The notes beneath the pieces were generated by a model. The model had not been told where the DNA came from and did not search any database. It saw only the letters and a list, made by a program, of their open reading frames with translations. This document shows positions 1-64,000 of a DNA stretch of 64,000 nucleotides, piece by piece. How positions within the stretch are numbered: position 1 is the first letter of the stretch; each line of letters begins with the position of its first letter. Position numbers and translations under genes: made by a program. Source of the DNA: a virus; the IMG/VR virus record IMGVR_UViG_3300021197_002039, positions 1 through 64,000 of that record; one strand, given 5' to 3'.

Positions 1-393
1 TTATGCTACCATCCCTTCTGCTATTTTGTCATTCATTGTCATGTATTTTCTTACCGTGTCGTTCTTAGGACACTCTGTAAGTCTGTTGATTGTCACCAAC
101 TCTGTTTCCGCTTGTAGAAACTTTCTTTCAAAAGCGATTGTCTCTTTGATTCTTCTAAGATATTCACTTCTGTCCGAACTCTGAAAGCCTTGCCAATCAG
201 GCCAATCATTTAGGCACCAAAGCTCTTCATTGGCACAAGATAATTCATGTCTTGTTTCAACTAGGCCTTCTGTGATTGCTGTAGACATCAAATTTCTAAC
301 TAGGTCTGTTTCACCGTTGTAATGAGTGTCTAATTCTTTGTAAAGATTTTCTGTAGAAATCTTCTTATTGTAATGTTGGTCTTTTTTATACAT
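1..393 (-). CDS. Hypothetical protein, 130 aa
   Basis: I do not recognise a family. The protein is charged and mostly helical-looking, rich in Glu, Arg and Asn, with no membrane segment. The reading frame is open further upstream, but the codons before position 393 spell the promoter-proximal ribosome-site cassette (AAAGGAGTTGAAA), so the start is taken as the ATG at 393 just after it. A sigma-70-like promoter lies directly upstream. The same cassette precedes the divergent gene at 3091, suggesting both are expressed together, probably early. Confidence 0.8.
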   Translation of the reverse strand: MYKKDQHYNKKISTENLYKELDTHYNGETDLVRNLMSTAITEGLVETRHELSCANEELWCLNDWPDWQGFQSSDRSEYLRRIKETIAFERKFLQAETELVTINRLTECPKNDTVRKYMTMNDKIAEGMVA

Positions 394-419
394 ATTTTCA
401 ACTCCTTTGTTCATAATTC

Positions 420-447
420 AGTATAACATGGATGGTAATAGCGTCAA
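420..447 (-). promoter_or_regulatory. Promoter TTGACG-16-TATACT for the gene at 1-393
   Basis: On the minus strand the -35 is TTGACG (442-447), the spacer is 16 nt and the -10 is TATACT (420-425), preceded by an extended ATGT element. The 30 nt from the -10 through the ribosome site (396-425) are identical to 3062-3091 in front of the gene at 3091. Confidence 0.75.
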
Positions 448-459
448 CCTACCAAAAAA

Positions 460-508
460 CACAACATCTAGTATCACAACCTGTGGTTGGCACAACATAT
501 AGTGCCAT
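460..508. repeat. Dispersed 15-bp element, two copies
   Basis: CACAACATCTAGT at 460-472 and a palindromic variant (GGCAC ... GTGCC) at 489-508 match, in inverse orientation, the CACTAGATGTTGTG-like units at 2995-3010 and 4578-4655. The first copy lies just upstream of the promoter at 420-447. The second copy and the rest of this stretch overlap no or little gene sequence, so it could be an operator. Confidence 0.5.
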
Positions 509-514
509 TCTAAA

Positions 515-769
515 TTATCTTTCATATATTGCGAATCTATCCGCGAACTCTTTATGGCAAAAAGCACCTGGTCTAGTGTATCCATATCTGGACTTGCCAC
601 GATACTTCTTCCTAATCTTAACGACCTTTGCCAGTCTACTCGCCATCAAGTGATTGTGCCAACTATTAGGTATGTCTTTGGCAAAGGCCGATTCATATGT
701 AGGAGCCTTATATTTGTCTAGCCATACCTGTATTTCCTTAGGCAGGCAGAATTTCACTAATCTATCCAT
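515..769 (-). CDS. Hypothetical basic protein, 84 aa
   Basis: No family recognised. The N-terminal half is neutral and the middle is basic (KIRKKYRGKSRYGY). The start overlaps the stop of the preceding minus-strand gene by 8 nt, so it is probably translated from the same message as the genes at 762-2862. Confidence 0.7.
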   Translation of the reverse strand: MDRLVKFCLPKEIQVWLDKYKAPTYESAFAKDIPNSWHNHLMASRLAKVVKIRKKYRGKSRYGYTRPGAFCHKEFADRFAIYER

Positions 770-1451
770 CTATACTGTCTCCACGATTCACATAGAAACT
801 TGAGCTCTTACCGGTGCTGTCTTCTTCAAGGTAGTAGGCTTCACCGTTGTATTCAATATCATTGAACACCTTGAAGCCATCCGCATTGGTGTATCTAATT
901 TTCAGTTTGTCCAACTCAATCCCGTCCGGACCTGTCTTTATGATGTCTGGCGTGTGCCAACCACCCTTGTTGAAGTATTGTCCGAAAACATAGTATTCAT
1001 TCTCACAACTCTTTGAACTGGCATTATGCTCTTCATCACATACAACTTCTGCTCCAAGGCTCTCAAGGTCCCCGAAGTCGTGTTGGATGTCTTGAACATA
1101 GCCACCATCTTCATTCTCCAACGGCTTGCCATCCTTGTCCATTTCTTCGATATACATGGTCTGTGAGTCATCCCATTCAGGTCCACTCATATGACAGATA
1201 TCACCGTATTCATAGAATGGTTGATCAAATTGAGCCCTCTTGGGTATCTCCTTGTTGGCATCTTCGGCATCGAAGTCTACCTGACCCATGTACTCTTCAA
1301 ATCCATCATTGTCTGACCAATACTCCCATTGATCTTTTGTAATCGTTCCCATGGCCACCTCGCCACCGTACCTGCTGAAGTTCAGTCTGAAGTACCTGAT
1401 AGGATTCTTTATGGTCCTAATAAGTTTTTTCTTTTGTTTTATCGTTGCCAT
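762..1451 (-). CDS. Hypothetical acidic protein, 229 aa
   Basis: The first 30 residues are basic (KQKKKLIRTIKNPIRYFRL) and the remainder is strongly acidic with many Asp, Glu, Tyr and Trp residues and two Cys. No motif of known function is visible. It sits in a chain of minus-strand genes; its ATG overlaps the stop codon of the gene at 1451-1690 (ATGA), indicating translational coupling. Confidence 0.8.
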   Translation of the reverse strand: MATIKQKKKLIRTIKNPIRYFRLNFSRYGGEVAMGTITKDQWEYWSDNDGFEEYMGQVDFDAEDANKEIPKRAQFDQPFYEYGDICHMSGPEWDDSQTMYIEEMDKDGKPLENEDGGYVQDIQHDFGDLESLGAEVVCDEEHNASSKSCENEYYVFGQYFNKGGWHTPDIIKTGPDGIELDKLKIRYTNADGFKVFNDIEYNGEAYYLEEDSTGKSSSFYVNRGDSIDG

Positions 1452-1690
1452 CAGTCGTTATGCTTATTCAAGAAATGTCCCAGGTGATCCGGTGTTCTGC
1501 CTTTCATTGGCTTGTGACCCAGGTAATTGTGGCCTTCGTTGACCACTACCGGTTGTCCGTTGCCTATGTCACAGACCCAACCCATCGGACCTATCATCAC
1601 AGCCTTGCCCTTGCAGGTCTGTCCTTGCTCGTTCTCGTACCAGACCCTGTCACCCTTCTGTATCTCGTCAAATAATTCATCCGTCCACAT
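1451..1690 (-). CDS. Hypothetical protein, 79 aa, SH3-like composition
   Basis: Not recognised. The sequence has a short beta-rich look (GDRVWYENEQGQTCKGKAVMIG) like small SH3/KOW-type folds; this is impression only. The frame extends upstream, but a good ribosome site (GGGGAG) lies 8 nt before the ATG at 1690, which also overlaps the stop of the upstream gene by 1 nt. Part of the 515-2862 operon. Confidence 0.75.
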   Translation of the reverse strand: MWTDELFDEIQKGDRVWYENEQGQTCKGKAVMIGPMGWVCDIGNGQPVVVNEGHNYLGHKPMKGRTPDHLGHFLNKHND

Positions 1691-1908
1691 TATACACTCT
1701 CCCCTAATGGATTGTCTTTTGGATAGTTGGATCCATCCCAATCATCCTCATCGTACTCTTCCTCGTTGATGAAAAACTCATTGGAGTGAGCCATGTCCGC
1801 CACGTCATCCTCTGACATATACTTCAGGCACGACATTATGACAGTATCCCGGTCCAGGATACCTTCCTCAACCATCTCTAATATCTTGTTGGTCGCTTGT
1901 CTCGTCAT
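1690..1908 (-). CDS. Hypothetical acidic protein, 72 aa
   Basis: Small protein with an acidic C terminus (EEEYDEDDWDGS). A very strong ribosome site, GGAGGAGG, precedes the ATG at 1908. The start overlaps the stop of the gene at 1908-2573 and its own stop overlaps the next start, so the operon is read as a tightly coupled unit. No function assigned. Confidence 0.75.
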   Translation of the reverse strand: MTRQATNKILEMVEEGILDRDTVIMSCLKYMSEDDVADMAHSNEFFINEEEYDEDDWDGSNYPKDNPLGESV

Positions 1909-2573
1909 TATGCCTCCTCCCCTATGTTCATCGCTTGACCTTTAACATACTCATGGACATCTTCTTTTTCTGCTTCTTGTTCTGCTTCGTACTCCGCCAT
2001 AGACTCCGTGATGTTGAAAACATCATCCAGGGTAGAACCTACGCCATCCTGCCAAAAGTCATCTGTTGATTTGTAATCACTTGGAGCATAACAATCGTCA
2101 ACACCATCATTCCACTCGCCCATGAAATCACAGCCACCTTCATAATAAAATGCCCTCACGGAACAATCGGAATTATTCTCCAAGAACTTCTCATAAGCAT
2201 TGATTGGTGGTGCCCAGGCCGAACTGAATCCAAACGATATAGTGGATTCGCCCTCGCTCTGTTCTGAATGATATTGTCTGTCCACACCATAGAATTCACA
2301 TACTTCCCATTTGGTAGACCAATTGTTCACTCTCCAATCGTACCAATTTTCTGCTCCGAACTCTAACTTCCTAGACTTCCTTGCATTTTTCTCCGCCTTA
2401 GTCTTTGCTATCGGACCTGCTTCTGTGTCTAACATCACCTTAGGCATTGGATGGAAGAATTGTAATAATCCATTTTCTGCATTATTACTTTCTTCTTTTA
2501 CAATCTTCTCTATCTTGTCTATCACGGAATTCGGACCCGTGATAGATAGTTGATTATCGCACCAATTAGGCAT
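1908..2573 (-). CDS. Api92/YubB-like ferredoxin-fold domain protein, 221 aa
   Basis: The N terminus MPNWCDNQLSITG is characteristic of the Api92-like/YubB family (DUF1281), which occurs on phages and plasmids and is predicted to adopt a ferredoxin-like fold; its biochemical role is unknown. A central Trp-rich region (ENWYDWRVNNWSTKW) and an acidic C-terminal tail follow. The start is placed at the ATG at 2573, giving MPNWC as the N terminus. It overlaps the gene at 2566 by 8 nt. Confidence 0.8.
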   Translation of the reverse strand: MPNWCDNQLSITGPNSVIDKIEKIVKEESNNAENGLLQFFHPMPKVMLDTEAGPIAKTKAEKNARKSRKLEFGAENWYDWRVNNWSTKWEVCEFYGVDRQYHSEQSEGESTISFGFSSAWAPPINAYEKFLENNSDCSVRAFYYEGGCDFMGEWNDGVDDCYAPSDYKSTDDFWQDGVGSTLDDVFNITESMAEYEAEQEAEKEDVHEYVKGQAMNIGEEA

Positions 2574-2862
2574 CAACCGCCTCCTTGGATTTGATTAAAG
2601 TAAGATGAGATCCTGGAACATTCCATCTCTGACCTCTGTCAGTTCTCACCAACACATATTTGATCTTAACTTTTTCAACAGTACCGGTTTCTGTGACACC
2701 GTGTCTGCCTTGGAACGATACTCTATCATTGAATTTCAAATTATGAGCATCTGTGAAGTGTAATTGATTTCTTCTCAATTTCACCGCTTCTACAACTTTG
2801 TTCAATTCATCATTGTTCAATACATAGATGTCTTGAATCATTTTGTTCAACTTCATATACAT
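2566..2862 (-). CDS. Hypothetical protein with KOW/SH3-like C terminus, 98 aa
   Basis: Residues 1-40 are helical. Residues 40-90 (DRVSFQGRHGVTETGTVEKV, then RTDRGQRWNVPGSHL) read like a small beta-barrel of the KOW/SH3 type. The ATG at 2862 follows AAAGGAGTTGAAAA, the same ribosome-site block used at 393 and 3091, and a promoter lies immediately upstream. First gene of the minus-strand operon running to 515. Confidence 0.8.
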   Translation of the reverse strand: MYMKLNKMIQDIYVLNNDELNKVVEAVKLRRNQLHFTDAHNLKFNDRVSFQGRHGVTETGTVEKVKIKYVLVRTDRGQRWNVPGSHLTLIKSKEAVDA

Positions 2863-2895
2863 TTTTTCAACTCCTTTTTTGGTTAATGTATATTC

Positions 2896-2923
2896 AGTAT
2901 ATATTGGATTGGTAATGCGTCAA
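2896..2923 (-). promoter_or_regulatory. Promoter TTGACG-16-TATACT for the 2862-515 operon
   Basis: Minus strand: -35 TTGACG (2918-2923), 16-nt spacer, -10 TATACT (2896-2901), followed by GAAT as in the sister promoters at 420-447 and 3040-3067. It fires away from the promoter at 3040. Confidence 0.75.
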
Positions 2924-2994
2924 CCTCCTGTAGAAGTCGCATAGAATGGAGTGTTTTTAAGACATGACTATATCTAGTAGTTGGTCTTGCCAAG

Positions 2995-3014
2995 TGGCAC
3001 TAGATGATGTCGGC
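2995..3014. repeat. Dispersed 15-bp element, single copy
   Basis: GGCACTAGATGATGTCGGC lies between the divergent promoters at 2896-2923 and 3040-3067 and matches the units at 460-508 and 4578-4655 with two or three changes. The position is suitable for an operator acting on both promoters. The rest of 2924-3039 holds nothing else I can identify. Confidence 0.4.
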
Positions 3015-3039
3015 ATTATATTATATATACATCACCAGG

Positions 3040-3067
3040 TTGACCCAATCCAGATCCATGCTATACT
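3040..3067 (+). promoter_or_regulatory. Promoter TTGACC-16-TATACT for the 3091-4177 operon
   Basis: -35 TTGACC (3040-3045), 16-nt spacer ending in ATGC, -10 TATACT (3062-3067). Identical from the -10 onward, for 30 nt, to the promoter/ribosome-site block of the gene at 1-393. Confidence 0.75.
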
Positions 3068-3090
3068 GAATTATGAACAAAGGAGTTGAA

Positions 3091-3480
3091 ATGCAGAAAA
3101 TAGATTATACAAATAAACACGACATCATGGTAGGATATATTGACAGAAGTCAGAATATTTGTGCCGTTCAAACAGGATGGAAGACAACGCCAGAAGAGAT
3201 GGCAAAAATTTTAGATAGGAAATATCCAACAAAAGAAGATTCAATCAAAGTTGTAGATTCGCCTGTTCTAATTCCTACATTTAGAAAAGAAGACTATTGG
3301 GGAGTTGAAGGATTTGGTGATGTAATTGAATCAAACCTTTCTTGGCACAAGGAAGTTATGAGAAAAAAAGTTGGTCATTTGTTCTGCCACATGACAGGAG
3401 TTTGGAAATATTCAGACAATGGTATTGACTGGACGCCTATCAGAGAAGAATTCGCAGAAGAGTTCAAGGAGGTTGCTTAA
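3091..3480 (+). CDS. Hypothetical protein, 129 aa
   Basis: No family recognised. A mixed alpha/beta, soluble-looking protein. The frame is open from an ATG at 3073, but those codons contain the ribosome site AAAGGAG, so the ATG at 3091 is chosen. First of four plus-strand genes with overlaps of 1-4 nt, transcribed from the promoter at 3040. Confidence 0.8.
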   Translation: MQKIDYTNKHDIMVGYIDRSQNICAVQTGWKTTPEEMAKILDRKYPTKEDSIKVVDSPVLIPTFRKEDYWGVEGFGDVIESNLSWHKEVMRKKVGHLFCHMTGVWKYSDNGIDWTPIREEFAEEFKEVA

Positions 3481-3737
3481 TGTCAGTTGAATTACAGACA
3501 AAATCCATAGACGAGATCTACGAGGACATGATAGACCAATACACCAAAGGTGAATACCTAGATGGCTGTACCTCTTATGGTGAGGATGCCCTGATGGGTC
3601 CGGACAAGTTCGCAGACAGATTCCAACACATCTGTTTCGGATTCGGATACAGGGAGGCGGAGATCATACCAGCGAAGAACGAGATCAGAGAATGGTGCCA
3701 AGAACACTTGAGCCATTTGGAAAGCAAGTTTAGATAG
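3480..3737 (+). CDS. Hypothetical acidic protein, 85 aa
   Basis: Not recognised. Acidic N-terminal half (DEIYEDMIDQYTKGEYLDG), no membrane segment. The ATG shares its A with the stop codon of the previous gene (TAATG) and the next gene begins directly after its stop, so it is the second gene of the 3091-4177 operon. Confidence 0.75.
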   Translation: MSVELQTKSIDEIYEDMIDQYTKGEYLDGCTSYGEDALMGPDKFADRFQHICFGFGYREAEIIPAKNEIREWCQEHLSHLESKFR

Positions 3738-3944
3738 ATGATCATAGAAACCGTATTCGGCCTGCTGTTATCATTCGCCAGTGCCGGTGAGACTGCCAAT
3801 ACCAGCACCAAGGTACTATCCGCATTGAACACCACATCGAAGATCATAAAGAAGACCGAGAACAAGGAGATGGATGACAGCATCCATGAAGAATTACATC
3901 AAATGACAAAAGACTTTATCTTTAAAATAGGAGATCTAAAATGA
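3738..3944 (+). CDS. Hypothetical small protein with hydrophobic N terminus, 68 aa
   Basis: The N terminus (MIIETVFGLLLSFASAGETA) could be a weak signal peptide or membrane anchor; the remainder is a charged helix. It starts immediately after the upstream stop and ends overlapping the ATG of the next gene (ATGA). Confidence 0.6.
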   Translation: MIIETVFGLLLSFASAGETANTSTKVLSALNTTSKIIKKTENKEMDDSIHEELHQMTKDFIFKIGDLK

Positions 3945-4177
3945 CTATACACGAAACACATAAACACCATTTCCAGGTTGCAGACATAGGTGACTGGGAT
4001 TTGGACCAAGACAGAAGCATCGTACCAAGTATTCATTCTAGCCTAAAGCGACAGGGCATAGAGGGAGTGGTAGATGGAGACGAGATGAACAATGCCTCAT
4101 TCACCATTTGGACTTATAGTCCTAGAGATGTTGTAGCAGAAGCCTTAAAGGCCGATGGTATCGAACTAGAAGATTAA
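3941..4177 (+). CDS. Hypothetical protein, 78 aa
   Basis: Not recognised. His-rich N terminus (ETHKHHFQ) followed by an acidic soluble sequence. Last gene of the 3091 operon; it ends exactly where the convergent gene 4178-4699 ends. Confidence 0.7.
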   Translation: MTIHETHKHHFQVADIGDWDLDQDRSIVPSIHSSLKRQGIEGVVDGDEMNNASFTIWTYSPRDVVAEALKADGIELED

Positions 4178-4699
4178 TTACTTTTTAGGCCTTACAATTT
4201 TAGATTTGACTGGTGCTCTGGCACCTGTTCTTTTGGCCACCGATTTGCCCTTGTTGGACCTCTTCTTGATCTGGGCACCTTTCAATCTCAGAGAACCTGC
4301 TCCTGATCTCTTGGTCTGTGCCATTTTCTTGCCTGCTATCTTGGCCTTGGCCTGTCTCTTCGCCCTTATCTTCGCACCCTTGACAGGGTCTCTTCTAGCG
4401 AAACAGGTGCTGGGTTTGGCCACGATACGACCTTTCCTTGGACCTGATGAGCATCTGAAACCTTGCTTGACTGAACCTTTCTTGGCACGCCTCAGGATCT
4501 GGCTGACGCCCTCCGCAATGGCCGAATGGTCTGGATGTTCCTCGATGGTGTCAACCTCCAGTGCCGAGGTATTTTCTGACACTATATCTTGTGGCACTAC
4601 ATCTTGTGTTTGGTCTACCTTAATGGCACTAGATGTTGTGACACTAGATGTTGTGTCTTGTGATTTGGTTGGCACTAAGGTGATTTCCGTGATCTTCAT
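4178..4699 (-). CDS. Basic protein with Ser/Thr-rich N terminus, 173 aa; possible nucleic-acid-binding virion protein
   Basis: Residues 1-55 are Thr/Ser/Val/Asp-rich and contain pentapeptide repeats (TTSSV TTSSA; QDVVP QDIVS) encoded by a dispersed 15-bp DNA element. Residues 65-173 are extremely Lys/Arg-rich (GFRCSSGPRKGRIV, then KRQAKAKIAGKKMAQ) like internal DNA-condensing phage proteins. A perfect T4-like late octamer TATAAATA is 5 nt upstream of the start, which suits a late virion component. The related basic proteins at 4876 and 13217 share the Lys/Arg/Gly/Ser composition. Function is inferred from composition only. Confidence 0.75.
   Translation of the reverse strand: MKITEITLVPTKSQDTTSSVTTSSAIKVDQTQDVVPQDIVSENTSALEVDTIEEHPDHSAIAEGVSQILRRAKKGSVKQGFRCSSGPRKGRIVAKPSTCFARRDPVKGAKIRAKRQAKAKIAGKKMAQTKRSGAGSLRLKGAQIKKRSNKGKSVAKRTGARAPVKSKIVRPKK
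4578..4655. repeat. Four copies of the dispersed 15-bp element inside a gene
   Basis: Units G(A/G)CACTA(G/T/C)AT(G/C)TTGTG occur at 4578-4593, 4593-4608, 4625-4640 and 4640-4655, in two head-to-tail pairs with 15-nt period. On the minus strand they encode pentapeptide repeats near the N terminus of the gene at 4178. Related copies lie in non-coding DNA at 460-508 and 2995-3014. Confidence 0.65.
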
Positions 4700-4704
4700 A
4701 CAGG

Positions 4705-4712
4705 TATTTATA
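4705..4712 (-). promoter_or_regulatory. T4-like late promoter octamer TATAAATA
   Basis: TATAAATA on the minus strand, 5 nt before the ATG at 4699. It matches the T4-type late -10 element recognised by a phage late sigma factor. The short distance would give a leaderless or nearly leaderless message. Confidence 0.6.
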
Positions 4713-4740
4713 GACCTTACACCTAACTATACTAAACCTT

Positions 4741-4788
4741 ACTGATGCTTAAACTGATGCTTAAACTGATGCTTAAACTGATGCTTAA
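4741..4788. repeat. Perfect 12-bp tandem repeat, four copies
   Basis: ACTGATGCTTAA is repeated four times without mismatch and followed by a partial unit. It lies in the non-coding gap between the divergent genes at 4178 and 4876. Possible iterons or a slippage product; nothing else in 4713-4875 is identifiable apart from an imperfect TTGACA at 4842. Confidence 0.85.
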
Positions 4789-4875
4789 ACCTAAGAACTG
4801 ATAACATTTTGTTACGGGTGCTACATTCTGCACAAGATCAACTTGACATGGACGTATGTGTTAAATACACATGCA

Positions 4876-5112
4876 ATGAAGATATTCGAGATATACAACA
4901 CAGACGAGAACATAGGACCAGCGCCAACCAGTGCCTGTAGCAGGCCAGCAAAGGATCTACCTGCGTCATGGATATCGTCATGCAAGTCACAGGGCAAACG
5001 AAAACGTACCGGTAACAGAAGTGAGAAGATCGGTGGCAAGACAATGAAGGTCAGTGGCAAACGTATCAAAGGCCGTAAGTACGGTGGACCTCTGCCAGAC
5101 TACTCAAAATAA
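4876..5112 (+). CDS. Small basic protein, 78 aa
   Basis: N terminus MKIFEIYNTDENIGP, then a Cys/Ser segment with two Cys (SACSRPAKD; ISSCKSQ) and a Lys/Arg/Gly-rich tail (KRKRTGNRSEKIGG, KVSGKRIKGRKYGG). The composition resembles the C-terminal half of the gene at 4178 and suggests nucleic-acid binding or packaging. The frame is open upstream, but MKIFEI at 4876 is the most natural start; TTAAATAC 12-19 nt before it may be a degenerate late promoter. Confidence 0.65.
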   Translation: MKIFEIYNTDENIGPAPTSACSRPAKDLPASWISSCKSQGKRKRTGNRSEKIGGKTMKVSGKRIKGRKYGGPLPDYSK

Positions 5113-5129
5113 TCTAAAAAATCAAAGAC

Positions 5130-6101
5130 CTAATAGCGAGCCAATAGCGAGCCTTCTCGGTATAGGTCCTGCGTGACGCAGTGTACACCACCATCCCAGA
5201 ACCATCTGTGCCTGAAAGGGGTGATCACGGGTGTTATGTTGTGCTTCTCAAGGAAGTCGAACACCTGTTTGTTATAGTTGTTGACTAGTATGGTGTTGGT
5301 GTCTATGGATAGCATGTTGACTTCAAACACTGTCTCCTCCACGTAGCCCACCCAATCTTTGAAGTAGGTTTCCACGTACTCTGAGAAGTCGTCGCTGTCC
5401 TCCTCACCTGGAACCCACCACTTGCCTCCGTTCTTCTGTTTGACCTTACGGAACGGAGACATCTGATCCCAGTACTTGTCTTCCAGATAGCATATATCCC
5501 ATCCAGGGAACTTCTCCTCGTAGTTCTGTATATCAAACAGTGTTACTATGCAACCAGGCTTGGGCACACACCAGGTGCAGTCTCCGTGTCCCTCGTGTTT
5601 CATCACATCAACGTTGAAGCCTTCATTGGTCCATTGTTGCTGATATTCTTTTACCAACGCACTGTCTCTCCAAGTGGGTTTGTTGGTGCCCCAGTGAAGT
5701 TCGTTGCCTAACCTGTGTATGAAACTGGTGCTGATCAACTTCTGCTGTTCACAGTCCTTAACGATTACTTTGTTTTCCACCCTGTCCAACAATGATTTGT
5801 ATTCGGGTCTGTTGTTGTTGACGTACAGTGTTTCCCCTATCACTGCCATGTCATCCCTGGGTTGGTTCGCAGGCCTATGAATGGTGTCCGTTTCTACTAT
5901 GTCAGGACGCAGTGTTTCCACACCGGACTTGTTCAACACATCACATAGGTTCTGGTAGTCCTCCTCTGTCTCATCCAATATCTTGAACAATATATCTTTT
6001 ACTTTTTGATTCTTTATTTCCCTGAACTGCTCTTTGTTGTAGGTCCTGCCAACCAAACAGGTCTTGAGTTTGTCGAATGTGGAATACCCTTTTACCTTCA
6101 T
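5130..6101 (-). CDS. Amidinotransferase-family protein (divergent), 323 aa
   Basis: Belongs to the amidinotransferase/guanidine-modifying superfamily, which moves an amidino group from arginine or hydrolyses guanidines through a catalytic Cys. The C-terminal block DGGVHCVTQDL (Cys about 308) corresponds to GGGFHCWTCD of glycine amidinotransferase, preceded by a segment (VNMLSIDTNTILVNN) that aligns with the same region of that enzyme. Candidate Asp and His partners are RDD (83-84) and GHGDCT (His172). It is more divergent than the sister gene at 8822. The ATG overlaps the stop of the aminotransferase-like gene at 6098 (ATGA). Substrate unknown. Confidence 0.8.
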   Translation of the reverse strand: MKVKGYSTFDKLKTCLVGRTYNKEQFREIKNQKVKDILFKILDETEEDYQNLCDVLNKSGVETLRPDIVETDTIHRPANQPRDDMAVIGETLYVNNNRPEYKSLLDRVENKVIVKDCEQQKLISTSFIHRLGNELHWGTNKPTWRDSALVKEYQQQWTNEGFNVDVMKHEGHGDCTWCVPKPGCIVTLFDIQNYEEKFPGWDICYLEDKYWDQMSPFRKVKQKNGGKWWVPGEEDSDDFSEYVETYFKDWVGYVEETVFEVNMLSIDTNTILVNNYNKQVFDFLEKHNITPVITPFRHRWFWDGGVHCVTQDLYREGSLLARY

Positions 6102-6682
6102 AGTATCTGTATGTCTCTCACATCTGGGTATGGCTTGTATCGGTGTTCGAAGTCTCCGGCAGATATGTAGTTGTCAAGTAAAAGTGTTGCACTCTCACAC
6201 TCCTCGTATCTCATCATGTAATGGAATCCTTGCTTGAATACTTTCTGGTCTATCCATCTATCATAGGACGGGTCTCTTCCATCATAGCTCATCATCTTAA
6301 GTTGCCTGTAGTGTTCTTCGTTGTCCAATAGTATCGCCCCACCTCTGACATTGTCTAAGGGTTTGCTGTGACCAAAACTTAGACACTGGTATTGCTTCGG
6401 TCTGTACATGTTGGGCTTCAAACATCTGGCACTGTCCCAGACAGGTGTGCCCAAGAACTGGTACTCGTCCTTCCATGGTGTGATTGAAAGTTCATACTCA
6501 ACTCCTAGCAGTTCCATGGTCATTGGGATACTGATGTAGGTGAAAGACGAGAAACGGCACGTCTTGATCTCCAATAGCCTGAAACATAATTCAATTGCGT
6601 GGGTGCAACAGTCAGTGGTCACCACGTAAGGTGCACCTGTAAAGTCTGCTAAATTATTTTCAAATGTTTCTACCGATCCCAT
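6098..6682 (-). CDS. Short DegT/DnrJ/EryC1-type aminotransferase-like protein, 194 aa
   Basis: Sequence features fit the PLP-dependent DegT/DnrJ/EryC1/StrS fold that makes amino sugars: an N-terminal FTGAPYVVTTDCCTHAIEL block, a central SFTYISIPMT block, and FGHSKPLDNVRGGAIL, in which the Lys is the likely PLP-binding residue. Family members are about 370 aa; this one is about half that and lacks the small domain, so it may be a minimal or inactive form. The start is placed at MGSVETFEN (6682); a longer frame to 6718 would overlap the divergent gene at 6708. Translationally coupled to the amidinotransferase-like gene 5130-6101. Confidence 0.7.
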   Translation of the reverse strand: MGSVETFENNLADFTGAPYVVTTDCCTHAIELCFRLLEIKTCRFSSFTYISIPMTMELLGVEYELSITPWKDEYQFLGTPVWDSARCLKPNMYRPKQYQCLSFGHSKPLDNVRGGAILLDNEEHYRQLKMMSYDGRDPSYDRWIDQKVFKQGFHYMMRYEECESATLLLDNYISAGDFEHRYKPYPDVRDIQIL

Positions 6683-6707
6683 ACTTTGATAATTATCTAC
6701 ATATATT

Positions 6708-7265
6708 ATGAAGTACACCTACTCTGACTGGAATAACAAGCAAGGTACAATACCTGTAAATTGGCAACCTAAACACTACGAAGACCTTCCATGGTACGAG
6801 AATCCAGACAAGGATCAAGGGTTTTCAACTTCAAAGGAAAACTATCAAATTTACAAAGAACGAGTAGGTTGTTTAATACCAAAGTTTGAACACGTAGGTA
6901 AAGGTATCTTCATACCAGAAGATGTAGACAAAATATTTGGATATGTGCTTGATTACTTTGATCTCCAGTCTCCGGTTTATGCTTTCGCAAAGTATAAGCC
7001 TGGACTTCTACTGCCATGGCATAAGGATAACTATCCCACCTATGCCAAAAATAAAAAAGCCGAAGTTCAAAACATAGCAAGAGTAATGATATTCTTGCAT
7101 GATCCTGCACCCGGACACCAACTATGGATTGAGGATAAGTTTTGTTCTGGTCCAGCAGGTTCTTGGTTCAGTTGGCATGGTGCGACTAAGCACATGGCCG
7201 CGAACCTAGGCGAAACAGATAGATATGTGATACAGATTACTGGGATAGTGCCGCAAACATCTTAG
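6708..7265 (+). CDS. 2OG-Fe(II) oxygenase-like protein, 185 aa
   Basis: A double-stranded beta-helix oxygenase is suggested by the iron-binding pattern: HxD in LPWHKDNY (about residues 103-107), a distal His in WHGATKHMAANLG (about 160-170), and the typical beta-strand spacing around RVMIFLHD and YVIQITG. Such enzymes hydroxylate or otherwise oxidise small molecules, sugars, proteins or bases using 2-oxoglutarate and O2. Similar proteins occur at 17140 and on the minus strand at 48001. The substrate is not deducible. It overlaps the convergent SGNH hydrolase gene by 29 nt. Confidence 0.7.
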   Translation: MKYTYSDWNNKQGTIPVNWQPKHYEDLPWYENPDKDQGFSTSKENYQIYKERVGCLIPKFEHVGKGIFIPEDVDKIFGYVLDYFDLQSPVYAFAKYKPGLLLPWHKDNYPTYAKNKKAEVQNIARVMIFLHDPAPGHQLWIEDKFCSGPAGSWFSWHGATKHMAANLGETDRYVIQITGIVPQTS

Positions 7266-7854
7266 AACACCATTCTCTGTTTTGCTCTGTTGTCATGTGA
7301 TTACTCAAAGATATGTCAAACTTGAATCCGGCCTTGGGTATTTTTCCGCCCCATGCGAACTCGAGCATACTTTCGTCTAAGAATTTTCCGCTTGTCAATT
7401 TGATGACACTCCTTCTTCCTACCAACTCAAAAGGTTTCATGCTCCATGTTTGCAGTATTTGTTTTTTGTTATCAGCGAGGACATGTCTGTCAAACCATTG
7501 CAAGGCGTAACTGTAGGCAAGTTCTTCTTTTCTATAATTTTGTAGGTAAACATAATACATGTCAGCGGCCTTATACACTTGTTCGTCTTCTCCAGGTATT
7601 GGCACTGCTCCCTTGGCGATTGGCAATCTCGGATGATATAACCTGTATGGTTCAGTCCAACAAAAAACAGAGATGTCCGGTAGCGTGTTCTTTTCTTTTA
7701 ATCTTTCATATTGCATGAAAGTTTTCCAGATGCTGGCTCCCCCACTCCCCCAGTGCACCACTTCGGCATTCAACTTGTCTGCAAGAAGTACACACCAACT
7801 GTCTTTTGCTCGACTTTCGCAAAAACTATCGCCGAAGTAACCAATTTTAATCAT
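7237..7854 (-). CDS. SGNH/GDSL-type hydrolase, 205 aa
   Basis: MIKIGYFGDSF gives the block I nucleophile (GDS, Ser10), VHWGSGGASIW the glycine block, and a C-terminal SLSNHMTTEQN carries the expected His. SGNH hydrolases are esterases that commonly deacetylate polysaccharides. There is no signal peptide, so it probably acts in the cytoplasm or on virion glycan. The ATG at 7854 gives the GDS motif its usual position and overlaps the stop of the upstream gene by 8 nt. Confidence 0.75.
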   Translation of the reverse strand: MIKIGYFGDSFCESRAKDSWCVLLADKLNAEVVHWGSGGASIWKTFMQYERLKEKNTLPDISVFCWTEPYRLYHPRLPIAKGAVPIPGEDEQVYKAADMYYVYLQNYRKEELAYSYALQWFDRHVLADNKKQILQTWSMKPFELVGRRSVIKLTSGKFLDESMLEFAWGGKIPKAGFKFDISLSNHMTTEQNREWCSKMFAALSQ

Positions 7855-8782
7855 AATTATCCCATTGAATTGCCCGCTTCCAGTTGTTTGTCTCAAAGTG
7901 TTGTTTGTTGTGTTCAAGCACATCTATTAATTGTTCATGGACATCAACCGGATCTAACATAGATAATTTATACATGGAATCTAACGCGGCGCTCCATCTT
8001 TGTTCTTTGTCTTCTATATTGTCGTAATTTTCGTCAATTACCTTGTCAAACGTCCTGAAACCAAGCGAACGGAATGCTTCTAGGTGTCGCATTGCCCCAA
8101 ACATAACAAAAGGCCTCTTTGCTATGATAGGCTTGGCTTCTTTCTCACTGAACATGGCAAAGTCATTGTGTATCGTTGTTTCTATCATTGCAGTATATTG
8201 GGTTTGGTTATAGATATCGGGATCAATTATGTCACTGAATCTTATTTGTGTCTTGCGTTTGTCTCCAATTGTCTCCGCCGTGTGTACACTAGGTCTCATC
8301 ACTGTCCAATGTCCTTTTCCAGTGTCCCTTCCAAAGTATGTCAAGAAAGTTTTAGATTTGACCTTATGTTCACTAATCATACTGTACAAAAGATCCTTGT
8401 TGTCACTTGTCTCTCCTAAAAGTAAGTCCCAGACCTTGTTGTTTGTCTTTTTGTTACAATTAAGAAGTTGTGAAAGTATTTGTTTACACTTTTCGTTTTT
8501 TTGATACAACAACGGACCTGTCATGAACATGTCATTTGTATAGTTGAAAGATGTCTCACATTCTTTCAGAGGGACAAGGTTAGATTCGAAAGTAATAGGT
8601 TTTCCTTTGAATTCATTCATAAAGTCTACAACGGTCTTCCAATAACCATGCTCTTGATACATGATGCCAGGTTGTAGCAACTTCACTACCACGGAATCAT
8701 TTGATTGAAGAGCCTCGATAATTTTCTGTCTTAGCAGGATCACTTCATCAGTATTACCTGCGTCTGAGTGGATGATTTTCAT
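7847..8782 (-). CDS. Phage protein related to the 20006 gene, glycosyltransferase-like C terminus, 311 aa
   Basis: Not assigned with certainty. The C-terminal half (AKPIIAKRPFVMFGAMRHLEAFRSLGFRTFDKVIDENY) closely resembles the segment of the gene at 20006 (WKPIIAQQLFVVHGNYLYLQKLRDMGFRTFNNYFEEAY). This block is reminiscent of the C-terminal nucleotide-sugar half of GT10-like fucosyltransferases and of many marine phage proteins, so a glycosyltransferase role is a reasonable guess. It heads a two-gene unit with the SGNH hydrolase. Confidence 0.7.
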   Translation of the reverse strand: MKIIHSDAGNTDEVILLRQKIIEALQSNDSVVVKLLQPGIMYQEHGYWKTVVDFMNEFKGKPITFESNLVPLKECETSFNYTNDMFMTGPLLYQKNEKCKQILSQLLNCNKKTNNKVWDLLLGETSDNKDLLYSMISEHKVKSKTFLTYFGRDTGKGHWTVMRPSVHTAETIGDKRKTQIRFSDIIDPDIYNQTQYTAMIETTIHNDFAMFSEKEAKPIIAKRPFVMFGAMRHLEAFRSLGFRTFDKVIDENYDNIEDKEQRWSAALDSMYKLSMLDPVDVHEQLIDVLEHNKQHFETNNWKRAIQWDNYD

Positions 8783-8821
8783 AAACCTATTTAATGATAA
8801 TATGCGCCTTTAAATACAAAC

Positions 8822-9736
8822 ATGAAAGTATCTATTAGGAATGAATATGGTAATTTGAAATCGGTCATCGTTGGCAGTGTCACAAACATGGCTTGGCCAT
8901 CAGACGACGACAAATTCAACAAAGGAATACAGAAATCAACCTATCCTACAACCCTTTTGCGAGGTAAACTTCCTGGCGTTGTGAGTCAAGAAGCCGCTGA
9001 AGATCTTGAAAAACTTGTGAACATACTTGAAAATAGAAAAATAAAAGTTTACAGGCCATTAACTAATAAACCACATTGGGCCTACTCTGCCAGAGATATA
9101 TTGCTGACGATAGGCAACAAAGTGATACAATGCCCAACACCATTCTCAAGCCGTGCAGACGAAATAGAGATGTATCCTTTTCTATACAAAGCAGATGCTG
9201 AAATTATCAAGGCACCGAGTCCAATAAAAGATTCAGATCCATACTTTGATGCCGCCAATGTTCTCAAGTTAGGAGACAAACTGCTCTACTCACTCTCACA
9301 CTCGGCCAATGACGCAGGTGCAGACTGGTTACAGCAACAGGTGGGCAACGAACACGAAGTTATAAAATGGAGTGTCGTGGACCACGATATCACACACATC
9401 GATTCTACACTGTTGACTCTTAACGAGAACACTGTTATAGTTAATGCAACAAGAGTAAAAGAACAAGATTTGCCACAGTTTATGCGAGATTATAAAAAAA
9501 TATGGATTGAAGATGTGGTGCCACGAGACTTCCATCAGTTTCCTTATGCATCTAAATGGATAGGAATGAATATCCTTTCTATTGATCCTGAAACTGTGTT
9601 GGTGGATGAAATACAAACAGGACTGAAAGAAAAACTTGAGGCCAACAATTTTAAAGTGATTACAACATCAATGAGACAATCAAGGACACTGGGTGGAGGA
9701 TTCCATTGTGTCACTTGTGATTTGGAGAGAGAATAA
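8822..9736 (+). CDS. Glycine/inosamine-type amidinotransferase, 304 aa
   Basis: Catalyses, in the family, transfer of the amidino group of L-arginine to an amine acceptor through a Cys-amidino intermediate. All three catalytic elements of glycine amidinotransferase are visible: Asp in YFDAANVLKLGDKL (about 143), His in THIDSTLLTL (about 192) and Cys in LGGGFHCVTCDLE (about 296), with the flanking WIGMNILSIDPETVLVDE block conserved. The protein is shorter than eukaryotic enzymes (about 390-420 aa). Its stop overlaps the start of the nucleotide-sugar dehydrogenase at 9736, so the pair is co-translated. The acceptor may be a sugar- or inositol-linked amine. No Shine-Dalgarno site precedes the ATG. 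Confidence 0.85.
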   Translation: MKVSIRNEYGNLKSVIVGSVTNMAWPSDDDKFNKGIQKSTYPTTLLRGKLPGVVSQEAAEDLEKLVNILENRKIKVYRPLTNKPHWAYSARDILLTIGNKVIQCPTPFSSRADEIEMYPFLYKADAEIIKAPSPIKDSDPYFDAANVLKLGDKLLYSLSHSANDAGADWLQQQVGNEHEVIKWSVVDHDITHIDSTLLTLNENTVIVNATRVKEQDLPQFMRDYKKIWIEDVVPRDFHQFPYASKWIGMNILSIDPETVLVDEIQTGLKEKLEANNFKVITTSMRQSRTLGGGFHCVTCDLERE

Positions 9737-10926
9737 TGTTTTGGGATAATCATCAAATCATATACGGAGAGAAGATAGGCTTTATAGGACTAGGTAAACT
9801 AGGTATGCCATGTGCCGAGGCCATACGCAAAAAAGGATTCCACGTGGCAGGCTACGATGTCGCTGAAAAAAGAAGTGATCTGATTGAGATGCGAGAATCA
9901 ATCGAGGACCTTTGCAGAGACAGAGATATTGTGTTTGTGGCCACGCCAACTCCACACGAAGAAGGATATGACGGCAGAGAACCTTCAAGCCATAAAGAAG
10001 TCAAGGACTTCAATTACGATTCATTAAAAAAAGTTTTAACAAAATGTAACAAGAACATGGGAAAGACACAGAGTCTTGTGTTGATATCAACAGTGTTGCC
10101 AGGCACAATACGGAGAGAACTAGCACCATTGGTCACCAATGTGAAACTGTTATACAATCCATATCTGATAGCAATGGGCACCGCGGCCGAAGACATGATC
10201 AATCCTGAGATGATAATGATCGGCACAAAGAAAGGCGCCTACGAAACAGCACTGAAGGCCCAACAGTTAGAAAATTTTTATAATGTGATCTGCAACAACT
10301 ATCCACGCATGGAATTCGGCACATGGGAAGAGATAGAAGCAACGAAGATATTTTACAACACTTTCATCAGCAACAAGATTGCACTGGTCAACATGATACA
10401 GGACGTTGCACACAAACTTGGTAACATGAATGTAGACAAGGTCACACATGCACTAGCGAAGAGCACAAAACGTATAGTCAGTCCTGCATACATGAAAGCG
10501 GGTATGGGTGATGGTGGAGCCTGCCATCCTAGAGATAATATTGCACTGCGTTGGCTGGCCAAATCATTAGACCTAGGTTATGATATGTTTGAAACCATTA
10601 TGACCGCACGGGAGAAGCAGGCGGAACACATGGCAAAAGCAATACTGACACATGGAGAGAATGTTTTCTTCACATCAGACAGTTACAAGCCAGGCACTAG
10701 CCTTGTTGATGGAAGTTATAGTTTGCTGGTGCAACACTATGTAAGAAAGCATGGAGGACAGATTGTGCATGGTATTGATACTCCGGTGCAAGTTATCGTG
10801 AGAGTGCATGAAACAGATCAAGTTTCAGCAGATGAAAAAACAATTATATTTGATCCATGGAGAACTTATCCCCTAGCAGACAACGTTGTGTATTACGGTG
10901 CTCCACAGGATTCAGCACAGACCTGA
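9736..10926 (+). CDS. UDP-glucose/GDP-mannose dehydrogenase family protein, 396 aa
   Basis: NAD-dependent four-electron oxidation of a nucleotide sugar to the uronic acid is the family reaction. Seen here: Rossmann motif GFIGLGKLG (15-23), the VATPTPHEEG strand, ISTVLPGT, and the catalytic Cys in GGACHPRDN (about 263), where the family usually has GGxCxPKD. Length fits the family (about 390-450 aa). GGAGAG 5 nt before the ATG is a good ribosome site inside the end of the amidinotransferase gene. The coupling suggests production of a modified sugar, possibly for a phage or host-surface glycan. Confidence 0.85.
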   Translation: MFWDNHQIIYGEKIGFIGLGKLGMPCAEAIRKKGFHVAGYDVAEKRSDLIEMRESIEDLCRDRDIVFVATPTPHEEGYDGREPSSHKEVKDFNYDSLKKVLTKCNKNMGKTQSLVLISTVLPGTIRRELAPLVTNVKLLYNPYLIAMGTAAEDMINPEMIMIGTKKGAYETALKAQQLENFYNVICNNYPRMEFGTWEEIEATKIFYNTFISNKIALVNMIQDVAHKLGNMNVDKVTHALAKSTKRIVSPAYMKAGMGDGGACHPRDNIALRWLAKSLDLGYDMFETIMTAREKQAEHMAKAILTHGENVFFTSDSYKPGTSLVDGSYSLLVQHYVRKHGGQIVHGIDTPVQVIVRVHETDQVSADEKTIIFDPWRTYPLADNVVYYGAPQDSAQT

Positions 10927-11774
10927 TTACAATTTTTAGTTTTCCAAGTTGACTCCAACGTACTGAAATCTTTTAGATGGACTTTAGGACGATCCACGTG
11001 TCCAAATCCGTGATAGCAACAAGGAAATAGTTCTCCCTCACTGTTCACATAAACACTGCCACCAAGATGCTCACAGGTCAGTGTTGGATTGTTGTAAGTG
11101 GGTGGATTCAAATTTACAGGTTTATATCTCCTATCTAGATATGCATCCACATCAAAGTCTTGTGCTTTGGCCTCTTTGTCTGGTGGTAGTATCCAATGGC
11201 TTATAGTTTTGTCAGGTTGTATTGCTGGCATGTTGTTTCTACCAACATTCATTTCAAAGAAATGCACAAATCCCATCTCTTCACTGAGACTTTTGGCCTG
11301 ACTGACCTGATCCATGTTATGTTGGAACTTTATGAACTGCCATGTCGCTTGGCCACCTGCTGATATGAAAGTCTTCACACGTTTCATTAGGTTATCCCAT
11401 TTGACGCCTTGCCTGTAAAGATGATTGGTGTCCTCCAGTCCGTCTATGCCGAACGTGATGTATGCTTTATTTTCTGCAAGAAGCTCATAGTCTTCTAGCC
11501 GTCCTATGCCACCGTTTGTGGCAATTTTTATTGATTTGCCCACATCACAAAGTTCAACTATATCAGGGTTCATCATTGGATCACCATGGTTTCCGCAGTA
11601 CAATATAGATTGCACTTCAGGAAATTTATTTAATATTTCTGCCAGTTTCTCGGGTTTGAGGTGTGCTTGTTTGTAAAATCCTTCCAAAGGATAGCCATAC
11701 GCATTACGCGGACAACCAGGACAACGGGCATTACAGAAACTAGATGCTTCAATGTGTAGGTGTGTAACGGGCAT
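10893..11774 (-). CDS. Radical SAM/SPASM enzyme, 293 aa
   Basis: The CxxxCxxC cluster motif FCNARCPGC (Cys14, 18, 21) binds the SAM-cleaving 4Fe-4S cluster. The C terminus has SPASM-like cysteines (LFPCCYHGFGH and NCNQVCAESCG) for an auxiliary cluster. It is clearly related to the gene at 29793: both share YITFGIDGLEDTNHLYR. SPASM proteins modify peptides, proteins or sugars. The frame runs to 11816, but MPVTHLHIEAS at 11774 puts the Cys motif at the usual distance. Convergent with and overlapping the dehydrogenase by 34 nt. Confidence 0.85.
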   Translation of the reverse strand: MPVTHLHIEASSFCNARCPGCPRNAYGYPLEGFYKQAHLKPEKLAEILNKFPEVQSILYCGNHGDPMMNPDIVELCDVGKSIKIATNGGIGRLEDYELLAENKAYITFGIDGLEDTNHLYRQGVKWDNLMKRVKTFISAGGQATWQFIKFQHNMDQVSQAKSLSEEMGFVHFFEMNVGRNNMPAIQPDKTISHWILPPDKEAKAQDFDVDAYLDRRYKPVNLNPPTYNNPTLTCEHLGGSVYVNSEGELFPCCYHGFGHVDRPKVHLKDFSTLESTWKTKNCNQVCAESCGAP

Positions 11775-11789
11775 AGTTGTATTTACGAC

Positions 11790-11797
11790 CATAAATA
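11790..11797 (+). promoter_or_regulatory. T4-like late promoter octamer CATAAATA
   Basis: NATAAATA-type octamer 24 nt before the ATG at 11822, followed by an AAGGA ribosome site; the spacing is right for a late message. Confidence 0.5.
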
Positions 11798-11821
11798 TAC
11801 ACAACGCAAGGATCAATAAAT

Positions 11822-12172
11822 ATGGCCGCAGAATGGAAACACAAAAGATATTTTAGAGTGAGGGGATCAGACAGTTCACTGAAAACTTTCTCATCGACAT
11901 CAGATGCAAATACCAAGATAGGATTCACATCTGTCTACAGCACTTCATCACCGACCAAGACGGAAGCGTTGGCTGATAGTGACAAGACACTTGTGGTAAC
12001 ATACGAGTTCGATAACATATCTGAACAGACTGCATTCAAGAGTGCTATTGACGGTGCTTGGAGTGACAGTACTTCACCTTTCAATCCTGCTACGGATACA
12101 GACACTGTTGAACATTTTAAAACAGAGTGGCTTAACGCAGACGGTTCTGTCTCATCAACAACCAATCTATAG
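11822..12172 (+). CDS. Hypothetical Ser/Thr-rich protein, 116 aa
   Basis: Not recognised. Ser, Thr and Asp rich, beta-like, no Cys, no membrane segment; it resembles small virion or decoration proteins in composition. AAGGA lies 9-10 nt before the ATG and a late-type octamer is upstream. It is followed by a bidirectional terminator. Confidence 0.75.
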   Translation: MAAEWKHKRYFRVRGSDSSLKTFSSTSDANTKIGFTSVYSTSSPTKTEALADSDKTLVVTYEFDNISEQTAFKSAIDGAWSDSTSPFNPATDTDTVEHFKTEWLNADGSVSSTTNL

Positions 12173-12181
12173 TACAGTCAC

Positions 12182-12217
12182 AAAAAAAGGGCGATACATT
12201 TCTGCACCGCCCCTTTT
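12182..12217. terminator. Bidirectional intrinsic terminator
   Basis: A-rich tract plus GGGCG, a 13-nt loop, CGCCCC and TTTT form a hairpin with A/T tracts on both sides, between the convergent genes ending at 12172 and 12232. Confidence 0.75.
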
Positions 12218-12231
12218 AAATTAGGTATTAA

Positions 12232-12546
12232 TTACGCAGAGTAATTAATTACTTTTCTTCCTGATTTCTTTAATAAAGAAATGATGTTTGACTTCATAGT
12301 CAAAGCAGAGTTCTTAGGTGCAACACCTAGTACTTCTACTGTAAAGTCCAAACCTTTAGATAACAACTTGTTAGTCGCTGTTTTTCTTGCAGTTGATTTA
12401 ACCGCTAGGTTTTTGAACTTGATCTTACCACCGTGTACTTCACCATTTACTTTGTAAGTTGAAGCCGGTTCCGCGAATACACCAATCTGCTTCGCTCTTG
12501 ATTTGAAGTTTCTTGTGTATACAACGTATTGTGTTGAGTTTGCCAT
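12232..12546 (-). CDS. Hypothetical basic protein, 104 aa
   Basis: Not recognised. Lys/Ala/Ser/Thr-rich sequence with an N terminus MANSTQYVVYTRN. The frame is open to an upstream ATG at 12603 that also has a purine-rich site; I prefer 12546 because AAAAGGAAGA lies 7-16 nt before it. TTCCTT and AAGGAA flanking that site can form a hairpin that would hide the ribosome site. A TTGACC-17-TATAAT promoter lies upstream at 12688-12716. Confidence 0.7.
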   Translation of the reverse strand: MANSTQYVVYTRNFKSRAKQIGVFAEPASTYKVNGEVHGGKIKFKNLAVKSTARKTATNKLLSKGLDFTVEVLGVAPKNSALTMKSNIISLLKKSGRKVINYSA

Positions 12547-12687
12547 GGTTTTTTCTTCCTTTTTAATAGAAGGAAAAAGTGTATTGAACATACTTTTTAG
12601 CATATTGTTTCCTTTTCCTTGGTTTTTGTTATATGGTTACGTAACTCTGGAGTTTCAATCTCTGTTATCCTACGTTCCATAATATCT

Positions 12688-12716
12688 ATTATATACTAAA
12701 AAGTGTAAATGGTCAA
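12688..12716 (-). promoter_or_regulatory. Promoter TTGACC-17-TATAAT
   Basis: Minus strand -35 TTGACC (12711-12716), 17-nt spacer, -10 TATAAT (12688-12693). It drives the gene at 12546 with a leader of about 130 nt that includes the alternative start at 12603. Confidence 0.65.
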
Positions 12717-12745
12717 CCATAGCCATAAACCTAGTGTTCTTGCGA

Positions 12746-13159
12746 CTAATTGTCCTTGTAGTCCGGTACCGCGAATAGATCTATTCCCTCGTCCAACAGT
12801 TTATTGGTCTCTTCCTTGGTGGGCCTGCCATAGAACTTCTGATCACGTTTGCCTTTGTGTGCCTTCCTGGCCTCCTTGGCGAAGTTCTTACCAACGTCCT
12901 GGTAATCTTTCTTGATCTTCTTGTTGAGTTTACGCAGTATCTGTTCCGCACTCTCGCCCATGACGAAGTAGTCATCTGGTATCTGTTTCTTCTTGGAGGT
13001 CTTGACCGCTGGCGCCATTATGGCCTTGTCCACTGCTGTGCTGTCGCACATGGGACATTGGATCATGCCCTTTTTCTTCTGTCTGGTGTATTCCTTACTG
13101 CTGGGGAACCAACCCTCAAACTCGTGTTCACATCTGCATCTCAGTTGGTACTTGATCAT
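12746..13159 (-). CDS. DUF1178 family protein, 137 aa
   Basis: The N terminus MIKYQLRCRCEHEFEGWFPSS with a later CPMCDS pair (zinc-ribbon-like cysteines) and the segment TAVDKAIMAPAV match DUF1178, a proteobacterial family of unknown function. The C-terminal half is Lys-rich. In the known distribution the family is mainly bacterial, so its presence here suggests capture from a proteobacterial host. Confidence 0.8.
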   Translation of the reverse strand: MIKYQLRCRCEHEFEGWFPSSKEYTRQKKKGMIQCPMCDSTAVDKAIMAPAVKTSKKKQIPDDYFVMGESAEQILRKLNKKIKKDYQDVGKNFAKEARKAHKGKRDQKFYGRPTKEETNKLLDEGIDLFAVPDYKDN

Positions 13160-13181
13160 AATATTATTTACTATTATACAC

Positions 13182-13210
13182 TTGACAGATAAAACTGTCT
13201 ACTATATTAT
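13182..13210 (+). promoter_or_regulatory. Promoter TTGACA-17-TATTAT
   Basis: -35 TTGACA (13182-13187), 17-nt spacer, -10 TATTAT (13205-13210), only 6 nt before the ATG at 13217, so the message would be leaderless or nearly so. Confidence 0.6.
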
Positions 13211-13216
13211 AACACT

Positions 13217-13357
13217 ATGGCACTTAATGTTTCAGGATACACAAAAGGCAAACCCAAGAAGACTTCTCAGGGCAAGAACAAGAGCAGGATCAAGATGAGC
13301 TCTATGAACAAGTCCAAGAAGAGATCTTACAAGTCTTACGCAGGTCAGGGCAAGTAA
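13217..13357 (+). CDS. Small very basic protein, 46 aa
   Basis: Lys/Ser/Gly-rich (GYTKGKPKKTSQGKNKSR, MNKSKKRSYKSY) with almost no acidic residues, like a nucleic-acid-binding or capsid-internal peptide. Its stop codon overlaps the next start (TAATGA). A promoter -10 element abuts the start. Composition links it to the genes at 4178 and 4876. Confidence 0.7.
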   Translation: MALNVSGYTKGKPKKTSQGKNKSRIKMSSMNKSKKRSYKSYAGQGK

Positions 13358-13569
13358 TGAAAAACACTGACCAGATCAAGGCCCTAGCAGTGGCAATAGA
13401 AGAGAAAGAAAATATAATTAGAAAGTTGTCAGCAGAAGTGGGCAACCTTGAAGTGCAGAATGCAGACTACCAACAGATTGTGAAAGAACTGTCAGACAAA
13501 CTAGAACTGTACGAGAAGAAACATGGCACTGTGTTCAAGCCTGCTAGAAATACCTCAGACCAAAAATAA
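13357..13569 (+). CDS. Coiled-coil protein, 70 aa
   Basis: Almost entirely a predicted coiled coil (IEEKENIIRKLSAEVGNLEV, IVKELSDKLELYEKKHG). Coupled to the basic peptide upstream by a 1-nt overlap. Function unknown. Confidence 0.75.
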   Translation: MKNTDQIKALAVAIEEKENIIRKLSAEVGNLEVQNADYQQIVKELSDKLELYEKKHGTVFKPARNTSDQK

Positions 13570-13999
13570 CAGCATCCTTCTTCCTACGGAACTTGATGTG
13601 TTCGTAGTCTATGATGTGTACGTTTAATGGACCACCATGCTGTTGCATAATGCGTTCTGTGTCCAATGGTCTGATTGTTATCCTATCCTCTTCTGGCAAC
13701 TTGGCATTGTAACCCCAGAACATGGGCCACCAGTGTAGAGGATTGAGGGAATAAAATTTCTCTTTCATTATCAACAGGAACACGAAAGGCAATATTGTAA
13801 GAGGTTCCGCCCACCAAACAATGGCATCAAACGTAAGCCAGTCTATGAGATGTATTGCACCTGTCCACACACTCCATATGGCTAACAGTATGCCCATCAT
13901 TGGCCAGAATTCGCCGTCTAGGTCATCTATGTCGTGATCGTGGTGCCTGTAGGTCCTGTACATGATAAATTTCTGTTGACTCTTAGGACTCAGTTTCAT
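13544..13999 (-). CDS. Membrane protein with two hydrophobic segments, 151 aa
   Basis: Two hydrophobic stretches (about residues 33-52 FWPMMGILLAIWSVWTGAI region and 63-80 AEPLTILPFVFLLI) follow a His/Asp-rich N terminus (YRTYRHHDHDIDD). It lies antisense and head to head with tctA, but it does not look like TctB, which has four hydrophobic segments. Not recognised. A second Met (MYRTYR) at residue 13 is an alternative start. Confidence 0.7.
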   Translation of the reverse strand: MKLSPKSQQKFIMYRTYRHHDHDIDDLDGEFWPMMGILLAIWSVWTGAIHLIDWLTFDAIVWWAEPLTILPFVFLLIMKEKFYSLNPLHWWPMFWGYNAKLPEEDRITIRPLDTERIMQQHGGPLNVHIIDYEHIKFRRKKDAVIFGLRYF

Positions 14000-14092
14000 A
14001 TAATATTACTTAACACAAGAATAATTAATAACACATATTTTGTTGTAACGCTCCCAAGGAAGTTCACAGCAATAACCCCCAAATCAAATATT

Positions 14093-15529
14093 ATGGAACT
14101 TGCTATATTAATGGCGGGTATTGTTTACGGCTTGATCATTGGCCTAATACCAGCCGCGGGAGCAACAACAGGTCTTATCACACTATTTGGAGTCATGCCT
14201 TACTTCGTAGGAGATCCCTACCTGGGCGTGATATTCTGTGTGGCAGTTGTGGCATCCTCAACAACCGGTGATTCGTTCAGTGGTGTGCTACTAGGCATAC
14301 CCGGAGCCAACTCCGCGGCCGCAACAATGGTGGATGGATTCCCCATGGCCAAAAACGGAGAGGCCACACGAGCATTGAGTGCCGCTATAACATCAAGCAC
14401 AGCAAATGGTCTGTTTTGGGGATCACTAACATTTTTATTCCTGCCATGGTACACTAAGGTTGTTATGTACATGGGCATACCTGAGCTCTGGGCATTGGTG
14501 CTGTTGGCATTTGTCACCGTGGGATTCGTTTCAACTAGGAAATATGTCCGAAGCACACTAGCCATTGTACTTGGAGTCACAATAGGACTGGTTGGTGTTG
14601 ATGTAAACAATGTGCCTCGTTTCACGATGGGTTGGAGATATCTCGAGGACGGTGTACAGATATTGCCTTTCGTTGCAGGACTTTTTGCCATACCAGAACT
14701 TTGGAATGGATGGTTCAATAGAAAAACTACAACAACAATCAAAGCAGAACACGGCAGTTGGCACGACCTTAAACAAGGAATGAAAGATACTGTCAGATGT
14801 TGGAAGGACAGCATCAGGGGAGGAGCCATAGGTTCTTTCATAGGACTTCTACCTGGACTGGGTGGAGCGATGGCGGACTGGTTGGCGTATGGTGCAACGG
14901 TGGCGGCCAATCCCAAAGAGAAGTTTGGAAATGGAAACGTCAAGGGCGTGATAGGTGCCGAGGGTGCCAACAACGCACAGAAGGCCTCGTCATTCATTCC
15001 AACAGTTCTGTTTGGTATACCTGGTGCAAGTTTCGCCGCGATACTGATGGGACTATTCTTGTACCTGGGCATTGACCTGGGATCACCTGATACATTTTAC
15101 GACGACAGATTATTTGACAGCATGACTTTTGCTTTCTTGTTAGGAACAATCATCACTGCTGTCATTTGTTATGGACTGGCATATTTCGCAGGGTGGGTAA
15201 CACGTATTCCATATGTGTACTACTTTCCTTTCATACTTGCTGTGATTGTTTGGGCAACCTTGCAGTACACAGGCGGGTGGGAAGACCTTGCGGTACTTGT
15301 AGCATTCTCTATAATGGGACTGCTATGTAAAAAATTCCAAGTCAGCAGGCCAGCACTGCTGATAGGGTACCTGTTGAGTGACAGGATATACAATCTCACT
15401 TATCAACTAACCTCCCTACACACAGTAAACGATATGATAACAAGACCGATCTTTATTTTTATAATGATCTGTGTTATACTATTACTGTATTGGGGAATAA
15501 CAAAACGGAGTAGACTAGACTATGCTTAA
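14093..15529 (+). CDS. tctA: TctA-family large permease subunit, 478 aa
   Basis: Large membrane subunit of tripartite tricarboxylate transporters, which move carboxylates such as citrate into the cell using an ion gradient. Diagnostic blocks are present: LLGIPGANSAAATMVDGFPMAKNGEA near residues 65-90 in pieces, GLLPGLGGAMADWLAYG in the middle, the EGANNAQKASSFIPTVLFG block and a second GIPGAS. Around ten to twelve hydrophobic segments are visible. Family length is about 500 aa; the N terminus is about 25 residues short if the start is at 14093. The frame is open to 13934, but that extension is not membrane-like and runs antisense to the neighbouring gene. Its 3' end overlaps tctC by 8 nt. Confidence 0.88.
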   Translation: MELAILMAGIVYGLIIGLIPAAGATTGLITLFGVMPYFVGDPYLGVIFCVAVVASSTTGDSFSGVLLGIPGANSAAATMVDGFPMAKNGEATRALSAAITSSTANGLFWGSLTFLFLPWYTKVVMYMGIPELWALVLLAFVTVGFVSTRKYVRSTLAIVLGVTIGLVGVDVNNVPRFTMGWRYLEDGVQILPFVAGLFAIPELWNGWFNRKTTTTIKAEHGSWHDLKQGMKDTVRCWKDSIRGGAIGSFIGLLPGLGGAMADWLAYGATVAANPKEKFGNGNVKGVIGAEGANNAQKASSFIPTVLFGIPGASFAAILMGLFLYLGIDLGSPDTFYDDRLFDSMTFAFLLGTIITAVICYGLAYFAGWVTRIPYVYYFPFILAVIVWATLQYTGGWEDLAVLVAFSIMGLLCKKFQVSRPALLIGYLLSDRIYNLTYQLTSLHTVNDMITRPIFIFIMICVILLLYWGITKRSRLDYA

Positions 15530-16568
15530 GAAAACAATAATGGCTTTGGTGTTAATGACAACAACAGCCTTGGCAGATTACAATTTAATCGTGCCTCAAA
15601 AACCTTCTGGTGGAACTTCTGTGTGGGCACAGATAGTTGTAGCAGAATGGGAGAAACACCTTGGAGAAAAGATCAACTTGATCTACAAGCCAGGTGCTAG
15701 AGACCAACTGGGACCAAACGAGTTCCAAAACGAATTAAGATTTGACGACAAGACAATACTTGTATCACATGGTGGTAACGGTATATCATATCTCGTGGAA
15801 CCTGTAGAGTACAATTACTTTGATTGGGAATCAGTTGGACACATGAACCTAAACATCATTGTGGGTGCAAGGAACAAGGCAGACACAAAGAACGGACCTA
15901 TACAGTTTCCATCGGGATCTGGAATGACTCCAGAGATCATGGCAATCGTTATGTTGCTTACAGGACCAAACGGTGATCCAGTTAAAACATTTGAGGACAA
16001 GATAGTATGGGTAAAAGGAATGAAAGGGTCTGAGAGAAGACTTGCATTTATCAGAGGTGACTTGAATGCCACAAGGGAAAACCCTGCCGCATACAAGAAA
16101 CACGTGATGCCAGTGATAGGCAAAGGCGATGCATACACTTGGTTCCATCATGGCTTATTAAATGTTAACACAGGTGATCATGATGCTGATCCTAACTTCA
16201 CAGAACCAACATTTGAAGCACTGTATGAATCCACGTACGGAGTTGCACCAAGTGGTGACTTCTATGATGCATACAAACTTGTCAAGAGTTGGAGAGATGC
16301 ATTACAGAAAGCATTCTGGGTGAACGCAGGCAATCCAAACAAACAGGAACTTGTTGACGCTTTGGACAAGATGATCAAGGATCCAGACTCAGTTGCCGCT
16401 ATCGAAAAGAAAGTGGGCAAGTACGAATGGAGAACAGGTGCAGAGGGTGACGCCGCAGTGAGAACACTGAAGTCATTCATTACACCAGGTGCATTGAAAA
16501 CACTATCTGATTTTGGAAAGAATCAATTAGGATACAATGCAATCTACAAGGAAGAGTTGACCAAGTAG
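15522..16568 (+). CDS. tctC: TctC-like periplasmic solute-binding protein, 348 aa
   Basis: Starts with a signal peptide (MLKKTIMALVLMTTTALA, cleavage before DYNL). The mature sequence begins with the family-like IVPQKPSGGTSVWAQIVVAEWEKHLG block, and the length fits TctC receptors, which deliver carboxylates to TctA. No TctB (small membrane subunit) gene is adjacent. It overlaps tctA by 8 nt, so the two are co-translated, and is followed without a gap by the gene at 16569. Confidence 0.82.
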   Translation: MLKKTIMALVLMTTTALADYNLIVPQKPSGGTSVWAQIVVAEWEKHLGEKINLIYKPGARDQLGPNEFQNELRFDDKTILVSHGGNGISYLVEPVEYNYFDWESVGHMNLNIIVGARNKADTKNGPIQFPSGSGMTPEIMAIVMLLTGPNGDPVKTFEDKIVWVKGMKGSERRLAFIRGDLNATRENPAAYKKHVMPVIGKGDAYTWFHHGLLNVNTGDHDADPNFTEPTFEALYESTYGVAPSGDFYDAYKLVKSWRDALQKAFWVNAGNPNKQELVDALDKMIKDPDSVAAIEKKVGKYEWRTGAEGDAAVRTLKSFITPGALKTLSDFGKNQLGYNAIYKEELTK

Positions 16569-17153
16569 ATGTATATTTTGTTTACAGGGGCACCAGGATC
16601 AAAATGGAGTAGTGTTGTTAAAAACATTTACTGGAGTGATGACATAGATCACTCTGACTACTCCGAGGAGAGACGCTATTTCCACGATGCTGATACCCCT
16701 GGACGCAAACACCTTATGCACATTGGTGCATATTGGGATCCAGGCATGGAGTTTGAAAACACTAATTGGGATGGCCCATTTTCTAGCAAAGGCAAACGTA
16801 TTGTTAAGTCGCACACATTTGCACACCAACTTGATGTGCTTAAACAATCAGTACATCCTATAGTGATGGTGTACAGAAACGACTACGAATGTTTGGAGTG
16901 GTGGAAACTTTGTGGTGAATTCAATATAACATATCCAAACTACAGACACTTCCAAAATCTAGATGAGATGTGGGTACACATACAAAATGAAAACAAGGAC
17001 ATAATGCAGTTCATTAAAGATAACAAAGACAAAATTCATAAACCAAAAGATAATGTAGACCTTTGCAGGTTATTAGAAATAAGTTTTCCTGATACCAAAG
17101 GCAGGATACATAATTACGCAGACAAAGGAATACAGGTATATGTCTACAAGTAA
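16569..17153 (+). CDS. P-loop, sulfotransferase-like protein, 194 aa
   Basis: N-terminal FTGAPGSKWSS resembles the phosphate-binding loop of sulfotransferases, and VKSHTFAHQL plus VMVYRNDYECLEWW parallel the later 3'-phosphate-binding segments of that fold. I read it as a sulfotransferase-like P-loop protein with unknown acceptor. It begins directly after the tctC stop and overlaps the oxygenase gene by 14 nt, so transport and modification genes share one operon. Confidence 0.6.
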   Translation: MYILFTGAPGSKWSSVVKNIYWSDDIDHSDYSEERRYFHDADTPGRKHLMHIGAYWDPGMEFENTNWDGPFSSKGKRIVKSHTFAHQLDVLKQSVHPIVMVYRNDYECLEWWKLCGEFNITYPNYRHFQNLDEMWVHIQNENKDIMQFIKDNKDKIHKPKDNVDLCRLLEISFPDTKGRIHNYADKGIQVYVYK

Positions 17154-17796
17154 TTGGGAAGACGCAAGAGCAAGAAGCAAATATCACTTCAACAAGTGGC
17201 ACAAGGACACAGACTGTGTGGAACACTTGGGCAAGTTCACAGGTGGATGGCAGACAGAACTGCAAGAAGTAATCAACGATGCAAAACCTCTGAACTGGGG
17301 CAACCGTAGAGAAGGCACGGGCAGAGAAAATACAAACATTAATGTAGAAGCAGAAGAGAATGATCTAAAGACAGCAGGCGCTGATCCCAAGATGACCATA
17401 TACAGAGGACTCAAAGACTTTACAAAATGTCCTACACTGCAAAGGATGACTGACTTCTTCGCAATGGAGCCTACAAAATCTAAATTACACATACAATTCA
17501 CTGGAGAAGTGTTGAACATGCACATAGACAAACTGTATGACCTAGATGCTGACCCAAACAATGTTGTTCGTATCATGGTAATGTTGCAAGATTGGGAACC
17601 AGGCCAATTCCTTTTGTATGGTAATGAGCAGTTTGACAGATGGAGAACCGGAGACATACACACGTTTGACTGGCAAAACACTCCACACGCAACAGCAAAC
17701 GCCAGCAACAAGCCTCGTCCAATGTTGGTGGTCACAGGAGTCATGACAGACAGGACGAGAGAGATACTGTCAAAACCCATCAAGAAAAAGATATAG
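17140..17796 (+). CDS. 2OG-Fe(II) oxygenase-like protein, 218 aa
   Basis: HxD in LNMHIDKLYD (about residues 125-130), a distal His in NTPHATANAS (about 185) and strand pairs RIMVMLQDW and MLVVTGVMTD match the double-stranded beta-helix of 2-oxoglutarate oxygenases. It resembles the genes at 6708 and 48001. Substrate unknown. Last-but-one gene of the tctA-led unit. Confidence 0.7.
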   Translation: MSTSNWEDARARSKYHFNKWHKDTDCVEHLGKFTGGWQTELQEVINDAKPLNWGNRREGTGRENTNINVEAEENDLKTAGADPKMTIYRGLKDFTKCPTLQRMTDFFAMEPTKSKLHIQFTGEVLNMHIDKLYDLDADPNNVVRIMVMLQDWEPGQFLLYGNEQFDRWRTGDIHTFDWQNTPHATANASNKPRPMLVVTGVMTDRTREILSKPIKKKI

Positions 17797-17827
17797 ACCT
17801 ACTCAAACTTTTAATATAATATAAAGC

Positions 17828-18487
17828 ATGAACAAAAAGATATTTGCCCGTTTGTTGGCACACAGCCAAAACGACCTCTCAAAAATAACACAACCATACA
17901 TCTTGGATACATTTGGTGTGGAAGTCAAACGCTGTGACACCTTAGAACAATATTCAAAAGCAATAGACGATGCCTGCCTGCACAAATACTTCTCCAAGTA
18001 CTGGCAGAACGACATGAAGAAGTGGAAGTACTCGGGTGTTGCCTTGATAGATGAAGTGAACAGTCTCAAGCCAAGGGCAGTGCTTGATGTAGGCTGTGGC
18101 TATAACGAATTTAAAGGCAAGATAGACAACCTTGTAGGCATAGATCCCTACAACGAGAAAGCGGACCTACAGGTCAGCACACTGGACTACAGGACGGGTC
18201 AACAGTTTGACGTTATCATGTGTCTGGGTTCGGTGAACTTCGGTAGCAGGGACAAGATCATTGCTGAGGTGTCGAGATGTGTCAATCTTTTGGCAGAAGG
18301 AGGTACCATGTTCTTTAGGGTTAACCCAGGTGTGCAACACGACAAACCCGAGGCAGATTGGATAGAATTCTTTGCTTGGAACGTGCCTTTTATTATAGAA
18401 CTGGCCGAGATGTTTCAATTGAAGATTTTAGACATCAGAGATGACACAAATCAACGAAAATACTTCATTTACCGTAAAACCAAGTAG
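17828..18487 (+). CDS. Class I SAM-dependent methyltransferase, 219 aa
   Basis: Motif I AVLDVGCGYNEFKG (about residues 84-97), acidic motif LVGIDPY, and MCLGSVNFGS as motif IV indicate a Rossmann methyltransferase. A TATAAT-like element lies 8 nt before the ATG. Acceptor unknown; its neighbours are the oxygenase and sulfotransferase-like genes, so small-molecule or glycan tailoring is possible. Confidence 0.8.
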   Translation: MNKKIFARLLAHSQNDLSKITQPYILDTFGVEVKRCDTLEQYSKAIDDACLHKYFSKYWQNDMKKWKYSGVALIDEVNSLKPRAVLDVGCGYNEFKGKIDNLVGIDPYNEKADLQVSTLDYRTGQQFDVIMCLGSVNFGSRDKIIAEVSRCVNLLAEGGTMFFRVNPGVQHDKPEADWIEFFAWNVPFIIELAEMFQLKILDIRDDTNQRKYFIYRKTK

Positions 18488-18530
18488 ACTTATGCTAGAA
18501 TTGTGTTACAATAATGAGTAAATACCTACA

Positions 18531-18830
18531 ATGAAAAAACATACAAGAAGTTTATTAGAAGAATTGAGCTCGATGCCCCTAAAAAGGGACAAGGAAGAAG
18601 TGGTGGAAAGTAGAGCCTCACACATACTAGAGTCAACCATAAGACTGATCACATACATCAGAGAGAACTTTGATCAGGACACCGCATTCAAACTGGAGAA
18701 GAAGTTCAATTCAGCGATCAAGAACATGGACGCATCCAAGTTCAGCAAAGGCGTCGCACGTATCAAAGAGAACAGAGACGTCAAAGAGAACCTACTGAAA
18801 ATCAAAGACGGCGAATACAAAGAGGACTAA
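18531..18830 (+). CDS. Hypothetical charged helical protein, 99 aa
   Basis: Lys/Glu-rich helices, no motif recognised. Upstream AGTAAATACC resembles a degenerate late octamer. Ends 2 nt before the nucleotidyltransferase-like gene; the pair is probably one transcription unit. Confidence 0.75.
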   Translation: MKKHTRSLLEELSSMPLKRDKEEVVESRASHILESTIRLITYIRENFDQDTAFKLEKKFNSAIKNMDASKFSKGVARIKENRDVKENLLKIKDGEYKED

Positions 18831-18832
18831 TC

Positions 18833-20047
18833 ATGTTGATAGAAGATGTCCTGACAGAGTTTAAGAGGACACACCTAGAACACATAGAGGACATAGTGAT
18901 CACTGACGGCTACGAGGGTGGCAAGGCAGTTTTAGAATATTTTAGGGGATTGTTGCTGACACTTAAAGGCACAAGTTCAGAAGCAATGAGTGTGTCGGTG
19001 AAGTGGGATGGTGCTCCTGCTGTGGTGTGTGGAACTAACCCAGACAATGGTAAGTTCTTCGTGGGAACAAAGTCAGTGTTTGCTCAAAACGCCAAAGTAA
19101 ATTACACAAAGAAAGACATAGCAAGTAATCACGGCACAGACGAATTAGGACAAAAATTGTTAAAATGCTTAGTACATCTGAAAAAACTTAACATACAGGG
19201 TGTGGTACAAGGCGACTTGTTGTACACAGATGAGGACATCATAAGAAAAAATATCGATGGAAAGCCTCAATTGACATTCACTCCAAACACAATCACATAT
19301 GCTGTTCCAGAAGCAAGTGCCCTAGGTAAACAGATCGACAGAGCAAAAGTGGGAATCATATTCCACACAACCTACGTAGGGGAATCGTTGGCAGACATGA
19401 ATGCTCAAGGAGGAGCGGATGTAAGTTCTTTCGCAAAAAGCAATGATGTGTTCTTTGACAATGCCACATACAAGGACGTGTCAGGTAGTGCCAAGTTCAC
19501 AGATGATGAAACGAAACAATTCTACAACGGAATAGAAAAGTTAGAGACACTATTAAATGGTGTTCCACGTGATCTATCCGGTGTGCTTGGACAGAACCAG
19601 GACTTCATACCCATGTTCCAGATGTACATCAACGCGATGGTCAAGCAAGGCCAGTTACCAAGTGATGTCAACAAATTTTTGTTAGGATTCAAAACTTTCT
19701 ATAACGACAGGATGCAAAAACAGATGTCAGGACTAAAGGCACAGAAGGCCTTACAACTGAGACAGGACAAGATGAAACAGATGCCTGTGTTCCTGAACAG
19801 GGCCAAGAAACCATTACAGGCCATGCTGATGTTCTACAAGGCTGTGCAGACCATGAAGGCATTCGTTCTCAAGAAGATGAACCAAGCACAGGCCATAGGA
19901 TCATTTCAACAGACGGACGGTGGATTAAAGGTAACGGAACCAGAAGGATTTGTTGCAGTAGACAAGTCGGGTAATGCTGTTAAGTTAGTTGATAGACTGG
20001 GATTCTCAAGAAGAAACTTGACGGGTATCAGCAAATTCCAGAAATAG
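18833..20047 (+). CDS. Phage protein with nucleotidyltransferase-like KxDG motif, 404 aa
   Basis: Resembles a conserved phage family (DUF6267-like) without an assigned role. The N-terminal 200 residues contain VKWDGAPAVVCG (Lys57, Asp59, Gly60), KFFVGTKSVF, QGVVQGDLLYTDED and VGIIFHTTY, an order reminiscent of motifs I, Ia, III and IV of covalent nucleotidyltransferases (DNA/RNA ligases and capping enzymes). The C-terminal half is helical and basic (QLRQDKMKQMPVFLNRAKK). A ligase-like activity is inference from these motifs only. Confidence 0.75.
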   Translation: MLIEDVLTEFKRTHLEHIEDIVITDGYEGGKAVLEYFRGLLLTLKGTSSEAMSVSVKWDGAPAVVCGTNPDNGKFFVGTKSVFAQNAKVNYTKKDIASNHGTDELGQKLLKCLVHLKKLNIQGVVQGDLLYTDEDIIRKNIDGKPQLTFTPNTITYAVPEASALGKQIDRAKVGIIFHTTYVGESLADMNAQGGADVSSFAKSNDVFFDNATYKDVSGSAKFTDDETKQFYNGIEKLETLLNGVPRDLSGVLGQNQDFIPMFQMYINAMVKQGQLPSDVNKFLLGFKTFYNDRMQKQMSGLKAQKALQLRQDKMKQMPVFLNRAKKPLQAMLMFYKAVQTMKAFVLKKMNQAQAIGSFQQTDGGLKVTEPEGFVAVDKSGNAVKLVDRLGFSRRNLTGISKFQK

Positions 20048-21043
20048 ATTCAACGTATCATTAATCGCCAAACTTAATTTCTCTTTGTTGAAAAAGTTAT
20101 TATAATTGTATTCTCTTAATGCTTTGCTTTGCAGATAAATGTCTTGCCATGGTGCATCACGCAACCTGTCACACACATCCACAATGGTGTTGATCCTCAT
20201 ATCAGGATCTCTGTCTAAGTCATATGCCTCTTCGAAATAATTGTTGAAAGTCCTAAATCCCATATCCCTCAACTTCTGAAGATATAGATAATTGCCATGT
20301 ACTACAAAAAGTTGTTGTGCTATAATTGGTTTCCATATTTTCTCTGTCATGAATACTTCATAGTCGTTGTCGTTGGTTTCTGACACAATGCTACAAGCAG
20401 TATCGTTGTAAGGCTTCTCGTATATGTCTTGGTCCATGCCGTACCGTGGATAGTCCTGTGCCCATGGCAGTTCATACTCCGCAGGCAGTTTCCTGTCTGG
20501 CCAACATGTGTGCAGACTGTTTTCTAATATGCCATTGTCAAATAATTTGTTATACAATTTTTTTCTGTGTGCTCTTGGTTCCTTATTGAGATACAGGAAG
20601 TCATATTTTTTATTTGTGTGATCAAAATTGAACTTATTGTTCTTGTGTTTGTCGTACATGTAATACCAAAACCAACTTACCCCACCGGTCCACTTGATAT
20701 GCTCTATTTCTATTTCTGGGTACTGTACTATCTGTTTAATATTATCTTGTGACTCCCATGGGTCGGCCTTTATGAAAACAAAACCTTGGCTGTGTAGCAA
20801 CTCACAACGTCTTTTAAGTTCTACATTGAAATCAGGATTGTCTTTCACCCTCACGTTGGCCTGCCTTGAATCTATCATGGCAAATCTACGATCATAAGAA
20901 TCGAGGTCGTAATTGTGTAATGTGTAGTATTCCCCGGTCATTTCAAACGTTTGGTCCTCTAGAGTGTGCATCTTTACAAACTCCTCGAGTTCAACATGCA
21001 AACCGGTTTTCATTACATCAGTTAATATAAAATTACGTTGCAT
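20006..21043 (-). CDS. Phage protein related to the 7847 gene, glycosyltransferase-like C terminus, 345 aa
   Basis: The C-terminal half (VFMTEKIWKPIIAQQLFVVHGNYLYL in two parts, then LRDMGFRTFNNYFEEAYD) is the block shared with the gene at 7847 and resembles the acceptor-proximal half of GT10-type glycosyltransferases. The middle has KYDFLYLNKEPRAHRKKL. The start is MQRNFILTDVM at 21043; a GTG further upstream would overlap the divergent gene. It overlaps the convergent gene 18833 by 42 nt. Confidence 0.7.
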   Translation of the reverse strand: MQRNFILTDVMKTGLHVELEEFVKMHTLEDQTFEMTGEYYTLHNYDLDSYDRRFAMIDSRQANVRVKDNPDFNVELKRRCELLHSQGFVFIKADPWESQDNIKQIVQYPEIEIEHIKWTGGVSWFWYYMYDKHKNNKFNFDHTNKKYDFLYLNKEPRAHRKKLYNKLFDNGILENSLHTCWPDRKLPAEYELPWAQDYPRYGMDQDIYEKPYNDTACSIVSETNDNDYEVFMTEKIWKPIIAQQLFVVHGNYLYLQKLRDMGFRTFNNYFEEAYDLDRDPDMRINTIVDVCDRLRDAPWQDIYLQSKALREYNYNNFFNKEKLSLAINDTLNLFLEFADTRQVSS

Positions 21044-21056
21044 AGGTTCTATAAAT

Positions 21057-21623
21057 ATGTGTATGTTAACACCATTTTTAAAGTATGTATCTGAAGGCAA
21101 GGTGATCAGAAGGCATAGTGACTTGCAAAGATTCACTTTCCCAGAGGTCACTGAAAGAATATACCTCAGTTTCCTAGCACTGGCCTTGATGAGTCAACAC
21201 AAGGACACACAGGGATTCGCCAAGTCATATGCCAACCAGACCATGGCCAAGGGTACATTTGATCAGGTCAGGATGATCAACAACGACCTAGCAAACATGT
21301 TGGCAATAGTGTCAGGAGATCCAGAGATAACAAAGAAACTCAAGAACAAGGACGAAGCACAGGCCATGAGGCAGAGACAACCTGTGCCCGTGATGGCCCT
21401 GAGGAGATACCTGAGGACCTGGGAAGATCATTTTAAGAACTTAACGCATTTAGAAAGAGCACTGAACGTACAGGATGCCAACCTCAAGAACATCAGGCGA
21501 GCGGTGGCCAACTACAGCAGTTTAAATTCAAAAATGAAGATGCAGACTTTACACAGACTGCAACAGCAATTACAATCCAAATTACCCAACACAGACATAC
21601 TGAAGAAATTTAAGGAACTTTAA
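21057..21623 (+). CDS. Hypothetical helical phage protein, 188 aa
   Basis: Basic helical protein (RRYLRTWEDHFKNLTHLERAL, RLQQQLQSKLPN in pieces) without a recognised family. Two close Mets (MCM) are possible starts; upstream is TATAAATA whose last A is the first base of the ATG at 21057, so initiation at the second ATG (21063) is also possible. Its stop overlaps the start of the Cys-rich gene. Confidence 0.7.
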   Translation: MCMLTPFLKYVSEGKVIRRHSDLQRFTFPEVTERIYLSFLALALMSQHKDTQGFAKSYANQTMAKGTFDQVRMINNDLANMLAIVSGDPEITKKLKNKDEAQAMRQRQPVPVMALRRYLRTWEDHFKNLTHLERALNVQDANLKNIRRAVANYSSLNSKMKMQTLHRLQQQLQSKLPNTDILKKFKEL

Positions 21624-21742
21624 TGATGATCGAATATATTTGTGAGAAGTGTGAGTGTGAACAGCACTGCCGGGGATCCTGTACAGAGTGCAGGGACTGT
21701 CCAGACTGTGCTTGTAAGGAATGTAATGCCGGAAGCGAATAG
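21623..21742 (+). CDS. Small cysteine-rich protein, 39 aa
   Basis: Encodes MMIEYICEKCECEQHCRG then SCTECRDCPDCACKECNAGSE: ten Cys in 28 residues as CxxC, CxC and CxxCxxCxxCxC, a clear metal-binding pattern. The ATG overlaps the upstream stop (TAATG) and the 3' end overlaps the FkbM methyltransferase start by 17 nt in another frame, so it is part of a coupled unit. Function unknown; zinc or Fe-S binding is likely. Confidence 0.75.
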   Translation: MMIEYICEKCECEQHCRGSCTECRDCPDCACKECNAGSE

Positions 21743-22325
21743 TTTCTGGGTACTTTACGGACAGCACACCAAACCCACTTACCTAGAAGATGCAGGCAAC
21801 GGACAGCAGGCACAAAGAGATGCCGCTCTGCAATACATCAAGCAGTGGCGTGTATGCCTGGATATAGGTAGCAACATAGGACAATGGACGAGACCACTCT
21901 CTAAGAAGTTTGAAAGTGTGGTGTGCTTCGAACCAAATCCCAACTTCAGAGAATGTTTCGAGAAGAACATACAAGAGAAAAATGTATTGCTATGGCCTTA
22001 CGGATTGTCGGACAAAGAACACAAAGCCAAGCAAGACTTCAACTCAACAGTGTTACAACAAGAGGATGGAGACATAGACTGTAGGACACTTGACAGTTTT
22101 GGATTGACCAATGTAGACTTCGTTAAGATAGATGTTGACGGCTTTGAGATACCATTACTGAACGGAGCGAGGCAAACATTGAGCAAGAACGATCCCGTGA
22201 TCAACATTGAAATGAAGAGGGACAAGAGGACGGATATTGTTGTGAAATGTGAGTCTATACTGAAAGATCTAGGCTACAAGTTCCAAAAACGCACAAAGAG
22301 TGACGAAGTGTGGCTTAAATCTTAA
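21726..22325 (+). CDS. FkbM-family methyltransferase, 199 aa
   Basis: Motif I CLDIGSNIGQWTRPLSK, then VVCFEPNPNFRECFEKN and FVKIDVDGFEIPLLNGARQTL are the typical FkbM blocks. The family methylates hydroxyls on sugars or small molecules. AAGGA precedes the ATG at 21726 by 6 nt. A second family member is at 39210. Confidence 0.85.
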   Translation: MPEANSFWVLYGQHTKPTYLEDAGNGQQAQRDAALQYIKQWRVCLDIGSNIGQWTRPLSKKFESVVCFEPNPNFRECFEKNIQEKNVLLWPYGLSDKEHKAKQDFNSTVLQQEDGDIDCRTLDSFGLTNVDFVKIDVDGFEIPLLNGARQTLSKNDPVINIEMKRDKRTDIVVKCESILKDLGYKFQKRTKSDEVWLKS

Positions 22326-22353
22326 TATTACAGCATAATTTACCAATCTTACC

Positions 22354-22361
22354 AATAAATA
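22354..22361 (+). promoter_or_regulatory. Late promoter octamer AATAAATA
   Basis: Lies 62 nt before the ATG at 22423. The leader contains a perfect 7-bp hairpin, TGATCCC-TGAGC-GGGATCA (22371-22389), which may stabilise the message, and a strong ribosome site. Confidence 0.5.
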
Positions 22362-22422
22362 CTTGCAACTTGATCCCTGAGCGGGATCATAGTCATTTAA
22401 TCAGAAAAAAGGAGGATTAAAA

Positions 22423-22824
22423 ATGGCAACGGAAAACAACACGACATTCGTGGCAGGAACACAATCTTTTCTAGGAAAAGAACTTGAGTTCATCACGATT
22501 GATGCAGGTGAGGAGTTAGCGAATCACTTGTTAAAAAACGAGACAGCAAACGCAATCGAAAACACAGTCAGACAATACGGTAACATCGTAGGTTCAGGCC
22601 CGTTATTCGATACGAATGCTTCTAGAACATACATCGTTGAAGGTACAGACATGTTCGTTGGTGCACCAGCATCAGCAGGCGGTTCTTTTACTTTCACTGA
22701 ATCAGGTGCAGACGGTTCGTCAGTAGGAACACTACTTGCGGCACTTAAAGCATTAGGTACAGTCGATAGTATTGACTTAAACGATTCAGGCACTACTGCC
22801 AAGATCGAAAACTTAGAAATATAA
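22423..22824 (+). CDS. Small virion-like protein, 133 aa (first of three)
   Basis: AAAAAAGGAGG gives a very strong ribosome site. Ala/Gly/Ser/Thr-rich, soluble, no Cys, with a beta-strand and helix mix typical of decoration or tail proteins. The following two genes are the same size, with similar composition and equally strong ribosome sites, and the set is closed by a terminator, so abundant late expression is inferred. Not recognised by family. Confidence 0.8.
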   Translation: MATENNTTFVAGTQSFLGKELEFITIDAGEELANHLLKNETANAIENTVRQYGNIVGSGPLFDTNASRTYIVEGTDMFVGAPASAGGSFTFTESGADGSSVGTLLAALKALGTVDSIDLNDSGTTAKIENLEI

Positions 22825-22843
22825 TAGGATAGGAGAATAAATT

Positions 22844-23248
22844 ATGGCAATTTCAAGAAATAACTTTACAGCTCTACCTGTTGCGGCAGAGATAGAAGGT
22901 GTAGATGTATCATACTTCACAGTTGATTTCATCAATGCAATGAACTCAGAGACAGGTGATCCACAAGCGGATTCAACTGCGGCTGGTTTAGCACTAGTAC
23001 AAGCGGCTATCATGAACCAAGGAATCAACATCTTGGCTACTGGTCCGTTAGGAAACTCAAACACAGAATGTACTTACATGGTGAGAACTGACAGTTTGGA
23101 TGTTGCTAACCACATCACTGCGAACGGTCTAAGAGATGCGATCAGAGCGGTTGACACGGCGGGAAGAGCGGCAAGTGCCACTCCAAGAAACACTGCTGAC
23201 TTCTCAACAGCGACAGTAACGGCTAAAACTTTAGCAATCGCTGTTTAA
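22844..23248 (+). CDS. Small virion-like protein, 134 aa (second of three)
   Basis: AGGATAGGAGAA precedes the ATG. Ala/Thr-rich; the region VSYFTVDFINAMN and the LVQAAIMNQGINILATGPLG block resemble the equivalent blocks of the third gene (VTVDFAVNG; GAVQAAIATMTQEATPIIIT), so the two may be paralogues. No function assigned. Confidence 0.8.
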   Translation: MAISRNNFTALPVAAEIEGVDVSYFTVDFINAMNSETGDPQADSTAAGLALVQAAIMNQGINILATGPLGNSNTECTYMVRTDSLDVANHITANGLRDAIRAVDTAGRAASATPRNTADFSTATVTAKTLAIAV

Positions 23249-23273
23249 TAGTATAGCATAGGAGATACGATCA

Positions 23274-23669
23274 ATGACAACTAAAATAAACCCGACTAAA
23301 GCAAACACAACTGATCACCTTTCAGGTAAGACGATCACGGCTGTGACTGTAGACTTTGCAGTTAACGGTACGAACTTCGCTTCTACTGAAATGGGACCAT
23401 TGGGTGCGGTGCAGGCGGCAATAGCGACAATGACGCAAGAAGCAACACCAATCATCATCACTAAATTAAGAAGTGATGGTTCGAATGACGGTCAAGTATT
23501 TGACATGGTATTCGAAGGTGAGTTCGGAACTGACACTTATGACGGTACGAACAGCGAGGCGTTCGCGGCATACCTACAAACTGTAATCAGACTGTTAACA
23601 TCAGTTGGTGCAGGTTCAGTGAACTTGAACAGTGCAACTGTTGTAGCGGCTACGGCGGCATCATTCTAA
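23274..23669 (+). CDS. Small virion-like protein, 131 aa (third of three)
   Basis: TAGGAGA lies 8 nt before the ATG. Ala/Thr/Val-rich; the FAAYLQTVIRLLTSVGAG helix near the C terminus. Shares blocks with the gene at 22844. Followed by a strong terminator that ends the three-gene unit. Confidence 0.8.
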   Translation: MTTKINPTKANTTDHLSGKTITAVTVDFAVNGTNFASTEMGPLGAVQAAIATMTQEATPIIITKLRSDGSNDGQVFDMVFEGEFGTDTYDGTNSEAFAAYLQTVIRLLTSVGAGSVNLNSATVVAATAASF

Positions 23670-23693
23670 TCTAATTAGACTGAAGTACAATTA

Positions 23694-23731
23694 CCAAAGG
23701 GCGGATCTTTAATTAGGTTCGCCCTTTTTTT
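23694..23731 (+). terminator. Intrinsic terminator
   Basis: AAAGGGCG, a 16-nt loop, CGCCCTTT and a run of seven or more T residues, 25 nt after the stop of the third virion-like gene. Confidence 0.85.
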
Positions 23732-23747
23732 ATGATTAAATAATCAC

Positions 23748-24431
23748 ATGCCTACACATTTACAAGAAGCGATAAAGATAATATTGAGTGCAGATTCCAA
23801 ACTGCGAGATAAGACCCCAAGGATCTACGCCATGCCCAAGGATGAACACATGCCTAAGGCATTTACAAACCTCAAACGTATGCGATATTTGTCCCATGAC
23901 CTCTGTGCGGGTAGGAACATCAAGAGATGGTTATGGAGGGATTACAACCCGGAGATAATATTACAGCAACCACCCTTCGACCAGTACGAGGACCAGAGTG
24001 AGATCTTCACGCTGATACGTCATCCGGAAGAACGTTGGTGGTCAGGCATCAAGGACATGTTCTATTTCATGCCATGGTACGGCTGGTGGGCCAACGACAA
24101 GATAATGGAACAGTGGCCACACTTCGGAAGAGGCACACTGAGGTATCATGACATCATGCAAGATATCAAACCGCAACACCTTATCAAGTGTGACGCGGGC
24201 CTCAATGACAGGATGATCAACTTTGCCAAGACACATGGACTACTTTGCTATGGCAACATTCCACACGAGAAGGCACTGCGACACAGCAAACCAGATATAA
24301 AGAGCCTCGAGGACAAGGGAGTCAGAGAACTCAAAGCCTGGTTGAGGGAGAATCCAGACAGGCAGAAACAACTAGACGAGTATTTGGCACCTGACTGGCA
24401 GTACTGGGAGAAGGTAGAGTATCAAGACTGA
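23748..24431 (+). CDS. Sulfotransferase-like protein, 227 aa
   Basis: EIFTLIRHPEERWWSGIKDMF (about residues 84-105) matches the 3'-phosphoadenosine-binding R-x-P-x-x-R-x-x-S block of sulfotransferases. The N-terminal PAPS loop is not obvious, so activity is uncertain. Overlaps the next start by 1 nt (TGATG). Confidence 0.6.
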   Translation: MPTHLQEAIKIILSADSKLRDKTPRIYAMPKDEHMPKAFTNLKRMRYLSHDLCAGRNIKRWLWRDYNPEIILQQPPFDQYEDQSEIFTLIRHPEERWWSGIKDMFYFMPWYGWWANDKIMEQWPHFGRGTLRYHDIMQDIKPQHLIKCDAGLNDRMINFAKTHGLLCYGNIPHEKALRHSKPDIKSLEDKGVRELKAWLRENPDRQKQLDEYLAPDWQYWEKVEYQD

Positions 24432-24946
24432 TGCACGAGTACAGGATACACACATTGGTGGACATCACCGAAAACGGTAATCTCAAACAGCAGTTTCCGT
24501 TCACCACAGATGCGGGCCACAACATAAATGACAAGCACACGCTGTCACTGGCACGTGACCAGAATTCAAACTTCAGCACCATGTTGCAACTGCTACAGAT
24601 GAGGGGTAACATCACGTGGGAAATGCCACCGCAGAAAGTGGAACTGCCTAACCTGGCCAACCACGCATTCGGATCCTACTACGAGGGCAAACACATGACT
24701 TGGCACTTTCAATTCTTCACTGAGCAATCAGGTGTATATGGAGACGTGGCTGATCCAACTGAGAACCTAGTGGAGGACTTCAGTCTCATACCCATCGTGG
24801 CAGACTGCACCAACACCGCACACCTGCCAATACACACCTTCGTCACCATGGAGATGCAGGGCACGGACAGACAAAAAGTTATCGGAGCACTGGCGGGCGG
24901 AGTCATAAACACGTACTTTTCATACGCTGGTCCCATCGATAAATAA
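24431..24946 (+). CDS. Conserved T4-like phage protein, 171 aa
   Basis: Beta-rich, with histidines scattered through it (HEYRIHTLVDITENG, KHMTWHFQFFTEQSGVYG). It resembles conserved proteins near structural genes of marine T4-like phages, but I cannot assign a role. The stop codon overlaps a GATAAATA octamer that may serve the gene at 24994. Confidence 0.7.
   Translation: MHEYRIHTLVDITENGNLKQQFPFTTDAGHNINDKHTLSLARDQNSNFSTMLQLLQMRGNITWEMPPQKVELPNLANHAFGSYYEGKHMTWHFQFFTEQSGVYGDVADPTENLVEDFSLIPIVADCTNTAHLPIHTFVTMEMQGTDRQKVIGALAGGVINTYFSYAGPIDK
24938..24945 (+). promoter_or_regulatory. Late promoter octamer GATAAATA
   Basis: Overlaps the last codons and stop of the upstream gene; 48 nt before the ATG at 24994. 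Confidence 0.4.
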
Positions 24947-24993
24947 TAGCATAGATTAGGCACAAACAAAAACTTAAAAGGCACAACTAGGCA

Positions 24994-25299
24994 ATGACAC
25001 AGGCTCATTTACAGGCTCTATTAACGGAGGTACGAAACCTCAAAAGAGATTTAAGAAGATATATGAGTACAACAGAATTAGAGAAACAGAACCTAGAAGC
25101 ACACGTGGACCTTTGTTCAGAGAGATACAAGGGATTACACGACAGGCTAAGTGCGATCGAAATTCGTCTACAGAAGATGAATGAGGATCAACAAGTCAGT
25201 CACAAGAGCAGTCAGAAGACAATCATAGCAACAGCGGGCACAGTGGTCGCAGGCTTACTATCTACAGTGGTAGTGATCCTGATGAAGATGCCAGGCTAA
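24994..25299 (+). CDS. Coiled-coil protein with C-terminal membrane segment, 101 aa
   Basis: Residues 1-72 are a long coiled coil (LLTEVRNLKRDLRRYMSTTE, LEAHVDLCSERYKGLHDRLS) and residues 76-98 one hydrophobic segment (IIATAGTVVAGLLSTVVVIL). Topology would fit a holin- or spanin-type lysis factor or a membrane anchor. A mirror-image protein (membrane segment first) is encoded at 61327. Confidence 0.75.
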   Translation: MTQAHLQALLTEVRNLKRDLRRYMSTTELEKQNLEAHVDLCSERYKGLHDRLSAIEIRLQKMNEDQQVSHKSSQKTIIATAGTVVAGLLSTVVVILMKMPG

Positions 25300-25312
25300 A
25301 CTTTAACAATAC

Positions 25313-25546
25313 ATGTTCATACAGATAGCACCACGGGCCAAGGTCTATGTCACAGACACGGATGTAGAATTCATACGGGCACACGCACTGGAATCGTTCA
25401 GGAGTGACCAACTGTCACCGGAGGACGCGGACAGGGCCAAGCGGTTGGCAGACAAGGCGGTGTTCGTGCGTAAGAAACTTGACACCCACATGCAATATGC
25501 TTTAAATAGAAAGATAAAGTTTGTTGCAAATGACAGGAAAAAATAA
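25313..25546 (+). CDS. Hypothetical charged protein, 77 aa
   Basis: Soluble, Arg/Asp/Lys-rich, no family recognised. Its 3' end overlaps the next gene by 17 nt. Confidence 0.7.
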   Translation: MFIQIAPRAKVYVTDTDVEFIRAHALESFRSDQLSPEDADRAKRLADKAVFVRKKLDTHMQYALNRKIKFVANDRKK

Positions 25547-26033
25547 ATCAGAACTGGTAAAACAGATCGAGGCCTACGGGCTGAAGTCTAAACTCGCGGA
25601 CCTGGCACACAAGGAGCAGGCACGAAGACCATTCCGACACCTACCCAAACAGTTCTCCAAAGGCATCCTGATAGGCAATATAGCCATTGTACCGAGAAAA
25701 TGGTCCGGAACTCGATATGTGTATGTCATTGCTGACATGATGGAAGCCACTGTTTTACATGACGATATTAATTTAAAACAGACAGCCATACTCGTAGCAC
25801 ATCATTTAGCAGACGAAAAAAGTGTGCCCACTGATATACTAGAACTAGATACAAAATTTGCATCACAACTGTTCGACATACAGAGTGCTAAACGTATGAT
25901 ACGTGAGGCACAGAAGAACAAGGACGAACAGATGGAGGATGTCTATTGGGACAGATTGGACGTCGCTAACCGCCTAGCGGACCAACACAAAAGCAAAATA
26001 CAGCAGATCTTTAGTGACACGTTCGGAGGATAG
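25530..26033 (+). CDS. Hypothetical phage protein, 167 aa
   Basis: Not recognised. N-terminal basic helical region, then a beta segment (GILIGNIAIVPRKWSGTRYVYVI in two parts) and a charged helical tail. The ATG at 25530 lies inside the previous gene; a TTG 9 nt earlier is in frame but less likely. Confidence 0.7.
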   Translation: MTGKNKSELVKQIEAYGLKSKLADLAHKEQARRPFRHLPKQFSKGILIGNIAIVPRKWSGTRYVYVIADMMEATVLHDDINLKQTAILVAHHLADEKSVPTDILELDTKFASQLFDIQSAKRMIREAQKNKDEQMEDVYWDRLDVANRLADQHKSKIQQIFSDTFGG

Positions 26034-26035
26034 AT

Positions 26036-26043
26036 TATAAATA
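26036..26043 (+). promoter_or_regulatory. T4-like late promoter octamer TATAAATA
   Basis: Perfect TATAAATA 8 nt before the ATG at 26052. Confidence 0.6.
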
Positions 26044-26051
26044 AACACAGT

Positions 26052-26951
26052 ATGAAGAGCTTAGACCTTACAAAACCAATTACAACTGAATCGTTACTTA
26101 AAGAATTTGAATCAAGATTCAATCAAACAATGGATCTTTCAAAGTTCACTAAAGAAGATCTAGCAGACGCGGCAAATCACGTGAGAACAAAGATCCACGA
26201 GATCACACAGAACACACACTTCGGACAAGAATTAAAAGATGATTCATATCAAAAGAATCAAATGATGTTGGACATCATAAACCAAGCAATCACAGAAAGA
26301 AAACTTGCTGAGTATGGCGGAATGAACACAGATCCAGAAACAGGAAAAATGGTAGACAAAGTTAAGAAAGCAAGTGGCATGACTGATATTGAAAAAAAAC
26401 AAGTGATAGGATCACTAGTCACAAAAGAAATGAGCAAGATGCCAAAAGGCACAGGCACCATGCAGGGTGTGAAAGAAGGTGTTGAAGAGCAATCAGAATT
26501 AATTTTAGCGGCCAAGGACATGATGGACAAGGTAACATCATTCTTGGAAGATCTAGCATCAATGAAGACAGAAGGCATGTTAGAACTGGCAGACAGAATC
26601 AGAGACGAGATGGGTGCTGAGAAATCAGACGCATTCCTACAAAAAATCCAACCAGCGATTGAACAGGCGGAAGCCACTTTAACGACAACCAGGCAAGAAC
26701 TGGACAACGGTGTAAGAATATTGACCGGAGAAGAAGTAGCAACAGACCCTATGGGCGCCGATGACACGATGGACATGGACAACACAGACGCAGACTTAGA
26801 TGACCTAGGAACCGATGATCTAGAGTCAGATGAGTTTGGCGCCTCTGATGCCGAAGCGGGTGGAACAGAACCAGAAGGCAGAGAACAAAGAGAATCCAAA
26901 GAAGTGTTTGAAGCATCAAACAGATTGTTCAGTAAACTAGCAGGGAAGTAG
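26052..26951 (+). CDS. Conserved phage helical protein with acidic tail, 299 aa
   Basis: Helical N-terminal 220 residues and an Asp/Glu-rich linker (DDTMDMDNTDADLDDLGTDD), then a helical C terminus ending KVFEASNRLFSKLAGK-like. Acidic, helix-rich proteins of this type are common among marine T4-like phages and may be scaffold or virion-associated; this is inferred from composition and late promoter only. Confidence 0.75.
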   Translation: MKSLDLTKPITTESLLKEFESRFNQTMDLSKFTKEDLADAANHVRTKIHEITQNTHFGQELKDDSYQKNQMMLDIINQAITERKLAEYGGMNTDPETGKMVDKVKKASGMTDIEKKQVIGSLVTKEMSKMPKGTGTMQGVKEGVEEQSELILAAKDMMDKVTSFLEDLASMKTEGMLELADRIRDEMGAEKSDAFLQKIQPAIEQAEATLTTTRQELDNGVRILTGEEVATDPMGADDTMDMDNTDADLDDLGTDDLESDEFGASDAEAGGTEPEGREQRESKEVFEASNRLFSKLAGK

Positions 26952-26955
26952 TCCT

Positions 26956-27312
26956 GTGAGATTTTTCGAATTCAACAAAAGCGACACAGACCTAGAGTCA
27001 GCACTCATCAACATCCTGTTGAACATGAAGGGCGACGCTGACGAGAAGGACCAAGCATCAGACATCAGCATGGATGCAGTCAAACAGATAATGAGCAACA
27101 CAGGATATCCAGCATTCAACTACGATGTGTTCAAGAGAATCTATGATGCAGACGGTGATCTCAAGAACGTGGTAGCAGACTTCGATAATGAAAAGATAGT
27201 GGTCAAGACGGACCAAGAGGCAGAGCAAGAACCTGGCATGGACTACGATGATCAAGGTAGCACAGACGTTGTGAAGAAGATGGCCAAGTCAGCCATGAAC
27301 AGACGTAAGTAA
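26956..27312 (+). CDS. Hypothetical acidic protein, 118 aa
   Basis: Starts with GTG 5 nt after the previous stop; N terminus RFFEFNKSDTDLESALINIL. Helical and acidic with a basic end (KKMAKSAMNRRK). It ends exactly at the end of the convergent radical SAM operon. Unknown function. Confidence 0.75.
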   Translation: MRFFEFNKSDTDLESALINILLNMKGDADEKDQASDISMDAVKQIMSNTGYPAFNYDVFKRIYDADGDLKNVVADFDNEKIVVKTDQEAEQEPGMDYDDQGSTDVVKKMAKSAMNRRK

Positions 27313-28611
27313 TTAAAGATTTTTTACTTCCTCCCAAATCTGAGGATATACTGATTTCCAATTGGTGTCACGTCTACGATCCAATTCGTCTAGATATATT
27401 TTGAATTGTTTTTGTCTAAGCACACTTGGTTCCCTCTTATCAAACTCTGACATAATTCCCTGCATGTAAGTTTTATAAATTTCTTTAACCGAATCAGGGT
27501 TTCCATGTGAGGTTGTATCAAAAGATTCAACTGCTTCACGCAGTCCCCAATCGTTTATCTTGTTACCAAATATTCCTGGGTACATGTATTCCCTAGGGCC
27601 TATTTCATGTTGATTGGCTTTCATCATGCTCCAGTAGATAGGTTTGATTTTGTTACATTCGTTTAAGTATTTGACCATTGCAGGCATGCCCGGCACTGCT
27701 GTGACAGTCAACGCACTGTTGATGCCTTGATCGAATGATGTGTTGTGTAAAATGTATTCAAAGTTCTTAATTGCCACATTCAAGTCTAAACCAGTACGCA
27801 CATACTCGCCCTCAGGTCCTAGTGCATCACAACTGAAAAATATCTGTATCTTGTCTAGCCTGCCTGACTTCTGTAACACCTCTAGCCTGTCCATCCATGT
27901 CTTGAACCGTTCATGTTCTATGTTGTGGTTGCTGAAGAACACAAGAGTAAGATCAGGGTAGTTGCCTTTCTCCAGGAACTCTATGAACCTAAATGTTTCT
28001 TTCTGTAGGAACGGTTCTCCGCCCATGACAAATATCTTGTGTAACTCGTGTAGATGTTTTTCAAACCATTTGAACAGTAATTCTGTGTGTTCTGCTATCT
28101 TGGGATTCTTCTTCCACCAGTCTGCAATTTCAACACCTTCTTTGTTGAAATCTCCAAACCTTTTCTCTTCCTGCTGTATGGTCGAACTGTAATGAGCACC
28201 ACAATATATACAAGCCTGTTGACAGGTGTTGCCCCAATACACTTCCAACTGTCTCGGAGTTACATCGACTGCTGTTAGGTCTGTGTCCAGTTCCGGGGGT
28301 GCTGTGGTTCCTTCTAGATTCAAATGCACTTGCCTGTCTGATTTACCACCCGCTTCTTCTATGTGTTTGCAGTGTTCACACCCCCTGCCTGGCCACTCGC
28401 CTCTCAACATCTTACGCCTTGCTTCTAGTTTGGCTGGTATGTTGTGGAAGTTCAGTTCACCATTACGCACTTCCAATGGATCTCCCTTTACCCTGTGGCA
28501 ACTCGCACTGACCCCATCAGTGAGGTAGACTGTGCTGTGTGTCCATTTCAATTGACAAGGCAATCCTTTGGTAATAGGAAATGGCTTTGGTGGTTGTTTT
28601 GATATGCCCAT
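27313..28611 (-). CDS. Radical SAM enzyme, twitch/SPASM-like, 432 aa
   Basis: CxxxCxxC in GNTCQQACIYCGAHYSS (about residues 128-144) and the GGEP motif in IFVMGGEPFLQ mark the radical SAM barrel. A Cys/His-rich N terminus (SASCHRVKGD, GCEHCKHIEE) may carry an auxiliary cluster. Third gene of a three-gene minus-strand operon; 2 nt separate it from the upstream gene. Substrate unknown. Confidence 0.85.
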   Translation of the reverse strand: MGISKQPPKPFPITKGLPCQLKWTHSTVYLTDGVSASCHRVKGDPLEVRNGELNFHNIPAKLEARRKMLRGEWPGRGCEHCKHIEEAGGKSDRQVHLNLEGTTAPPELDTDLTAVDVTPRQLEVYWGNTCQQACIYCGAHYSSTIQQEEKRFGDFNKEGVEIADWWKKNPKIAEHTELLFKWFEKHLHELHKIFVMGGEPFLQKETFRFIEFLEKGNYPDLTLVFFSNHNIEHERFKTWMDRLEVLQKSGRLDKIQIFFSCDALGPEGEYVRTGLDLNVAIKNFEYILHNTSFDQGINSALTVTAVPGMPAMVKYLNECNKIKPIYWSMMKANQHEIGPREYMYPGIFGNKINDWGLREAVESFDTTSHGNPDSVKEIYKTYMQGIMSEFDKREPSVLRQKQFKIYLDELDRRRDTNWKSVYPQIWEEVKNL

Positions 28612-28613
28612 GT

Positions 28614-29792
28614 CTATGCGAAAAGTTTGGAGTATTCTGGGAACACTTCTTCAAACTTCTCCTTTCGTATACTATCTATCTTTGTGTTGAACTCCATAAA
28701 AGAATTCTGTTTTTCGCTGTAATCACTAGGCTCTGTCGCCATCCATTTTTTCATGTAATCAAACGTGTTTGTCCACGCTTTATGTTTGCTGTTGTACTTT
28801 GAAAGTTTCTCTAGCACAGCATCTTTAATTTTTTTAGGCAGGTATCTTACATCGTTCCACGGCTCGTCCCAACACCAAGTACTGCCCGGTATAATACCTA
28901 ACTTTTGAAAATAATCAAATGTTTGGTCATAGTGATATATGTTCCACGGGGTCAATGTTGTCCTAACTGCTAATTCAATATTTTCATATTTCTCCGAATC
29001 CTTCACATAGTTGTTGAGGTTGCCTATGATATTCTCCCATTTACTACCGTACCTTATGTAATCATTCTTTGTACCAATTGCATCTATGCTGAATCCCATG
29101 GTGGCTTGTTTGAACTTACTAAACTTGTCCATTAGCTCTTCTGCATAGACCATACCGTTTGTGTGTACATGAAAAGTTTTGTCGCCAACATTCTTGTTGG
29201 ACACGGCCTGGTCAAGTATGTTAAAGAACAGTGGAACGATCATTGGCTCGCCTCCAAACATATGCCACGCCACAATTTTATCTTCCCACTCGGTGAAACG
29301 TTTTTCTAGTTGGGTATTATTGTTGTAGGCAGTCCTGTGCCGGTCAAAAAACTTCAAGTACTCCTTGAAGGTCTTGCCTTGGTCATCTAAGGCATAATCT
29401 GTCTTGTACCACATACTGCTGGTGTGAGCATTACAACTCCTGCAGGCATTGTTACACTTGTTGCCGGGTTTCAATATCATTAACCTAGGCTGTGTCTTGA
29501 CATCCTCAACATCTTTTAATAATTTGTTAAACCTTTGTCTAGTGGATTCGAGGTTGGCATCCTCTTGGTCCCAACACAATTTACAGGTTGGATTCCTTAC
29601 ACCATTGTCATGATCCGATATTAGTTTTTTTCTATGTTCACTATCCCATATAGTCTTAACATCATCGGTAAGCACATTGAACTTACTGCCATCGTTCTTC
29701 TCGAGATAATAGTTGGTTAGTTCGCACGGTTGGACCATTCCGCTCATGTCGAAATTAAGTGTTAGTTTGGCTTTCTTACAATTAGTTGACAT
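28614..29792 (-). CDS. Radical SAM enzyme, twitch-like, 392 aa
   Basis: GNKCNNACRSCNAHTSS carries the CxxxCxxC motif (about residues 111-123) and FGGEPMIVPLFF the GGEP motif. The N terminus (DMSGMVQPCELTN, TCKLCWDQED) has extra Cys pairs, as in the gene at 27313; the two are paralogues. Second gene of the operon, starting on the base after the stop of the gene at 29793. Confidence 0.85.
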   Translation of the reverse strand: MSTNCKKAKLTLNFDMSGMVQPCELTNYYLEKNDGSKFNVLTDDVKTIWDSEHRKKLISDHDNGVRNPTCKLCWDQEDANLESTRQRFNKLLKDVEDVKTQPRLMILKPGNKCNNACRSCNAHTSSMWYKTDYALDDQGKTFKEYLKFFDRHRTAYNNNTQLEKRFTEWEDKIVAWHMFGGEPMIVPLFFNILDQAVSNKNVGDKTFHVHTNGMVYAEELMDKFSKFKQATMGFSIDAIGTKNDYIRYGSKWENIIGNLNNYVKDSEKYENIELAVRTTLTPWNIYHYDQTFDYFQKLGIIPGSTWCWDEPWNDVRYLPKKIKDAVLEKLSKYNSKHKAWTNTFDYMKKWMATEPSDYSEKQNSFMEFNTKIDSIRKEKFEEVFPEYSKLFA

Positions 29793-30815
29793 CTATTTCT
29801 CTCCACAGGCGTGATAACACCCCTGTAACCTTTTGTCGCTACCATTGATTCCACTCTCGAGATCTTTGAAAAAATCTCCCTCTAAAATATCTTTCAGGTC
29901 TGTGTAGTGTAGATTTATCTTGTTGTAATCTTTTATTATATGTTTGGGTTCATTCCTTTCGACATCTCCCAATATACAGCAAGGGCTCACGTAACCATTT
30001 GCACGTAGATAGATTTCACGTTTGTGAGGCTGACATGCCAAGCACATTATTTTCCTTGTTAGGAAGTTGTCCTTTTCTTGTTTTTCTTCTGTTACAAAAA
30101 CATTCTTACTTTTGGTCCAATTGTCGTCCTTGATAAAATCTTCTTTTTGCTCGACAGGTTTTTCGATGACATATCCATCTACTTCCAGTGAGGTTATGTC
30201 TCTGTATTGACCATTACTGTTGAAGTCCTGCCAACGTTCACTGAAGGTGTGATTGAATGAATTGAATCCCAACTCCGTAGACAATGCCTTTGCTTCATCT
30301 ATTTGGTGTTGATTGTGTTTGAAAACAAGCATATCCCATCTAGCCTCACCTCCGTTGTCAATATAAGTTTTAACATTATCCATTAAGTTTTTCCACTTGA
30401 CGTTCCTGCGATATAAATGATTTGTGTCTTCCAGACCGTCTATACCAAATGTAATTCTCACACCTAGTTTGGCCATGGATTTCCAGAAGTCTCTGTTCCT
30501 CGCCCCACCGTTTGTGTGCATTAAGATCTTCATGCTGGGATTTATTTCTCGAAGGTATTTGAATATATCAACGGTCTCTGGATTCATCGAAGCGTCGCCA
30601 TACGTGCCTTGACATGTCCATTGTTTCAGTCTAGATATGATTCCTTTATCAATCTTTTCTTTAACAAACTCTAGTGTCGTGTGGTGTGCATTTGTAACAC
30701 CTTTCACTAGATTTAGATCCCAATCAAATCTATTGCACATGGGACAGGCCGCGTTGCAATAGTCAGTCATTTCAGCCATGATGTGAGTTAGATTATCAGT
30801 TGTAATATATGACAT
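29793..30815 (-). CDS. Radical SAM/SPASM enzyme, 340 aa
   Basis: TDYCNAACPMCNRFDWD gives Cys20, 24 and 27 of the radical SAM cluster. C-terminal Cys groups (KIMCLACQPHKRE, VSPCCILGDVER, GCYHACGEK) fit a SPASM domain. Closely related to the enzyme at 10893 (ITFGIDGLEDTNHLYRR shared). First gene of the operon 30815-27313, transcribed from an A/T-rich bidirectional promoter region near 30820. Confidence 0.87.
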   Translation of the reverse strand: MSYITTDNLTHIMAEMTDYCNAACPMCNRFDWDLNLVKGVTNAHHTTLEFVKEKIDKGIISRLKQWTCQGTYGDASMNPETVDIFKYLREINPSMKILMHTNGGARNRDFWKSMAKLGVRITFGIDGLEDTNHLYRRNVKWKNLMDNVKTYIDNGGEARWDMLVFKHNQHQIDEAKALSTELGFNSFNHTFSERWQDFNSNGQYRDITSLEVDGYVIEKPVEQKEDFIKDDNWTKSKNVFVTEEKQEKDNFLTRKIMCLACQPHKREIYLRANGYVSPCCILGDVERNEPKHIIKDYNKINLHYTDLKDILEGDFFKDLESGINGSDKRLQGCYHACGEK

Positions 30816-30835
30816 TATAATGTATAATTATCGTT

Positions 30836-31540
30836 ATGAAGTTTACCAAAGAAGTTTTAAAACACAAAGGAATAACGTATTACCAGAAGTATCCGTATGG
30901 CGAACTGTCCAGGGTAACGAAGAACAAGAAAAGACATTACGAAACACCGGACGGAAGAGCAGTACCCAGTGTGACCACAGTGCTGTCAGCCACCAAAGAT
31001 ATGACACACCTACACGCATGGCGCAAGAGGATTGGTGCAGAGAAGGCACAACAGATCACGACAGAGAGTGCCAACATAGGAACGGTAATGCACCGTAGCC
31101 TAGAGAAGCATGTGAAGGGAGAGGACAGGACTCCTGGATCTAATCTCATACAGCAGAAGGCACACACGATGGCCAATGTCATAATAGACAACGGCTTGAA
31201 CAATGTCTCAGAAGTGTGGGGATCAGAGGTTTCACTGTACTATCCAGAACTGTATGCGGGCACCACGGACCTGGTTGGTGTTTACAAAGGTGCTCCTGCA
31301 ATCATGGACTTCAAACAGGCAAGACGTCTTAAAAAAAAGGAATGGGTGGAGGACTACTATCTCCAATTAGTAGCATACGCAGAAGCACACAACAAACAGT
31401 ACGACACACAGATAAAGACTGGCCGTATATTCATATGCACACAGGCCAACGAATATCAAACGTTTGACATTGACAACTACGATCACTGGGTAGGCAAGTG
31501 GTATGCAAAATTGGAACAATACTACAAGCAAATACTTTAA
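30836..31540 (+). CDS. PD-(D/E)XK superfamily exonuclease (RecB/Cas4-like), 234 aa
   Basis: Active-site order His86 (GTVMHR), Glu131, Asp145 (AGTTDLVG), Asp158-x-Lys160 (IMDFKQA) and the YYLQLVAYAEA helix fit RecB-type PD-(D/E)XK nucleases found in T4-like marine phages. Likely acts in recombination or DNA processing. No ribosome site is seen; TATAAT (about 30823-30828) lies 7 nt before the ATG, so the message may be leaderless. Confidence 0.82.
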   Translation: MKFTKEVLKHKGITYYQKYPYGELSRVTKNKKRHYETPDGRAVPSVTTVLSATKDMTHLHAWRKRIGAEKAQQITTESANIGTVMHRSLEKHVKGEDRTPGSNLIQQKAHTMANVIIDNGLNNVSEVWGSEVSLYYPELYAGTTDLVGVYKGAPAIMDFKQARRLKKKEWVEDYYLQLVAYAEAHNKQYDTQIKTGRIFICTQANEYQTFDIDNYDHWVGKWYAKLEQYYKQIL

Positions 31541-31546
31541 TAAATA
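31539..31546 (+). promoter_or_regulatory. Late promoter octamer AATAAATA
   Basis: Overlaps the end of the nuclease gene and lies 7 nt before the ATG at 31554. Confidence 0.45.
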
Positions 31547-31553
31547 ACAGTAT

Positions 31554-33152
31554 ATGCCGATAGTTCAAATTTCAAGAATTCAACATCGTAGAGGTAAACG
31601 TACGGATCTACCGCAATTGGCCGCGGGAGAACTGGGTTGGGTAGTAGACGAACAGAGGCTATTCATAGGAAACGGCACAGTTTCAGATGGCGCACCAGCG
31701 GTGGGCAACACGGAGATTGTTACGTCAGGCAGTTCAGCATTCACTACAGCATTGAGTCACACATACAAAGGTTACTTGGGAGAGAGCACACCTGTAGGTA
31801 CAACCCAACAGAGAACTCTTCAACAGAGATTAGATGACTATGTGTCTGTGAAAGACTTCGGGGCCAAAGGTGATGACAGCACGGCAGACATCACTGCAAT
31901 CCAGAACGCAATAGATGAGATTTACACGGATACGGACAAAAACGACACGAGATCGAGAAGAGTGCTTTTCTTCCCAGCGGGCACATACAGGATCAATGCC
32001 GCACTCAAGATACCACCATACGCAACATTAATAGGTGAAGGTCCAGACAAGACCATAATTAGAAATTCAGCCAACAACGCTGTGATGGTTACCATGGACG
32101 ATGACGGTAATGTTGGAGCCAACATAGGTAACTCGGGAGCAACTACGCCAACACAGATACAGATTTCAAGCATGACACTCAGGAACACAGTTGCCTACGG
32201 TGGCGTGTCTCTAGACAGAGTAACACATGCATACTTCAACAATGTCAAGTTCCAAGGTTCATACGCATCTGGAGGTAGTGACGCTTCAACCTCAAGAGGT
32301 GTAACAGTAAATCATTCCAATGCAACATATTCGACATCCAACGTCACTTTCAACCAATGTCAGTTCACAAAGTTTGCCAGATTGGTAGACGTCAGTTATA
32401 ACGCAACCAATGTTAGGTTCCATGCCTGTGATTTCTCAACTGCATATTATGGTGCATTAATTGGCGCAGAGATGGATGGTAGCACAGCAGGACTGAACGA
32501 CGGACCAAGGGACATGCAATTCACAAGCTCAAGTTGGAGCACCATAGGACAACAGGCCATATTGGTTGCACCGGCAACAGGCGCCACAGACGGCGCTGGA
32601 CCAAGACACATAGTTTCACACGCCAACTACTACGCAAAAACCGTAGGAAATAATTTCGAAGGTGTTGGTTCGATCAGAGAAGTTCCAGTCATACAGTTTG
32701 ACAACGATGAATGCACATCATCACAAGATTTCTTTGAAAGAACAGACCTAAGACAATCGGATGGTAGTTCAAACTTGAATGCCGCACCAGAGGTGCAAGG
32801 AATAGGTGTCTCATCCAAGTTGATAAAATCACAGACTTTACCTGACAACACATCGGCGGCCACCACCATAAACGAATATCCAGCACTCACAAGTAAAGGG
32901 ATATCAATAAAGTATAAAATCACAAGAGGGACTCTTGACAGGACAGGTGAGTTTGTAATAAGTGCCTCTACAACAGCGGTGGGTTTCGATGACACGTTCA
33001 CGGAAAGCGGTGCAGATGTTGGTGTAACTCTGACTGCTGTCTTAGATGATAAAGATTCCACGTCAGGCAATGAAACTGTTGCCTTCAAGTTCACAACTAC
33101 CAGCACGGGTACAGCGGCAACAATTGATTACCAGACAACAATCATCGCATAA
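31554..33152 (+). CDS. Tailspike/receptor-binding protein with pectate-lyase-like domain, 532 aa
   Basis: Residues 1-60 (ISRIQHRRGKRTDLPQLAAG, ELGWVVDEQRLFIGNGTVSDG) resemble the Mtd-type N-terminal fibre domain. Residues about 98-330 begin VSVKDFGAKGDDSTADITAI and form a right-handed beta-helix of the pectate-lyase-3 type. The C-terminal 150 residues are beta-rich and Thr-rich. Role: host surface recognition or polysaccharide cleavage at the virion tail. Confidence 0.8.
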   Translation: MPIVQISRIQHRRGKRTDLPQLAAGELGWVVDEQRLFIGNGTVSDGAPAVGNTEIVTSGSSAFTTALSHTYKGYLGESTPVGTTQQRTLQQRLDDYVSVKDFGAKGDDSTADITAIQNAIDEIYTDTDKNDTRSRRVLFFPAGTYRINAALKIPPYATLIGEGPDKTIIRNSANNAVMVTMDDDGNVGANIGNSGATTPTQIQISSMTLRNTVAYGGVSLDRVTHAYFNNVKFQGSYASGGSDASTSRGVTVNHSNATYSTSNVTFNQCQFTKFARLVDVSYNATNVRFHACDFSTAYYGALIGAEMDGSTAGLNDGPRDMQFTSSSWSTIGQQAILVAPATGATDGAGPRHIVSHANYYAKTVGNNFEGVGSIREVPVIQFDNDECTSSQDFFERTDLRQSDGSSNLNAAPEVQGIGVSSKLIKSQTLPDNTSAATTINEYPALTSKGISIKYKITRGTLDRTGEFVISASTTAVGFDDTFTESGADVGVTLTAVLDDKDSTSGNETVAFKFTTTSTGTAATIDYQTTIIA

Positions 33153-33294
33153 TAATCAATAAACAGATAGACAGAAAACTTTTTTTGTCGTAATATTAGT
33201 ACATTATAAAATTACATAACGACGTTGTGATTTTATTCGTATGAAGGGTAAGCAAAAAAGTAAAAAAAAGTTAAACACACGGATTTAGATAAAT

Positions 33295-35703
33295 ATGGAT
33301 ACAACAAAAACAAAAATCAAAAATAAAAATTACAAATATTTAATGCCAAGCACCAACTCAAGTACGATCAAAGTTCAGAAAAGAGATGGCAAGTTGGAGA
33401 ACCTTGACATAAACAAAATCCATTTCGTCGTTGAAGAGGCATGTGAAGGCCTGTCAGGGGTCAGTTCATCACAGATAGAGATGAACGCCAACATACAGTT
33501 CTATGATGGCATGACAACCAAAGACATCCAGAATGTTTTAGTGCGTTCAGCGAATGACTTGATAAGTCTTGAAGCACCCAACTATCAATATGCGGCGGCG
33601 AGACTGCTTTCGTATGATGTAAGGAAGGAAGCACACGGCCAGTACGAGTACATTCCGTTATTGAAACTTATTCTAAGGAACATAAGACTAGGTGTGTATG
33701 ACAAGGGCATACTGGACAAGTATTCAAAGACAGAAATAAAGAAATTCAACACATGGATAAAGAGAGAAAGAGATCTAAAATTCACTTACGCAGGACTTAG
33801 ACAGATCTGTGACAAGTATCTTGTACAGGACAGGAGCACAGGACAACTGTATGAGACTCCACAGGACATGTACATGATGATCGCGGCAACACTGTTCGCG
33901 GAGTATCCTACAAAGAACAGAATGAGTTATGTTAAGAAATATTATGATGCGATATCACTACACAAAATTAATATCCCAACCCCAGTGATGGCAGGAGTGA
34001 GAACACCCATCAGACAGTTCGCCAGTTGCGTTCTAGTGGACAGTGATGACACCCTACCAAGTATCTTCTCAAGCGACATGGCTATTGGTTTGTACGTTGC
34101 CAGGAGAGCTGGCATAGGAATCAACGCAGGACGTATCAGAGGTATCAACAGCAAGATCAGGGGAGGGGAGGTTCAACACACAGGAGTCATCCCGTTCCTA
34201 AAGAAATTCGAATCAACCGTGAGATGTTGTACACAGAATGGTGTGCGTGGCGGAAACGCAACTGTACACTTCCCAATATGGCATCCAGAGATAGAAGACA
34301 TCCTTGTGCTTAAGAACAACAAAGGCACAGAGGACAACAGGGTAAGACGTATGGATTACTCCATACAGATCAGTAAAATGTTCTATGAGAGATTCATGAA
34401 CGAGGAAGACATAACATTAATATCACCACATCAGGCACCTGGACTGTATGATGCATTTGGAACAGATGAGTTCGATGACTTGTACTTGAAGTATGAAGCG
34501 GACAAAACAATTCCAAAGAAAACTGTTCCAGCACAGGATCTATTCTTTGACCTGTTGAAGGAGAGAGCAGAGACAGGCAGGATCTACATAATGAATCTTG
34601 ACCACTGCAACTCACACAGTTCATTCAAAGACAAAGTTTCGATGAGTAACCTGTGTCAGGAGATCACGTTACCCACAACACCCATACAGGACATACATGA
34701 TGAGCAGGGAGAGATCGCATTGTGCATCCTTTCAGCGGTCAATGTTGGTGGACTGAATGATTTAAGTGAACTGGAGAACATATGTGACCTTAGTGTTAGG
34801 GCACTGGAACAGATAATTGACTACCAAGACTATCCAGTCAAGGCCGCGGAAGTTTCAACAAAGAAGAGAAGAAGTCTAGGAATTGGTTACATCGGACTGG
34901 CACACTACATCGCAAAACATGGCGTCAAGTATTCAGATCCAAAGGCGTGGGATCTAGTTGACAGACTTTCAGAAGCATTCCAATACAACCTATTGAGAGC
35001 GAGTTGCAACATAGCAATGGAGAAAGGCAAGTGTGAAGGATTTGAGAGAACAAAATACGCAGACGGCCTGCTACCAATTGATCACTACAAGAAGGATGTG
35101 GACAACATAGTACCACATAAACAGAGAATGGCATGGGAGAGCCTAAGGAAAGACATAGCCAAGCATGGATTGAGACACAGCACACTGTCAGCACAGATGC
35201 CAAGTGAGAGCAGTTCAGTTGTTAGTAATGAGACAAACGGTATCGAACCACCAAGGGCATTGATGGCCATCAAGAAAAGCAAGAAAGGTCCTCTGAAGCA
35301 GATAGCACCGGGGTTCCCCAAACTTAAAAATGATTACACACTGCTATGGGACATGCCAAGCAACGAGGGTTACATCAACGTGGTAGCCATGATGCAGAAA
35401 TATTTTGATCAAGCGATCAGTGGTAACTGGAGTTACAATCCATTACAGTTCGAGAACAACGAAGTACCTCTGTCAGTGATGGCACAGGACATGCTGACAG
35501 CATACAAACTTGGTTGGAAGACAAGTTACTACCAAAACACATACGATTTCAAAGGGGAGGAAGAAGACGTACAACCGGCAGGAATAGAAACACAGCAGGA
35601 GGACGAAGGTGAGGATGTTATACTAGAGCCCGAAAATCCAGCACCGGAAATAAGTACAACCACAGACATCGACGGCGAAGAGTGCGACGCCTGTATGATC
35701 TAA
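33295..35703 (+). CDS. nrdA: Class Ia ribonucleotide reductase alpha subunit, 802 aa
   Basis: Reduces ribonucleoside diphosphates to deoxy forms. Visible: redox Cys in RQFASCVLVDSDD, active-site N-x-C-x-E in MSNLCQEITLPTT, partner Cys in EIALCILSAVNVGGL, and the C-terminal CxxC-type pair in EECDACMI that receives electrons. The N terminus carries an ATP-cone-like segment (IKVQKRDGKLENLDINKIHFV in pieces). An in-frame ATG at 33343 (MPSTNSSTIKV) may be the true start because GATAAATA overlaps the first ATG. Followed by nrdB. The upstream 33153-33294 is A/T-rich without an identifiable gene. Confidence 0.93.
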   Translation: MDTTKTKIKNKNYKYLMPSTNSSTIKVQKRDGKLENLDINKIHFVVEEACEGLSGVSSSQIEMNANIQFYDGMTTKDIQNVLVRSANDLISLEAPNYQYAAARLLSYDVRKEAHGQYEYIPLLKLILRNIRLGVYDKGILDKYSKTEIKKFNTWIKRERDLKFTYAGLRQICDKYLVQDRSTGQLYETPQDMYMMIAATLFAEYPTKNRMSYVKKYYDAISLHKINIPTPVMAGVRTPIRQFASCVLVDSDDTLPSIFSSDMAIGLYVARRAGIGINAGRIRGINSKIRGGEVQHTGVIPFLKKFESTVRCCTQNGVRGGNATVHFPIWHPEIEDILVLKNNKGTEDNRVRRMDYSIQISKMFYERFMNEEDITLISPHQAPGLYDAFGTDEFDDLYLKYEADKTIPKKTVPAQDLFFDLLKERAETGRIYIMNLDHCNSHSSFKDKVSMSNLCQEITLPTTPIQDIHDEQGEIALCILSAVNVGGLNDLSELENICDLSVRALEQIIDYQDYPVKAAEVSTKKRRSLGIGYIGLAHYIAKHGVKYSDPKAWDLVDRLSEAFQYNLLRASCNIAMEKGKCEGFERTKYADGLLPIDHYKKDVDNIVPHKQRMAWESLRKDIAKHGLRHSTLSAQMPSESSSVVSNETNGIEPPRALMAIKKSKKGPLKQIAPGFPKLKNDYTLLWDMPSNEGYINVVAMMQKYFDQAISGNWSYNPLQFENNEVPLSVMAQDMLTAYKLGWKTSYYQNTYDFKGEEEDVQPAGIETQQEDEGEDVILEPENPAPEISTTTDIDGEECDACMI

Positions 35704-35717
35704 CAGCAAAAATTATT

Positions 35718-36818
35718 ATGACGAAAACAGTTTTTAACCAGGAGAAAGTTGACTTCACTAAACAGCCGATGTTCTTTGGCGAGGACGGCGGCATACAGAG
35801 ATACGACGACTTCAGATATCCACAGTTCGATAAGTTGAACCAGACCATGTTGGGTTACTTCTGGAGACCAGAGGAGGTCAGCCTGCAGAAGGACAGAGCG
35901 GACTTCATGAACTTCAGGCCTGAACAGAAACACATATTCACAAGTAACTTGAAGTACCAGACACTATTAGATTCGGTACAGGGCAGGGGACCGAGCCTCA
36001 TGTTCCTGCCATATGTTAGCAATCCAGAACTGGAAGGTTGCATAGTGACATGGGACTTCTTTGAGACCATACACTCGAGATCATACACACACATCATGAA
36101 GAACGTGTACTCGGATCCAGCGGAAGTGTTTGACACCATACTGGATGACAAGGAGATCCTAAAGAGAGCAAGTTCTGTTACAACGGAATATGACAAGTTT
36201 GGAAAGATGGCACTGGACCATGCGGTAGGCAAGAAAGTGGACATGCTGGCACTGAAGAAACAACTGTACCTTGCAATGAACACCGTGAACCTGTTAGAAG
36301 GTTTGAGATTCTACATATCATTCGCCTGCACATTCGCATTTGGCGAACTCAAACTGATGGAAGGTTCTGCAAAGATCCTATCATTGATCGCCAGGGACGA
36401 AGCAACACATTTAAATCTTTCAACACACATCATCAAGGCATGGCAAAAAGGAGATGATCCTGAGATGACCAAGGCCATGAAAGGCACGGAGAAGACTGTG
36501 ATACAGATGTTCAAGGACTGTGTCGAAGAAGAGAAAGCATGGGCCAAGTACCTGTTCAAGGATGGATCCATCATAGGACTGAACGAGAAACTGTTAGGCA
36601 ATTACGTTGAGTGGATAGCCAACAAGAGACTGAGGGCACTGGGATATGATCCCATATACGACGTGTCAGCATCGGCCAACCCACTGCCGTGGACACAACA
36701 CTGGCTGTCAAGCAGAGGCATGCAGGTGGCTCCGCAGGAGACCGAAGTCGAGTCTTATATCTCGGGTGGCATCAAACAAGACGTCAAGAAGGGTCAGTTC
36801 TCCAAATTTAAGTTATAA
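35718..36818 (+). CDS. nrdB: Class Ia ribonucleotide reductase beta subunit, 366 aa
   Basis: Holds the diiron centre and tyrosyl radical. The blocks LKYQTLLDSVQGRGPS (Asp ligand), WDFFETIHSRSYTHI (Glu and His ligands and the radical Tyr) and ARDEATHLNLSTH (Glu and His ligands) are intact. The start is MTKTVFNQEK at 35718, 15 nt after the nrdA stop. The glutaredoxin encoded at 63722 is a plausible electron donor for this enzyme. Confidence 0.93.
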   Translation: MTKTVFNQEKVDFTKQPMFFGEDGGIQRYDDFRYPQFDKLNQTMLGYFWRPEEVSLQKDRADFMNFRPEQKHIFTSNLKYQTLLDSVQGRGPSLMFLPYVSNPELEGCIVTWDFFETIHSRSYTHIMKNVYSDPAEVFDTILDDKEILKRASSVTTEYDKFGKMALDHAVGKKVDMLALKKQLYLAMNTVNLLEGLRFYISFACTFAFGELKLMEGSAKILSLIARDEATHLNLSTHIIKAWQKGDDPEMTKAMKGTEKTVIQMFKDCVEEEKAWAKYLFKDGSIIGLNEKLLGNYVEWIANKRLRALGYDPIYDVSASANPLPWTQHWLSSRGMQVAPQETEVESYISGGIKQDVKKGQFSKFKL

Positions 36819-36838
36819 CACGGGCGGTTTTATCTGTC

Positions 36839-36846
36839 CATAAATA
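36839..36846 (+). promoter_or_regulatory. Late promoter octamer CATAAATA
   Basis: Five nt before the ATG at 36852, so transcription would start at or very near the start codon. Confidence 0.5.
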
Positions 36847-36851
36847 CTGGC

Positions 36852-37280
36852 ATGCCAGCAATATCAAGAGACCTAATAGATTTAGCGTATACGGGACACG
36901 GGTGTATGAGAGTGGCACCGGCCAAAGCGACGCAGGGATCCGTGTTCGCCAACAATAAACCGATGTTAAGACAATTCGATCCTCTGGTACCTCATCTTAT
37001 ACGTGTTGGCATAAAATGTGTCATCCATACTCACCTTATTTGGGGTGCTTCACCAAATGTTTTCGCAGAGGGCAGAGGGGTCGCAAGGAAGTATGACAAG
37101 GCAGACATTAAAGGATTCATGAGCATGGGCTCACGTAACGTATACGCGAACGGCGCCGGTGGGTTGGCAGGAGCAATAATTGGTGCCGCGGTCAGTGCCG
37201 GGGTGGGCAAAATTGTCAGCGGGTTACCTTCTCCAGGATCCACAGGACCGGGTGGTTCAGATGTCATGGGTAGCACATAA
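36852..37280 (+). CDS. PAAR-like baseplate spike tip protein, 142 aa
   Basis: N-terminal PAAR-like pattern with Gly/Pro turns and paired His/Cys (GHGCMRVAPAKATQGSVFAN, VPHLIRVGIKCVIHTHLIWG), the fold that caps phage tail spikes and binds a metal ion. The C-terminal Gly/Ala-rich segment (GAGGLAGAIIGAAVSAGVGK) is unusual for PAAR tips and may be flexible or membrane active. Co-translated with the gene at 37280 (TAATG). Confidence 0.7.
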   Translation: MPAISRDLIDLAYTGHGCMRVAPAKATQGSVFANNKPMLRQFDPLVPHLIRVGIKCVIHTHLIWGASPNVFAEGRGVARKYDKADIKGFMSMGSRNVYANGAGGLAGAIIGAAVSAGVGKIVSGLPSPGSTGPGGSDVMGST

Positions 37281-38521
37281 TGACAGTCAGCAAAGGTCTA
37301 AAATCACTAACAGAGAACACACCTGATTTCTCCAATCAAGCCCTAGAGAACGCGATCAATCAATTCAAGATAGGATGGGTGTTGAAGAGTTTCCAATTGG
37401 ATTCTGTTATCGAGTCCAATGCTGTGCTGACCACTTCACAGAAAACGGACATCAAGGAAGAGATCAACAACGTCGCCCATATCAACATGGGCAGGGTGCT
37501 CGGTGATCTTGTAAGGCATACCAACACAGTCCTCGACGGGTCAATAATTCCCGGGGAGCCAGACATAAGTCCGCCCAACAACGGACAAGGCACCTACTTA
37601 GAAATGTTGCAATCAGTACAGGGTCTACAATACACGATACCGAGCTTGTTTGGTGTCCTGGCCAAAGATAAGAACAGAGCAGTCAATGATCACTTTGGCA
37701 CACTGAATAACATATTCCTAGAGACCGAGGACAGCACGGCGCCTGTGTTCACAACACTGAACGAGGCCATAACCTTTATCAACAACGCAGGACTGGCCGC
37801 GGACACGGCACTGCAGACGGCATATGACAATCTAAGAAACTTCATCAATTCGGTAGTGGCAGACAGCACGGACTTCCAGCAGACACTGGACACGTTCGCA
37901 ACCGCAGTGGCGACGGCACACACAAATTTCAACAACGCATTGGCGTCGGAACCATACCTGTCAAACAAAACTAAACTCATGGAGGCAAGGGAGAAGATCA
38001 ATGCACAAGTGTCATTGGAGAACAGCAACCTCTCCGGAATCAGGACATACCTAGAAGTGCTTTCAAACAGCTCTGCTTTTGCCGGAATAGCCGATGATGC
38101 ACAACTGAGAAAACTAATGATCAATACATCACAGAACGCATCTTGGAAAACCTACTTTGAGGAATATGTGGCCAACTTGCAAAACCTCAACCCCATATAC
38201 ACCACGACAACAGACTCAGACAAGAGCTCCATAATAGAGCAGATCTACTCTGACTCCGGACTGCCAGACGTGAGGGATCCGGTGGACCTCATAGCGGTGG
38301 CTGACAAGGCCAAGCGTGATGCCAGGATAGACACTGCGGGTTTTGACTCACTTACTGCCGCACAGATCATAACCAAGGCGTGCGAACAGTTGTCAATAGT
38401 TACTCGCAATCGCACAATCTATTCCCAAAGTGAATCCCTGCTAAACAACATGAACCAACACGATCGTGATGAGATAGCGAGAGCCTTAGATCTCAACGAA
38501 TCCTCTAACACATTAAGTTAA
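37280..38521 (+). CDS. Helical virion-associated protein, 413 aa
   Basis: Long helical, Asn/Ala/Thr/Asp-rich protein without Cys in most of its length (Cys only near residue 375). Its position after the spike-tip gene with overlapping stop/start codons suggests a baseplate or tail protein. No family recognised. Confidence 0.75.
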   Translation: MTVSKGLKSLTENTPDFSNQALENAINQFKIGWVLKSFQLDSVIESNAVLTTSQKTDIKEEINNVAHINMGRVLGDLVRHTNTVLDGSIIPGEPDISPPNNGQGTYLEMLQSVQGLQYTIPSLFGVLAKDKNRAVNDHFGTLNNIFLETEDSTAPVFTTLNEAITFINNAGLAADTALQTAYDNLRNFINSVVADSTDFQQTLDTFATAVATAHTNFNNALASEPYLSNKTKLMEAREKINAQVSLENSNLSGIRTYLEVLSNSSAFAGIADDAQLRKLMINTSQNASWKTYFEEYVANLQNLNPIYTTTTDSDKSSIIEQIYSDSGLPDVRDPVDLIAVADKAKRDARIDTAGFDSLTAAQIITKACEQLSIVTRNRTIYSQSESLLNNMNQHDRDEIARALDLNESSNTLS

Positions 38522-39225
38522 TGTTCAGTGATGTAATAGGTGACTGGCCCACACATGGCAGGTTCATACTGACTTCATGCGACGACAAATACTTCAATCA
38601 ATACTTCCCTAGATTCTATAAGAGCTACAAGCAACACTGGCAGTTACCAATTCATGTACACATAATAGATCCATCGGACATGTCCATACAAAGATTAGAT
38701 AAACTAGATGTCACATACACACACTGTACTACAGACAAATTGATATTGAAATGGCCATACTCATACGAAACCTATTGTCAGGCAGAGAGATTCATATTGT
38801 TAGGACATAACCTGTTAGAATACCAATCAGTGATAGTTGCTGATGTTGATTCATATGCACTACGTGAACCCACCCAGGACCAAATGAACTTCGTAAGTTC
38901 TGATATGGCATTCACAGAATACAACGGACGATTGATGGCGACTTTCTGCAACTTTCATTATAGCAAAAGGTCATCGGCCCAAGAAGCGGCCAAACGTATG
39001 CAACAACTTATAGAGGACACAGACACAATAGGAGTTGACCAATTAGTCATCAAACAGACATTCAAGCAGTTGCCATACAACAACTTAAAACATGGAGAAT
39101 GGATACGACACTTTGATGTAAAAACAGATGCAGATTTACAACAGCACAACCAGTGTTTGATATATCATGAGAAGGGTTCTAGGGGCAAGTACAAGGGAAC
39201 AAAGATAAAATGGACACACTTGTAG
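38521..39225 (+). CDS. GT-A type glycosyltransferase-like protein, 234 aa
   Basis: VIVADVDSYALREPT (about residues 101-115) is a DxD-type metal/nucleotide-sugar motif, and MAFTEYNGRLMATFCNFHYSK in pieces plus DTIGVDQLVI fit a GT-A fold. Probably adds a sugar to a phage or host glycan. Overlaps the tail-type gene by 1 nt and the FkbM gene by 16 nt. Confidence 0.7.
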   Translation: MFSDVIGDWPTHGRFILTSCDDKYFNQYFPRFYKSYKQHWQLPIHVHIIDPSDMSIQRLDKLDVTYTHCTTDKLILKWPYSYETYCQAERFILLGHNLLEYQSVIVADVDSYALREPTQDQMNFVSSDMAFTEYNGRLMATFCNFHYSKRSSAQEAAKRMQQLIEDTDTIGVDQLVIKQTFKQLPYNNLKHGEWIRHFDVKTDADLQQHNQCLIYHEKGSRGKYKGTKIKWTHL

Positions 39226-39836
39226 AATTAAGAGAAGGGTGGCACTGGCCAAAGAATGACAAGAGGTGTTGGAGAGCAACTTCCAGGCACTGGAAATTAC
39301 CACAGGAAGTGATCAAGGAAATAGCAAACAAAAGAGTAGCAGTGCAGGCAGGCGGCAACTGTGGGGTGTATGCAGAGCAGTATGCCAAGGCTTTCGAGAC
39401 TGTCTATACTTTTGAACCTGAAAATTTAAATTTCTATTGTCTGTGTAGAAATCTAATCAATTGTAAGAACATTTACAAGTTCCAGAGTTTTTTAGGAACC
39501 GGGCAGGAAACAACAACATCTATTACAAATCCTGCTGATCTCCAGTCTGAAGCAAATTCTGGCATGTTTCACAAGACCAACACGCAAGGTTCAATTCCTG
39601 TGCTGAGCATAGATCAACTGGGCCTGACAGCCTGCGATCTCATTCACCTAGACATAGAGGGCGGAGAGCATGATGCCCTTATTGGTGCCACACAAACAAT
39701 TAATAAGTTCAAACCTGTAGTATGCCTTGAATGGTTTCAGAATACGGAAATTTTACAAAAAACAATGAGTGATTTTGGATACCAGGACATAGGATTTGCC
39801 AGCAAGTCTGATAAGATGTTTAGGTACGTTCGCTAG
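39210..39836 (+). CDS. FkbM-family methyltransferase, 208 aa
   Basis: AVQAGGNCGVYAEQYAKAFETVYTFEPE spans motif I (in pieces VAVQAGGNCGVY and VYTFEPENLNF), and LIHLDIEGGEHDALIGATQ is the family's acidic block. Probably methylates the sugar built by the glycosyltransferase it overlaps. The gene ends 4 nt into the convergent small gene at 39833. Confidence 0.82.
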   Translation: MDTLVELREGWHWPKNDKRCWRATSRHWKLPQEVIKEIANKRVAVQAGGNCGVYAEQYAKAFETVYTFEPENLNFYCLCRNLINCKNIYKFQSFLGTGQETTTSITNPADLQSEANSGMFHKTNTQGSIPVLSIDQLGLTACDLIHLDIEGGEHDALIGATQTINKFKPVVCLEWFQNTEILQKTMSDFGYQDIGFASKSDKMFRYVR

Positions 39837-40042
39837 TCTGTGTGTTCTTCACAGCCTATTACGATACGTTCATAGGGTTGATTGTATTGTGCGAATACAT
39901 CTGTAAGGCCATAAAAACGATACTCAGCGTCTTTTTCACACTCTGCAAGTGTCCTGTATATCGTGGCCGAACTGTCATTGTAGGGTGTGCATTCCGTCGC
40001 ACCGTTGATAGTAAAACACATGATTGCAAACAGTTTATACAT
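39833..40042 (-). CDS. Small exported Cys protein, 69 aa (paralogue of the 45912 gene)
   Basis: N terminus MYKLFAIMCFTING is a short signal-like segment, followed by TIYRTLAECEKDAEYRF and a C-terminal VIGCEE. The gene at 45912 has the same layout (CTLGNPC, WYMTEAECIQMAE, HSCLYV), so they are paralogues. The two flank the ABC transporter and tmRNA. Confidence 0.6.
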   Translation of the reverse strand: MYKLFAIMCFTINGATECTPYNDSSATIYRTLAECEKDAEYRFYGLTDVFAQYNQPYERIVIGCEEHTD

Positions 40043-40097
40043 GAACTATTTAATAACCAGACTGCATGTGCAAAACATTATTAAACCATAATTATGA

Positions 40098-40125
40098 TTG
40101 ACAAGATGGCCATATTTCTTATAAA
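40098..40125 (+). promoter_or_regulatory. Promoter TTGACA-16-TATAAA for the ABC transporter operon
   Basis: -35 TTGACA (40098-40103), 16-nt spacer, -10 TATAAA (40120-40125), 39 nt before the ATG at 40165; AAGGA is the ribosome site. Confidence 0.7.
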
Positions 40126-40164
40126 ATGGGAGTAGTTTAAATTTAAATTAAAAAGGAAAAAAAG

Positions 40165-41421
40165 ATGAGAAAATTAATTATATCAATACTTTCTTTTTTA
40201 TCATTCATATGTGCACCAGCGATTGGATCCGCACAAGATGTTAAAATTGGAGTAATATATCCTCTCACTGGCTCTTCTGCACAGATCGGGAAAGATGCGG
40301 TGGCGGCGGTCAACACTGCCTTGGATATAATCAACAACAAGCACAACATTCCTGGCATGCCGTTAGCGGAAAACGAAGGCCTTGAAGGTTTAGATGGTGC
40401 GAAAGTATCTATAGTCGTTGGCGATCACACTGGTAAACCAGATGTGGGAGTAAGTGAAACTGAAAAGATGCTCAACAAAGACGGCGTCCATGCGATGTAT
40501 GGTGCTTACTTTTCTTCTGTGGTGGCCGCGGCCAGCACCGTGACTGAAAGGGCAGGCATTCCATTTGTGAACGGAGATTCTGCTTCGCCAAAACTTACAT
40601 CTAGAGGATTGAAATATTTCTTTAGGGTAGGTCCACATGATGGTATGTTTACACAGTTGATGTTCGAGTTTATACAGGATTTCAACAAGAAGAATAATGC
40701 AAATCTTAATACGTTAGGAATCTTACACGAAGATACTTTATGGGGATCTGACAGTGGTTCAACACAAAACAAAATGGCCAAAGAGCAAGGCTATGAGGTT
40801 ATAGAGAAAATAAGTTATAAAGCGTCTACAACAACTTTGACTTCTGAAGTCCAGAGGTTGAAACTAAAAGATCCAGATGTTCTTCTTCCGTCTCAGTACA
40901 CGGCAGATGCGTTCTTGTTTTTGAACACTGCTCAAGAACTTGATTACAATCCTAAGTTATTGATTGCCCAAAATGCCGGATATGTAGATCCTACATTTAT
41001 TTCAACTTTGGGAGATAAGGCCGAAGGTGTCATATCTAGATCACCGTTCAACACAGATCTAGCAAAAACAATACCCATGATCGGTACAATCAATAAAATA
41101 TTCAAAAAGCATTCTGGAGGAAGAGATCTATCAGATGTTCCTGCTAGGGCATTTACAGGTTTCATGGCACTCGCTGTGGCAATCAACAATGCTGGATCAA
41201 CGGATCCTGAGAAAATCAGAGAAGCACTTGTTAATCTTGACATACCAGGAGAAGCATTGATAGTACCTTACAGAGGTGTTAAGTTTGGTCCAGATGGACA
41301 GAACGAGGCAGTACGAGGAGTACTAATGCAAGTTCAAAATGGAAAATATTGCACAGTCTATCCATATGAACTAGCGGCGTGTGACCTTGTGTACCCAATG
41401 CCAACTTGGGATCAAAAATAA
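40165..41421 (+). CDS. livJ: Periplasmic binding protein of a branched-chain amino acid/amide (HAAT) transporter, 418 aa
   Basis: Signal peptide MRKLIISILSFLSFICAPAIGSA, mature start QDVKIGVIYPLTGSSAQIG, which is the hallmark opening of Peripla_BP_6 proteins. Later blocks MYGAYFSSVVAAASTVTERAG (in pieces) and IPFVNGDSASPKL fit the type I fold. Ligands of the family include Leu/Ile/Val, urea, amides and polyamines; the sequence alone does not decide. First gene of a five-gene operon, with a small inverted repeat in the 54-nt gap before livH. Confidence 0.88.
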   Translation: MRKLIISILSFLSFICAPAIGSAQDVKIGVIYPLTGSSAQIGKDAVAAVNTALDIINNKHNIPGMPLAENEGLEGLDGAKVSIVVGDHTGKPDVGVSETEKMLNKDGVHAMYGAYFSSVVAAASTVTERAGIPFVNGDSASPKLTSRGLKYFFRVGPHDGMFTQLMFEFIQDFNKKNNANLNTLGILHEDTLWGSDSGSTQNKMAKEQGYEVIEKISYKASTTTLTSEVQRLKLKDPDVLLPSQYTADAFLFLNTAQELDYNPKLLIAQNAGYVDPTFISTLGDKAEGVISRSPFNTDLAKTIPMIGTINKIFKKHSGGRDLSDVPARAFTGFMALAVAINNAGSTDPEKIREALVNLDIPGEALIVPYRGVKFGPDGQNEAVRGVLMQVQNGKYCTVYPYELAACDLVYPMPTWDQK

Positions 41422-41475
41422 TAATCACACTCTTACTCAAAAGCGAAGTCGCCTTAGTGAGATCCAGCAAAAATT

Positions 41476-42342
41476 ATGACCGTTGAAATAATACTTCAGG
41501 CAATCGTGGCAGGACTGATGATGGGACTTATCTATGCCTTGATAGCCGCTGGATTGAGTTTGATCTTTGGGTTGATGGGGATAGTCAACTTCGCTCATGG
41601 AGAACATCTGATGCTATCCATGTTCACATCTTTCTGGTTGTGGTCGTTGCTAGGGTTGGATCCTTTATTTTCCGTTCCTATTACAATTTTACTAATGGCA
41701 GTGTGCGGTGTTCTAACCCACTATCTGTTGATAAGATACATTTTAGAAGCAAAGATGTTAATACAGATCTGTGCAACCTTTGGGTTGTCTATCTTTATTA
41801 GATCCGTAGCTCAACTATTATGGACCCCCGATTACAGAAATGTACAGAATCCATTAATCGAGGGTAGGATAGAATTAGGAACCATTTATGTTGGACAGCC
41901 TCAATTATTTGCAAGTCTGATTTGCCTTCTAGCATTTATAGGTTTATACTGTTTCGTTACAAAAACAGAAACAGGACTGGCACTCCAGGCCACAGCACAA
42001 GACAGACACGCCGCTGAAATACTTGGTATCCCTTCTGACAAAATGTTTGCACTAGGATGGGCAATAGGACTTGGATGTGTTGCTGTTGCTGGATCGATGA
42101 TGATGAACTATTTTGCTGTGTTCACTGATGTGGGTATAAATTTTGCCCTGTTTGCCTTTGTGGCAGTTGCTCTAGGCGGCTTTGGCAGTATTATAGGATG
42201 CCTGTACGCCGGAATTATAATAGGACTTGTTGAATCGTTGGGTGGCCTGCTCATAGATCCATCATTCAAACTTCTTTATGTGTTTGCAATTTACCTATTG
42301 GTAGTCATTTACAGACCACAAGGTTTGTTTGGGAGATATTGA
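41476..42342 (+). CDS. livH: LivH-type ABC permease, 288 aa
   Basis: Eight or so hydrophobic segments; the family block GLIYALIAAGLSLIFGLMGI near the N terminus and NFAHGEHLML after it are typical of LivH/UrtB. The C-terminal FGSIIGCLYAGIIIGLVESLGG in pieces is likewise conserved. The stop overlaps the ATG of livM by 1 nt (TGATG). Confidence 0.9.
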   Translation: MTVEIILQAIVAGLMMGLIYALIAAGLSLIFGLMGIVNFAHGEHLMLSMFTSFWLWSLLGLDPLFSVPITILLMAVCGVLTHYLLIRYILEAKMLIQICATFGLSIFIRSVAQLLWTPDYRNVQNPLIEGRIELGTIYVGQPQLFASLICLLAFIGLYCFVTKTETGLALQATAQDRHAAEILGIPSDKMFALGWAIGLGCVAVAGSMMMNYFAVFTDVGINFALFAFVAVALGGFGSIIGCLYAGIIIGLVESLGGLLIDPSFKLLYVFAIYLLVVIYRPQGLFGRY

Positions 42343-43355
42343 TGCTAGACAAGTTATCATTGGCCAAACAAGAACCTGTATGGAAGAACAATAACACGAT
42401 TTTATATTTTTTAAGTTCGACTGTTTTGTTATTGTTTTGCCTGCCTTTGTTTGATATCAATTCATTTTACCTACACTTGTTCATAATGATATTCATGCAC
42501 AGTGTAATGGCACAATCTTGGAATGTGATAGCAGGTTTTTCAGGACAGATCAGTCTAGGGCATGGACTGTTCTTTGGCATCGGCGCTTATGCAACATCAT
42601 TCTTGTTTACTGAATATGGGATCACACCATGGATGGGCATTGTATTTGGAATGTTTGTGTCAGGCATAATTGCGGTCCTAATAGGTATTCCTATGTTGAG
42701 ACTGCACGGGCATTACTTTGCCATAGCGACTCTGTTGATCGCAATTGGTTTCTCCCTTGTATTCAGAAGATGGGATCTAGTGGGTGCCGCTTCTGGCCTG
42801 TGGATTCCTATATTACCAGCGGATTCATGGATAGCACTCCAGTTCAACTCAAGTAAGGTTCCCTACTACTATATTTTCCTAGTATTTTTCCTTACAACTT
42901 TCCTTTTGAGTTGGATGTTAAGCAGGTCCAAACTAGGATATAGGCTAAGGGCAGTAAGAGATGATCCCCAAGCGGCATCGAGTCTGGGTATCAACGTGTC
43001 GCACTATAAGATAATAGCATACGTGATATCAGCGATGATGATGGCACCAATGGGCAGTTTGTTTGCCCAATATATTCTCGTGATAGATCCTGCAACAGTG
43101 TTCAATATCGAGATATCAATCGTGGTGTTGCTGATCACAGTGCTCGGTGGCACAGGAAATATCTGGGGGCCGTTGCTAGGCACGGTGATATTGATCCCCA
43201 TATCCGAGTATACAAGGATTTATCTAGGTGGCACAGGTGGTGCAGTGGACTTGATACTCTACGGATTAATACTAATGCTTATTTGTGTGTTCAGGCCTAA
43301 TGGGTTGATATCATTCTTTAACAGAGATGTAATAGACAGGAAGCAAAAGAGATGA
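42342..43355 (+). CDS. livM: LivM-type ABC permease, 337 aa
   Basis: WNVIAGFSGQISLGHGLFFGIGAYAT (in two parts) and the LGTVILIPISEYTRI region match LivM/UrtC. The protein has about ten hydrophobic segments, usual length for the family. It ends ATGA with livG. The ATG at 42342 is preferred to the TTG at 42339. Confidence 0.9.
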   Translation: MLDKLSLAKQEPVWKNNNTILYFLSSTVLLLFCLPLFDINSFYLHLFIMIFMHSVMAQSWNVIAGFSGQISLGHGLFFGIGAYATSFLFTEYGITPWMGIVFGMFVSGIIAVLIGIPMLRLHGHYFAIATLLIAIGFSLVFRRWDLVGAASGLWIPILPADSWIALQFNSSKVPYYYIFLVFFLTTFLLSWMLSRSKLGYRLRAVRDDPQAASSLGINVSHYKIIAYVISAMMMAPMGSLFAQYILVIDPATVFNIEISIVVLLITVLGGTGNIWGPLLGTVILIPISEYTRIYLGGTGGAVDLILYGLILMLICVFRPNGLISFFNRDVIDRKQKR

Positions 43356-44074
43356 AAATATTGACTGTAGAAAACATCAGCAGGTCTTTTGGAGGTATCA
43401 AGGCAAACAAAAATATTTCATTTGACGTAGAACAAGGTAGCATATTAGGAGTCATAGGACCAAACGGTGCAGGAAAGTCTACATTGTTTGACCTTATAAC
43501 CGGTTACACAAAAGCCGACAATGGCACAGTAAATTTTTTTGCCAACAATATATCTGGCTTACGTCCAGATCAAATAAGTGCCTTGGGAATAGGCAGAACA
43601 TTTCAAAAACTTAAACCCTTCGCAGACCAAACCCTGCTTGAAAATGTCATGATAGGATGTTTTGTTAAAGAATCTAACATCAAAAAAGCCAGAGATAGAG
43701 CACTTGAAATAATTGACTTTGTAGATTTGATAGACAAGAGACATCACTACGCAAAAGAACTGTCAACAGGACAAAGAAAGAGACTGGAAATGGCAAGGGC
43801 CATGGCAATTGAGCCTAAACTGTTATTAATGGACGAAGTTACTGGAGGGGTTGATCAGAGGACGGTGCCCGGTTTGGTAGAGTTGATAAAGAAAATGAAG
43901 AGATCCGGGGTCACTATCGTTACAATAGAACACAACATGAACATAATCATGGAAATTTCAGATAACATCCTTGCTCTAGACCAAGGTCAAAGTATAGCGT
44001 ACGGCACGCCAAAACAAATCCAAAATAATAAAAACGTTATTGATTCGTACCTGGGAACATACGATGCTACTTGA
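43352..44074 (+). CDS. livG: LivG-type ABC ATPase, 240 aa
   Basis: Walker A GPNGAGKST (about residues 36-44), signature LSTGQRKRLEMARAM, Walker B LLLMDEVTGG, and the H-loop TIEHNMN. FKKL-like region GIGRTFQKLKPFADQTLLENVMIG resembles LivG in pieces. Intact catalytic residues suggest a working transporter. Overlaps livF by 11 nt. Confidence 0.92.
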   Translation: MKILTVENISRSFGGIKANKNISFDVEQGSILGVIGPNGAGKSTLFDLITGYTKADNGTVNFFANNISGLRPDQISALGIGRTFQKLKPFADQTLLENVMIGCFVKESNIKKARDRALEIIDFVDLIDKRHHYAKELSTGQRKRLEMARAMAIEPKLLLMDEVTGGVDQRTVPGLVELIKKMKRSGVTIVTIEHNMNIIMEISDNILALDQGQSIAYGTPKQIQNNKNVIDSYLGTYDAT

Positions 44075-44771
44075 TATAAAAAACATCGATGTGTTATATG
44101 ACGACTTCCAGGTGATCTGGAACGTGTCGATGAATGTGAAGCAAGGTGAAATGGTTGCTTTACTAGGTCCAAACGGTTCTGGAAAAAGCACTATCCTGAA
44201 CACCATAAGCAATTTGGTGAACCACAGGCAAGGCACTATACATTTCAATGACGCTTTGATTTCTAATACTCCCACACATAAAAGGACAGAATTAGGCATC
44301 TCACATGTTCTCGAAAGGCGTAGGGTTTTCCCACACCTGACAGTCATGCAAAATCTTTTATTAGGAGCATGGCACAAAAAAGCAAAACACCAATTGGAGA
44401 GTTCACTGACAAAAGTGTTCAAAATTTTCCCAAAACTAGAAGCACGAAAGTATCAACTTGCAAAAACAATGTCGGGAGGCGAGCAACAGATCTTAGCGAT
44501 TGCAAGGGGCATGATGGGTCTCCCAAAACTCTTGATGATTGATGAACCTTTCTTAGGTTTATCGCCATTGGTCATGAAAGATCTTATAAAAGTATTTAGA
44601 AACATAGTTGACGAAGGGGTGTCTATATTGTTTGTAGAGCAAAATGTACGACTAGCATTGAGCATGGCTGATCGTGGTTATGTGCTTGAAAGTGGAAGAC
44701 TCGTGATACATGGCAAATCCAAAGATCTAATCAACAACGATAAAGTGACAAAAATTTTCCTAGGAAACTAA
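44064..44771 (+). CDS. livF: LivF-type ABC ATPase, 235 aa
   Basis: Walker A GPNGSGKST (about residues 36-44), SHVLERRRVFPHLTVMQNL block typical of LivF/UrtE, signature MSGGEQQILAIARGM, Walker B LLMIDEPFLGL and the FVEQN H-loop equivalent. The ATG at 44064 lies inside livG. Last gene of the operon; the tmRNA terminator hairpin begins 6 nt after its stop on the other strand. Confidence 0.92.
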   Translation: MLLDIKNIDVLYDDFQVIWNVSMNVKQGEMVALLGPNGSGKSTILNTISNLVNHRQGTIHFNDALISNTPTHKRTELGISHVLERRRVFPHLTVMQNLLLGAWHKKAKHQLESSLTKVFKIFPKLEARKYQLAKTMSGGEQQILAIARGMMGLPKLLMIDEPFLGLSPLVMKDLIKVFRNIVDEGVSILFVEQNVRLALSMADRGYVLESGRLVIHGKSKDLINNDKVTKIFLGN

Positions 44772-44776
44772 AGAAG

Positions 44777-44804
44777 TGGTCCGTTCTGTTGCAAGGTGGA
44801 CCAT
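44777..44804 (-). terminator. Hairpin at the 3' end of the tmRNA transcript (also after livF)
   Basis: TGGTCC and GGACCA form a 6-bp stem with a loop of about 15 nt, followed on the minus strand by CTTCTTTAGTTT. It may end the tmRNA transcript and also act after livF. Confidence 0.5.
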
Positions 44805-45077
44805 TCCCCTGAAATTATTGGTTATTACGCCGCTAATCTCAATTCAGACATACCAACTGTTAAGTCAGCAAATCCTAATGCTTTTTTGTTTGCATTTAAA
44901 AAACAGCCTGATTAGGTCAGTGCCATCACCAAGTTCTCGTAACAAGTTTAGACGTCGATCGATTCCAATAACACCCCCGGAAGGGATTACATAAGCCACC
45001 AAGTAATAAATTGGTGGAGGTGGCGAGATTTGAACTCGCGTCTCGTCCGCTTATTAATTGTTAGTCAACAAACTTAA
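44790..45077 (-). ncRNA. ssrA: Circularly permuted (two-piece) tmRNA
   Basis: Rescues stalled ribosomes by acting as tRNA-Ala and mRNA. The acceptor piece (about 45077-45012) has the T-arm GCGAG-TTCAAAT-CTCGC and ends CACCTCCACCA. A 33-nt intervening segment (45011-44979) follows, then the coding piece starting GGGGGTG (44978). The two ends pair in a 7-bp acceptor stem including the alanine identity pair G3-U70, with discriminator A and CCA encoded. GGAATCGATCGACG matches the tmRNA 5' consensus. The tag frame 44893-44822 has 22 sense codons, starts GCA AAC (ANKK), ends RLAA, and closes TAA TAA. The 5' and 3' processing ends are estimates. Confidence 0.93.
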
Positions 45078-45082
45078 ATGTA

Positions 45083-45111
45083 ATTATACCTGAAGGTTGA
45101 CGTATTGTCAA
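45083..45111 (-). promoter_or_regulatory. Promoter TTGACA-17-TATAAT for the tmRNA
   Basis: Minus strand -35 TTGACA (45106-45111), 17-nt spacer, -10 TATAAT (45083-45088): a near-consensus sigma-70 promoter. Its -35 is half of the palindrome TTGACGTATTGTCAA, whose other half is the -35 of the divergent promoter at 45097. Confidence 0.85.
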
Positions 45112-45124
45112 CTTTGTGCTAAAT
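45097..45124 (+). promoter_or_regulatory. Promoter TTGACG-16-CTAAAT
   Basis: -35 TTGACG (45097-45102), 16-nt spacer, -10 CTAAAT (45119-45124), 8 nt before the ATG at 45133, overlapping the tmRNA promoter head to head. Confidence 0.5.
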
Positions 45125-45132
45125 TAGTGTAT

Positions 45133-45336
45133 ATGCCAAAAAATAGAATATTCAAAATCACTGAAGGAACTGAGACCAAAGAGGTCGAGGCGATGTCTTA
45201 TAAGAAGGCCGTGAAATCATACCAGGGCGGTTCTAAAGCCAAGATGATAACTATCGAGTGGACGACCAAGGGCGGAGAGCTCTTCGTCAAAGACCAGAAG
45301 TTACCACTAGGTAGAAAGAAAAAGATAGGACGTTAG
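45133..45336 (+). CDS. Small basic protein, 67 aa
   Basis: Lys-rich (MPKNRIFKITEGTETKEVEA, KLPLGRKKKIGR). Not recognised. The ATG at 45133 is preferred because the frame before it is occupied by promoter sequence. First of five small genes up to 46124. Confidence 0.7.
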   Translation: MPKNRIFKITEGTETKEVEAMSYKKAVKSYQGGSKAKMITIEWTTKGGELFVKDQKLPLGRKKKIGR

Positions 45337-45343
45337 AAGACAA

Positions 45344-45508
45344 GTGAAGACGAGCAAGAACCCATTAATAAAATTACTGGTAAAAGCCAGGATGACTTGG
45401 GCCGACATACGTGGACACCACGGCAAGGTCTGGGACTACGAGCCAGGTGAAAACTACCTTGGCATGAAAAAAAGCAATTACTGGAAGAGAAATCACAAAG
45501 TCAAATGA
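45344..45508 (+). CDS. Small basic protein, 54 aa, GTG start
   Basis: Reads VKTSKNPLIKLLVKARMTW then HHGKVWDYEPGENYLGMKKS and a basic end. It begins 7 nt after the previous stop and its stop overlaps the next ATG (ATGA), which supports real coding. Function unknown. Confidence 0.6.
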   Translation: MKTSKNPLIKLLVKARMTWADIRGHHGKVWDYEPGENYLGMKKSNYWKRNHKVK

Positions 45509-45579
45509 GCAAGGCGATGTGGGCCATATTAGTTGTTTACACATCAATTTTCTTGTACGGGTGTATTACCCTAATCTAA
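45505..45579 (+). CDS. 24-aa membrane peptide
   Basis: Single hydrophobic span MSKAMWAILVVYTSIFLYG followed by CITLI. Four-nt overlap with the upstream gene. A possible small membrane effector or a lipoprotein-like fragment; too short to be sure. Confidence 0.45.
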   Translation: MSKAMWAILVVYTSIFLYGCITLI

Positions 45580-45627
45580 ACTAAAAATTAGCACATTACT
45601 TTAAGTTGTCGGTCAGTAAATATTACT

Positions 45628-45903
45628 GTGAAACGACCAAAGACGAAGACCGCTTATTGGTCAAAGATCCGTAAGAAGGCTCCGAAAGTGCCTGACATCA
45701 CTTGCCCTGCAATTGATTCAGTGCTGAACAAGTTGGAGAAACAGGTGGACCGAGCTCTAACTATCAAACAATTCAAAACAATAGAACGCAGGATGGAGAA
45801 ACTGCGTACTGCCAACGAGAAACTGCGAGAGTCTGGCATATACTGGCACGACGCCTGCAAAGACACGATTAGGGACCTCCTTGGCAAAAGGAAAATGAGA
45901 TAA
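45628..45903 (+). CDS. Hypothetical helical protein, 91 aa, GTG start
   Basis: Lys/Arg-rich helical sequence with two Cys (DITCPAIDS, HDACKDT) and a coiled-coil stretch (IERRMEKLRTANEKLRES). AGTAAATA lies 12 nt before the GTG. Not recognised. Confidence 0.7.
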   Translation: MKRPKTKTAYWSKIRKKAPKVPDITCPAIDSVLNKLEKQVDRALTIKQFKTIERRMEKLRTANEKLRESGIYWHDACKDTIRDLLGKRKMR

Positions 45904-45911
45904 TTAATAGT

Positions 45912-46124
45912 ATGTGGAAAGTACTTGTAGTAATATGCACCTTAGGTAATCCCTGCAACCTGTTTGAGGAAGACCCCATCAAGTGGTACATGACAGAAGC
46001 GGAATGCATACAGATGGCCGAAATCAAGGCCATGGGCATGGTGCAAACATTCAAGGATTATGGCTACCTCATCGACAGCGAGGCACACTCCTGCCTGTAT
46101 GTGGCACAAAACAACGAAGCCTAA
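45912..46124 (+). CDS. Small exported Cys protein, 70 aa (paralogue of the 39833 gene)
   Basis: MWKVLVVICTLGNPC is a short hydrophobic leader; WYMTEAECIQMAEIKAMG parallels TIYRTLAECEKDAEYRF of the gene at 39833. Both keep three or four Cys. Together they bracket the ABC transporter and tmRNA. Confidence 0.65.
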   Translation: MWKVLVVICTLGNPCNLFEEDPIKWYMTEAECIQMAEIKAMGMVQTFKDYGYLIDSEAHSCLYVAQNNEA

Positions 46125-46173
46125 TACAATAAACTTTACTTCTCTGTATGTTTAATATATAATATTATTAAGT

Positions 46174-47598
46174 ATGAAACTTCTTATTACCAGTGTGCCC
46201 TGGACTGATACAGAATCTCCTTTGCTCGCACCCGCCTTACTAAAGGGCATGTGTATGGCAAGAGGGATAAACACGGTTGCAATAGACTGCAATCAAGAAG
46301 TGCTACATTTTATTAAAACTAGATTTGAAAAACAAGATTTAAAGATACTACAAGAATTCTTTTACAATGGTATAAAGATTTTTGATCACAAAAAAGTGAG
46401 AAGCGTGATAGATTACATTGTAGAAAGGATACTGGCATATGATCCTACACACGTTGCCCTCAGTCTTCTAACATACGCATCTAAAATAGCCTGTGAATGG
46501 ATATGTTTCAGATTAAGACAAAAGGCCCCCCATGTAAAAATAATCATCGGTGGCGCTGGCATATTCAACACATTGGAATCTACACAGAACATCGCTGAGA
46601 CTTTGTTACAGCAAAAACAGATAGATTTTTATATAAAAGGTGATGGCGATGTGAGCCTACCAGATCTTGTCTTGAAAGAAAGTGCCTCCCGGGAGGTGCA
46701 TGGTGTAAATTCAGTAGAGTGGCAACAGGTTCCTGATCTCAATCGATTACCTTTTCCTGATTACTCTGACTACAACATGGATTTATACGAGAATATGAGC
46801 ATAGGAATTGTAGGTTCCCGAGGTTGTGTCAGGAGATGCACTTTCTGTGACATACACGAACACTGGAAAAAATATCAATGGAGAAATGCTGAAGACATAT
46901 TTCAAGAACTCTTATGGCACTACAAAAAAACAAAAATAACAAAGTTCAAATTCCAAGACAGTCTTATCAACGGTAACCAAATAGAATTTAGAAAGCTCAT
47001 GAAATTGTTGGCAGAACACAACGAGAAAAACACAGATGAGCAATTGAAGTGGAGTTCGTTCTTTATCTTCAGGCCACAGACGCAGATGCCAGAACAGGAC
47101 TGGATCGACATTAGCAAATCTGCTTACCAACTTACAGTGGGCATAGAATCAATAAATGAGCAAGTGCGTTTCCATATGGGCAAGAAATTCACAAACGAGG
47201 ACATGCATTATTGCTTTGACATGTGTGCCAAATACAAAATTCCTTGTCACATGCTATTAATAGTTGGATACGTGACAGACACCGAACAAACAAACAAGGA
47301 GACCATGCAATGGTTCCAATCAAACAAACATTATTATCCTAATCCTATTAGTAATGTCTCTTTAGGTGGCACCCTAGGAATACTGCCTGGAACGGAACTG
47401 TATAGAAGAAAGGACGAGTTAGGAATACAGTTGAAAGATGAATTGTTTGATCACAAATGGTCCATAGAAAAGACAGCAAACACGCCTAGCGTAAGACTAA
47501 AATGGTCCGCAGAACAAACATTAGCCTGTAAAAATGCTGGATTTAATGTAACCAGCATGACTGACAATCACCTATTAATGGAGCAAATGATGAAATGA
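46174..47598 (+). CDS. B12-binding-type radical SAM enzyme, 474 aa
   Basis: An N-terminal Rossmann-like region (residues 1-160, VPWTDTESPLLAPALLKGMC, IIIGGAGIF, IKGDGDVSLPDLV) is laid out like the cobalamin-binding domain of class B radical SAM enzymes, though I see no DxHxxG. GSRGCVRRCTFCDI (Cys218, 222, 225) is the cluster motif, followed by FQDSLINGN and TVGIESINEQVR. Paralogous to the gene at 53151. Overlaps its partner gene at 47595 by ATGA. Substrate unknown. Confidence 0.85.
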   Translation: MKLLITSVPWTDTESPLLAPALLKGMCMARGINTVAIDCNQEVLHFIKTRFEKQDLKILQEFFYNGIKIFDHKKVRSVIDYIVERILAYDPTHVALSLLTYASKIACEWICFRLRQKAPHVKIIIGGAGIFNTLESTQNIAETLLQQKQIDFYIKGDGDVSLPDLVLKESASREVHGVNSVEWQQVPDLNRLPFPDYSDYNMDLYENMSIGIVGSRGCVRRCTFCDIHEHWKKYQWRNAEDIFQELLWHYKKTKITKFKFQDSLINGNQIEFRKLMKLLAEHNEKNTDEQLKWSSFFIFRPQTQMPEQDWIDISKSAYQLTVGIESINEQVRFHMGKKFTNEDMHYCFDMCAKYKIPCHMLLIVGYVTDTEQTNKETMQWFQSNKHYYPNPISNVSLGGTLGILPGTELYRRKDELGIQLKDELFDHKWSIEKTANTPSVRLKWSAEQTLACKNAGFNVTSMTDNHLLMEQMMK

Positions 47599-48014
47599 TA
47601 AATTTATTGTTGCACCTAGAAGTGGGGGAGTCGAACGGAGTAATGAATTTGACTATAGTCGATCAGCATGATAAAATTTATTTGAGTGACAAACTCTCTG
47701 AAGGAAAAAATGTTGTAGAACTGGATGTAGATACGCCAAACAAATTGGTATTCAATCTTTCAGGCAAGAATAACAGAAAAGACACGATCCTGGACAAAAG
47801 CACAGGCAAAATATTAAAAGACAAATTTATCAAAATTACAAGTGTGGAAATAAATGGCAAACCGCTCAACAAAAATAGGGTGGCAAAAATGTTCGTGTTG
47901 CAGACCGAATCAAAAGAACAAATCAATTCAGCCTTCTGGGGATTTAACGGAAGTGTGGATTTTGATCTCCCACATGCCGATGCACTAGATCTACACTTGA
48001 CTAATCTGGGATAA
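47595..48014 (+). CDS. Beta-sandwich-like partner protein, 139 aa
   Basis: Beta-rich sequence (LTIVDQHDKIYLSDKL, VVELDVDTPNKLVFNLSG, KITSVEINGKPLNK, FWGFNGSVDFDLP) like a small carbohydrate-binding or adhesin domain. Translationally coupled to the radical SAM gene upstream. The gene at 52744 is in a similar position before another radical SAM gene and also looks beta-sandwich-like. Role unknown; substrate or carrier of the enzyme is possible. Confidence 0.7.
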   Translation: MINLLLHLEVGESNGVMNLTIVDQHDKIYLSDKLSEGKNVVELDVDTPNKLVFNLSGKNNRKDTILDKSTGKILKDKFIKITSVEINGKPLNKNRVAKMFVLQTESKEQINSAFWGFNGSVDFDLPHADALDLHLTNLG

Positions 48015-48618
48015 AGGTATGTCCCACAAACATTTCCTTTGTTTTAAAACAATTGAATGATCCACTACAGTGTAGATAGCGTTGATCCCAATAAATTAAA
48101 CTTCCTGGTTCCCAGTGTAATATTTCGTAGATACTAACCTTTTTTAACAAGGTTTGGTCACAATGTGTAAAATATTTCTGCCTTAACGAATCTCCTATGC
48201 TGTTCCTATCATCTCCGTATTCTATTTCGTTGAATATTATAGTGCTTGCCGCAGAAATATCTGTTCGGTCCCCGTCGACCTTGTAAGGAATAAGCCAACT
48301 TTTAAAAGGTTTTCCAATTTTGTTGTTTTTTGCGACATGGTATTCGTCGCTGTGTATTACGTAGGGTTTAACACTCTCAGTATACATACCAAATATAGAC
48401 CGCATTTTGTCATCTCCCAAGCATTGCTTGACTGTTGAAAAAATGTTCTTTTGGAACCATTGCTCTGCTTCATGATTCTTTTCGTCTATACCATAACAAT
48501 TGAGTCTATCATCTCCGGTCATGGTCCATCGTTGAAAATATTCCTGCCATTCTTCCATTTTTCTAGGATCGAAAGCGTTGCGAATGATCCCACCAATTTT
48601 ATTAACCACGGTTGACAT
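48001..48618 (-). CDS. 2OG-Fe(II) oxygenase-like protein, 205 aa
   Basis: HxD in YVIHSDEYHVA (about residues 92-97) and a distal His in YLHCSGSFNCF (about 183), with strand STIIFNEIEYGDD between them, suggest the double-stranded beta-helix fold. Weaker than the two relatives at 6708 and 17140. Start MSTVVNKIGG at 48618. Convergent with the partner gene at 47595, overlapping by 14 nt. Confidence 0.55.
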   Translation of the reverse strand: MSTVVNKIGGIIRNAFDPRKMEEWQEYFQRWTMTGDDRLNCYGIDEKNHEAEQWFQKNIFSTVKQCLGDDKMRSIFGMYTESVKPYVIHSDEYHVAKNNKIGKPFKSWLIPYKVDGDRTDISAASTIIFNEIEYGDDRNSIGDSLRQKYFTHCDQTLLKKVSIYEILHWEPGSLIYWDQRYLHCSGSFNCFKTKEMFVGHTFIPD

Positions 48619-48639
48619 ATATTAATTCTATGTTATAAT
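48612..48639 (+). promoter_or_regulatory. Promoter TTGACA-16-TATAAT for the ParB-like gene
   Basis: -35 TTGACA (48612-48617), 16-nt spacer, -10 TATAAT (48634-48639) with ATGT extension, giving a leader of about 70 nt before the ATG at 48716. Confidence 0.75.
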
Positions 48640-48715
48640 TATACAGTATTTTCAGGTATTTTCCTATTGTTGGACCTAATCTGTTGATACATCATATAAT
48701 CAATTGGAGAAAATT

Positions 48716-49798
48716 ATGACTGACAAAGTAAAAATGCTTCTAGACGTGGTAAACGAAGTCAAGAAAGAAGCACCAGAGGATGTTCCAAACTGGAACAGCA
48801 AGTTGGCAGAGGCCAAAGTAAATCTACAGAATCAAATAGCAAAAGGAAGATTGTTACCCAGAGGAGTGGAAGACCATCCATTGGAACACTTCGCGTTCAA
48901 TTATTCAGTACAGAGAGATGTGAGGGCAGGACATGTCATGAACATCATGAAGAAGTTCGACCCCAGGGTGTGTTGCCCTGTGTCTGCAGTCAAACGTTCA
49001 GACGGAGAGACACTGTACATATTCGACGGACAACACAGAGCAGTCGCATTGGCACTGCTAGGATGGACCAAAATACCAGTTACCATAGTGGAGACAGATG
49101 AGCCGGCCTTTGACGCAGAAGCATTCGAGATAGTGAACGACTCAGGTATATTGAGGGCGGGCACAGAAGAAATACACAGATGCCTGTTACACAGATACAA
49201 AATGGGCGAAACAGAAACTGAGAGGGTGGCCACAGCACACGCAGTACAGAAAGTGTTCGACGAGTGTGAGATAGACCTAGAACCCAAACGTGTCAGGAAG
49301 AGTCCAGGCAAGTGTGGACCAAACAAGCACTATTTCTCACATTTTGATTATGCATACAAAGGCATCAAGATGTCAGGTGAACAGGGATTGAAGGACGCAC
49401 TCATGGCCATCAAATCAGTGTATGGTGACGAAGAGGGTGGAGAGATCAACCAGGGTCTGTTCATTGGTCTTATGAAGCAATACCAGATGGGTGCAGAGGC
49501 AAAGAGATTGAGCAGATTGCCTGAGGACTGGATGTTGAAGATGCTTACTACAAACAAAGAAGTGTGTCCAAGTGCCACACTGATACACACCGCCACCAAG
49601 AAACAATGGCAACACGCAAACGGTGTTGGGTGGGACGCACCAGTGGCAATGAGTCACATGCTTAAAGAAGTGTATCAGATAGAACAACCCGAAGGCTTTG
49701 AACCGAGCTACATGCCAAACGTCGCACTGAAACTAGACGAGGGTGACATTGCACCAGACTCAGAGGCACAGACAGCGTTCAACAAATATGTCAAATAA
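48716..49798 (+). CDS. ParB/Srx-like (DGQHR) domain protein, 360 aa
   Basis: LYIFDGQHRAVALALLGWTKIP (in pieces) is the signature of ParB-like nuclease/sulfiredoxin-fold domains, preceded by CPVSAVKRSDGE. The C-terminal half is helical and may bind DNA. Such proteins bind or cut DNA or act as CTP switches; which is not clear here. The frame starts at a TTG at 48704, but GGAGA 6 nt before the ATG at 48716 decides the start. Confidence 0.75.
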   Translation: MTDKVKMLLDVVNEVKKEAPEDVPNWNSKLAEAKVNLQNQIAKGRLLPRGVEDHPLEHFAFNYSVQRDVRAGHVMNIMKKFDPRVCCPVSAVKRSDGETLYIFDGQHRAVALALLGWTKIPVTIVETDEPAFDAEAFEIVNDSGILRAGTEEIHRCLLHRYKMGETETERVATAHAVQKVFDECEIDLEPKRVRKSPGKCGPNKHYFSHFDYAYKGIKMSGEQGLKDALMAIKSVYGDEEGGEINQGLFIGLMKQYQMGAEAKRLSRLPEDWMLKMLTTNKEVCPSATLIHTATKKQWQHANGVGWDAPVAMSHMLKEVYQIEQPEGFEPSYMPNVALKLDEGDIAPDSEAQTAFNKYVK

Positions 49799-49979
49799 AT
49801 TAAGTTATTACATCTGTCTTGTCACTAGAAACAGCAAGACGGAAGAATACGGATATGGTTTGCCATACAAAGACATCATTGAGGCAGTGTGGGAACACTA
49901 TGACAATGGTGCGGATGCAGTTGTAATGGAAATGATAACAGAGGATGAGTTCAATGATAGACTTCCAAAGCCTTATTAA
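49788..49979 (+). CDS. Hypothetical acidic protein, 63 aa
   Basis: MSNKLSYYICLVTRNSKTEE then an acidic helix. Overlaps the ParB-like gene by 11 nt and the following gene by about 26-35 nt. Not recognised. Confidence 0.65.
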   Translation: MSNKLSYYICLVTRNSKTEEYGYGLPYKDIIEAVWEHYDNGADAVVMEMITEDEFNDRLPKPY

Positions 49980-50484
49980 TTTACCGGAGATAAACTTCAA
50001 GAGCAAGGGAAGACCAGAACTCAAGGAACTTGCGGAATACATTGATCACATGAAAGCAGATCTGTTCGATGACCGTTGGAACCAGGTAACAAAGAAGCAC
50101 ATAAAGACATCCTTGGTGCTGTACATAAGATCCATGCAGAAGCAGTTGGCACCCATGGGATACCATTACAAGGCACAGGACATGGAAGGCAAACAACACC
50201 TAGAACATGTAATACCACAGAACAAGATCATAACAGCATACCTACATGACAAGATATCAGCAGAAGTTGTACTGCAGATGCCGTTGTGTCTGATTGACGA
50301 TGCAGACAAGCATATATTAGAAGGCGACTGGCAACAGGCCGGCAACTGGGAGTATCCATTCCGTAGATACAAGTTGGCAGGTTACACCAAAGTGATCAAA
50401 GATGTGCGTGGCAATGCTGTTGATCTAGACACATACACCATACAAGATCACTTCCGGATGTTGGGTGTGGTTGACTTATCCTAG
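49954..50484 (+). CDS. HNH-like protein (tentative), 176 aa
   Basis: KQHLEHVIPQNKIITAYLHD resembles the H-x-x-P motif of HNH nucleases, and CLIDDADKHILEGDW could supply further ligands. Start at MIDFQSL (49954) or at an ATG 9 nt earlier. The promoter of the next unit lies inside its last codons. Low certainty on function. Confidence 0.55.
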   Translation: MIDFQSLINLPEINFKSKGRPELKELAEYIDHMKADLFDDRWNQVTKKHIKTSLVLYIRSMQKQLAPMGYHYKAQDMEGKQHLEHVIPQNKIITAYLHDKISAEVVLQMPLCLIDDADKHILEGDWQQAGNWEYPFRRYKLAGYTKVIKDVRGNAVDLDTYTIQDHFRMLGVVDLS

Positions 50485-50498
50485 TATTTGTGTATAAT
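50471..50498 (+). promoter_or_regulatory. Promoter TTGACT-16-TATAAT of the structured leader
   Basis: -35 TTGACT (50471-50476), 16-nt spacer, -10 TATAAT (50493-50498). The predicted start at about 50505 is where the first stem of the leader begins. Confidence 0.75.
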
Positions 50499-50506
50499 TA
50501 AAAACA

Positions 50507-50642
50507 GCAAATCCACCAGAGCTGGTAAGGTACCAATTCTCATTTGCAATCTAAAAATTAGAGACACTCTATGTCGATGATGGATAGGATAGCCGTAAGG
50601 CGAGGTTGGAGTCGATAACGGACTGGTGGAGAGCTAAACATT
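50507..50642 (+). promoter_or_regulatory. Structured 5' leader, riboswitch-like
   Basis: A 136-nt leader with several pairings: GCAAAT/ATTTGC (50507-50512 with 50542-50547), GGTA/TACC inside it, TCTAA/TTAGA, GCC-GTAA-GGC (a GNRA hairpin) and AGTC/GACT. CCACCAG (50513-50519) can instead pair perfectly with CTGGTGG (50623-50629), next to the GGAGAG ribosome site of the gene at 50643. Competing folds that reach the ribosome site are typical of regulated leaders. No known riboswitch class is recognised. Confidence 0.6.
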
Positions 50643-51152
50643 ATGCCAAGCGAGAAAACAAAGAAATTACTGGAAGGACTGGGCAAGATCACAGACTCTG
50701 CCCCCAAAGCCTTTGTGGAGCAGAAGTTCCATTCCTACACCAACAGGTACTATACAAACACACTACACACACTGCCGGCATCCTACGACAAGGCCAAGAG
50801 GAAGAAGGACGAGGACGGTGAGGAGTACATCATGATAGACAGGGTGTATGGATCGTTGTATGACGATCACCTGTTGCAGAAAGATGGTTCCATCTACGCA
50901 GGTAAGTTGTACAAAAAAAGAAGACTAATAACACGCAAGGATCCAATGACCAATGAGAAGAAAAACTTTTATAGTCCTTGCACATCAACAGCAGACGGCA
51001 GATGGTTTGATAACACAGGATTACCTATAGCAGTACCAGACAAATTGGAACCTGAAAAGGTTAAGACAGCAGAAGAAATAGAAGAAGAAAATAGAACCAA
51101 GTTTGAAAAGGCCAAAAATCGAGAAGCGGCCATACTTGCCAACTTAAAATAA
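50643..51152 (+). CDS. Hypothetical charged phage protein, 169 aa
   Basis: Lys/Glu-rich with a coiled-coil C terminus (TAEEIEEENRTKFEKAKNRE). Middle part KKRRLITRKDPMTNEKKNFY. Not recognised. Controlled by the structured leader at 50507-50642 and its own promoter. Confidence 0.8.
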   Translation: MPSEKTKKLLEGLGKITDSAPKAFVEQKFHSYTNRYYTNTLHTLPASYDKAKRKKDEDGEEYIMIDRVYGSLYDDHLLQKDGSIYAGKLYKKRRLITRKDPMTNEKKNFYSPCTSTADGRWFDNTGLPIAVPDKLEPEKVKTAEEIEEENRTKFEKAKNREAAILANLK

Positions 51153-51179
51153 GCAATAAAATAGCGCCTTCTACGCCAG

Positions 51180-51208
51180 TTGACGGTTATACCATTACCA
51201 TGTATAAT
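51180..51208 (+). promoter_or_regulatory. Promoter TTGACG-17-TATAAT
   Basis: -35 TTGACG (51180-51185), 17-nt spacer, -10 TATAAT (51203-51208); 25 nt before the ATG at 51234. Confidence 0.75.
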
Positions 51209-51233
51209 AGTGGTAACAAAGGAGAGAAAGACA

Positions 51234-51587
51234 ATGTATAAATGTTCAGCAAAAGCAAGTTTGGTAGTAGATCAGATTAGATCTAGATGCCAAGAAGACA
51301 CACAGACAAACAACAAGTGGAGAGGTAGATCAGGAAACTACATGTACATCATGGGCAGAGAGAATGCCGATGGTAAAGCAACAGGTGTAGTACACAAGAT
51401 CGCGGAAGATGGATCTCACAAGTTGTGTGGGTCATTCAAGATAATGAGTGACGGTATCATAACAAGGTTCACCGGTCTAAGTAAAGCGGACTGGAACAAT
51501 GCTATGAGAAATGCAGAGGCAGAGTACAAAGCCAAGTACGAAGCAGAAACAACAGAACCAGCAACAGAACAGAAAGTTGCAGTATAA
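51234..51587 (+). CDS. Hypothetical protein, 117 aa
   Basis: AAAGGAGAG precedes the ATG at 51234. Mixed alpha/beta, Ala/Glu-rich tail. No family recognised. A large RNA hairpin follows. Confidence 0.75.
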   Translation: MYKCSAKASLVVDQIRSRCQEDTQTNNKWRGRSGNYMYIMGRENADGKATGVVHKIAEDGSHKLCGSFKIMSDGIITRFTGLSKADWNNAMRNAEAEYKAKYEAETTEPATEQKVAV

Positions 51588-51593
51588 TATTGA

Positions 51594-51657
51594 TTAGTGG
51601 GCTCGAGTTCCCCATAGTGCCAACAAGGCCATATGCATAAAAATCTCGGCCCACTAA
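51594..51657 (+). ncRNA. Long imperfect RNA hairpin, 64 nt
   Basis: TTAGTGGGC plus CGAG (51594-51607) pairs with CTCG plus GCCCACTAA (51645-51657): 13 bp with one bulged T. Inside it CATA..GCC and GGC..TATG form a second, imperfect hairpin (51613-51635). No T run follows, so it is not a standard terminator. It could be a processing or stability element, or a small structured RNA. Confidence 0.55.
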
Positions 51658-51666
51658 CTAATTAAA

Positions 51667-52311
51667 ATGATGAAAAAATATCTTAAAAGATTCATATACT
51701 TCTGTGTAGCGGTTGCATTCGTGATCGCAGGTGCCTGGGTTGCCGGTACGTTCAACCCAAACGATTACACAGTGCAAAAGATTGAGGACGAGTTCCACAA
51801 GAAAGAAATGAAGATAATTCAAGAACTTGGTTTGAAAGAACCAGAATTCGAGTTCTCTGACAAGACTTCTTTCATCAACGCAACGTCCACGTGTGTTTCA
51901 TATCTGAATTGGACCACCGACAAGGACAAGAGGGTTCCGATCAGTATCATTATAGCAATGGCCGGTATAGAGAGTGCGTGGGGTACAAGTAGGTTCGCCA
52001 CGGAAGGCAATGCACTGTTTGGTGTGAGGACATGGAGCCTGGACACTGTACCGCACATGAAAGCACTGGGCAATCCAGATGCCAGTTGGGGAGTCAAGAA
52101 GTACCAAACAAAATGTAATTCGATCAAGGACATGATAAGGATACTGAACACACATCCTGCTTATGAGAAATTCAGATTAGCCAGAGCAGAACAACTGGAC
52201 GACGGTAAATGGAATTACAGACAGTTGATGATGGGCATGACTGCCTGGAGCACTAACCCAGACTATGCGGAAATCATACTCCAAACCATAGTTGACAATA
52301 AATTACCTTAA
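51667..52311 (+). CDS. Glucosaminidase (Bax-like) lysin with N-terminal membrane anchor, 214 aa
   Basis: Residues 5-25 (LKRFIYFCVAVAFVIAGAWVA) are a membrane or signal-arrest segment. The catalytic part has VPISIIIAMAGIESAWGTSRFA (Glu in IESAWG), NALFGVRTW, and YSHNPFYEKFR-like HPAYEKFRLARA, as in Bax/endo-beta-N-acetylglucosaminidases. Likely cleaves peptidoglycan at lysis. Confidence 0.8.
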   Translation: MMKKYLKRFIYFCVAVAFVIAGAWVAGTFNPNDYTVQKIEDEFHKKEMKIIQELGLKEPEFEFSDKTSFINATSTCVSYLNWTTDKDKRVPISIIIAMAGIESAWGTSRFATEGNALFGVRTWSLDTVPHMKALGNPDASWGVKKYQTKCNSIKDMIRILNTHPAYEKFRLARAEQLDDGKWNYRQLMMGMTAWSTNPDYAEIILQTIVDNKLP

Positions 52312-52325
52312 CAGTATAATAAGTT

Positions 52326-52685
52326 ATGGGATTCATACAAATGAAACTGCCGAAACGCATCAAGAAAAAGATCGAGAACTCTCGACGCAATCGTGAGGCT
52401 CAGGCCAATCACGAGGAGTGGTTAGCATCACAAGGACTGGACACCTACACACTGAAACAGGCCACAAAAAGATTCAAGGGATATGACATACCCGAGTACA
52501 AGCCAGACCCCAATCAACCCAAGTGCGGTGACAAGATCCCAGTGAATGGTGGAAACAAAAGAGAAGAGATGAAGTACTCAGGCGAACGTAAACTGTTGGG
52601 CATCGGCATGATGCACAAGAGCAATCTTGTTCCTGTGTGGGACGAGGACGGAGCCAAAGAAATATCTACTATGCGGAGAAATTAG
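52326..52685 (+). CDS. Conserved phage protein, 119 aa
   Basis: Basic N terminus (LPKRIKKKIENSRRNREAQA) then a Pro-rich central part (DIPEYKPDPNQPKCGDKIPV). Similar small proteins occur in marine T4-like phages. Function unknown. The following 58 nt hold nothing I can identify. Confidence 0.7.
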   Translation: MGFIQMKLPKRIKKKIENSRRNREAQANHEEWLASQGLDTYTLKQATKRFKGYDIPEYKPDPNQPKCGDKIPVNGGNKREEMKYSGERKLLGIGMMHKSNLVPVWDEDGAKEISTMRRN

Positions 52686-52743
52686 AGTAAGTATTATCTA
52701 ATGATCCTGCAAACTTCAGTGCCACTCAACCAGCGAAAGTGTT

Positions 52744-53154
52744 ATGGTCAAGCAGATAAGTCTATATAATAAAACAGCATTTACTTGCCAACTTTTTGTT
52801 AATGGTGCCGCCGCAACAACCTCCAAGAACAAGACACAGCACAATTTTAAGATAGATAGTGTGCCCTGTTTGGTACAGATAAAGATATGGCCTTGGAAGA
52901 TAAAGCCACACATTCGATTAGATGGACATTTGGTCAATTATGGATTGGCAGGAATCAAACCATGGGATCATGAGTTAGAGTTTGAACTGCACGAAGATCA
53001 TGGACAGAGATACTTCAACAACATTATTGAAGCAAAAAAGCAGTACCTATCGAGGACAGGCCAGAACATACCAGACAACATGGAGAGTTACGTGGGGGTT
53101 AACAACGCATATCCAGAAATCATAGAACAGATAAAGGACATCATAAAAAAATGA
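52744..53154 (+). CDS. Beta-sandwich-like partner protein, 136 aa
   Basis: ISLYNKTAFTCQLFVNGAAA, KIKPHIRLDGHLVNYGLAG and WDHELEFELHEDHG read like beta-strands of a small binding domain; the C terminus is helical. Stop and next start overlap (ATGA), so it is coupled to the radical SAM gene at 53151, as the gene at 47595 is to the one at 46174. Confidence 0.7.
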   Translation: MVKQISLYNKTAFTCQLFVNGAAATTSKNKTQHNFKIDSVPCLVQIKIWPWKIKPHIRLDGHLVNYGLAGIKPWDHELEFELHEDHGQRYFNNIIEAKKQYLSRTGQNIPDNMESYVGVNNAYPEIIEQIKDIIKK

Positions 53155-54596
53155 AATCAATACTGCTCACAAGCATACCCAAGTATGATCTAGTGGCCCC
53201 GCCGGCGGCAATAGGCGTGTTGCAAGGAGTGGCTCAGAGTCATGGGTTACAGACCGCTGTGTTTGATTTCAACCTTCATCTTATGAAAAATCTCACCGAC
53301 AGCGAGTGGCAGGAATTGGACAATTGGTGCGTGTTTATAAATCATACAATCCCTGACGTCCTACAACAAAAAATAATAAGGTTATGGGACGAGGGTGTCA
53401 CCGCCAAATTACCTGCTGGATGCGAATACCTGTTGATATCCGTGTTTTCTTATTGGAGCCTTTATGTGGCACGACTGCTTATAGCACACGAAAACACAAA
53501 GGTAAGACCCTACAAGTTGATAGTGGGCGGCAACGGGGTCGTCAGCAAGTTCCCCGATACTGATCAATACTTCACTGACTGGAATAAGAAAAATAATTTC
53601 ATAGAACACTTGATAGTTGGTGACGGTGAGAAACCACTTGGTGAGTTGTTCTCACAAGGTAAAGTGTCCTACAACAACGACAACATTGATTCATTCCCTT
53701 TCCCTACCTACGCAGGATATAATCTAGAAGATTACGAAGAGAAAAAAGTGTATATTACCGGATCTCGTGGTTGTGTGAGGAAATGCACATTCTGTGACAT
53801 CTACAACATCTGGCCCAAGTTTAGGTACAGGAGTGCAGAATCATTAGTGGCAGAGATCAAAAGTCACTACGAGAGGCATGGTGTCACTAGGTTTGATTTC
53901 ACAGATTCGCTCATAAATGGTTCTGTTTCTAACTTCTACAAGTTCAATTGTTTGTTAGCGGAGGAGAAAGCCAAGGACAAAAACCTAACCGAGGTGGGAT
54001 ACCTGGGACAGGCCATATGCAGGCCAAAGAGCCAAATGCCAGAATCACACTACGAGGCCATGTATCATGCAGGTTGTAAACAACTGACCATAGGCATAGA
54101 ATCGTTTTCCAGCACTGTGCGTGATCACATGAAGAAGAAGTTCTCAGACGAAGACATCGAGTACCATCTTGAACAATGTAAGTACTGGAATATTCCAAAT
54201 GTTTTCCTAATGATAACAGGATACCCTACTGAAACGATACAAGACCACGAAAAGAATCTAAAGGATCTTGAAAAATACAAGGATTATGCCAAATTAGGTA
54301 TTATAGAAATGATAAGATGGGGGACCACTATGCACCTGATACCAGACACTCCTATAACCAGTGCAGAAAATATAAAGGCATTGGGTCTCAAAGGCAAGAA
54401 CAATAAGAGTATTGGATTTGAACCAGAATCCCAATACTACTGGCACAGTGATACTAACCCCGATCTTACCTTGCAAGAAAGAATAAGGAGAAGAGTCGAA
54501 CTGCACGAGCAGTCAGTAAGATATGGTTATCCACAACCGCGTGTTAAGTATGAATTACAAACCGTGCTTGAAATGGCAAAATTACTAAAACAATGA
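53151..54596 (+). CDS. B12-binding-type radical SAM enzyme, 481 aa
   Basis: Same layout as the gene at 46174: Rossmann-like N terminus (IPKYDLVAPPAAIGVLQGVA, VGGNGVVSKF, VGDGEKPLGEL), GSRGCVRKCTFCDI (Cys208, 212, 215), FTDSLINGS and TIGIESFSSTVRDHMKKKF. About 30-40 percent identical by eye. No canonical DxHxxG seen. Coupled to the partner gene upstream and to a small membrane protein downstream. Confidence 0.85.
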   Translation: MKSILLTSIPKYDLVAPPAAIGVLQGVAQSHGLQTAVFDFNLHLMKNLTDSEWQELDNWCVFINHTIPDVLQQKIIRLWDEGVTAKLPAGCEYLLISVFSYWSLYVARLLIAHENTKVRPYKLIVGGNGVVSKFPDTDQYFTDWNKKNNFIEHLIVGDGEKPLGELFSQGKVSYNNDNIDSFPFPTYAGYNLEDYEEKKVYITGSRGCVRKCTFCDIYNIWPKFRYRSAESLVAEIKSHYERHGVTRFDFTDSLINGSVSNFYKFNCLLAEEKAKDKNLTEVGYLGQAICRPKSQMPESHYEAMYHAGCKQLTIGIESFSSTVRDHMKKKFSDEDIEYHLEQCKYWNIPNVFLMITGYPTETIQDHEKNLKDLEKYKDYAKLGIIEMIRWGTTMHLIPDTPITSAENIKALGLKGKNNKSIGFEPESQYYWHSDTNPDLTLQERIRRRVELHEQSVRYGYPQPRVKYELQTVLEMAKLLKQ

Positions 54597-54838
54597 AGAT
54601 TAGATATTACAAAGACATAGATGGTTGGAGATGGTTGGGTTTCATACTTGCCATGGTAAGTGCATTCACATTGAGTGGCGGTAATCCTGAGGTGCAATGG
54701 ATTGGATGGGCCGTGGCACTGATATCATGTAGCATCTGGATCTGGATGGGCATGAAGGACAAGGACACACCAAGGGCATTGATGGAATTGATGTACCTAC
54801 TATTGGCGATCAGAGGCGTCTTCAATTGGTTATCATAA
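54593..54838 (+). CDS. Small membrane protein, three hydrophobic segments, 81 aa
   Basis: Segments at about residues 14-28, 35-52 and 63-80 (WLGFILAMVSAFTLS, IGWAVALISCSIWIWMG, ALMELMYLLLAIRGVF). Start overlaps the radical SAM stop (ATGA). Similar proteins occur in marine phages but without an assigned role. Confidence 0.75.
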   Translation: MKIRYYKDIDGWRWLGFILAMVSAFTLSGGNPEVQWIGWAVALISCSIWIWMGMKDKDTPRALMELMYLLLAIRGVFNWLS

Positions 54839-54881
54839 AAAAAGTCAACAAAATCAACCATTCTAGCGAGACCAACCCTGG

Positions 54882-54909
54882 TTGACTCATTTGGAAAATA
54901 TGCTATAAT
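54882..54909 (+). promoter_or_regulatory. Promoter TTGACT-16-TATAAT
   Basis: -35 TTGACT (54882-54887), spacer 16 nt ending ATGC, -10 TATAAT (54904-54909), 6 nt before the ATG at 54916. Confidence 0.7.
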
Positions 54910-54915
54910 TGTTGT

Positions 54916-55059
54916 ATGATTAGACTAATAATACTATTTGCAATCTTCCTAGCGGTATATCCGATGATAGGTGACGGTTGGGCACAGTTCAGCAACGATT
55001 TCAATGTTGTGGCAGTGACTGACTTTATATCAGAATCGATTGCAAACTTTAACAAATAA
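54916..55059 (+). CDS. Small exported peptide, 47 aa
   Basis: MIRLIILFAIFLAVYPMIGDGWAQ in pieces is a signal-like N terminus; the rest (FSNDFNVVAVTDFISE) is neutral. No ribosome site; the promoter -10 is adjacent, so the message may be leaderless. First gene of the exported-protein cluster to 56395. Confidence 0.5.
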   Translation: MIRLIILFAIFLAVYPMIGDGWAQFSNDFNVVAVTDFISESIANFNK

Positions 55060-55067
55060 GGAAACAA

Positions 55068-55619
55068 ATGAAAAATATAAGCAAACTGTTTCTTGTACTT
55101 GCCGCAGGTTTACTTGTCGCACAATGTTCGACTTATAAGATCAAACCCGACATGAACAAGAGTGGAGTTATAGACAAAACACCAAAATGGTATGTTGATT
55201 ATGACCATGAGACTATGTTCAAGTATGTAGAGACCGGTACAGCCGTGTCACCAGATCTGGAACTGGCTGTGAAGAAAGCAACATTGTTGGCCAAGGCAAA
55301 ACTTGTAGATAGGATAAATGGTGAAGTGAACAACAGAACAACTATCAACAAGAATGAAGCGGGCACTAATGAGGACCTAACTGTATCCGCTGGATCGCAG
55401 GACATTGTTGTTAATGTGATTAGAAATACCCTTGCAAGAGGTTACGAAGTGAGAAAGCAAGAAATCTTTATGACTAAACACAAATCATACAGAGCATACG
55501 TGATGGTTGAATTAAGCAAGAAGGAAGTTGAAGCAATCATAGAAACAATAAACAAGAAAAAAATTGCTTCTATTGATGTTGATGCTATCAACAAACAAGC
55601 CGACGAGATACTGAACTAG
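55068..55619 (+). CDS. LPP20-like lipoprotein, 183 aa
   Basis: Lipobox at LLVAQC (Cys20) after a signal peptide, then KTPKWYVDYDHETMFKYVETG, typical of the LPP20 lipoprotein family. AAGGAAA precedes the ATG. Would be an outer or inner membrane lipoprotein of the infected cell. Confidence 0.75.
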   Translation: MKNISKLFLVLAAGLLVAQCSTYKIKPDMNKSGVIDKTPKWYVDYDHETMFKYVETGTAVSPDLELAVKKATLLAKAKLVDRINGEVNNRTTINKNEAGTNEDLTVSAGSQDIVVNVIRNTLARGYEVRKQEIFMTKHKSYRAYVMVELSKKEVEAIIETINKKKIASIDVDAINKQADEILN

Positions 55620-55623
55620 GACT

Positions 55624-55980
55624 ATGAGAAAACTCTACTATATCATATCCCTACTATTCCTTACACTGGGATTGATCATATTCTCGACCACTGCTGATGC
55701 AGGAGGTCCATGGAATGATCAATACTGTGATGTTGAAATTACTAAGGTAAGGATAATTGACCAGGACGGTAATGTGGTTGAAAATCTAACAGAAGAAAAA
55801 TTAGTATGCAAAGACGGAGCATCAGACTTCCTATATGACATGGGCATAGCAGAGAACTGTGAGATGTACAACTGGGACATGCCTGTTGGAGAAGTGATTA
55901 TTACACAGAGGCAAGTTGCCTGCAAAAAAATGGATGGGACTGGATATGAAATTGTTCAAGGTTATCATAGTATTGATTAG
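55624..55980 (+). CDS. Exported Cys-containing protein, 118 aa
   Basis: Signal peptide MRKLYYIISLLFLTLGLII then FSTTADAGGPW. Four Cys in the mature part (DQYCDVEI, KLVCKDG, ENCEMYN, VACKKMD) could form two disulfides in the periplasm. Starts 4 nt after the lipoprotein gene. Not recognised. Confidence 0.7.
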   Translation: MRKLYYIISLLFLTLGLIIFSTTADAGGPWNDQYCDVEITKVRIIDQDGNVVENLTEEKLVCKDGASDFLYDMGIAENCEMYNWDMPVGEVIITQRQVACKKMDGTGYEIVQGYHSID

Positions 55981-56395
55981 TTTTTTGCTGGCTACATCGG
56001 CATTGGCGGGCAAAACAACACCGGATGATGCTAAAGGACACATAGGAAAAATGCCACCTCCTGTCTATTTAGGTGATGATCTCAAATACAGTATGCCTGC
56101 TTTCCTATTCAGGACAACCCAATACCTTAGATTCAGACTAAAGAAAGAAGAGAAGAAGATGCATGAATCAGCGGTTTTCTTCGCCCTTACAAGCACACAG
56201 AACGGCAAGATTGTGAGTTGGTACAGCAAGAAGCGTCTGGCCGCGGGCAAGGTGCGTGTGATACATTCATACCCAATCTCGGGCGGATACTGCCGTACGT
56301 ATCAAGCATACATCAAAGTTAATGGCAAAGAGAGGCATATGACCAACAATGCCTGCAAATATATAGGCACTCCTAGTTGGTCCTTTTATAAATAA
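55946..56395 (+). CDS. Exported protein with surface-antigen-like C terminus, 149 aa
   Basis: Signal peptide MKLFKVIIVLISFLLATSALA. The C-terminal 45 residues, GGYCRTYQAYIKVNGKERHM then NNACKYIGTPSWSFYK, follow the GxCRxY..GxxxxxxxxAC....W pattern of the 17-kDa-type surface antigen/COG4520 domain found in alphaproteobacteria. Overlaps the previous gene by 35 nt in another frame. An earlier ATG (55916) is less likely because it lacks a signal peptide. Confidence 0.65.
   Translation: MKLFKVIIVLISFLLATSALAGKTTPDDAKGHIGKMPPPVYLGDDLKYSMPAFLFRTTQYLRFRLKKEEKKMHESAVFFALTSTQNGKIVSWYSKKRLAAGKVRVIHSYPISGGYCRTYQAYIKVNGKERHMTNNACKYIGTPSWSFYK
56387..56394 (+). promoter_or_regulatory. T4-like late promoter octamer TATAAATA (first of two)
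   Basis: Perfect TATAAATA overlapping the end of the exported-protein gene; 35 nt before the ATG at 56430. Confidence 0.6.
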
Positions 56396-56399
56396 TCAG

Positions 56400-56407
56400 T
56401 ATAAATA
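56400..56407 (+). promoter_or_regulatory. T4-like late promoter octamer TATAAATA (second of two)
   Basis: Second perfect copy, 22 nt before the ATG at 56430; ACAGGA is a possible ribosome site. A doubled late element suggests strong late expression. Confidence 0.65.
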
Positions 56408-56429
56408 AGTTTATAACAGGAATTTACAA

Positions 56430-57071
56430 ATGGCAACAGTTCAAGCAAGACATGAAAGAAATGACCCAAATGCAGGAATGCAGGGTGCATACTACACAGT
56501 AGACATAGCAATGGGTGCCTTCTTAGACACAGAAACAATCAACGGTGGAAGACTTTCTCCGTGTGCGGCGAACGACTTTGCTACGAAGCCAACTACACTT
56601 GCACAGTCTTTATTAGTTTCAAGAGGACAATTAAGATACAAGATGATGTTGAACAACCTTCAGATCAGATCGAACTGCAGAATCATAAACATGGTCACGA
56701 CTTATTCCAGTGACGCAGGTGATAACCCAATCACAGACATAAACTTTGGTATAGTTTTTGAAAACGACGACTTCGTACCAACAACAGGTACACAGTCAGA
56801 TGACTCAACTTCTACAACAACGAAAGTGTTGTACATCAAAGACAAGATCGCAGAAGCACTTTACGCCTCTCACACAGAGCTTATGACTGTGTTCAATCCA
56901 ACTTCAGGTGCAGGCCTTATACAAAACACAGAAGTTTCTGTTGGCCCAGTGTTGCTTGTGAGTCAAGATGAGATTTTAGACGGTATCACAGTTGCAGAAG
57001 TGGCTGGATTCAGATCTAACGTTGACGCAGAAACACCTACAGACAACGCACTAACTTACTCAGCAGAGTAA
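56430..57071 (+). CDS. Virion-like protein, 213 aa
   Basis: Ala/Thr/Asp-rich soluble protein (MATVQARHERNDPNAGMQGA, MLNNLQIRSNCRIINMVTTY) under a double late promoter. Looks like a tail or capsid-associated protein; no family recognised. Followed by an A/T-rich stretch that could form a weak terminator. Confidence 0.75.
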   Translation: MATVQARHERNDPNAGMQGAYYTVDIAMGAFLDTETINGGRLSPCAANDFATKPTTLAQSLLVSRGQLRYKMMLNNLQIRSNCRIINMVTTYSSDAGDNPITDINFGIVFENDDFVPTTGTQSDDSTSTTTKVLYIKDKIAEALYASHTELMTVFNPTSGAGLIQNTEVSVGPVLLVSQDEILDGITVAEVAGFRSNVDAETPTDNALTYSAE

Positions 57072-57104
57072 TTTTTATTTGTTTTTTATTAAAAAAATTT
57101 AATA

Positions 57105-57380
57105 TTAATCGTCTGCGTAGGTTATCCCAGATCCCGATGTTGTGAATTCTGTGCTGTGATCTCCGGATGATCTGTAAGTGGATTTCCATGCCGCCACCCA
57201 AATTGCATATTTCGCCTTTGTAGTTGCCCTGTCGGCTTTGGTGTTTGCTGGCGTTCCTGTGTTGGTTGCATGTGCGATACCGTTGGGTTGGAATGGCCTA
57301 GTTGGCCTGTTCAAGGTGTTTTGGTATCCTGCTAATAGTGTTAGTGCCATACACATATTTACCAAATGTTTCAGTAGCAT
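57105..57380 (-). CDS. Hypothetical small protein, 91 aa
   Basis: Short hydrophobic N terminus (MLLKHLVNMCMALTLLAGYQ) then a Thr/Ala/Asn-rich stretch ending SGSGITYADD. The opposite strand has a rival frame at 57178-57402, but its composition is not protein-like. Coding is likely but not certain. Confidence 0.45.
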   Translation of the reverse strand: MLLKHLVNMCMALTLLAGYQNTLNRPTRPFQPNGIAHATNTGTPANTKADRATTKAKYAIWVAAWKSTYRSSGDHSTEFTTSGSGITYADD

Positions 57381-57418
57381 TAAAACAGGCTTTATGCTAT
57401 AGTAAATACACTTTATAA

Positions 57419-59452
57419 ATGTTTATCGCGATACTTACATTACTATCGGCACTGTCCATATCAGGAGTTGCAATATTCTACTCCGTCATCGGACTTGCGA
57501 CCATATTCCCAGGTGCTTTCGTGCCTGTTGTGATCATGGGCGGGGTGCTGGAAGTGGGCAAACTGATCACGGCCTCGTGGCTGTACAGGAACTGGAAGTT
57601 CACTCCTTTCATGCTCAAGACCTATCTGACCACGGCGGTCATAATATTGAGTTTGATAACAAGCATGGGTATCTTTGGATTCCTATCCAAAGCACACCTG
57701 GAACAGAACCTTGCGTCTGACACCTTGATACAACGTATACAGATCCTGGAAGACAAGATAGAGAGTGAGAAGATGTCCATAGAGAGACAGATTCTAGTGA
57801 TCAACAGGGCAGAGAAGGCCATCAGCAGGGACACGGGAACGGCATCAGGTGACATCGAAGTACAGCAGTCGATCATAGCGGACGCCAACGAGAAATTGAA
57901 AACACTACTTACGGTCGAGACCAACACAGTCAGAGACCTCAACGATAGATTAAAAGTATTAGATAAAAATGTCAGTGATGTATTGACTTCAAACAAGTCC
58001 TTCTTCAATGAAGAGAAAGCGGCCGCAGATCTAAAAGCATCACAGAAAGCGGAACGTGAACAGATCGCAGTCAAGGTGGCGGAAGCACAGGACAGGATAG
58101 CGGAACTGAAAAGGGATCACAAACAGGAGATCGCCAAAGCACAGGAGATCATAGCGAACATGAGAACTGGATCGCAGGACAACAAAGGACAGTTCACAAA
58201 AGAGATAGAAAACGCAGAGAAGAAGATATTTGATTCACAGGGCAACATAGATTTATTCATAGTAGAGAAGCAACCACTTGAGAAAGAGATGTTGACTCTT
58301 GAAGCAGAGATAGGGCCGGTGAAGTACATAGCGGCGTTGGCAGTGGATTGGGGTATAACGGACCAAGTTGAGACCAGCAAGGCTGTAAGGTGGGTTATAT
58401 TGCTGTTAATCGTGGTGTTTGACCCACTTGCTGTATTGTTGTTGATAGCGGCCAATCAAAGTTTGATGAGGAGATTCCCACCAGAAGCACCCAAGCCACA
58501 GGAAATAGTTGACCTAGAGAAGCCAGACGAGGAGAGTGTTGACCTCAAATGGAACGCAATGATGGACAAGTCAGATGCAGTGGCCAAGATGGAAGAGGCC
58601 ACAGAACAACTTCAAGAATGGAAAGAAAAACTAGAAGCATTCAACAAGAAGGTACCAAAACCTGAGATCAAAACTGTTGAGATAATACAGGAAGACGACA
58701 GCACGATTCCACACATAGACCTTAAAGGTCAAAAAAAAACTGAAGACAAAGAAATAGTAGCAGATAACACCATAGACGGGTTTGACCCAGACGAAGTCAT
58801 GTTTGACATGGTTCAAGAACCAGAAGTAGACAAGGACAAACAACTAGAAGAATTCAAGAAACGTGAGGCGGAAGAAAAACAAGCATTAGAAGAGTTTGCA
58901 CGTAAGGCCAGAGAAGAGGAAATAACGGCCACAGTTGAAGAGGCCCTAAAAATGCATGAGTCTGAAAGTGTAATGACTCCAATAGAAAAAGAACCTACGA
59001 TATCAGAACGAATACAAGAAGCAATGGAGCCTGAGAGAACAAGGCCAGACTTCACAGAAGTCATTGAACCAGAAGCCAAAATAGAAAAACCAAAGGATAT
59101 CGTTAAAAATTCAAAACCTAGGGTGATGAGGACAATAAAACCAACCGAGGCCAGGCCCCCAAAGCCGATTCTGAGTAATTGGCAAAGAGCTGAATTACTC
59201 GACAACTTTCACAAAGAACACGGCAACTTCGAGGACGTAAAAGAATACGTACAGAACGAAGAACAAAATGAAAAGTCATTATGGAACAAGTCAAAGAACA
59301 TGACCAGCGAGACGGACTACCACGGAAGAATGGAACAAAGAATAAATGACCTCATGTCTAAAATAGAAAAAAAAGAAATAAAGTTAGAAGATCTATCCCA
59401 AGACGATCAAAGAGTCATTAACGAAATAAACAATCAGAAAAATGACGGATAA
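57419..59452 (+). CDS. Large membrane protein with long coiled coil, 677 aa
   Basis: Hydrophobic segments at about residues 5-25, 34-52, 68-92 and 323-345 bracket a long coiled coil (residues 100-300, e.g. IQILEDKIESEKMSIERQIL). The C-terminal third is acidic, Glu/Lys-rich and probably unstructured. Related proteins occur in marine T4-like phages; role unknown, possibly a host-membrane anchor. TATAAATG overlaps the ATG. The 3' end overlaps the next gene by 11 nt. Confidence 0.8.
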   Translation: MFIAILTLLSALSISGVAIFYSVIGLATIFPGAFVPVVIMGGVLEVGKLITASWLYRNWKFTPFMLKTYLTTAVIILSLITSMGIFGFLSKAHLEQNLASDTLIQRIQILEDKIESEKMSIERQILVINRAEKAISRDTGTASGDIEVQQSIIADANEKLKTLLTVETNTVRDLNDRLKVLDKNVSDVLTSNKSFFNEEKAAADLKASQKAEREQIAVKVAEAQDRIAELKRDHKQEIAKAQEIIANMRTGSQDNKGQFTKEIENAEKKIFDSQGNIDLFIVEKQPLEKEMLTLEAEIGPVKYIAALAVDWGITDQVETSKAVRWVILLLIVVFDPLAVLLLIAANQSLMRRFPPEAPKPQEIVDLEKPDEESVDLKWNAMMDKSDAVAKMEEATEQLQEWKEKLEAFNKKVPKPEIKTVEIIQEDDSTIPHIDLKGQKKTEDKEIVADNTIDGFDPDEVMFDMVQEPEVDKDKQLEEFKKREAEEKQALEEFARKAREEEITATVEEALKMHESESVMTPIEKEPTISERIQEAMEPERTRPDFTEVIEPEAKIEKPKDIVKNSKPRVMRTIKPTEARPPKPILSNWQRAELLDNFHKEHGNFEDVKEYVQNEEQNEKSLWNKSKNMTSETDYHGRMEQRINDLMSKIEKKEIKLEDLSQDDQRVINEINNQKNDG

Positions 59453-59762
59453 AGATTCACTTATTGGCAATATGGGTAAGTTGATCATAGTGACACCACC
59501 TTCTATGACCCGTCCCCGGGATATTAGTTTTACCATTTTAAATTTAAATGACGAGCAAAAAACATTGTTCACAAATAAACTGAACGAGTTGTTTCCAGAA
59601 AATGAAATCACACTCTTTGTTTGGGATAAATCGAACGTAGAAGACAAATGGCTGGATGAGGCCAATCTTAACAGTGATTACGTGATCCAAGGAGACACAG
59701 ACATCACGAAACAAATAGAAACAATAAAGGCAAAATATGACAGAAGAAAGTTTGATTTGTAA
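59442..59762 (+). CDS. Hypothetical protein, 106 aa
   Basis: Mixed alpha/beta (GKLIIVTPPSMTRPRDISFT, LFPENEITLFVWDKSNVED). Not recognised. Overlaps its upstream neighbour by 11 nt and clpX by 26 nt, so it is translated with clpX. Confidence 0.75.
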   Translation: MTDKDSLIGNMGKLIIVTPPSMTRPRDISFTILNLNDEQKTLFTNKLNELFPENEITLFVWDKSNVEDKWLDEANLNSDYVIQGDTDITKQIETIKAKYDRRKFDL

Positions 59763-60984
59763 TTTTTGTGGTAAGTCCAGGAAGGACGTCACAAAAATGA
59801 TCGTTGGTACCAGCAAGACATCGATCTGTAATGAGTGTGTTAAACTTTGTGTGGAGATACTAGACGAGGACATAGTCAAGGCCCGTAAGGAGAAACTTTA
59901 CTCTGGCGACAAGAACATTTTGAATCCAGTGTTGATCAAAGAACATCTAGATCAATATGTCATAGGGCAGGATGCCGCCAAGACGGTGTTGAGTGTGGCA
60001 GTGGCCAATCACTACAAGAGAATAGTGCAACCACCAATCGACTTCGACCTAGACAAATCCAACGTCATGGTGTTGGGAGCCACTGGTGCGGGCAAGACCT
60101 TGTTGGCAAGAACAATAGCAAAGTACCTGGACGTACCATTCGCAATAGCAGACGCTACAACACTGACAGAATCAGGTTACGTGGGTGACGACGTGGAGAA
60201 TGTGGTACAGAAACTGTATGCCAATGCAGGCGGAGACCTAGAAAAAACACAAAAGGGTATTATATTCATAGACGAGATTGATAAGATTTGCAGGAAAGGT
60301 GAAAACACTTCTCTGACCAGAGACGTTTCAGGTGAAGGAGTGCAACAAGGACTACTCAAGATTGTGGAAGGTACAGAATGCAGGGTACCCCCAATGGGTG
60401 GTCGTAAACATCCTGATCAACAGACCATCACCATAGACACATCAGACATACTGTTCATAGTGGGTGGTGCATTCACTGAGTTAGAAAAACAGATTCGATC
60501 AAAACAATCAGGTGGAATGGGGTTTGGAACAAAACTTAAAGAACAAGACGACAAGAACTACCTGAGTGAAGTTCAACCAGAGGACCTGATCAAATACGGA
60601 CTGATACCAGAATTCGTAGGAAGGTTCTCCATGCTTACAAATGTAGATCCACTGAACGAAACACAGTTGATACGTATCCTTACAGAACCCCGGAACGCCA
60701 TACTGAAACAGACCAAGTACCTGTTTGGATTGGACAACATAGACATTGAGTTTACCAAAGAGGCCAAGCAGAGCATAGCACGTAAGGCAAAGGAGTTGGG
60801 TACCAACGCAAGGGGGCTGAAAAACGTAGTAGACACAGTGGTTCTGCCGTATCAGTTCGATGCGGAGGAGATGAGAAACAGAGGAGTGACCAAGATACAG
60901 ATAACTAATCAGGTGGTTGACAAGGGTGCCGACCCTGTGTTAGTATTTAAAAAGACAAATGGAATATCAAAAAAACAAAATTAG
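59737..60984 (+). CDS. clpX: ClpX AAA+ unfoldase, 415 aa
   Basis: ATP-driven unfoldase that feeds tagged proteins to ClpP. Zinc-binding Cys8, 11, 31 and 34; Walker A GATGAGKT (114-121); Walker B IIFIDEID (175-182); pore loop GYVG (147-150); RKH loop (223-225). The ClpP-docking IGF loop reads MGF (about 261-263). Length is normal for the family. No clpP is in the window, so it would use host ClpP or act as a chaperone. It would be expected to recognise the LAA-ending tag of the tmRNA encoded at 44790-45077. Overlaps its neighbours by 26 nt on both sides. Confidence 0.93.
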
Positions 60985-61252
60985 ACCCAAGTTCAAAAAG
61001 ACAGAGAGGCCACTAGGCTTCCAAGGCTACTACGTGGAAGTGCGAGAAGGCGAGGATGCCATCAGGGCATACAGGAAGATCAAGAGATGGATCAAGGAAG
61101 ACAAGTTTATAGATCAGATCAGGGCCAACAACACCTACAGGAAACCATCAGAGATTAAAGTAGAGAAAGCCAAAGAACGCAGGAAGGTACTACGGAAACT
61201 GCGTAGGGAACGTGACAGTTTCATATCAATGCGTCCACAAAGAGGCAGATAA
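60959..61252 (+). CDS. rpsU: Ribosomal protein bS21 homologue, 97 aa
   Basis: The core YVEVREGEDAIRAYRKIKRW then TYRKPSEIKVEKAKERRKVL matches bS21 (basic helices with a KPSE-type block). It carries a 25-residue N-terminal extension ([20 protein letters not shown]). bS21 binds the 30S subunit near the anti-Shine-Dalgarno site; phage-encoded copies are known in marine phages and may favour phage messages. Overlaps clpX by 26 nt. Confidence 0.85.
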   Translation: MEYQKNKIRPKFKKTERPLGFQGYYVEVREGEDAIRAYRKIKRWIKEDKFIDQIRANNTYRKPSEIKVEKAKERRKVLRKLRRERDSFISMRPQRGR

Positions 61253-61326
61253 TAGTACCACTTAATACCTCCCCTAAAAACATTTAAATAGTTGCACTTT
61301 AAAGAGCAATCCCTATAGGAATTTAA

Positions 61327-61650
61327 ATGGCAACAGAAACGAAAAAGAGTTGGTTGAAGAGCAACATAGTGATGATCCCGGTCGTTGCTTCGATACTAGT
61401 TGGAACATTCACAGGTGTGAGATATGTGGTAACACTCACTGACACAATCAACGCAAACAAGATCGAGATAATGAACATGCAAAGAGACATGTCTGTTATA
61501 AGAGATTCAAACACTGATCTAAAACAGCGTCTGGCAAGGGCAGAAGGTACCTGGGAGATGGCAGAGAACCTGTACAGAGAACTGGCAGAGAAGGTGCGTG
61601 ACATGGCATGGGACATCAAGGACCTTAGCAGAGAAGTAAACGGAAACTAA
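61327..61650 (+). CDS. Membrane-anchored coiled-coil protein, 107 aa
   Basis: Hydrophobic segment at about residues 13-35 (IVMIPVVASILVGTFTGVRYV) followed by a coiled coil (ANKIEIMNMQRDMSVIRD). Possible lysis or anchoring function; compare the protein at 24994. The next gene starts on its last stop base. Upstream 61253-61326 has CATTTAAATAG, a weak late-like element. Confidence 0.75.
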   Translation: MATETKKSWLKSNIVMIPVVASILVGTFTGVRYVVTLTDTINANKIEIMNMQRDMSVIRDSNTDLKQRLARAEGTWEMAENLYRELAEKVRDMAWDIKDLSREVNGN

Positions 61651-62225
61651 TGACAAAACAGTACATCTGGATAGGCGGCTTGGCATTTGTGATATTCATG
61701 ACTGCACTGATCACCAAATCCGAAGCACGTAACGAATACCTCAACAGTTACTCAAATGCGTGTCAGTATGGTTCTGTTGACCTAAGCACCAGTTACTCAC
61801 AGGACGACACAGACTACAGACACTATTCGCCAAGCAATGATTACGATAATTTTGGTGAACGGAAAGAACTGAGATTGAGTTTCAGGAAGTACCTGGGTGT
61901 GAGCAAAAAGATGTGTGATGAACAAAATAAAGTATTACTAGAAAATGAGAATCTTAGACAGGAACTGGAGATGCTGAAGGTGTGCAACAAGTATGCGGAC
62001 AGACCACTACCGCCACAGTTCAGCACAGTGGAGAAACACTGCAAAGGACTGCGGGCGAGACCCATCAAGGAAAAAAGCGAGGATCCGTTGTGGGACGAGA
62101 TGAAGAAGGAATACCTAGAAGCCAACCCTGGAGCAGACGTTTACAATCCACCAGTTAAGAAGAAAGAGCCACTGAAGATACCAAAATATCTAACAGACGA
62201 GCCTCTGCCAGTGCCTACAAACTAA
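61650..62225 (+). CDS. Exported or membrane-anchored coiled-coil protein, 191 aa
   Basis: N-terminal signal or anchor (YIWIGGLAFVIFMTALITKS), a Ser/Tyr/Asp-rich segment (STSYSQDDTDYRHYSPSNDY), a short coiled coil and a Pro-rich tail. With the gene at 61327 it could form an outer/inner membrane pair (spanin-like). Not recognised. Confidence 0.7.
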   Translation: MTKQYIWIGGLAFVIFMTALITKSEARNEYLNSYSNACQYGSVDLSTSYSQDDTDYRHYSPSNDYDNFGERKELRLSFRKYLGVSKKMCDEQNKVLLENENLRQELEMLKVCNKYADRPLPPQFSTVEKHCKGLRARPIKEKSEDPLWDEMKKEYLEANPGADVYNPPVKKKEPLKIPKYLTDEPLPVPTN

Positions 62226-62247
62226 TATTACCAAACACACTCGTAAT

Positions 62248-62275
62248 TTGACGTATAGTGCATATATGTTATAAT
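62248..62275 (+). promoter_or_regulatory. Promoter TTGACG-16-TATAAT for hsp20
   Basis: -35 TTGACG (62248-62253), 16-nt spacer ending ATGT, -10 TATAAT (62270-62275), leader of about 60 nt with GGAGGA at 62333. Confidence 0.8.
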
Positions 62276-62343
62276 AAATACAGTTGAAGATTGCTTTAGA
62301 TAGGATCTTCATACATTAACCTTGCTAACATAGGAGGACAGCA

Positions 62344-62793
62344 ATGACTAAACATCTATCTATTTTTAATAACCTAAGACCACACACAGTGGGATTCGAC
62401 GACTGGTTCGATCACTTCGATGCCATGATGGACGACAGTTTCTTCAGAGGAACTGGCAATTTCCCACCATACAACATAGTGAAGACTGGTGAGAACACCT
62501 ACGACGTTGAACTTGCACTTGCAGGATTTGGTAAGGATGACATCATAGTTGAGTACAAGGAAAACTTGCTCACTGTGAAATCAAAACCAAACAAAGATCC
62601 AGCAGACGAAGTTGAGAAATACGACGACGGAATGCAACACAGAGGCATATCAAAAAGGATGTTCACAAGAACATTTACCATTGCCAACGACGTTGAGGTC
62701 AAAGGTGCGGAACTCAAAGATGGTCTGCTTAAAGTGAGCATGGAAAGAATAATCCCAGAGCACAAGAAAGCAAAAACTATCGAAATAAAGTAA
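62344..62793 (+). CDS. hsp20: Hsp20/IbpA-type small heat-shock protein, 149 aa
   Basis: Holdase chaperone preventing aggregation. The alpha-crystallin domain is visible as YNIVKTGENTYDVELALAGF, IIVEYKENLLTVKS and RTFTIANDVEVKGAELKDGL plus LKVSMERIIPE; length is normal. Own sigma-70-like promoter and strong ribosome site (AGGAGGA). Hsp20 is common in marine T4-like phages. Confidence 0.92.
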   Translation: MTKHLSIFNNLRPHTVGFDDWFDHFDAMMDDSFFRGTGNFPPYNIVKTGENTYDVELALAGFGKDDIIVEYKENLLTVKSKPNKDPADEVEKYDDGMQHRGISKRMFTRTFTIANDVEVKGAELKDGLLKVSMERIIPEHKKAKTIEIK

Positions 62794-62798
62794 AGCAT

Positions 62799-62828
62799 GA
62801 AATGGATGGGGTGGTAAAACACCCCTCC
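62799..62828 (+). terminator. Hairpin after hsp20
   Basis: ATGGA-GGGGTG and CACCCC-TCCAT form an 11-bp stem with one bulge and a GTAAAA loop. No T run follows, so termination may be partial; the ClpS promoter begins just after. Confidence 0.6.
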
Positions 62829-62832
62829 ATGT

Positions 62833-62860
62833 TTGACAACTTATGTAGATATGCTATAAT
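62833..62860 (+). promoter_or_regulatory. Promoter TTGACA-16-TATAAT for clpS
   Basis: -35 TTGACA (62833-62838), 16-nt spacer ending ATGC, -10 TATAAT (62855-62860). Only 5 nt separate the -10 from the ATG at 62866. Confidence 0.8.
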
Positions 62861-62865
62861 AAGGT

Positions 62866-63168
62866 ATGACAATGACAGATATACAAACACTTACAAAAGA
62901 AAAGATCAAATTAGATGAACCTGGCCTATACGATGTGATATTCCTCAACGACAACATCACGACAATGGAGTTCGTTGTGAAAGTGCTCAAGCAGATATTC
63001 GGCAAGACGCCAGAGCAGGCACAGAACATCACAAGGAAAATACATGAACATGGACAAGGCATAGTTGGCTCGTACACACACGAAGTTGCAGAGCAAAAAG
63101 GAATAGAGACCACACTAGCGGCTAGACAAGAAAACTTTCCATTACAGGTAAAAGTCAAGAAGCAGTAA
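62866..63168 (+). CDS. clpS: ClpS N-degron adaptor, 100 aa
   Basis: Delivers proteins with destabilising N termini to ClpAP and changes Clp substrate choice. YDVIFLNDNITTMEFVVKVL matches the ClpS binding-pocket block (E. coli has NDDYTPMEFV), with the second acidic residue changed to Asn; KIHEHGQGIVGSYTHEVAEQK keeps the pocket His. The second ATG (62872) is an alternative start. Very close promoter suggests a leaderless message. Confidence 0.9.
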   Translation: MTMTDIQTLTKEKIKLDEPGLYDVIFLNDNITTMEFVVKVLKQIFGKTPEQAQNITRKIHEHGQGIVGSYTHEVAEQKGIETTLAARQENFPLQVKVKKQ

Positions 63169-63169
63169 G

Positions 63170-63514
63170 ATGGGACTTAAGGATTTCGTACTTGAGAATC
63201 AAAAAGTAATTGATTTAGTCAAGGACAGGACTGGAGGCAACGCCCAAGTGGACATGTACTACGGCACTCTGGACTACGCCACAGCAAGATTCCATTCCAT
63301 ACTGATCAAACTGTCACAGGACAAACTCAAAGAACAGCAACACCAAGCAGAGGTTACAGAATGCTTCGAGACCATACAAGCATTTTATAGGAATGTGCAG
63401 AGGTACAGATTCTGGCCATGGATAGCGAGACCATTCATACGTATGGTGCTACACAGCATAGGCACGAGACGTATTCCAAAGATAAAGAAACTGCTAGAAA
63501 AAATTAATAATTAA
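63170..63514 (+). CDS. Hypothetical protein, 114 aa
   Basis: Helical, basic C terminus (RFWPWIARPFIRMVLHSIGT). Starts 1 nt after clpS ends. Not recognised. Confidence 0.75.
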   Translation: MGLKDFVLENQKVIDLVKDRTGGNAQVDMYYGTLDYATARFHSILIKLSQDKLKEQQHQAEVTECFETIQAFYRNVQRYRFWPWIARPFIRMVLHSIGTRRIPKIKKLLEKINN

Positions 63515-63518
63515 CAAT

Positions 63519-63725
63519 ATGATTAGCAATTGGTTGTTCTGGGCAATACCCAAACAATACATCAGGAGATATCTTTTCACATTTTGGCTTGTGATGTTTT
63601 TCTTGCCTGGATATCTTTTAGGATTGCATTTCACTAAACTAGGATTTATAATAAACTGGATCTGGTTCGACCTAGTATTTTATGGTTGGTACAGAGCAAA
63701 ACAAATGATAGGAGACGACGAATGA
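63519..63725 (+). CDS. Small membrane protein, 68 aa
   Basis: Two hydrophobic segments (YLFTFWLVMFFLPGYLLGLH, LGFIINWIWFDLVFYGWY) and a charged C terminus. Overlaps the glutaredoxin ATG (ATGA). Unknown role. Confidence 0.7.
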   Translation: MISNWLFWAIPKQYIRRYLFTFWLVMFFLPGYLLGLHFTKLGFIINWIWFDLVFYGWYRAKQMIGDDE

Positions 63726-63946
63726 AAGCAGTTGTATGGAGTAAACCGGCCTGCCCTTATTGTGAGAAGGCAAAGAACTTGTTGAAGAACAAGGGCATAG
63801 AATACGAAGAGAAGAACATAGCAGAAGGATACAAGATACAGGACCTATTGGAACTTGTGCCCAACGCAAGGACCATGCCTCAGATATGGATAGACGAGGA
63901 ACACATCGGTGGTTTTTTTGAATTAGAGAAGAAACTAGCAGAGTAA
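63722..63946 (+). CDS. grx: Glutaredoxin, 74 aa
   Basis: WSKPACPYCEKAKNLL carries the CPYC redox motif, followed by TMPQIWIDEEHIGGF (cis-Pro and GG blocks). Supplies electrons to ribonucleotide reductase in T4-like phages; nrdAB are at 33295-36818. The ATG at 63722 is inside the membrane-protein stop. Confidence 0.92.
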   Translation: MKAVVWSKPACPYCEKAKNLLKNKGIEYEEKNIAEGYKIQDLLELVPNARTMPQIWIDEEHIGGFFELEKKLAE

Positions 63947-64000
63947 TGAAATTTGACTTTCCTATTGACAAAATTGAATTAGATTTTGATCTGGAAGGTC
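63946..64000 (+). CDS. Partial CDS cut by the window end
   Basis: Begins MKFDFPIDKIELDFDLEG and runs off the window. Its ATG overlaps the glutaredoxin stop (TAATG), so it is the next gene of the same operon. Too short to identify. Confidence 0.6.
   Translation, partial: MKFDFPIDKIELDFDLEG

Follow-up and report, generated by a model that had tools for sequence, protein, structure and literature searches.

Abundant radical SAM (rSAM) genes have been noted in T4-like phages since 2010, without a known substrate. What such enzymes act on is also the question raised by positions 27313 to 30815 of the window, that is, of the whole stretch of 64,000 nucleotides analysed here (positions 1 to 64,000 of the IMG/VR record IMGVR_UViG_3300021197_002039). 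The original prediction described three adjacent rSAM genes at this locus and proposed a protein, a sugar or a nucleotide as substrate. Among these three guesses the sugar turned out to be the best supported one.

Source of the sequence and possible host

The source is an uncultured marine T4-like phage. A DUF6267 protein of the record shares 42% identity with its counterpart in Pelagibacter phage HTVC008M, the figure for the ribonucleotide reductase large subunit is 70%, and the gene order from DUF6267 over the structural genes to ribonucleotide reductase resembles that of Kyanoviridae. A permuted tmRNA of the alphaproteobacterial type is carried on the record as well. Permuted tmRNAs are known in marine phages, and since the tmRNA type did not match the host in one such case (PMC9004378), an alphaproteobacterial host is regarded as plausible and not as established.

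Three radical SAM genes in one operon

The minus strand of 27313–30815 holds three intact rSAM open reading frames, read in the order SPASM, TW2 and TW1. They are complete and separated by gaps of 0 and 2 nt, in agreement with the tight packing first described. The rSAM genes considered in the window are:

29793..30815, minus strand: SPASM/twitch-type rSAM, first gene of the operon, 340 aa (PF04055 54 bits; PF13186 25.1 bits)
28614..29792, minus strand: TW2, N-terminal-twitch rSAM, 392 aa (NF033640 255.9 bits; in 9 loci including the window)
27313..28611, minus strand: TW1, N-terminal-twitch rSAM, 432 aa, invariant core of the island (NF033640 220.6 bits)
10893..11816, minus strand: fourth rSAM, in the sugar cassette, paralogue of 29793–30815 (34% identity)
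46174..47598, plus strand: B12-binding-type rSAM (PF04055 49 bits; PF02310 weak)
53151..54596, plus strand: B12-binding-type rSAM (PF04055 60 bits)

The reversed orientation of the trio was also borne out, as both neighbours, a 118-aa gene that ends at 27312 and a gene that begins at 30836, lie on the other strand. Pfam Radical_SAM scores were 54 bits for the 29793 enzyme, 37.5 bits for TW2 and 26 bits for TW1, the last being under the 29.5-bit cut-off. Over their full length, TW1 and TW2 both exceed the cut-off of 170 of the NCBIfam family NF033640 (N_Twi_rSAM). The description of two twitch-like paralogues was therefore right about the twitch, which is however N-terminal, and the two genes are distant, with about 22% identity when one is compared with relatives of the other. 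A related fourth enzyme at 10893 was correctly recognised, but the two B12-type genes, which are 32% identical to each other, had been missed; the whole 65.5-kb record gives six PF04055 matches. Small open reading frames beside the two B12-rSAMs bear no recognisable relation to each other.

The trio genes are under strong purifying selection, with dN/dS of 0.03–0.09 when pairs unsaturated at synonymous sites are counted. Because of these values, and because synteny is kept in dozens of contigs, they are not chance open reading frames. A scan for promoters and terminators gave counts near those of shuffled sequence.

Cysteine patterns and predicted structures

One CX3CX2C rSAM motif is present in each trio gene. 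In TW1 it is formed by C130/C134/C137, which together with C19/C38/C78/C81 are conserved to at least 95% in the aligned TW1 sequences of two phage groups; in TW2, C113/C117/C120 (rSAM) and C5/C23/C70/C73 (twitch) are invariant in the alignment. Both proteins thus combine the motif with N-terminal cysteines that are candidates for holding an auxiliary cluster. The 29793 enzyme has its motif at C20/C24/C27 and a C-terminal PF13186 match (residues 261–334, 25.1 bits against a gathering threshold of 21.5). Of its six C-terminal cysteines, C279/C280/C333/C337 are invariant in the alignment, C258 is nearly invariant and C261 is variable, and the canonical seven-cysteine SPASM motif was not found. 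The SPASM label first given to this enzyme consequently holds at the level of the domain match but not of the classical cysteine pattern, and by its sequence the enzyme is SPASM/twitch-like, not a classical SPASM protein. The extra cysteine sets of the trio fit putative auxiliary Fe-S clusters.

An AlphaFold2 model of TW1 (pLDDT 90) had viperin as its top Foldseek match. However, the viperin model NF038283 gave 17–30 bits against a cut-off of 180, and searching PDB sequences with a profile of TW1 returned no match. For QueE, the sole match was phrog_2076 to TW2 (E 0.008), with none to an NCBIfam QueE model. The model of the 29793 enzyme matched the peptide-acting SuiB (Z 19.0) and anSME (18.4), as well as the SkfB fold, and also the sugar-acting BlsE (Z 17.8) and DesII (Z 17.4). 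These structural neighbours fit an rSAM/SPASM fold and do not separate peptide from sugar substrates.

A variable island around an invariant TW1

Scanning IMG/VR for TW1 yielded 156 related loci, of which 80 were kept. The close family comprises 39 loci, the window counted, and a second group about 41. At 38 of the 39 close loci TW1 adjoins the same head-region genes, and also the exonuclease/tail-spike block where the contig extends that far; the exception is L055, with TW1 in another context. The fixed flanks in the window are:

26956..27312, plus strand: conserved 118-aa head/structural-block gene (cluster 8, 36 loci)
30836..31540, plus strand: PD-(D/E)XK exonuclease (phrog_298, E 6e-53)

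Between these flanks the gene content varies. TW2 was found in 9 loci, SPASM-type genes (c18) in about half of the 39 islands, and another N-twitch gene, a glutathione peroxidase-like gene and one further gene likewise come and go around TW1. The trio is accordingly an exchangeable, variable cassette in a fixed slot around an invariant TW1; its assignment to a phage late region was right in position, but the slot itself is a variable accessory island.

The second group is also T4-like. Here a TW1 orthologue (35–38% identity) has uvsX on one side and uvsY on the other, and other N-twitch genes often accompany it. The genes uvsX, uvsY, gp32 and terminase were identified by visual inspection, and one contig carries a T4-type Gp23 capsid protein. 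Aligning both groups gave 83 columns conserved to at least 95%, including the three rSAM and four twitch cysteines. In the tree both groups fall into one clade (100/99), most other phage types form clades of their own, and TW2 belongs to a phage-only clade. The only families near TW1 common to both groups are rSAMs, c2-type families, an FkbM methyltransferase and one unannotated family. No relative of TW1 was detected in 84,980 bacterial and archaeal genomes (species) at pattern sensitivity. Among isolate phages, only Vibrio phages K566/K567 matched TW1 (23% identity), no second-group orthologue was found, and the 29793 enzyme had no match at E 1e-5.

No precursor peptide beside the trio

The absence of a visible small precursor, reported at the outset, was confirmed by a check of small frames in 29 islands between the exonuclease and the head gene. 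Only 611 of 73,628 nt (0.8%) are non-coding, and a precursor peptide beside the trio is therefore excluded. The small open reading frames present are few, and none is conserved across loci. All trio scores against the NCBIfam RiPP-maturase models were far below cut-off, and Pfam reported no peptide-recognition domain in the trio. A small protein next to TW1 (c10), which had no match in isolate phages, was considered as precursor and dropped, as it was not found in the window's family. The adjacent 118-aa gene was likewise dropped as a substrate, being not found in the second TW1 group.

Sugar-type genes in the window

Several genes elsewhere in the window resemble enzymes of sugar metabolism:

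5130..6101, minus strand: second, weaker amidinotransferase-like gene (PDB HsvA, E 1.7e-4; homologues inside cellular rSAM arrays)
6098..6718, minus strand: short DegT/DnrJ/EryC1 sugar aminotransferase-like ORF (PF01041 43.8 bits)
8822..9736, plus strand: inosamine-phosphate amidinotransferase-like enzyme (PDB 1bwd, E 3.5e-42)
9736..10926, plus strand: UDP-glucose/GDP-mannose dehydrogenase family enzyme (PF00984/PF03721)
20006..21151, minus strand: conserved c2-family protein, glycosyltransferase-like by motif only (paralogue at 7847–8782)
21642..22325, plus strand: FkbM-type methyltransferase, common to both TW1-bearing groups (PF05050 53.6 bits)

Genes of the kind that accompany glycan-modification cassettes of T4-like phages (DegT, UDP-sugar dehydrogenase, amidinotransferase and FkbM methyltransferase) occur in the same genome, and the sugar cassette of the window lies 16–20 kb from the trio island. 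No ORF among those scanned in the window was assigned as a glycosyltransferase, and none is annotated as such in the island. The c2 family was dropped as a proven glycosyltransferase, having no Pfam or PDB assignment.

Cellular counterparts

Relatives of the 29793 enzyme with 22–42% identity were found in MAGs of Bdellovibrionia, Myxococcales, Chloroflexi and others. Their bacterial clusters contain recurring NF033640 enzymes, and many such genomes have 15–33 matches. In some MAGs, N-twitch and SPASM genes form tandem arrays, with about a dozen in a row at L115, and Bdellovibrionia contigs of 349–937 kb carry clusters with many N-twitch genes, the densest having about 13 over the cut-off in 29 kb. 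L127, a likely phage contig within a MAG, was left out of the cellular count. L113, L114 and L121, where the SPASM gene was skipped or truncated by a greedy ORF caller, were left out as evidence.

Other genes of the window have homologues in such clusters. When one best match was taken from each genome and nearness was set at about 10 kb, the B12-rSAM at 53151 fell near an N-Twi gene in four of six genomes (chance about 2e-5), the amidinotransferase at 5130 in both of two (about 1e-3) and the c2 family at 20006 in three of four (about 3e-4), these chances being rough, from few and partly related genomes (MAGs). In G018 and G020 the best B12-rSAM matches lie away from N-Twi genes. Homologues of the dehydrogenase at 9736 (51–59%) lie beside c2 genes in all three genomes (MAGs) with a strong match, in two of them inside an rSAM array. 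Further cluster neighbours are the sugar or envelope enzymes DegT, carbamoyltransferase, MBOAT, GT2 and PMT_2, and in a Bdellovibrionia chromosome (G027) a heptosyltransferase and GT2 are near the c2 and dehydrogenase genes.

Possible role of the trio and alternative explanations

Relatives of the trio sit among sugar-building genes both in phages and in Bdellovibrio-like bacteria, and remodelling of sugars on the host surface or on the phage's own particles is therefore probable. On balance, we lean towards the trio being part of a phage toolkit for tailoring sugars or glycans, of which it would represent one exchangeable cassette. This is supported by the active-site motifs, the cysteine sets, purifying selection, the fixed slot, the lack of a precursor alongside and the co-clustering with sugar genes. 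Each enzyme may use a 5'-deoxyadenosyl radical to oxidise, epimerise or deoxygenate a sugar, possibly an amino- or guanidino-sugar that is nucleotide-linked or already assembled. The partners would be enzymes encoded by the phage itself (amidinotransferase, aminotransferase, sugar dehydrogenase, methyltransferase and B12-rSAMs), and the product might go to the host envelope, where it would alter receptors and keep out rival phages. The virion is a less likely destination. A wider idea, held only tentatively, is an unrecognised system of radical glycan tailoring, in which arrays of up to a dozen or more N-twitch/SPASM enzymes together with B12-rSAMs and amidinotransferases would produce heavily modified surface sugars in Bdellovibrionia and related bacteria. 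Marine T4-like phages would carry dispersed versions, and the phage-specific TW1 would be their common core, acting on a substrate that distinct phage groups share.

Post-translational modification of a phage protein, be it a virion, tail or host-takeover protein, appears unlikely. Peptides or proteins are frequent substrates of SPASM and twitch enzymes, SuiB and anSME are among the top structural matches of the SPASM model, and within the window's family TW1 nearly always adjoins a structural-block gene. However, the 118-aa gene and other structural genes were not found in the second TW1 group, the two groups have no common protein partner near TW1 beyond rSAM, c2, FkbM and the unannotated family, and the cellular homologues accompany sugar genes and not one conserved protein. 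Still less probable is maturation of a RiPP peptide encoded elsewhere: the densely coding islands without a conserved small ORF, the lack of a Pfam peptide-recognition domain and the low scores of RiPP-type models speak against it, even though tandem rSAMs occur in RiPP clusters and several of the weak NCBIfam matches are peptide maturases.

A similarly low probability is given to a role in making or modifying a nucleotide or DNA base, be it a hypermodified base, a nucleotide analogue of the viperin type or a deazapurine. The island showed no base-modifying partner and the viperin and QueE models scored far below membership, against which stand the first rank of viperin for TW1 in Foldseek, a remote KVP40 relative close to a QueC-like gene and the position of the second-group TW1 between recombination genes. 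The toolkit might also make a free aminocyclitol or guanidino-sugar metabolite (a toxin, signal or osmolyte) instead of a glycan, since aminoglycoside-type natural products also arise through genes for inosamine-phosphate amidinotransferase, DegT, rSAM and dehydrogenase enzymes and the BtrN and BlsE folds are among the structural matches. This is equally improbable, as the homologues are accompanied by glycosyltransferases, PMT_2, MBOAT and heptosyltransferase.

For the preferred role in sugar tailoring, the link to amidinotransferase and sugar genes, seen in cultured phages and in the arrays of Bdellovibrionia, offers a testable substrate class, namely sugars, and TW1 a named orthologous enzyme to assay. 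If true, oxygen-sensitive radical chemistry on sugars would be routine in the surface warfare between phages and hosts in the ocean.

Comparison with known systems

Gene sets of a similar kind are present in the cultured phages S-SCSM2R, CP220 and Mosig. Matches to the 8822 protein were found in S-SCSM2R and in Campylobacter and Enterococcus phages. The Synechococcus phage S-SCSM2R (PQ898602) has, like the window, rSAM, a DegT-type enzyme and an inosamine amidinotransferase, but in one run and contiguous with several glycosyltransferases, whereas the set of the window is dispersed. The Campylobacter phage CP220 is likewise T4-like with many rSAMs (11–12 per genome in CP220/CPt10), one of them close to an amidinotransferase. 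CP220 and CPt10 contain a swappable module of five rSAMs and an amidinotransferase that is exchanged as a whole, and a metabolic benefit at low oxygen was proposed by the authors (PMC2853527). In CP220 this amidinotransferase and the five rSAMs are found with two proteins with nucleotide-sugar transferase domains. The 10893 rSAM is homologous (22%) to the CP220 rSAM at 74461, about 0.5 kb upstream of the amidinotransferase; no match to TW1 or TW2 was found in CP220/CPt10. Pelagibacter phage Mosig has MoaA-type rSAM-like genes, an ArnB-like aminotransferase and a carbamoyltransferase. TARA_ERS488813_N000010, an environmental T4-like genome whose 12 rSAM genes are discussed as Fe-S proteins, resembles the window as a marine T4-like phage rich in such genes (PMC5332604). 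Both TW1 and TW2 belong by score to NF033640, the description of which names no substrate, but TW1 falls into a phage clade of its own.

Many rSAMs in T4-like phages (PMC2853527, PMC5332604) and rSAM cassettes in host-recognition clusters of pelagimyophages (PMC7029224) are already known. As in the window, these are marine T4-like phages with rSAM cassettes coming and going in a variable region of the structural block, and the cluster holds glycosyltransferases and UDP-glucose dehydrogenase; the text considered names neither the families of these rSAMs nor a role for them. The window differs from them in that TW1 keeps one fixed slot as an invariant orthologue and that the trio's relatives have ties to cellular sugar clusters. 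As far as open papers show, the TW1 core in two phage groups, its fixed slot and the cellular arrays with homologues of this gene set are new.

Other features of the phage genome

Apart from its radical SAM (rSAM) island, the window holds the following features:

13934-16568, plus strand: TctA tricarboxylate-transporter permease (E 4e-94), then a putative secreted binding protein
40165-44771, plus strand: branched-chain amino acid/urea-type ABC importer, complete set
44775-45115, minus strand: permuted tmRNA of the alphaproteobacterial type (Rfam RF04321, 96 bits; RF01849, 72 bits)
46174-48014 and 52744-54596, plus strand: two pairs of a B12-type rSAM and an abutting small open reading frame
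59737-60984, plus strand: phage-encoded ClpX-like ATPase with a zinc finger

The tmRNA was also found by ARAGORN, in agreement with Rfam. In the ABC importer a binding protein is joined by a pair of permeases and a pair of ATP-binding proteins, the second of these ATPases having been assigned by eye. TctA with its putative binding protein represents a second transporter of the phage.

Small open reading frames and rSAM genes in other genomes

The small frames touching the B12-type rSAMs encode 139 amino acids in the first pair and 136 in the second, and no recognisable relationship was found between these two. B12-type rSAMs of related phages are likewise flanked by small proteins, and at one locus (L158) an N-terminal-twitch rSAM, a 193-amino-acid frame and a B12-type rSAM form a single run. 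In a second group of uncultured T4-like phages (L071-L112), uvsX and uvsY flank the orthologue of TW1, the N-terminal-twitch gene at the core of the island. In most of these loci the orthologue shares a few bases with its small upstream neighbour and also with uvsY.

About a dozen consecutive rSAM genes lie on a contig of the Rickettsiales MAG MED657 (L115), which may be viral or chromosomal. On Bdellovibrionia chromosomes (L142-L143 and L145-L148), N-terminal-twitch and SPASM rSAMs lie in clusters that span tens of kilobases. These clusters also contain membrane proteins, oxygenases and PLP enzymes, and many of the proteins have no match in Pfam.
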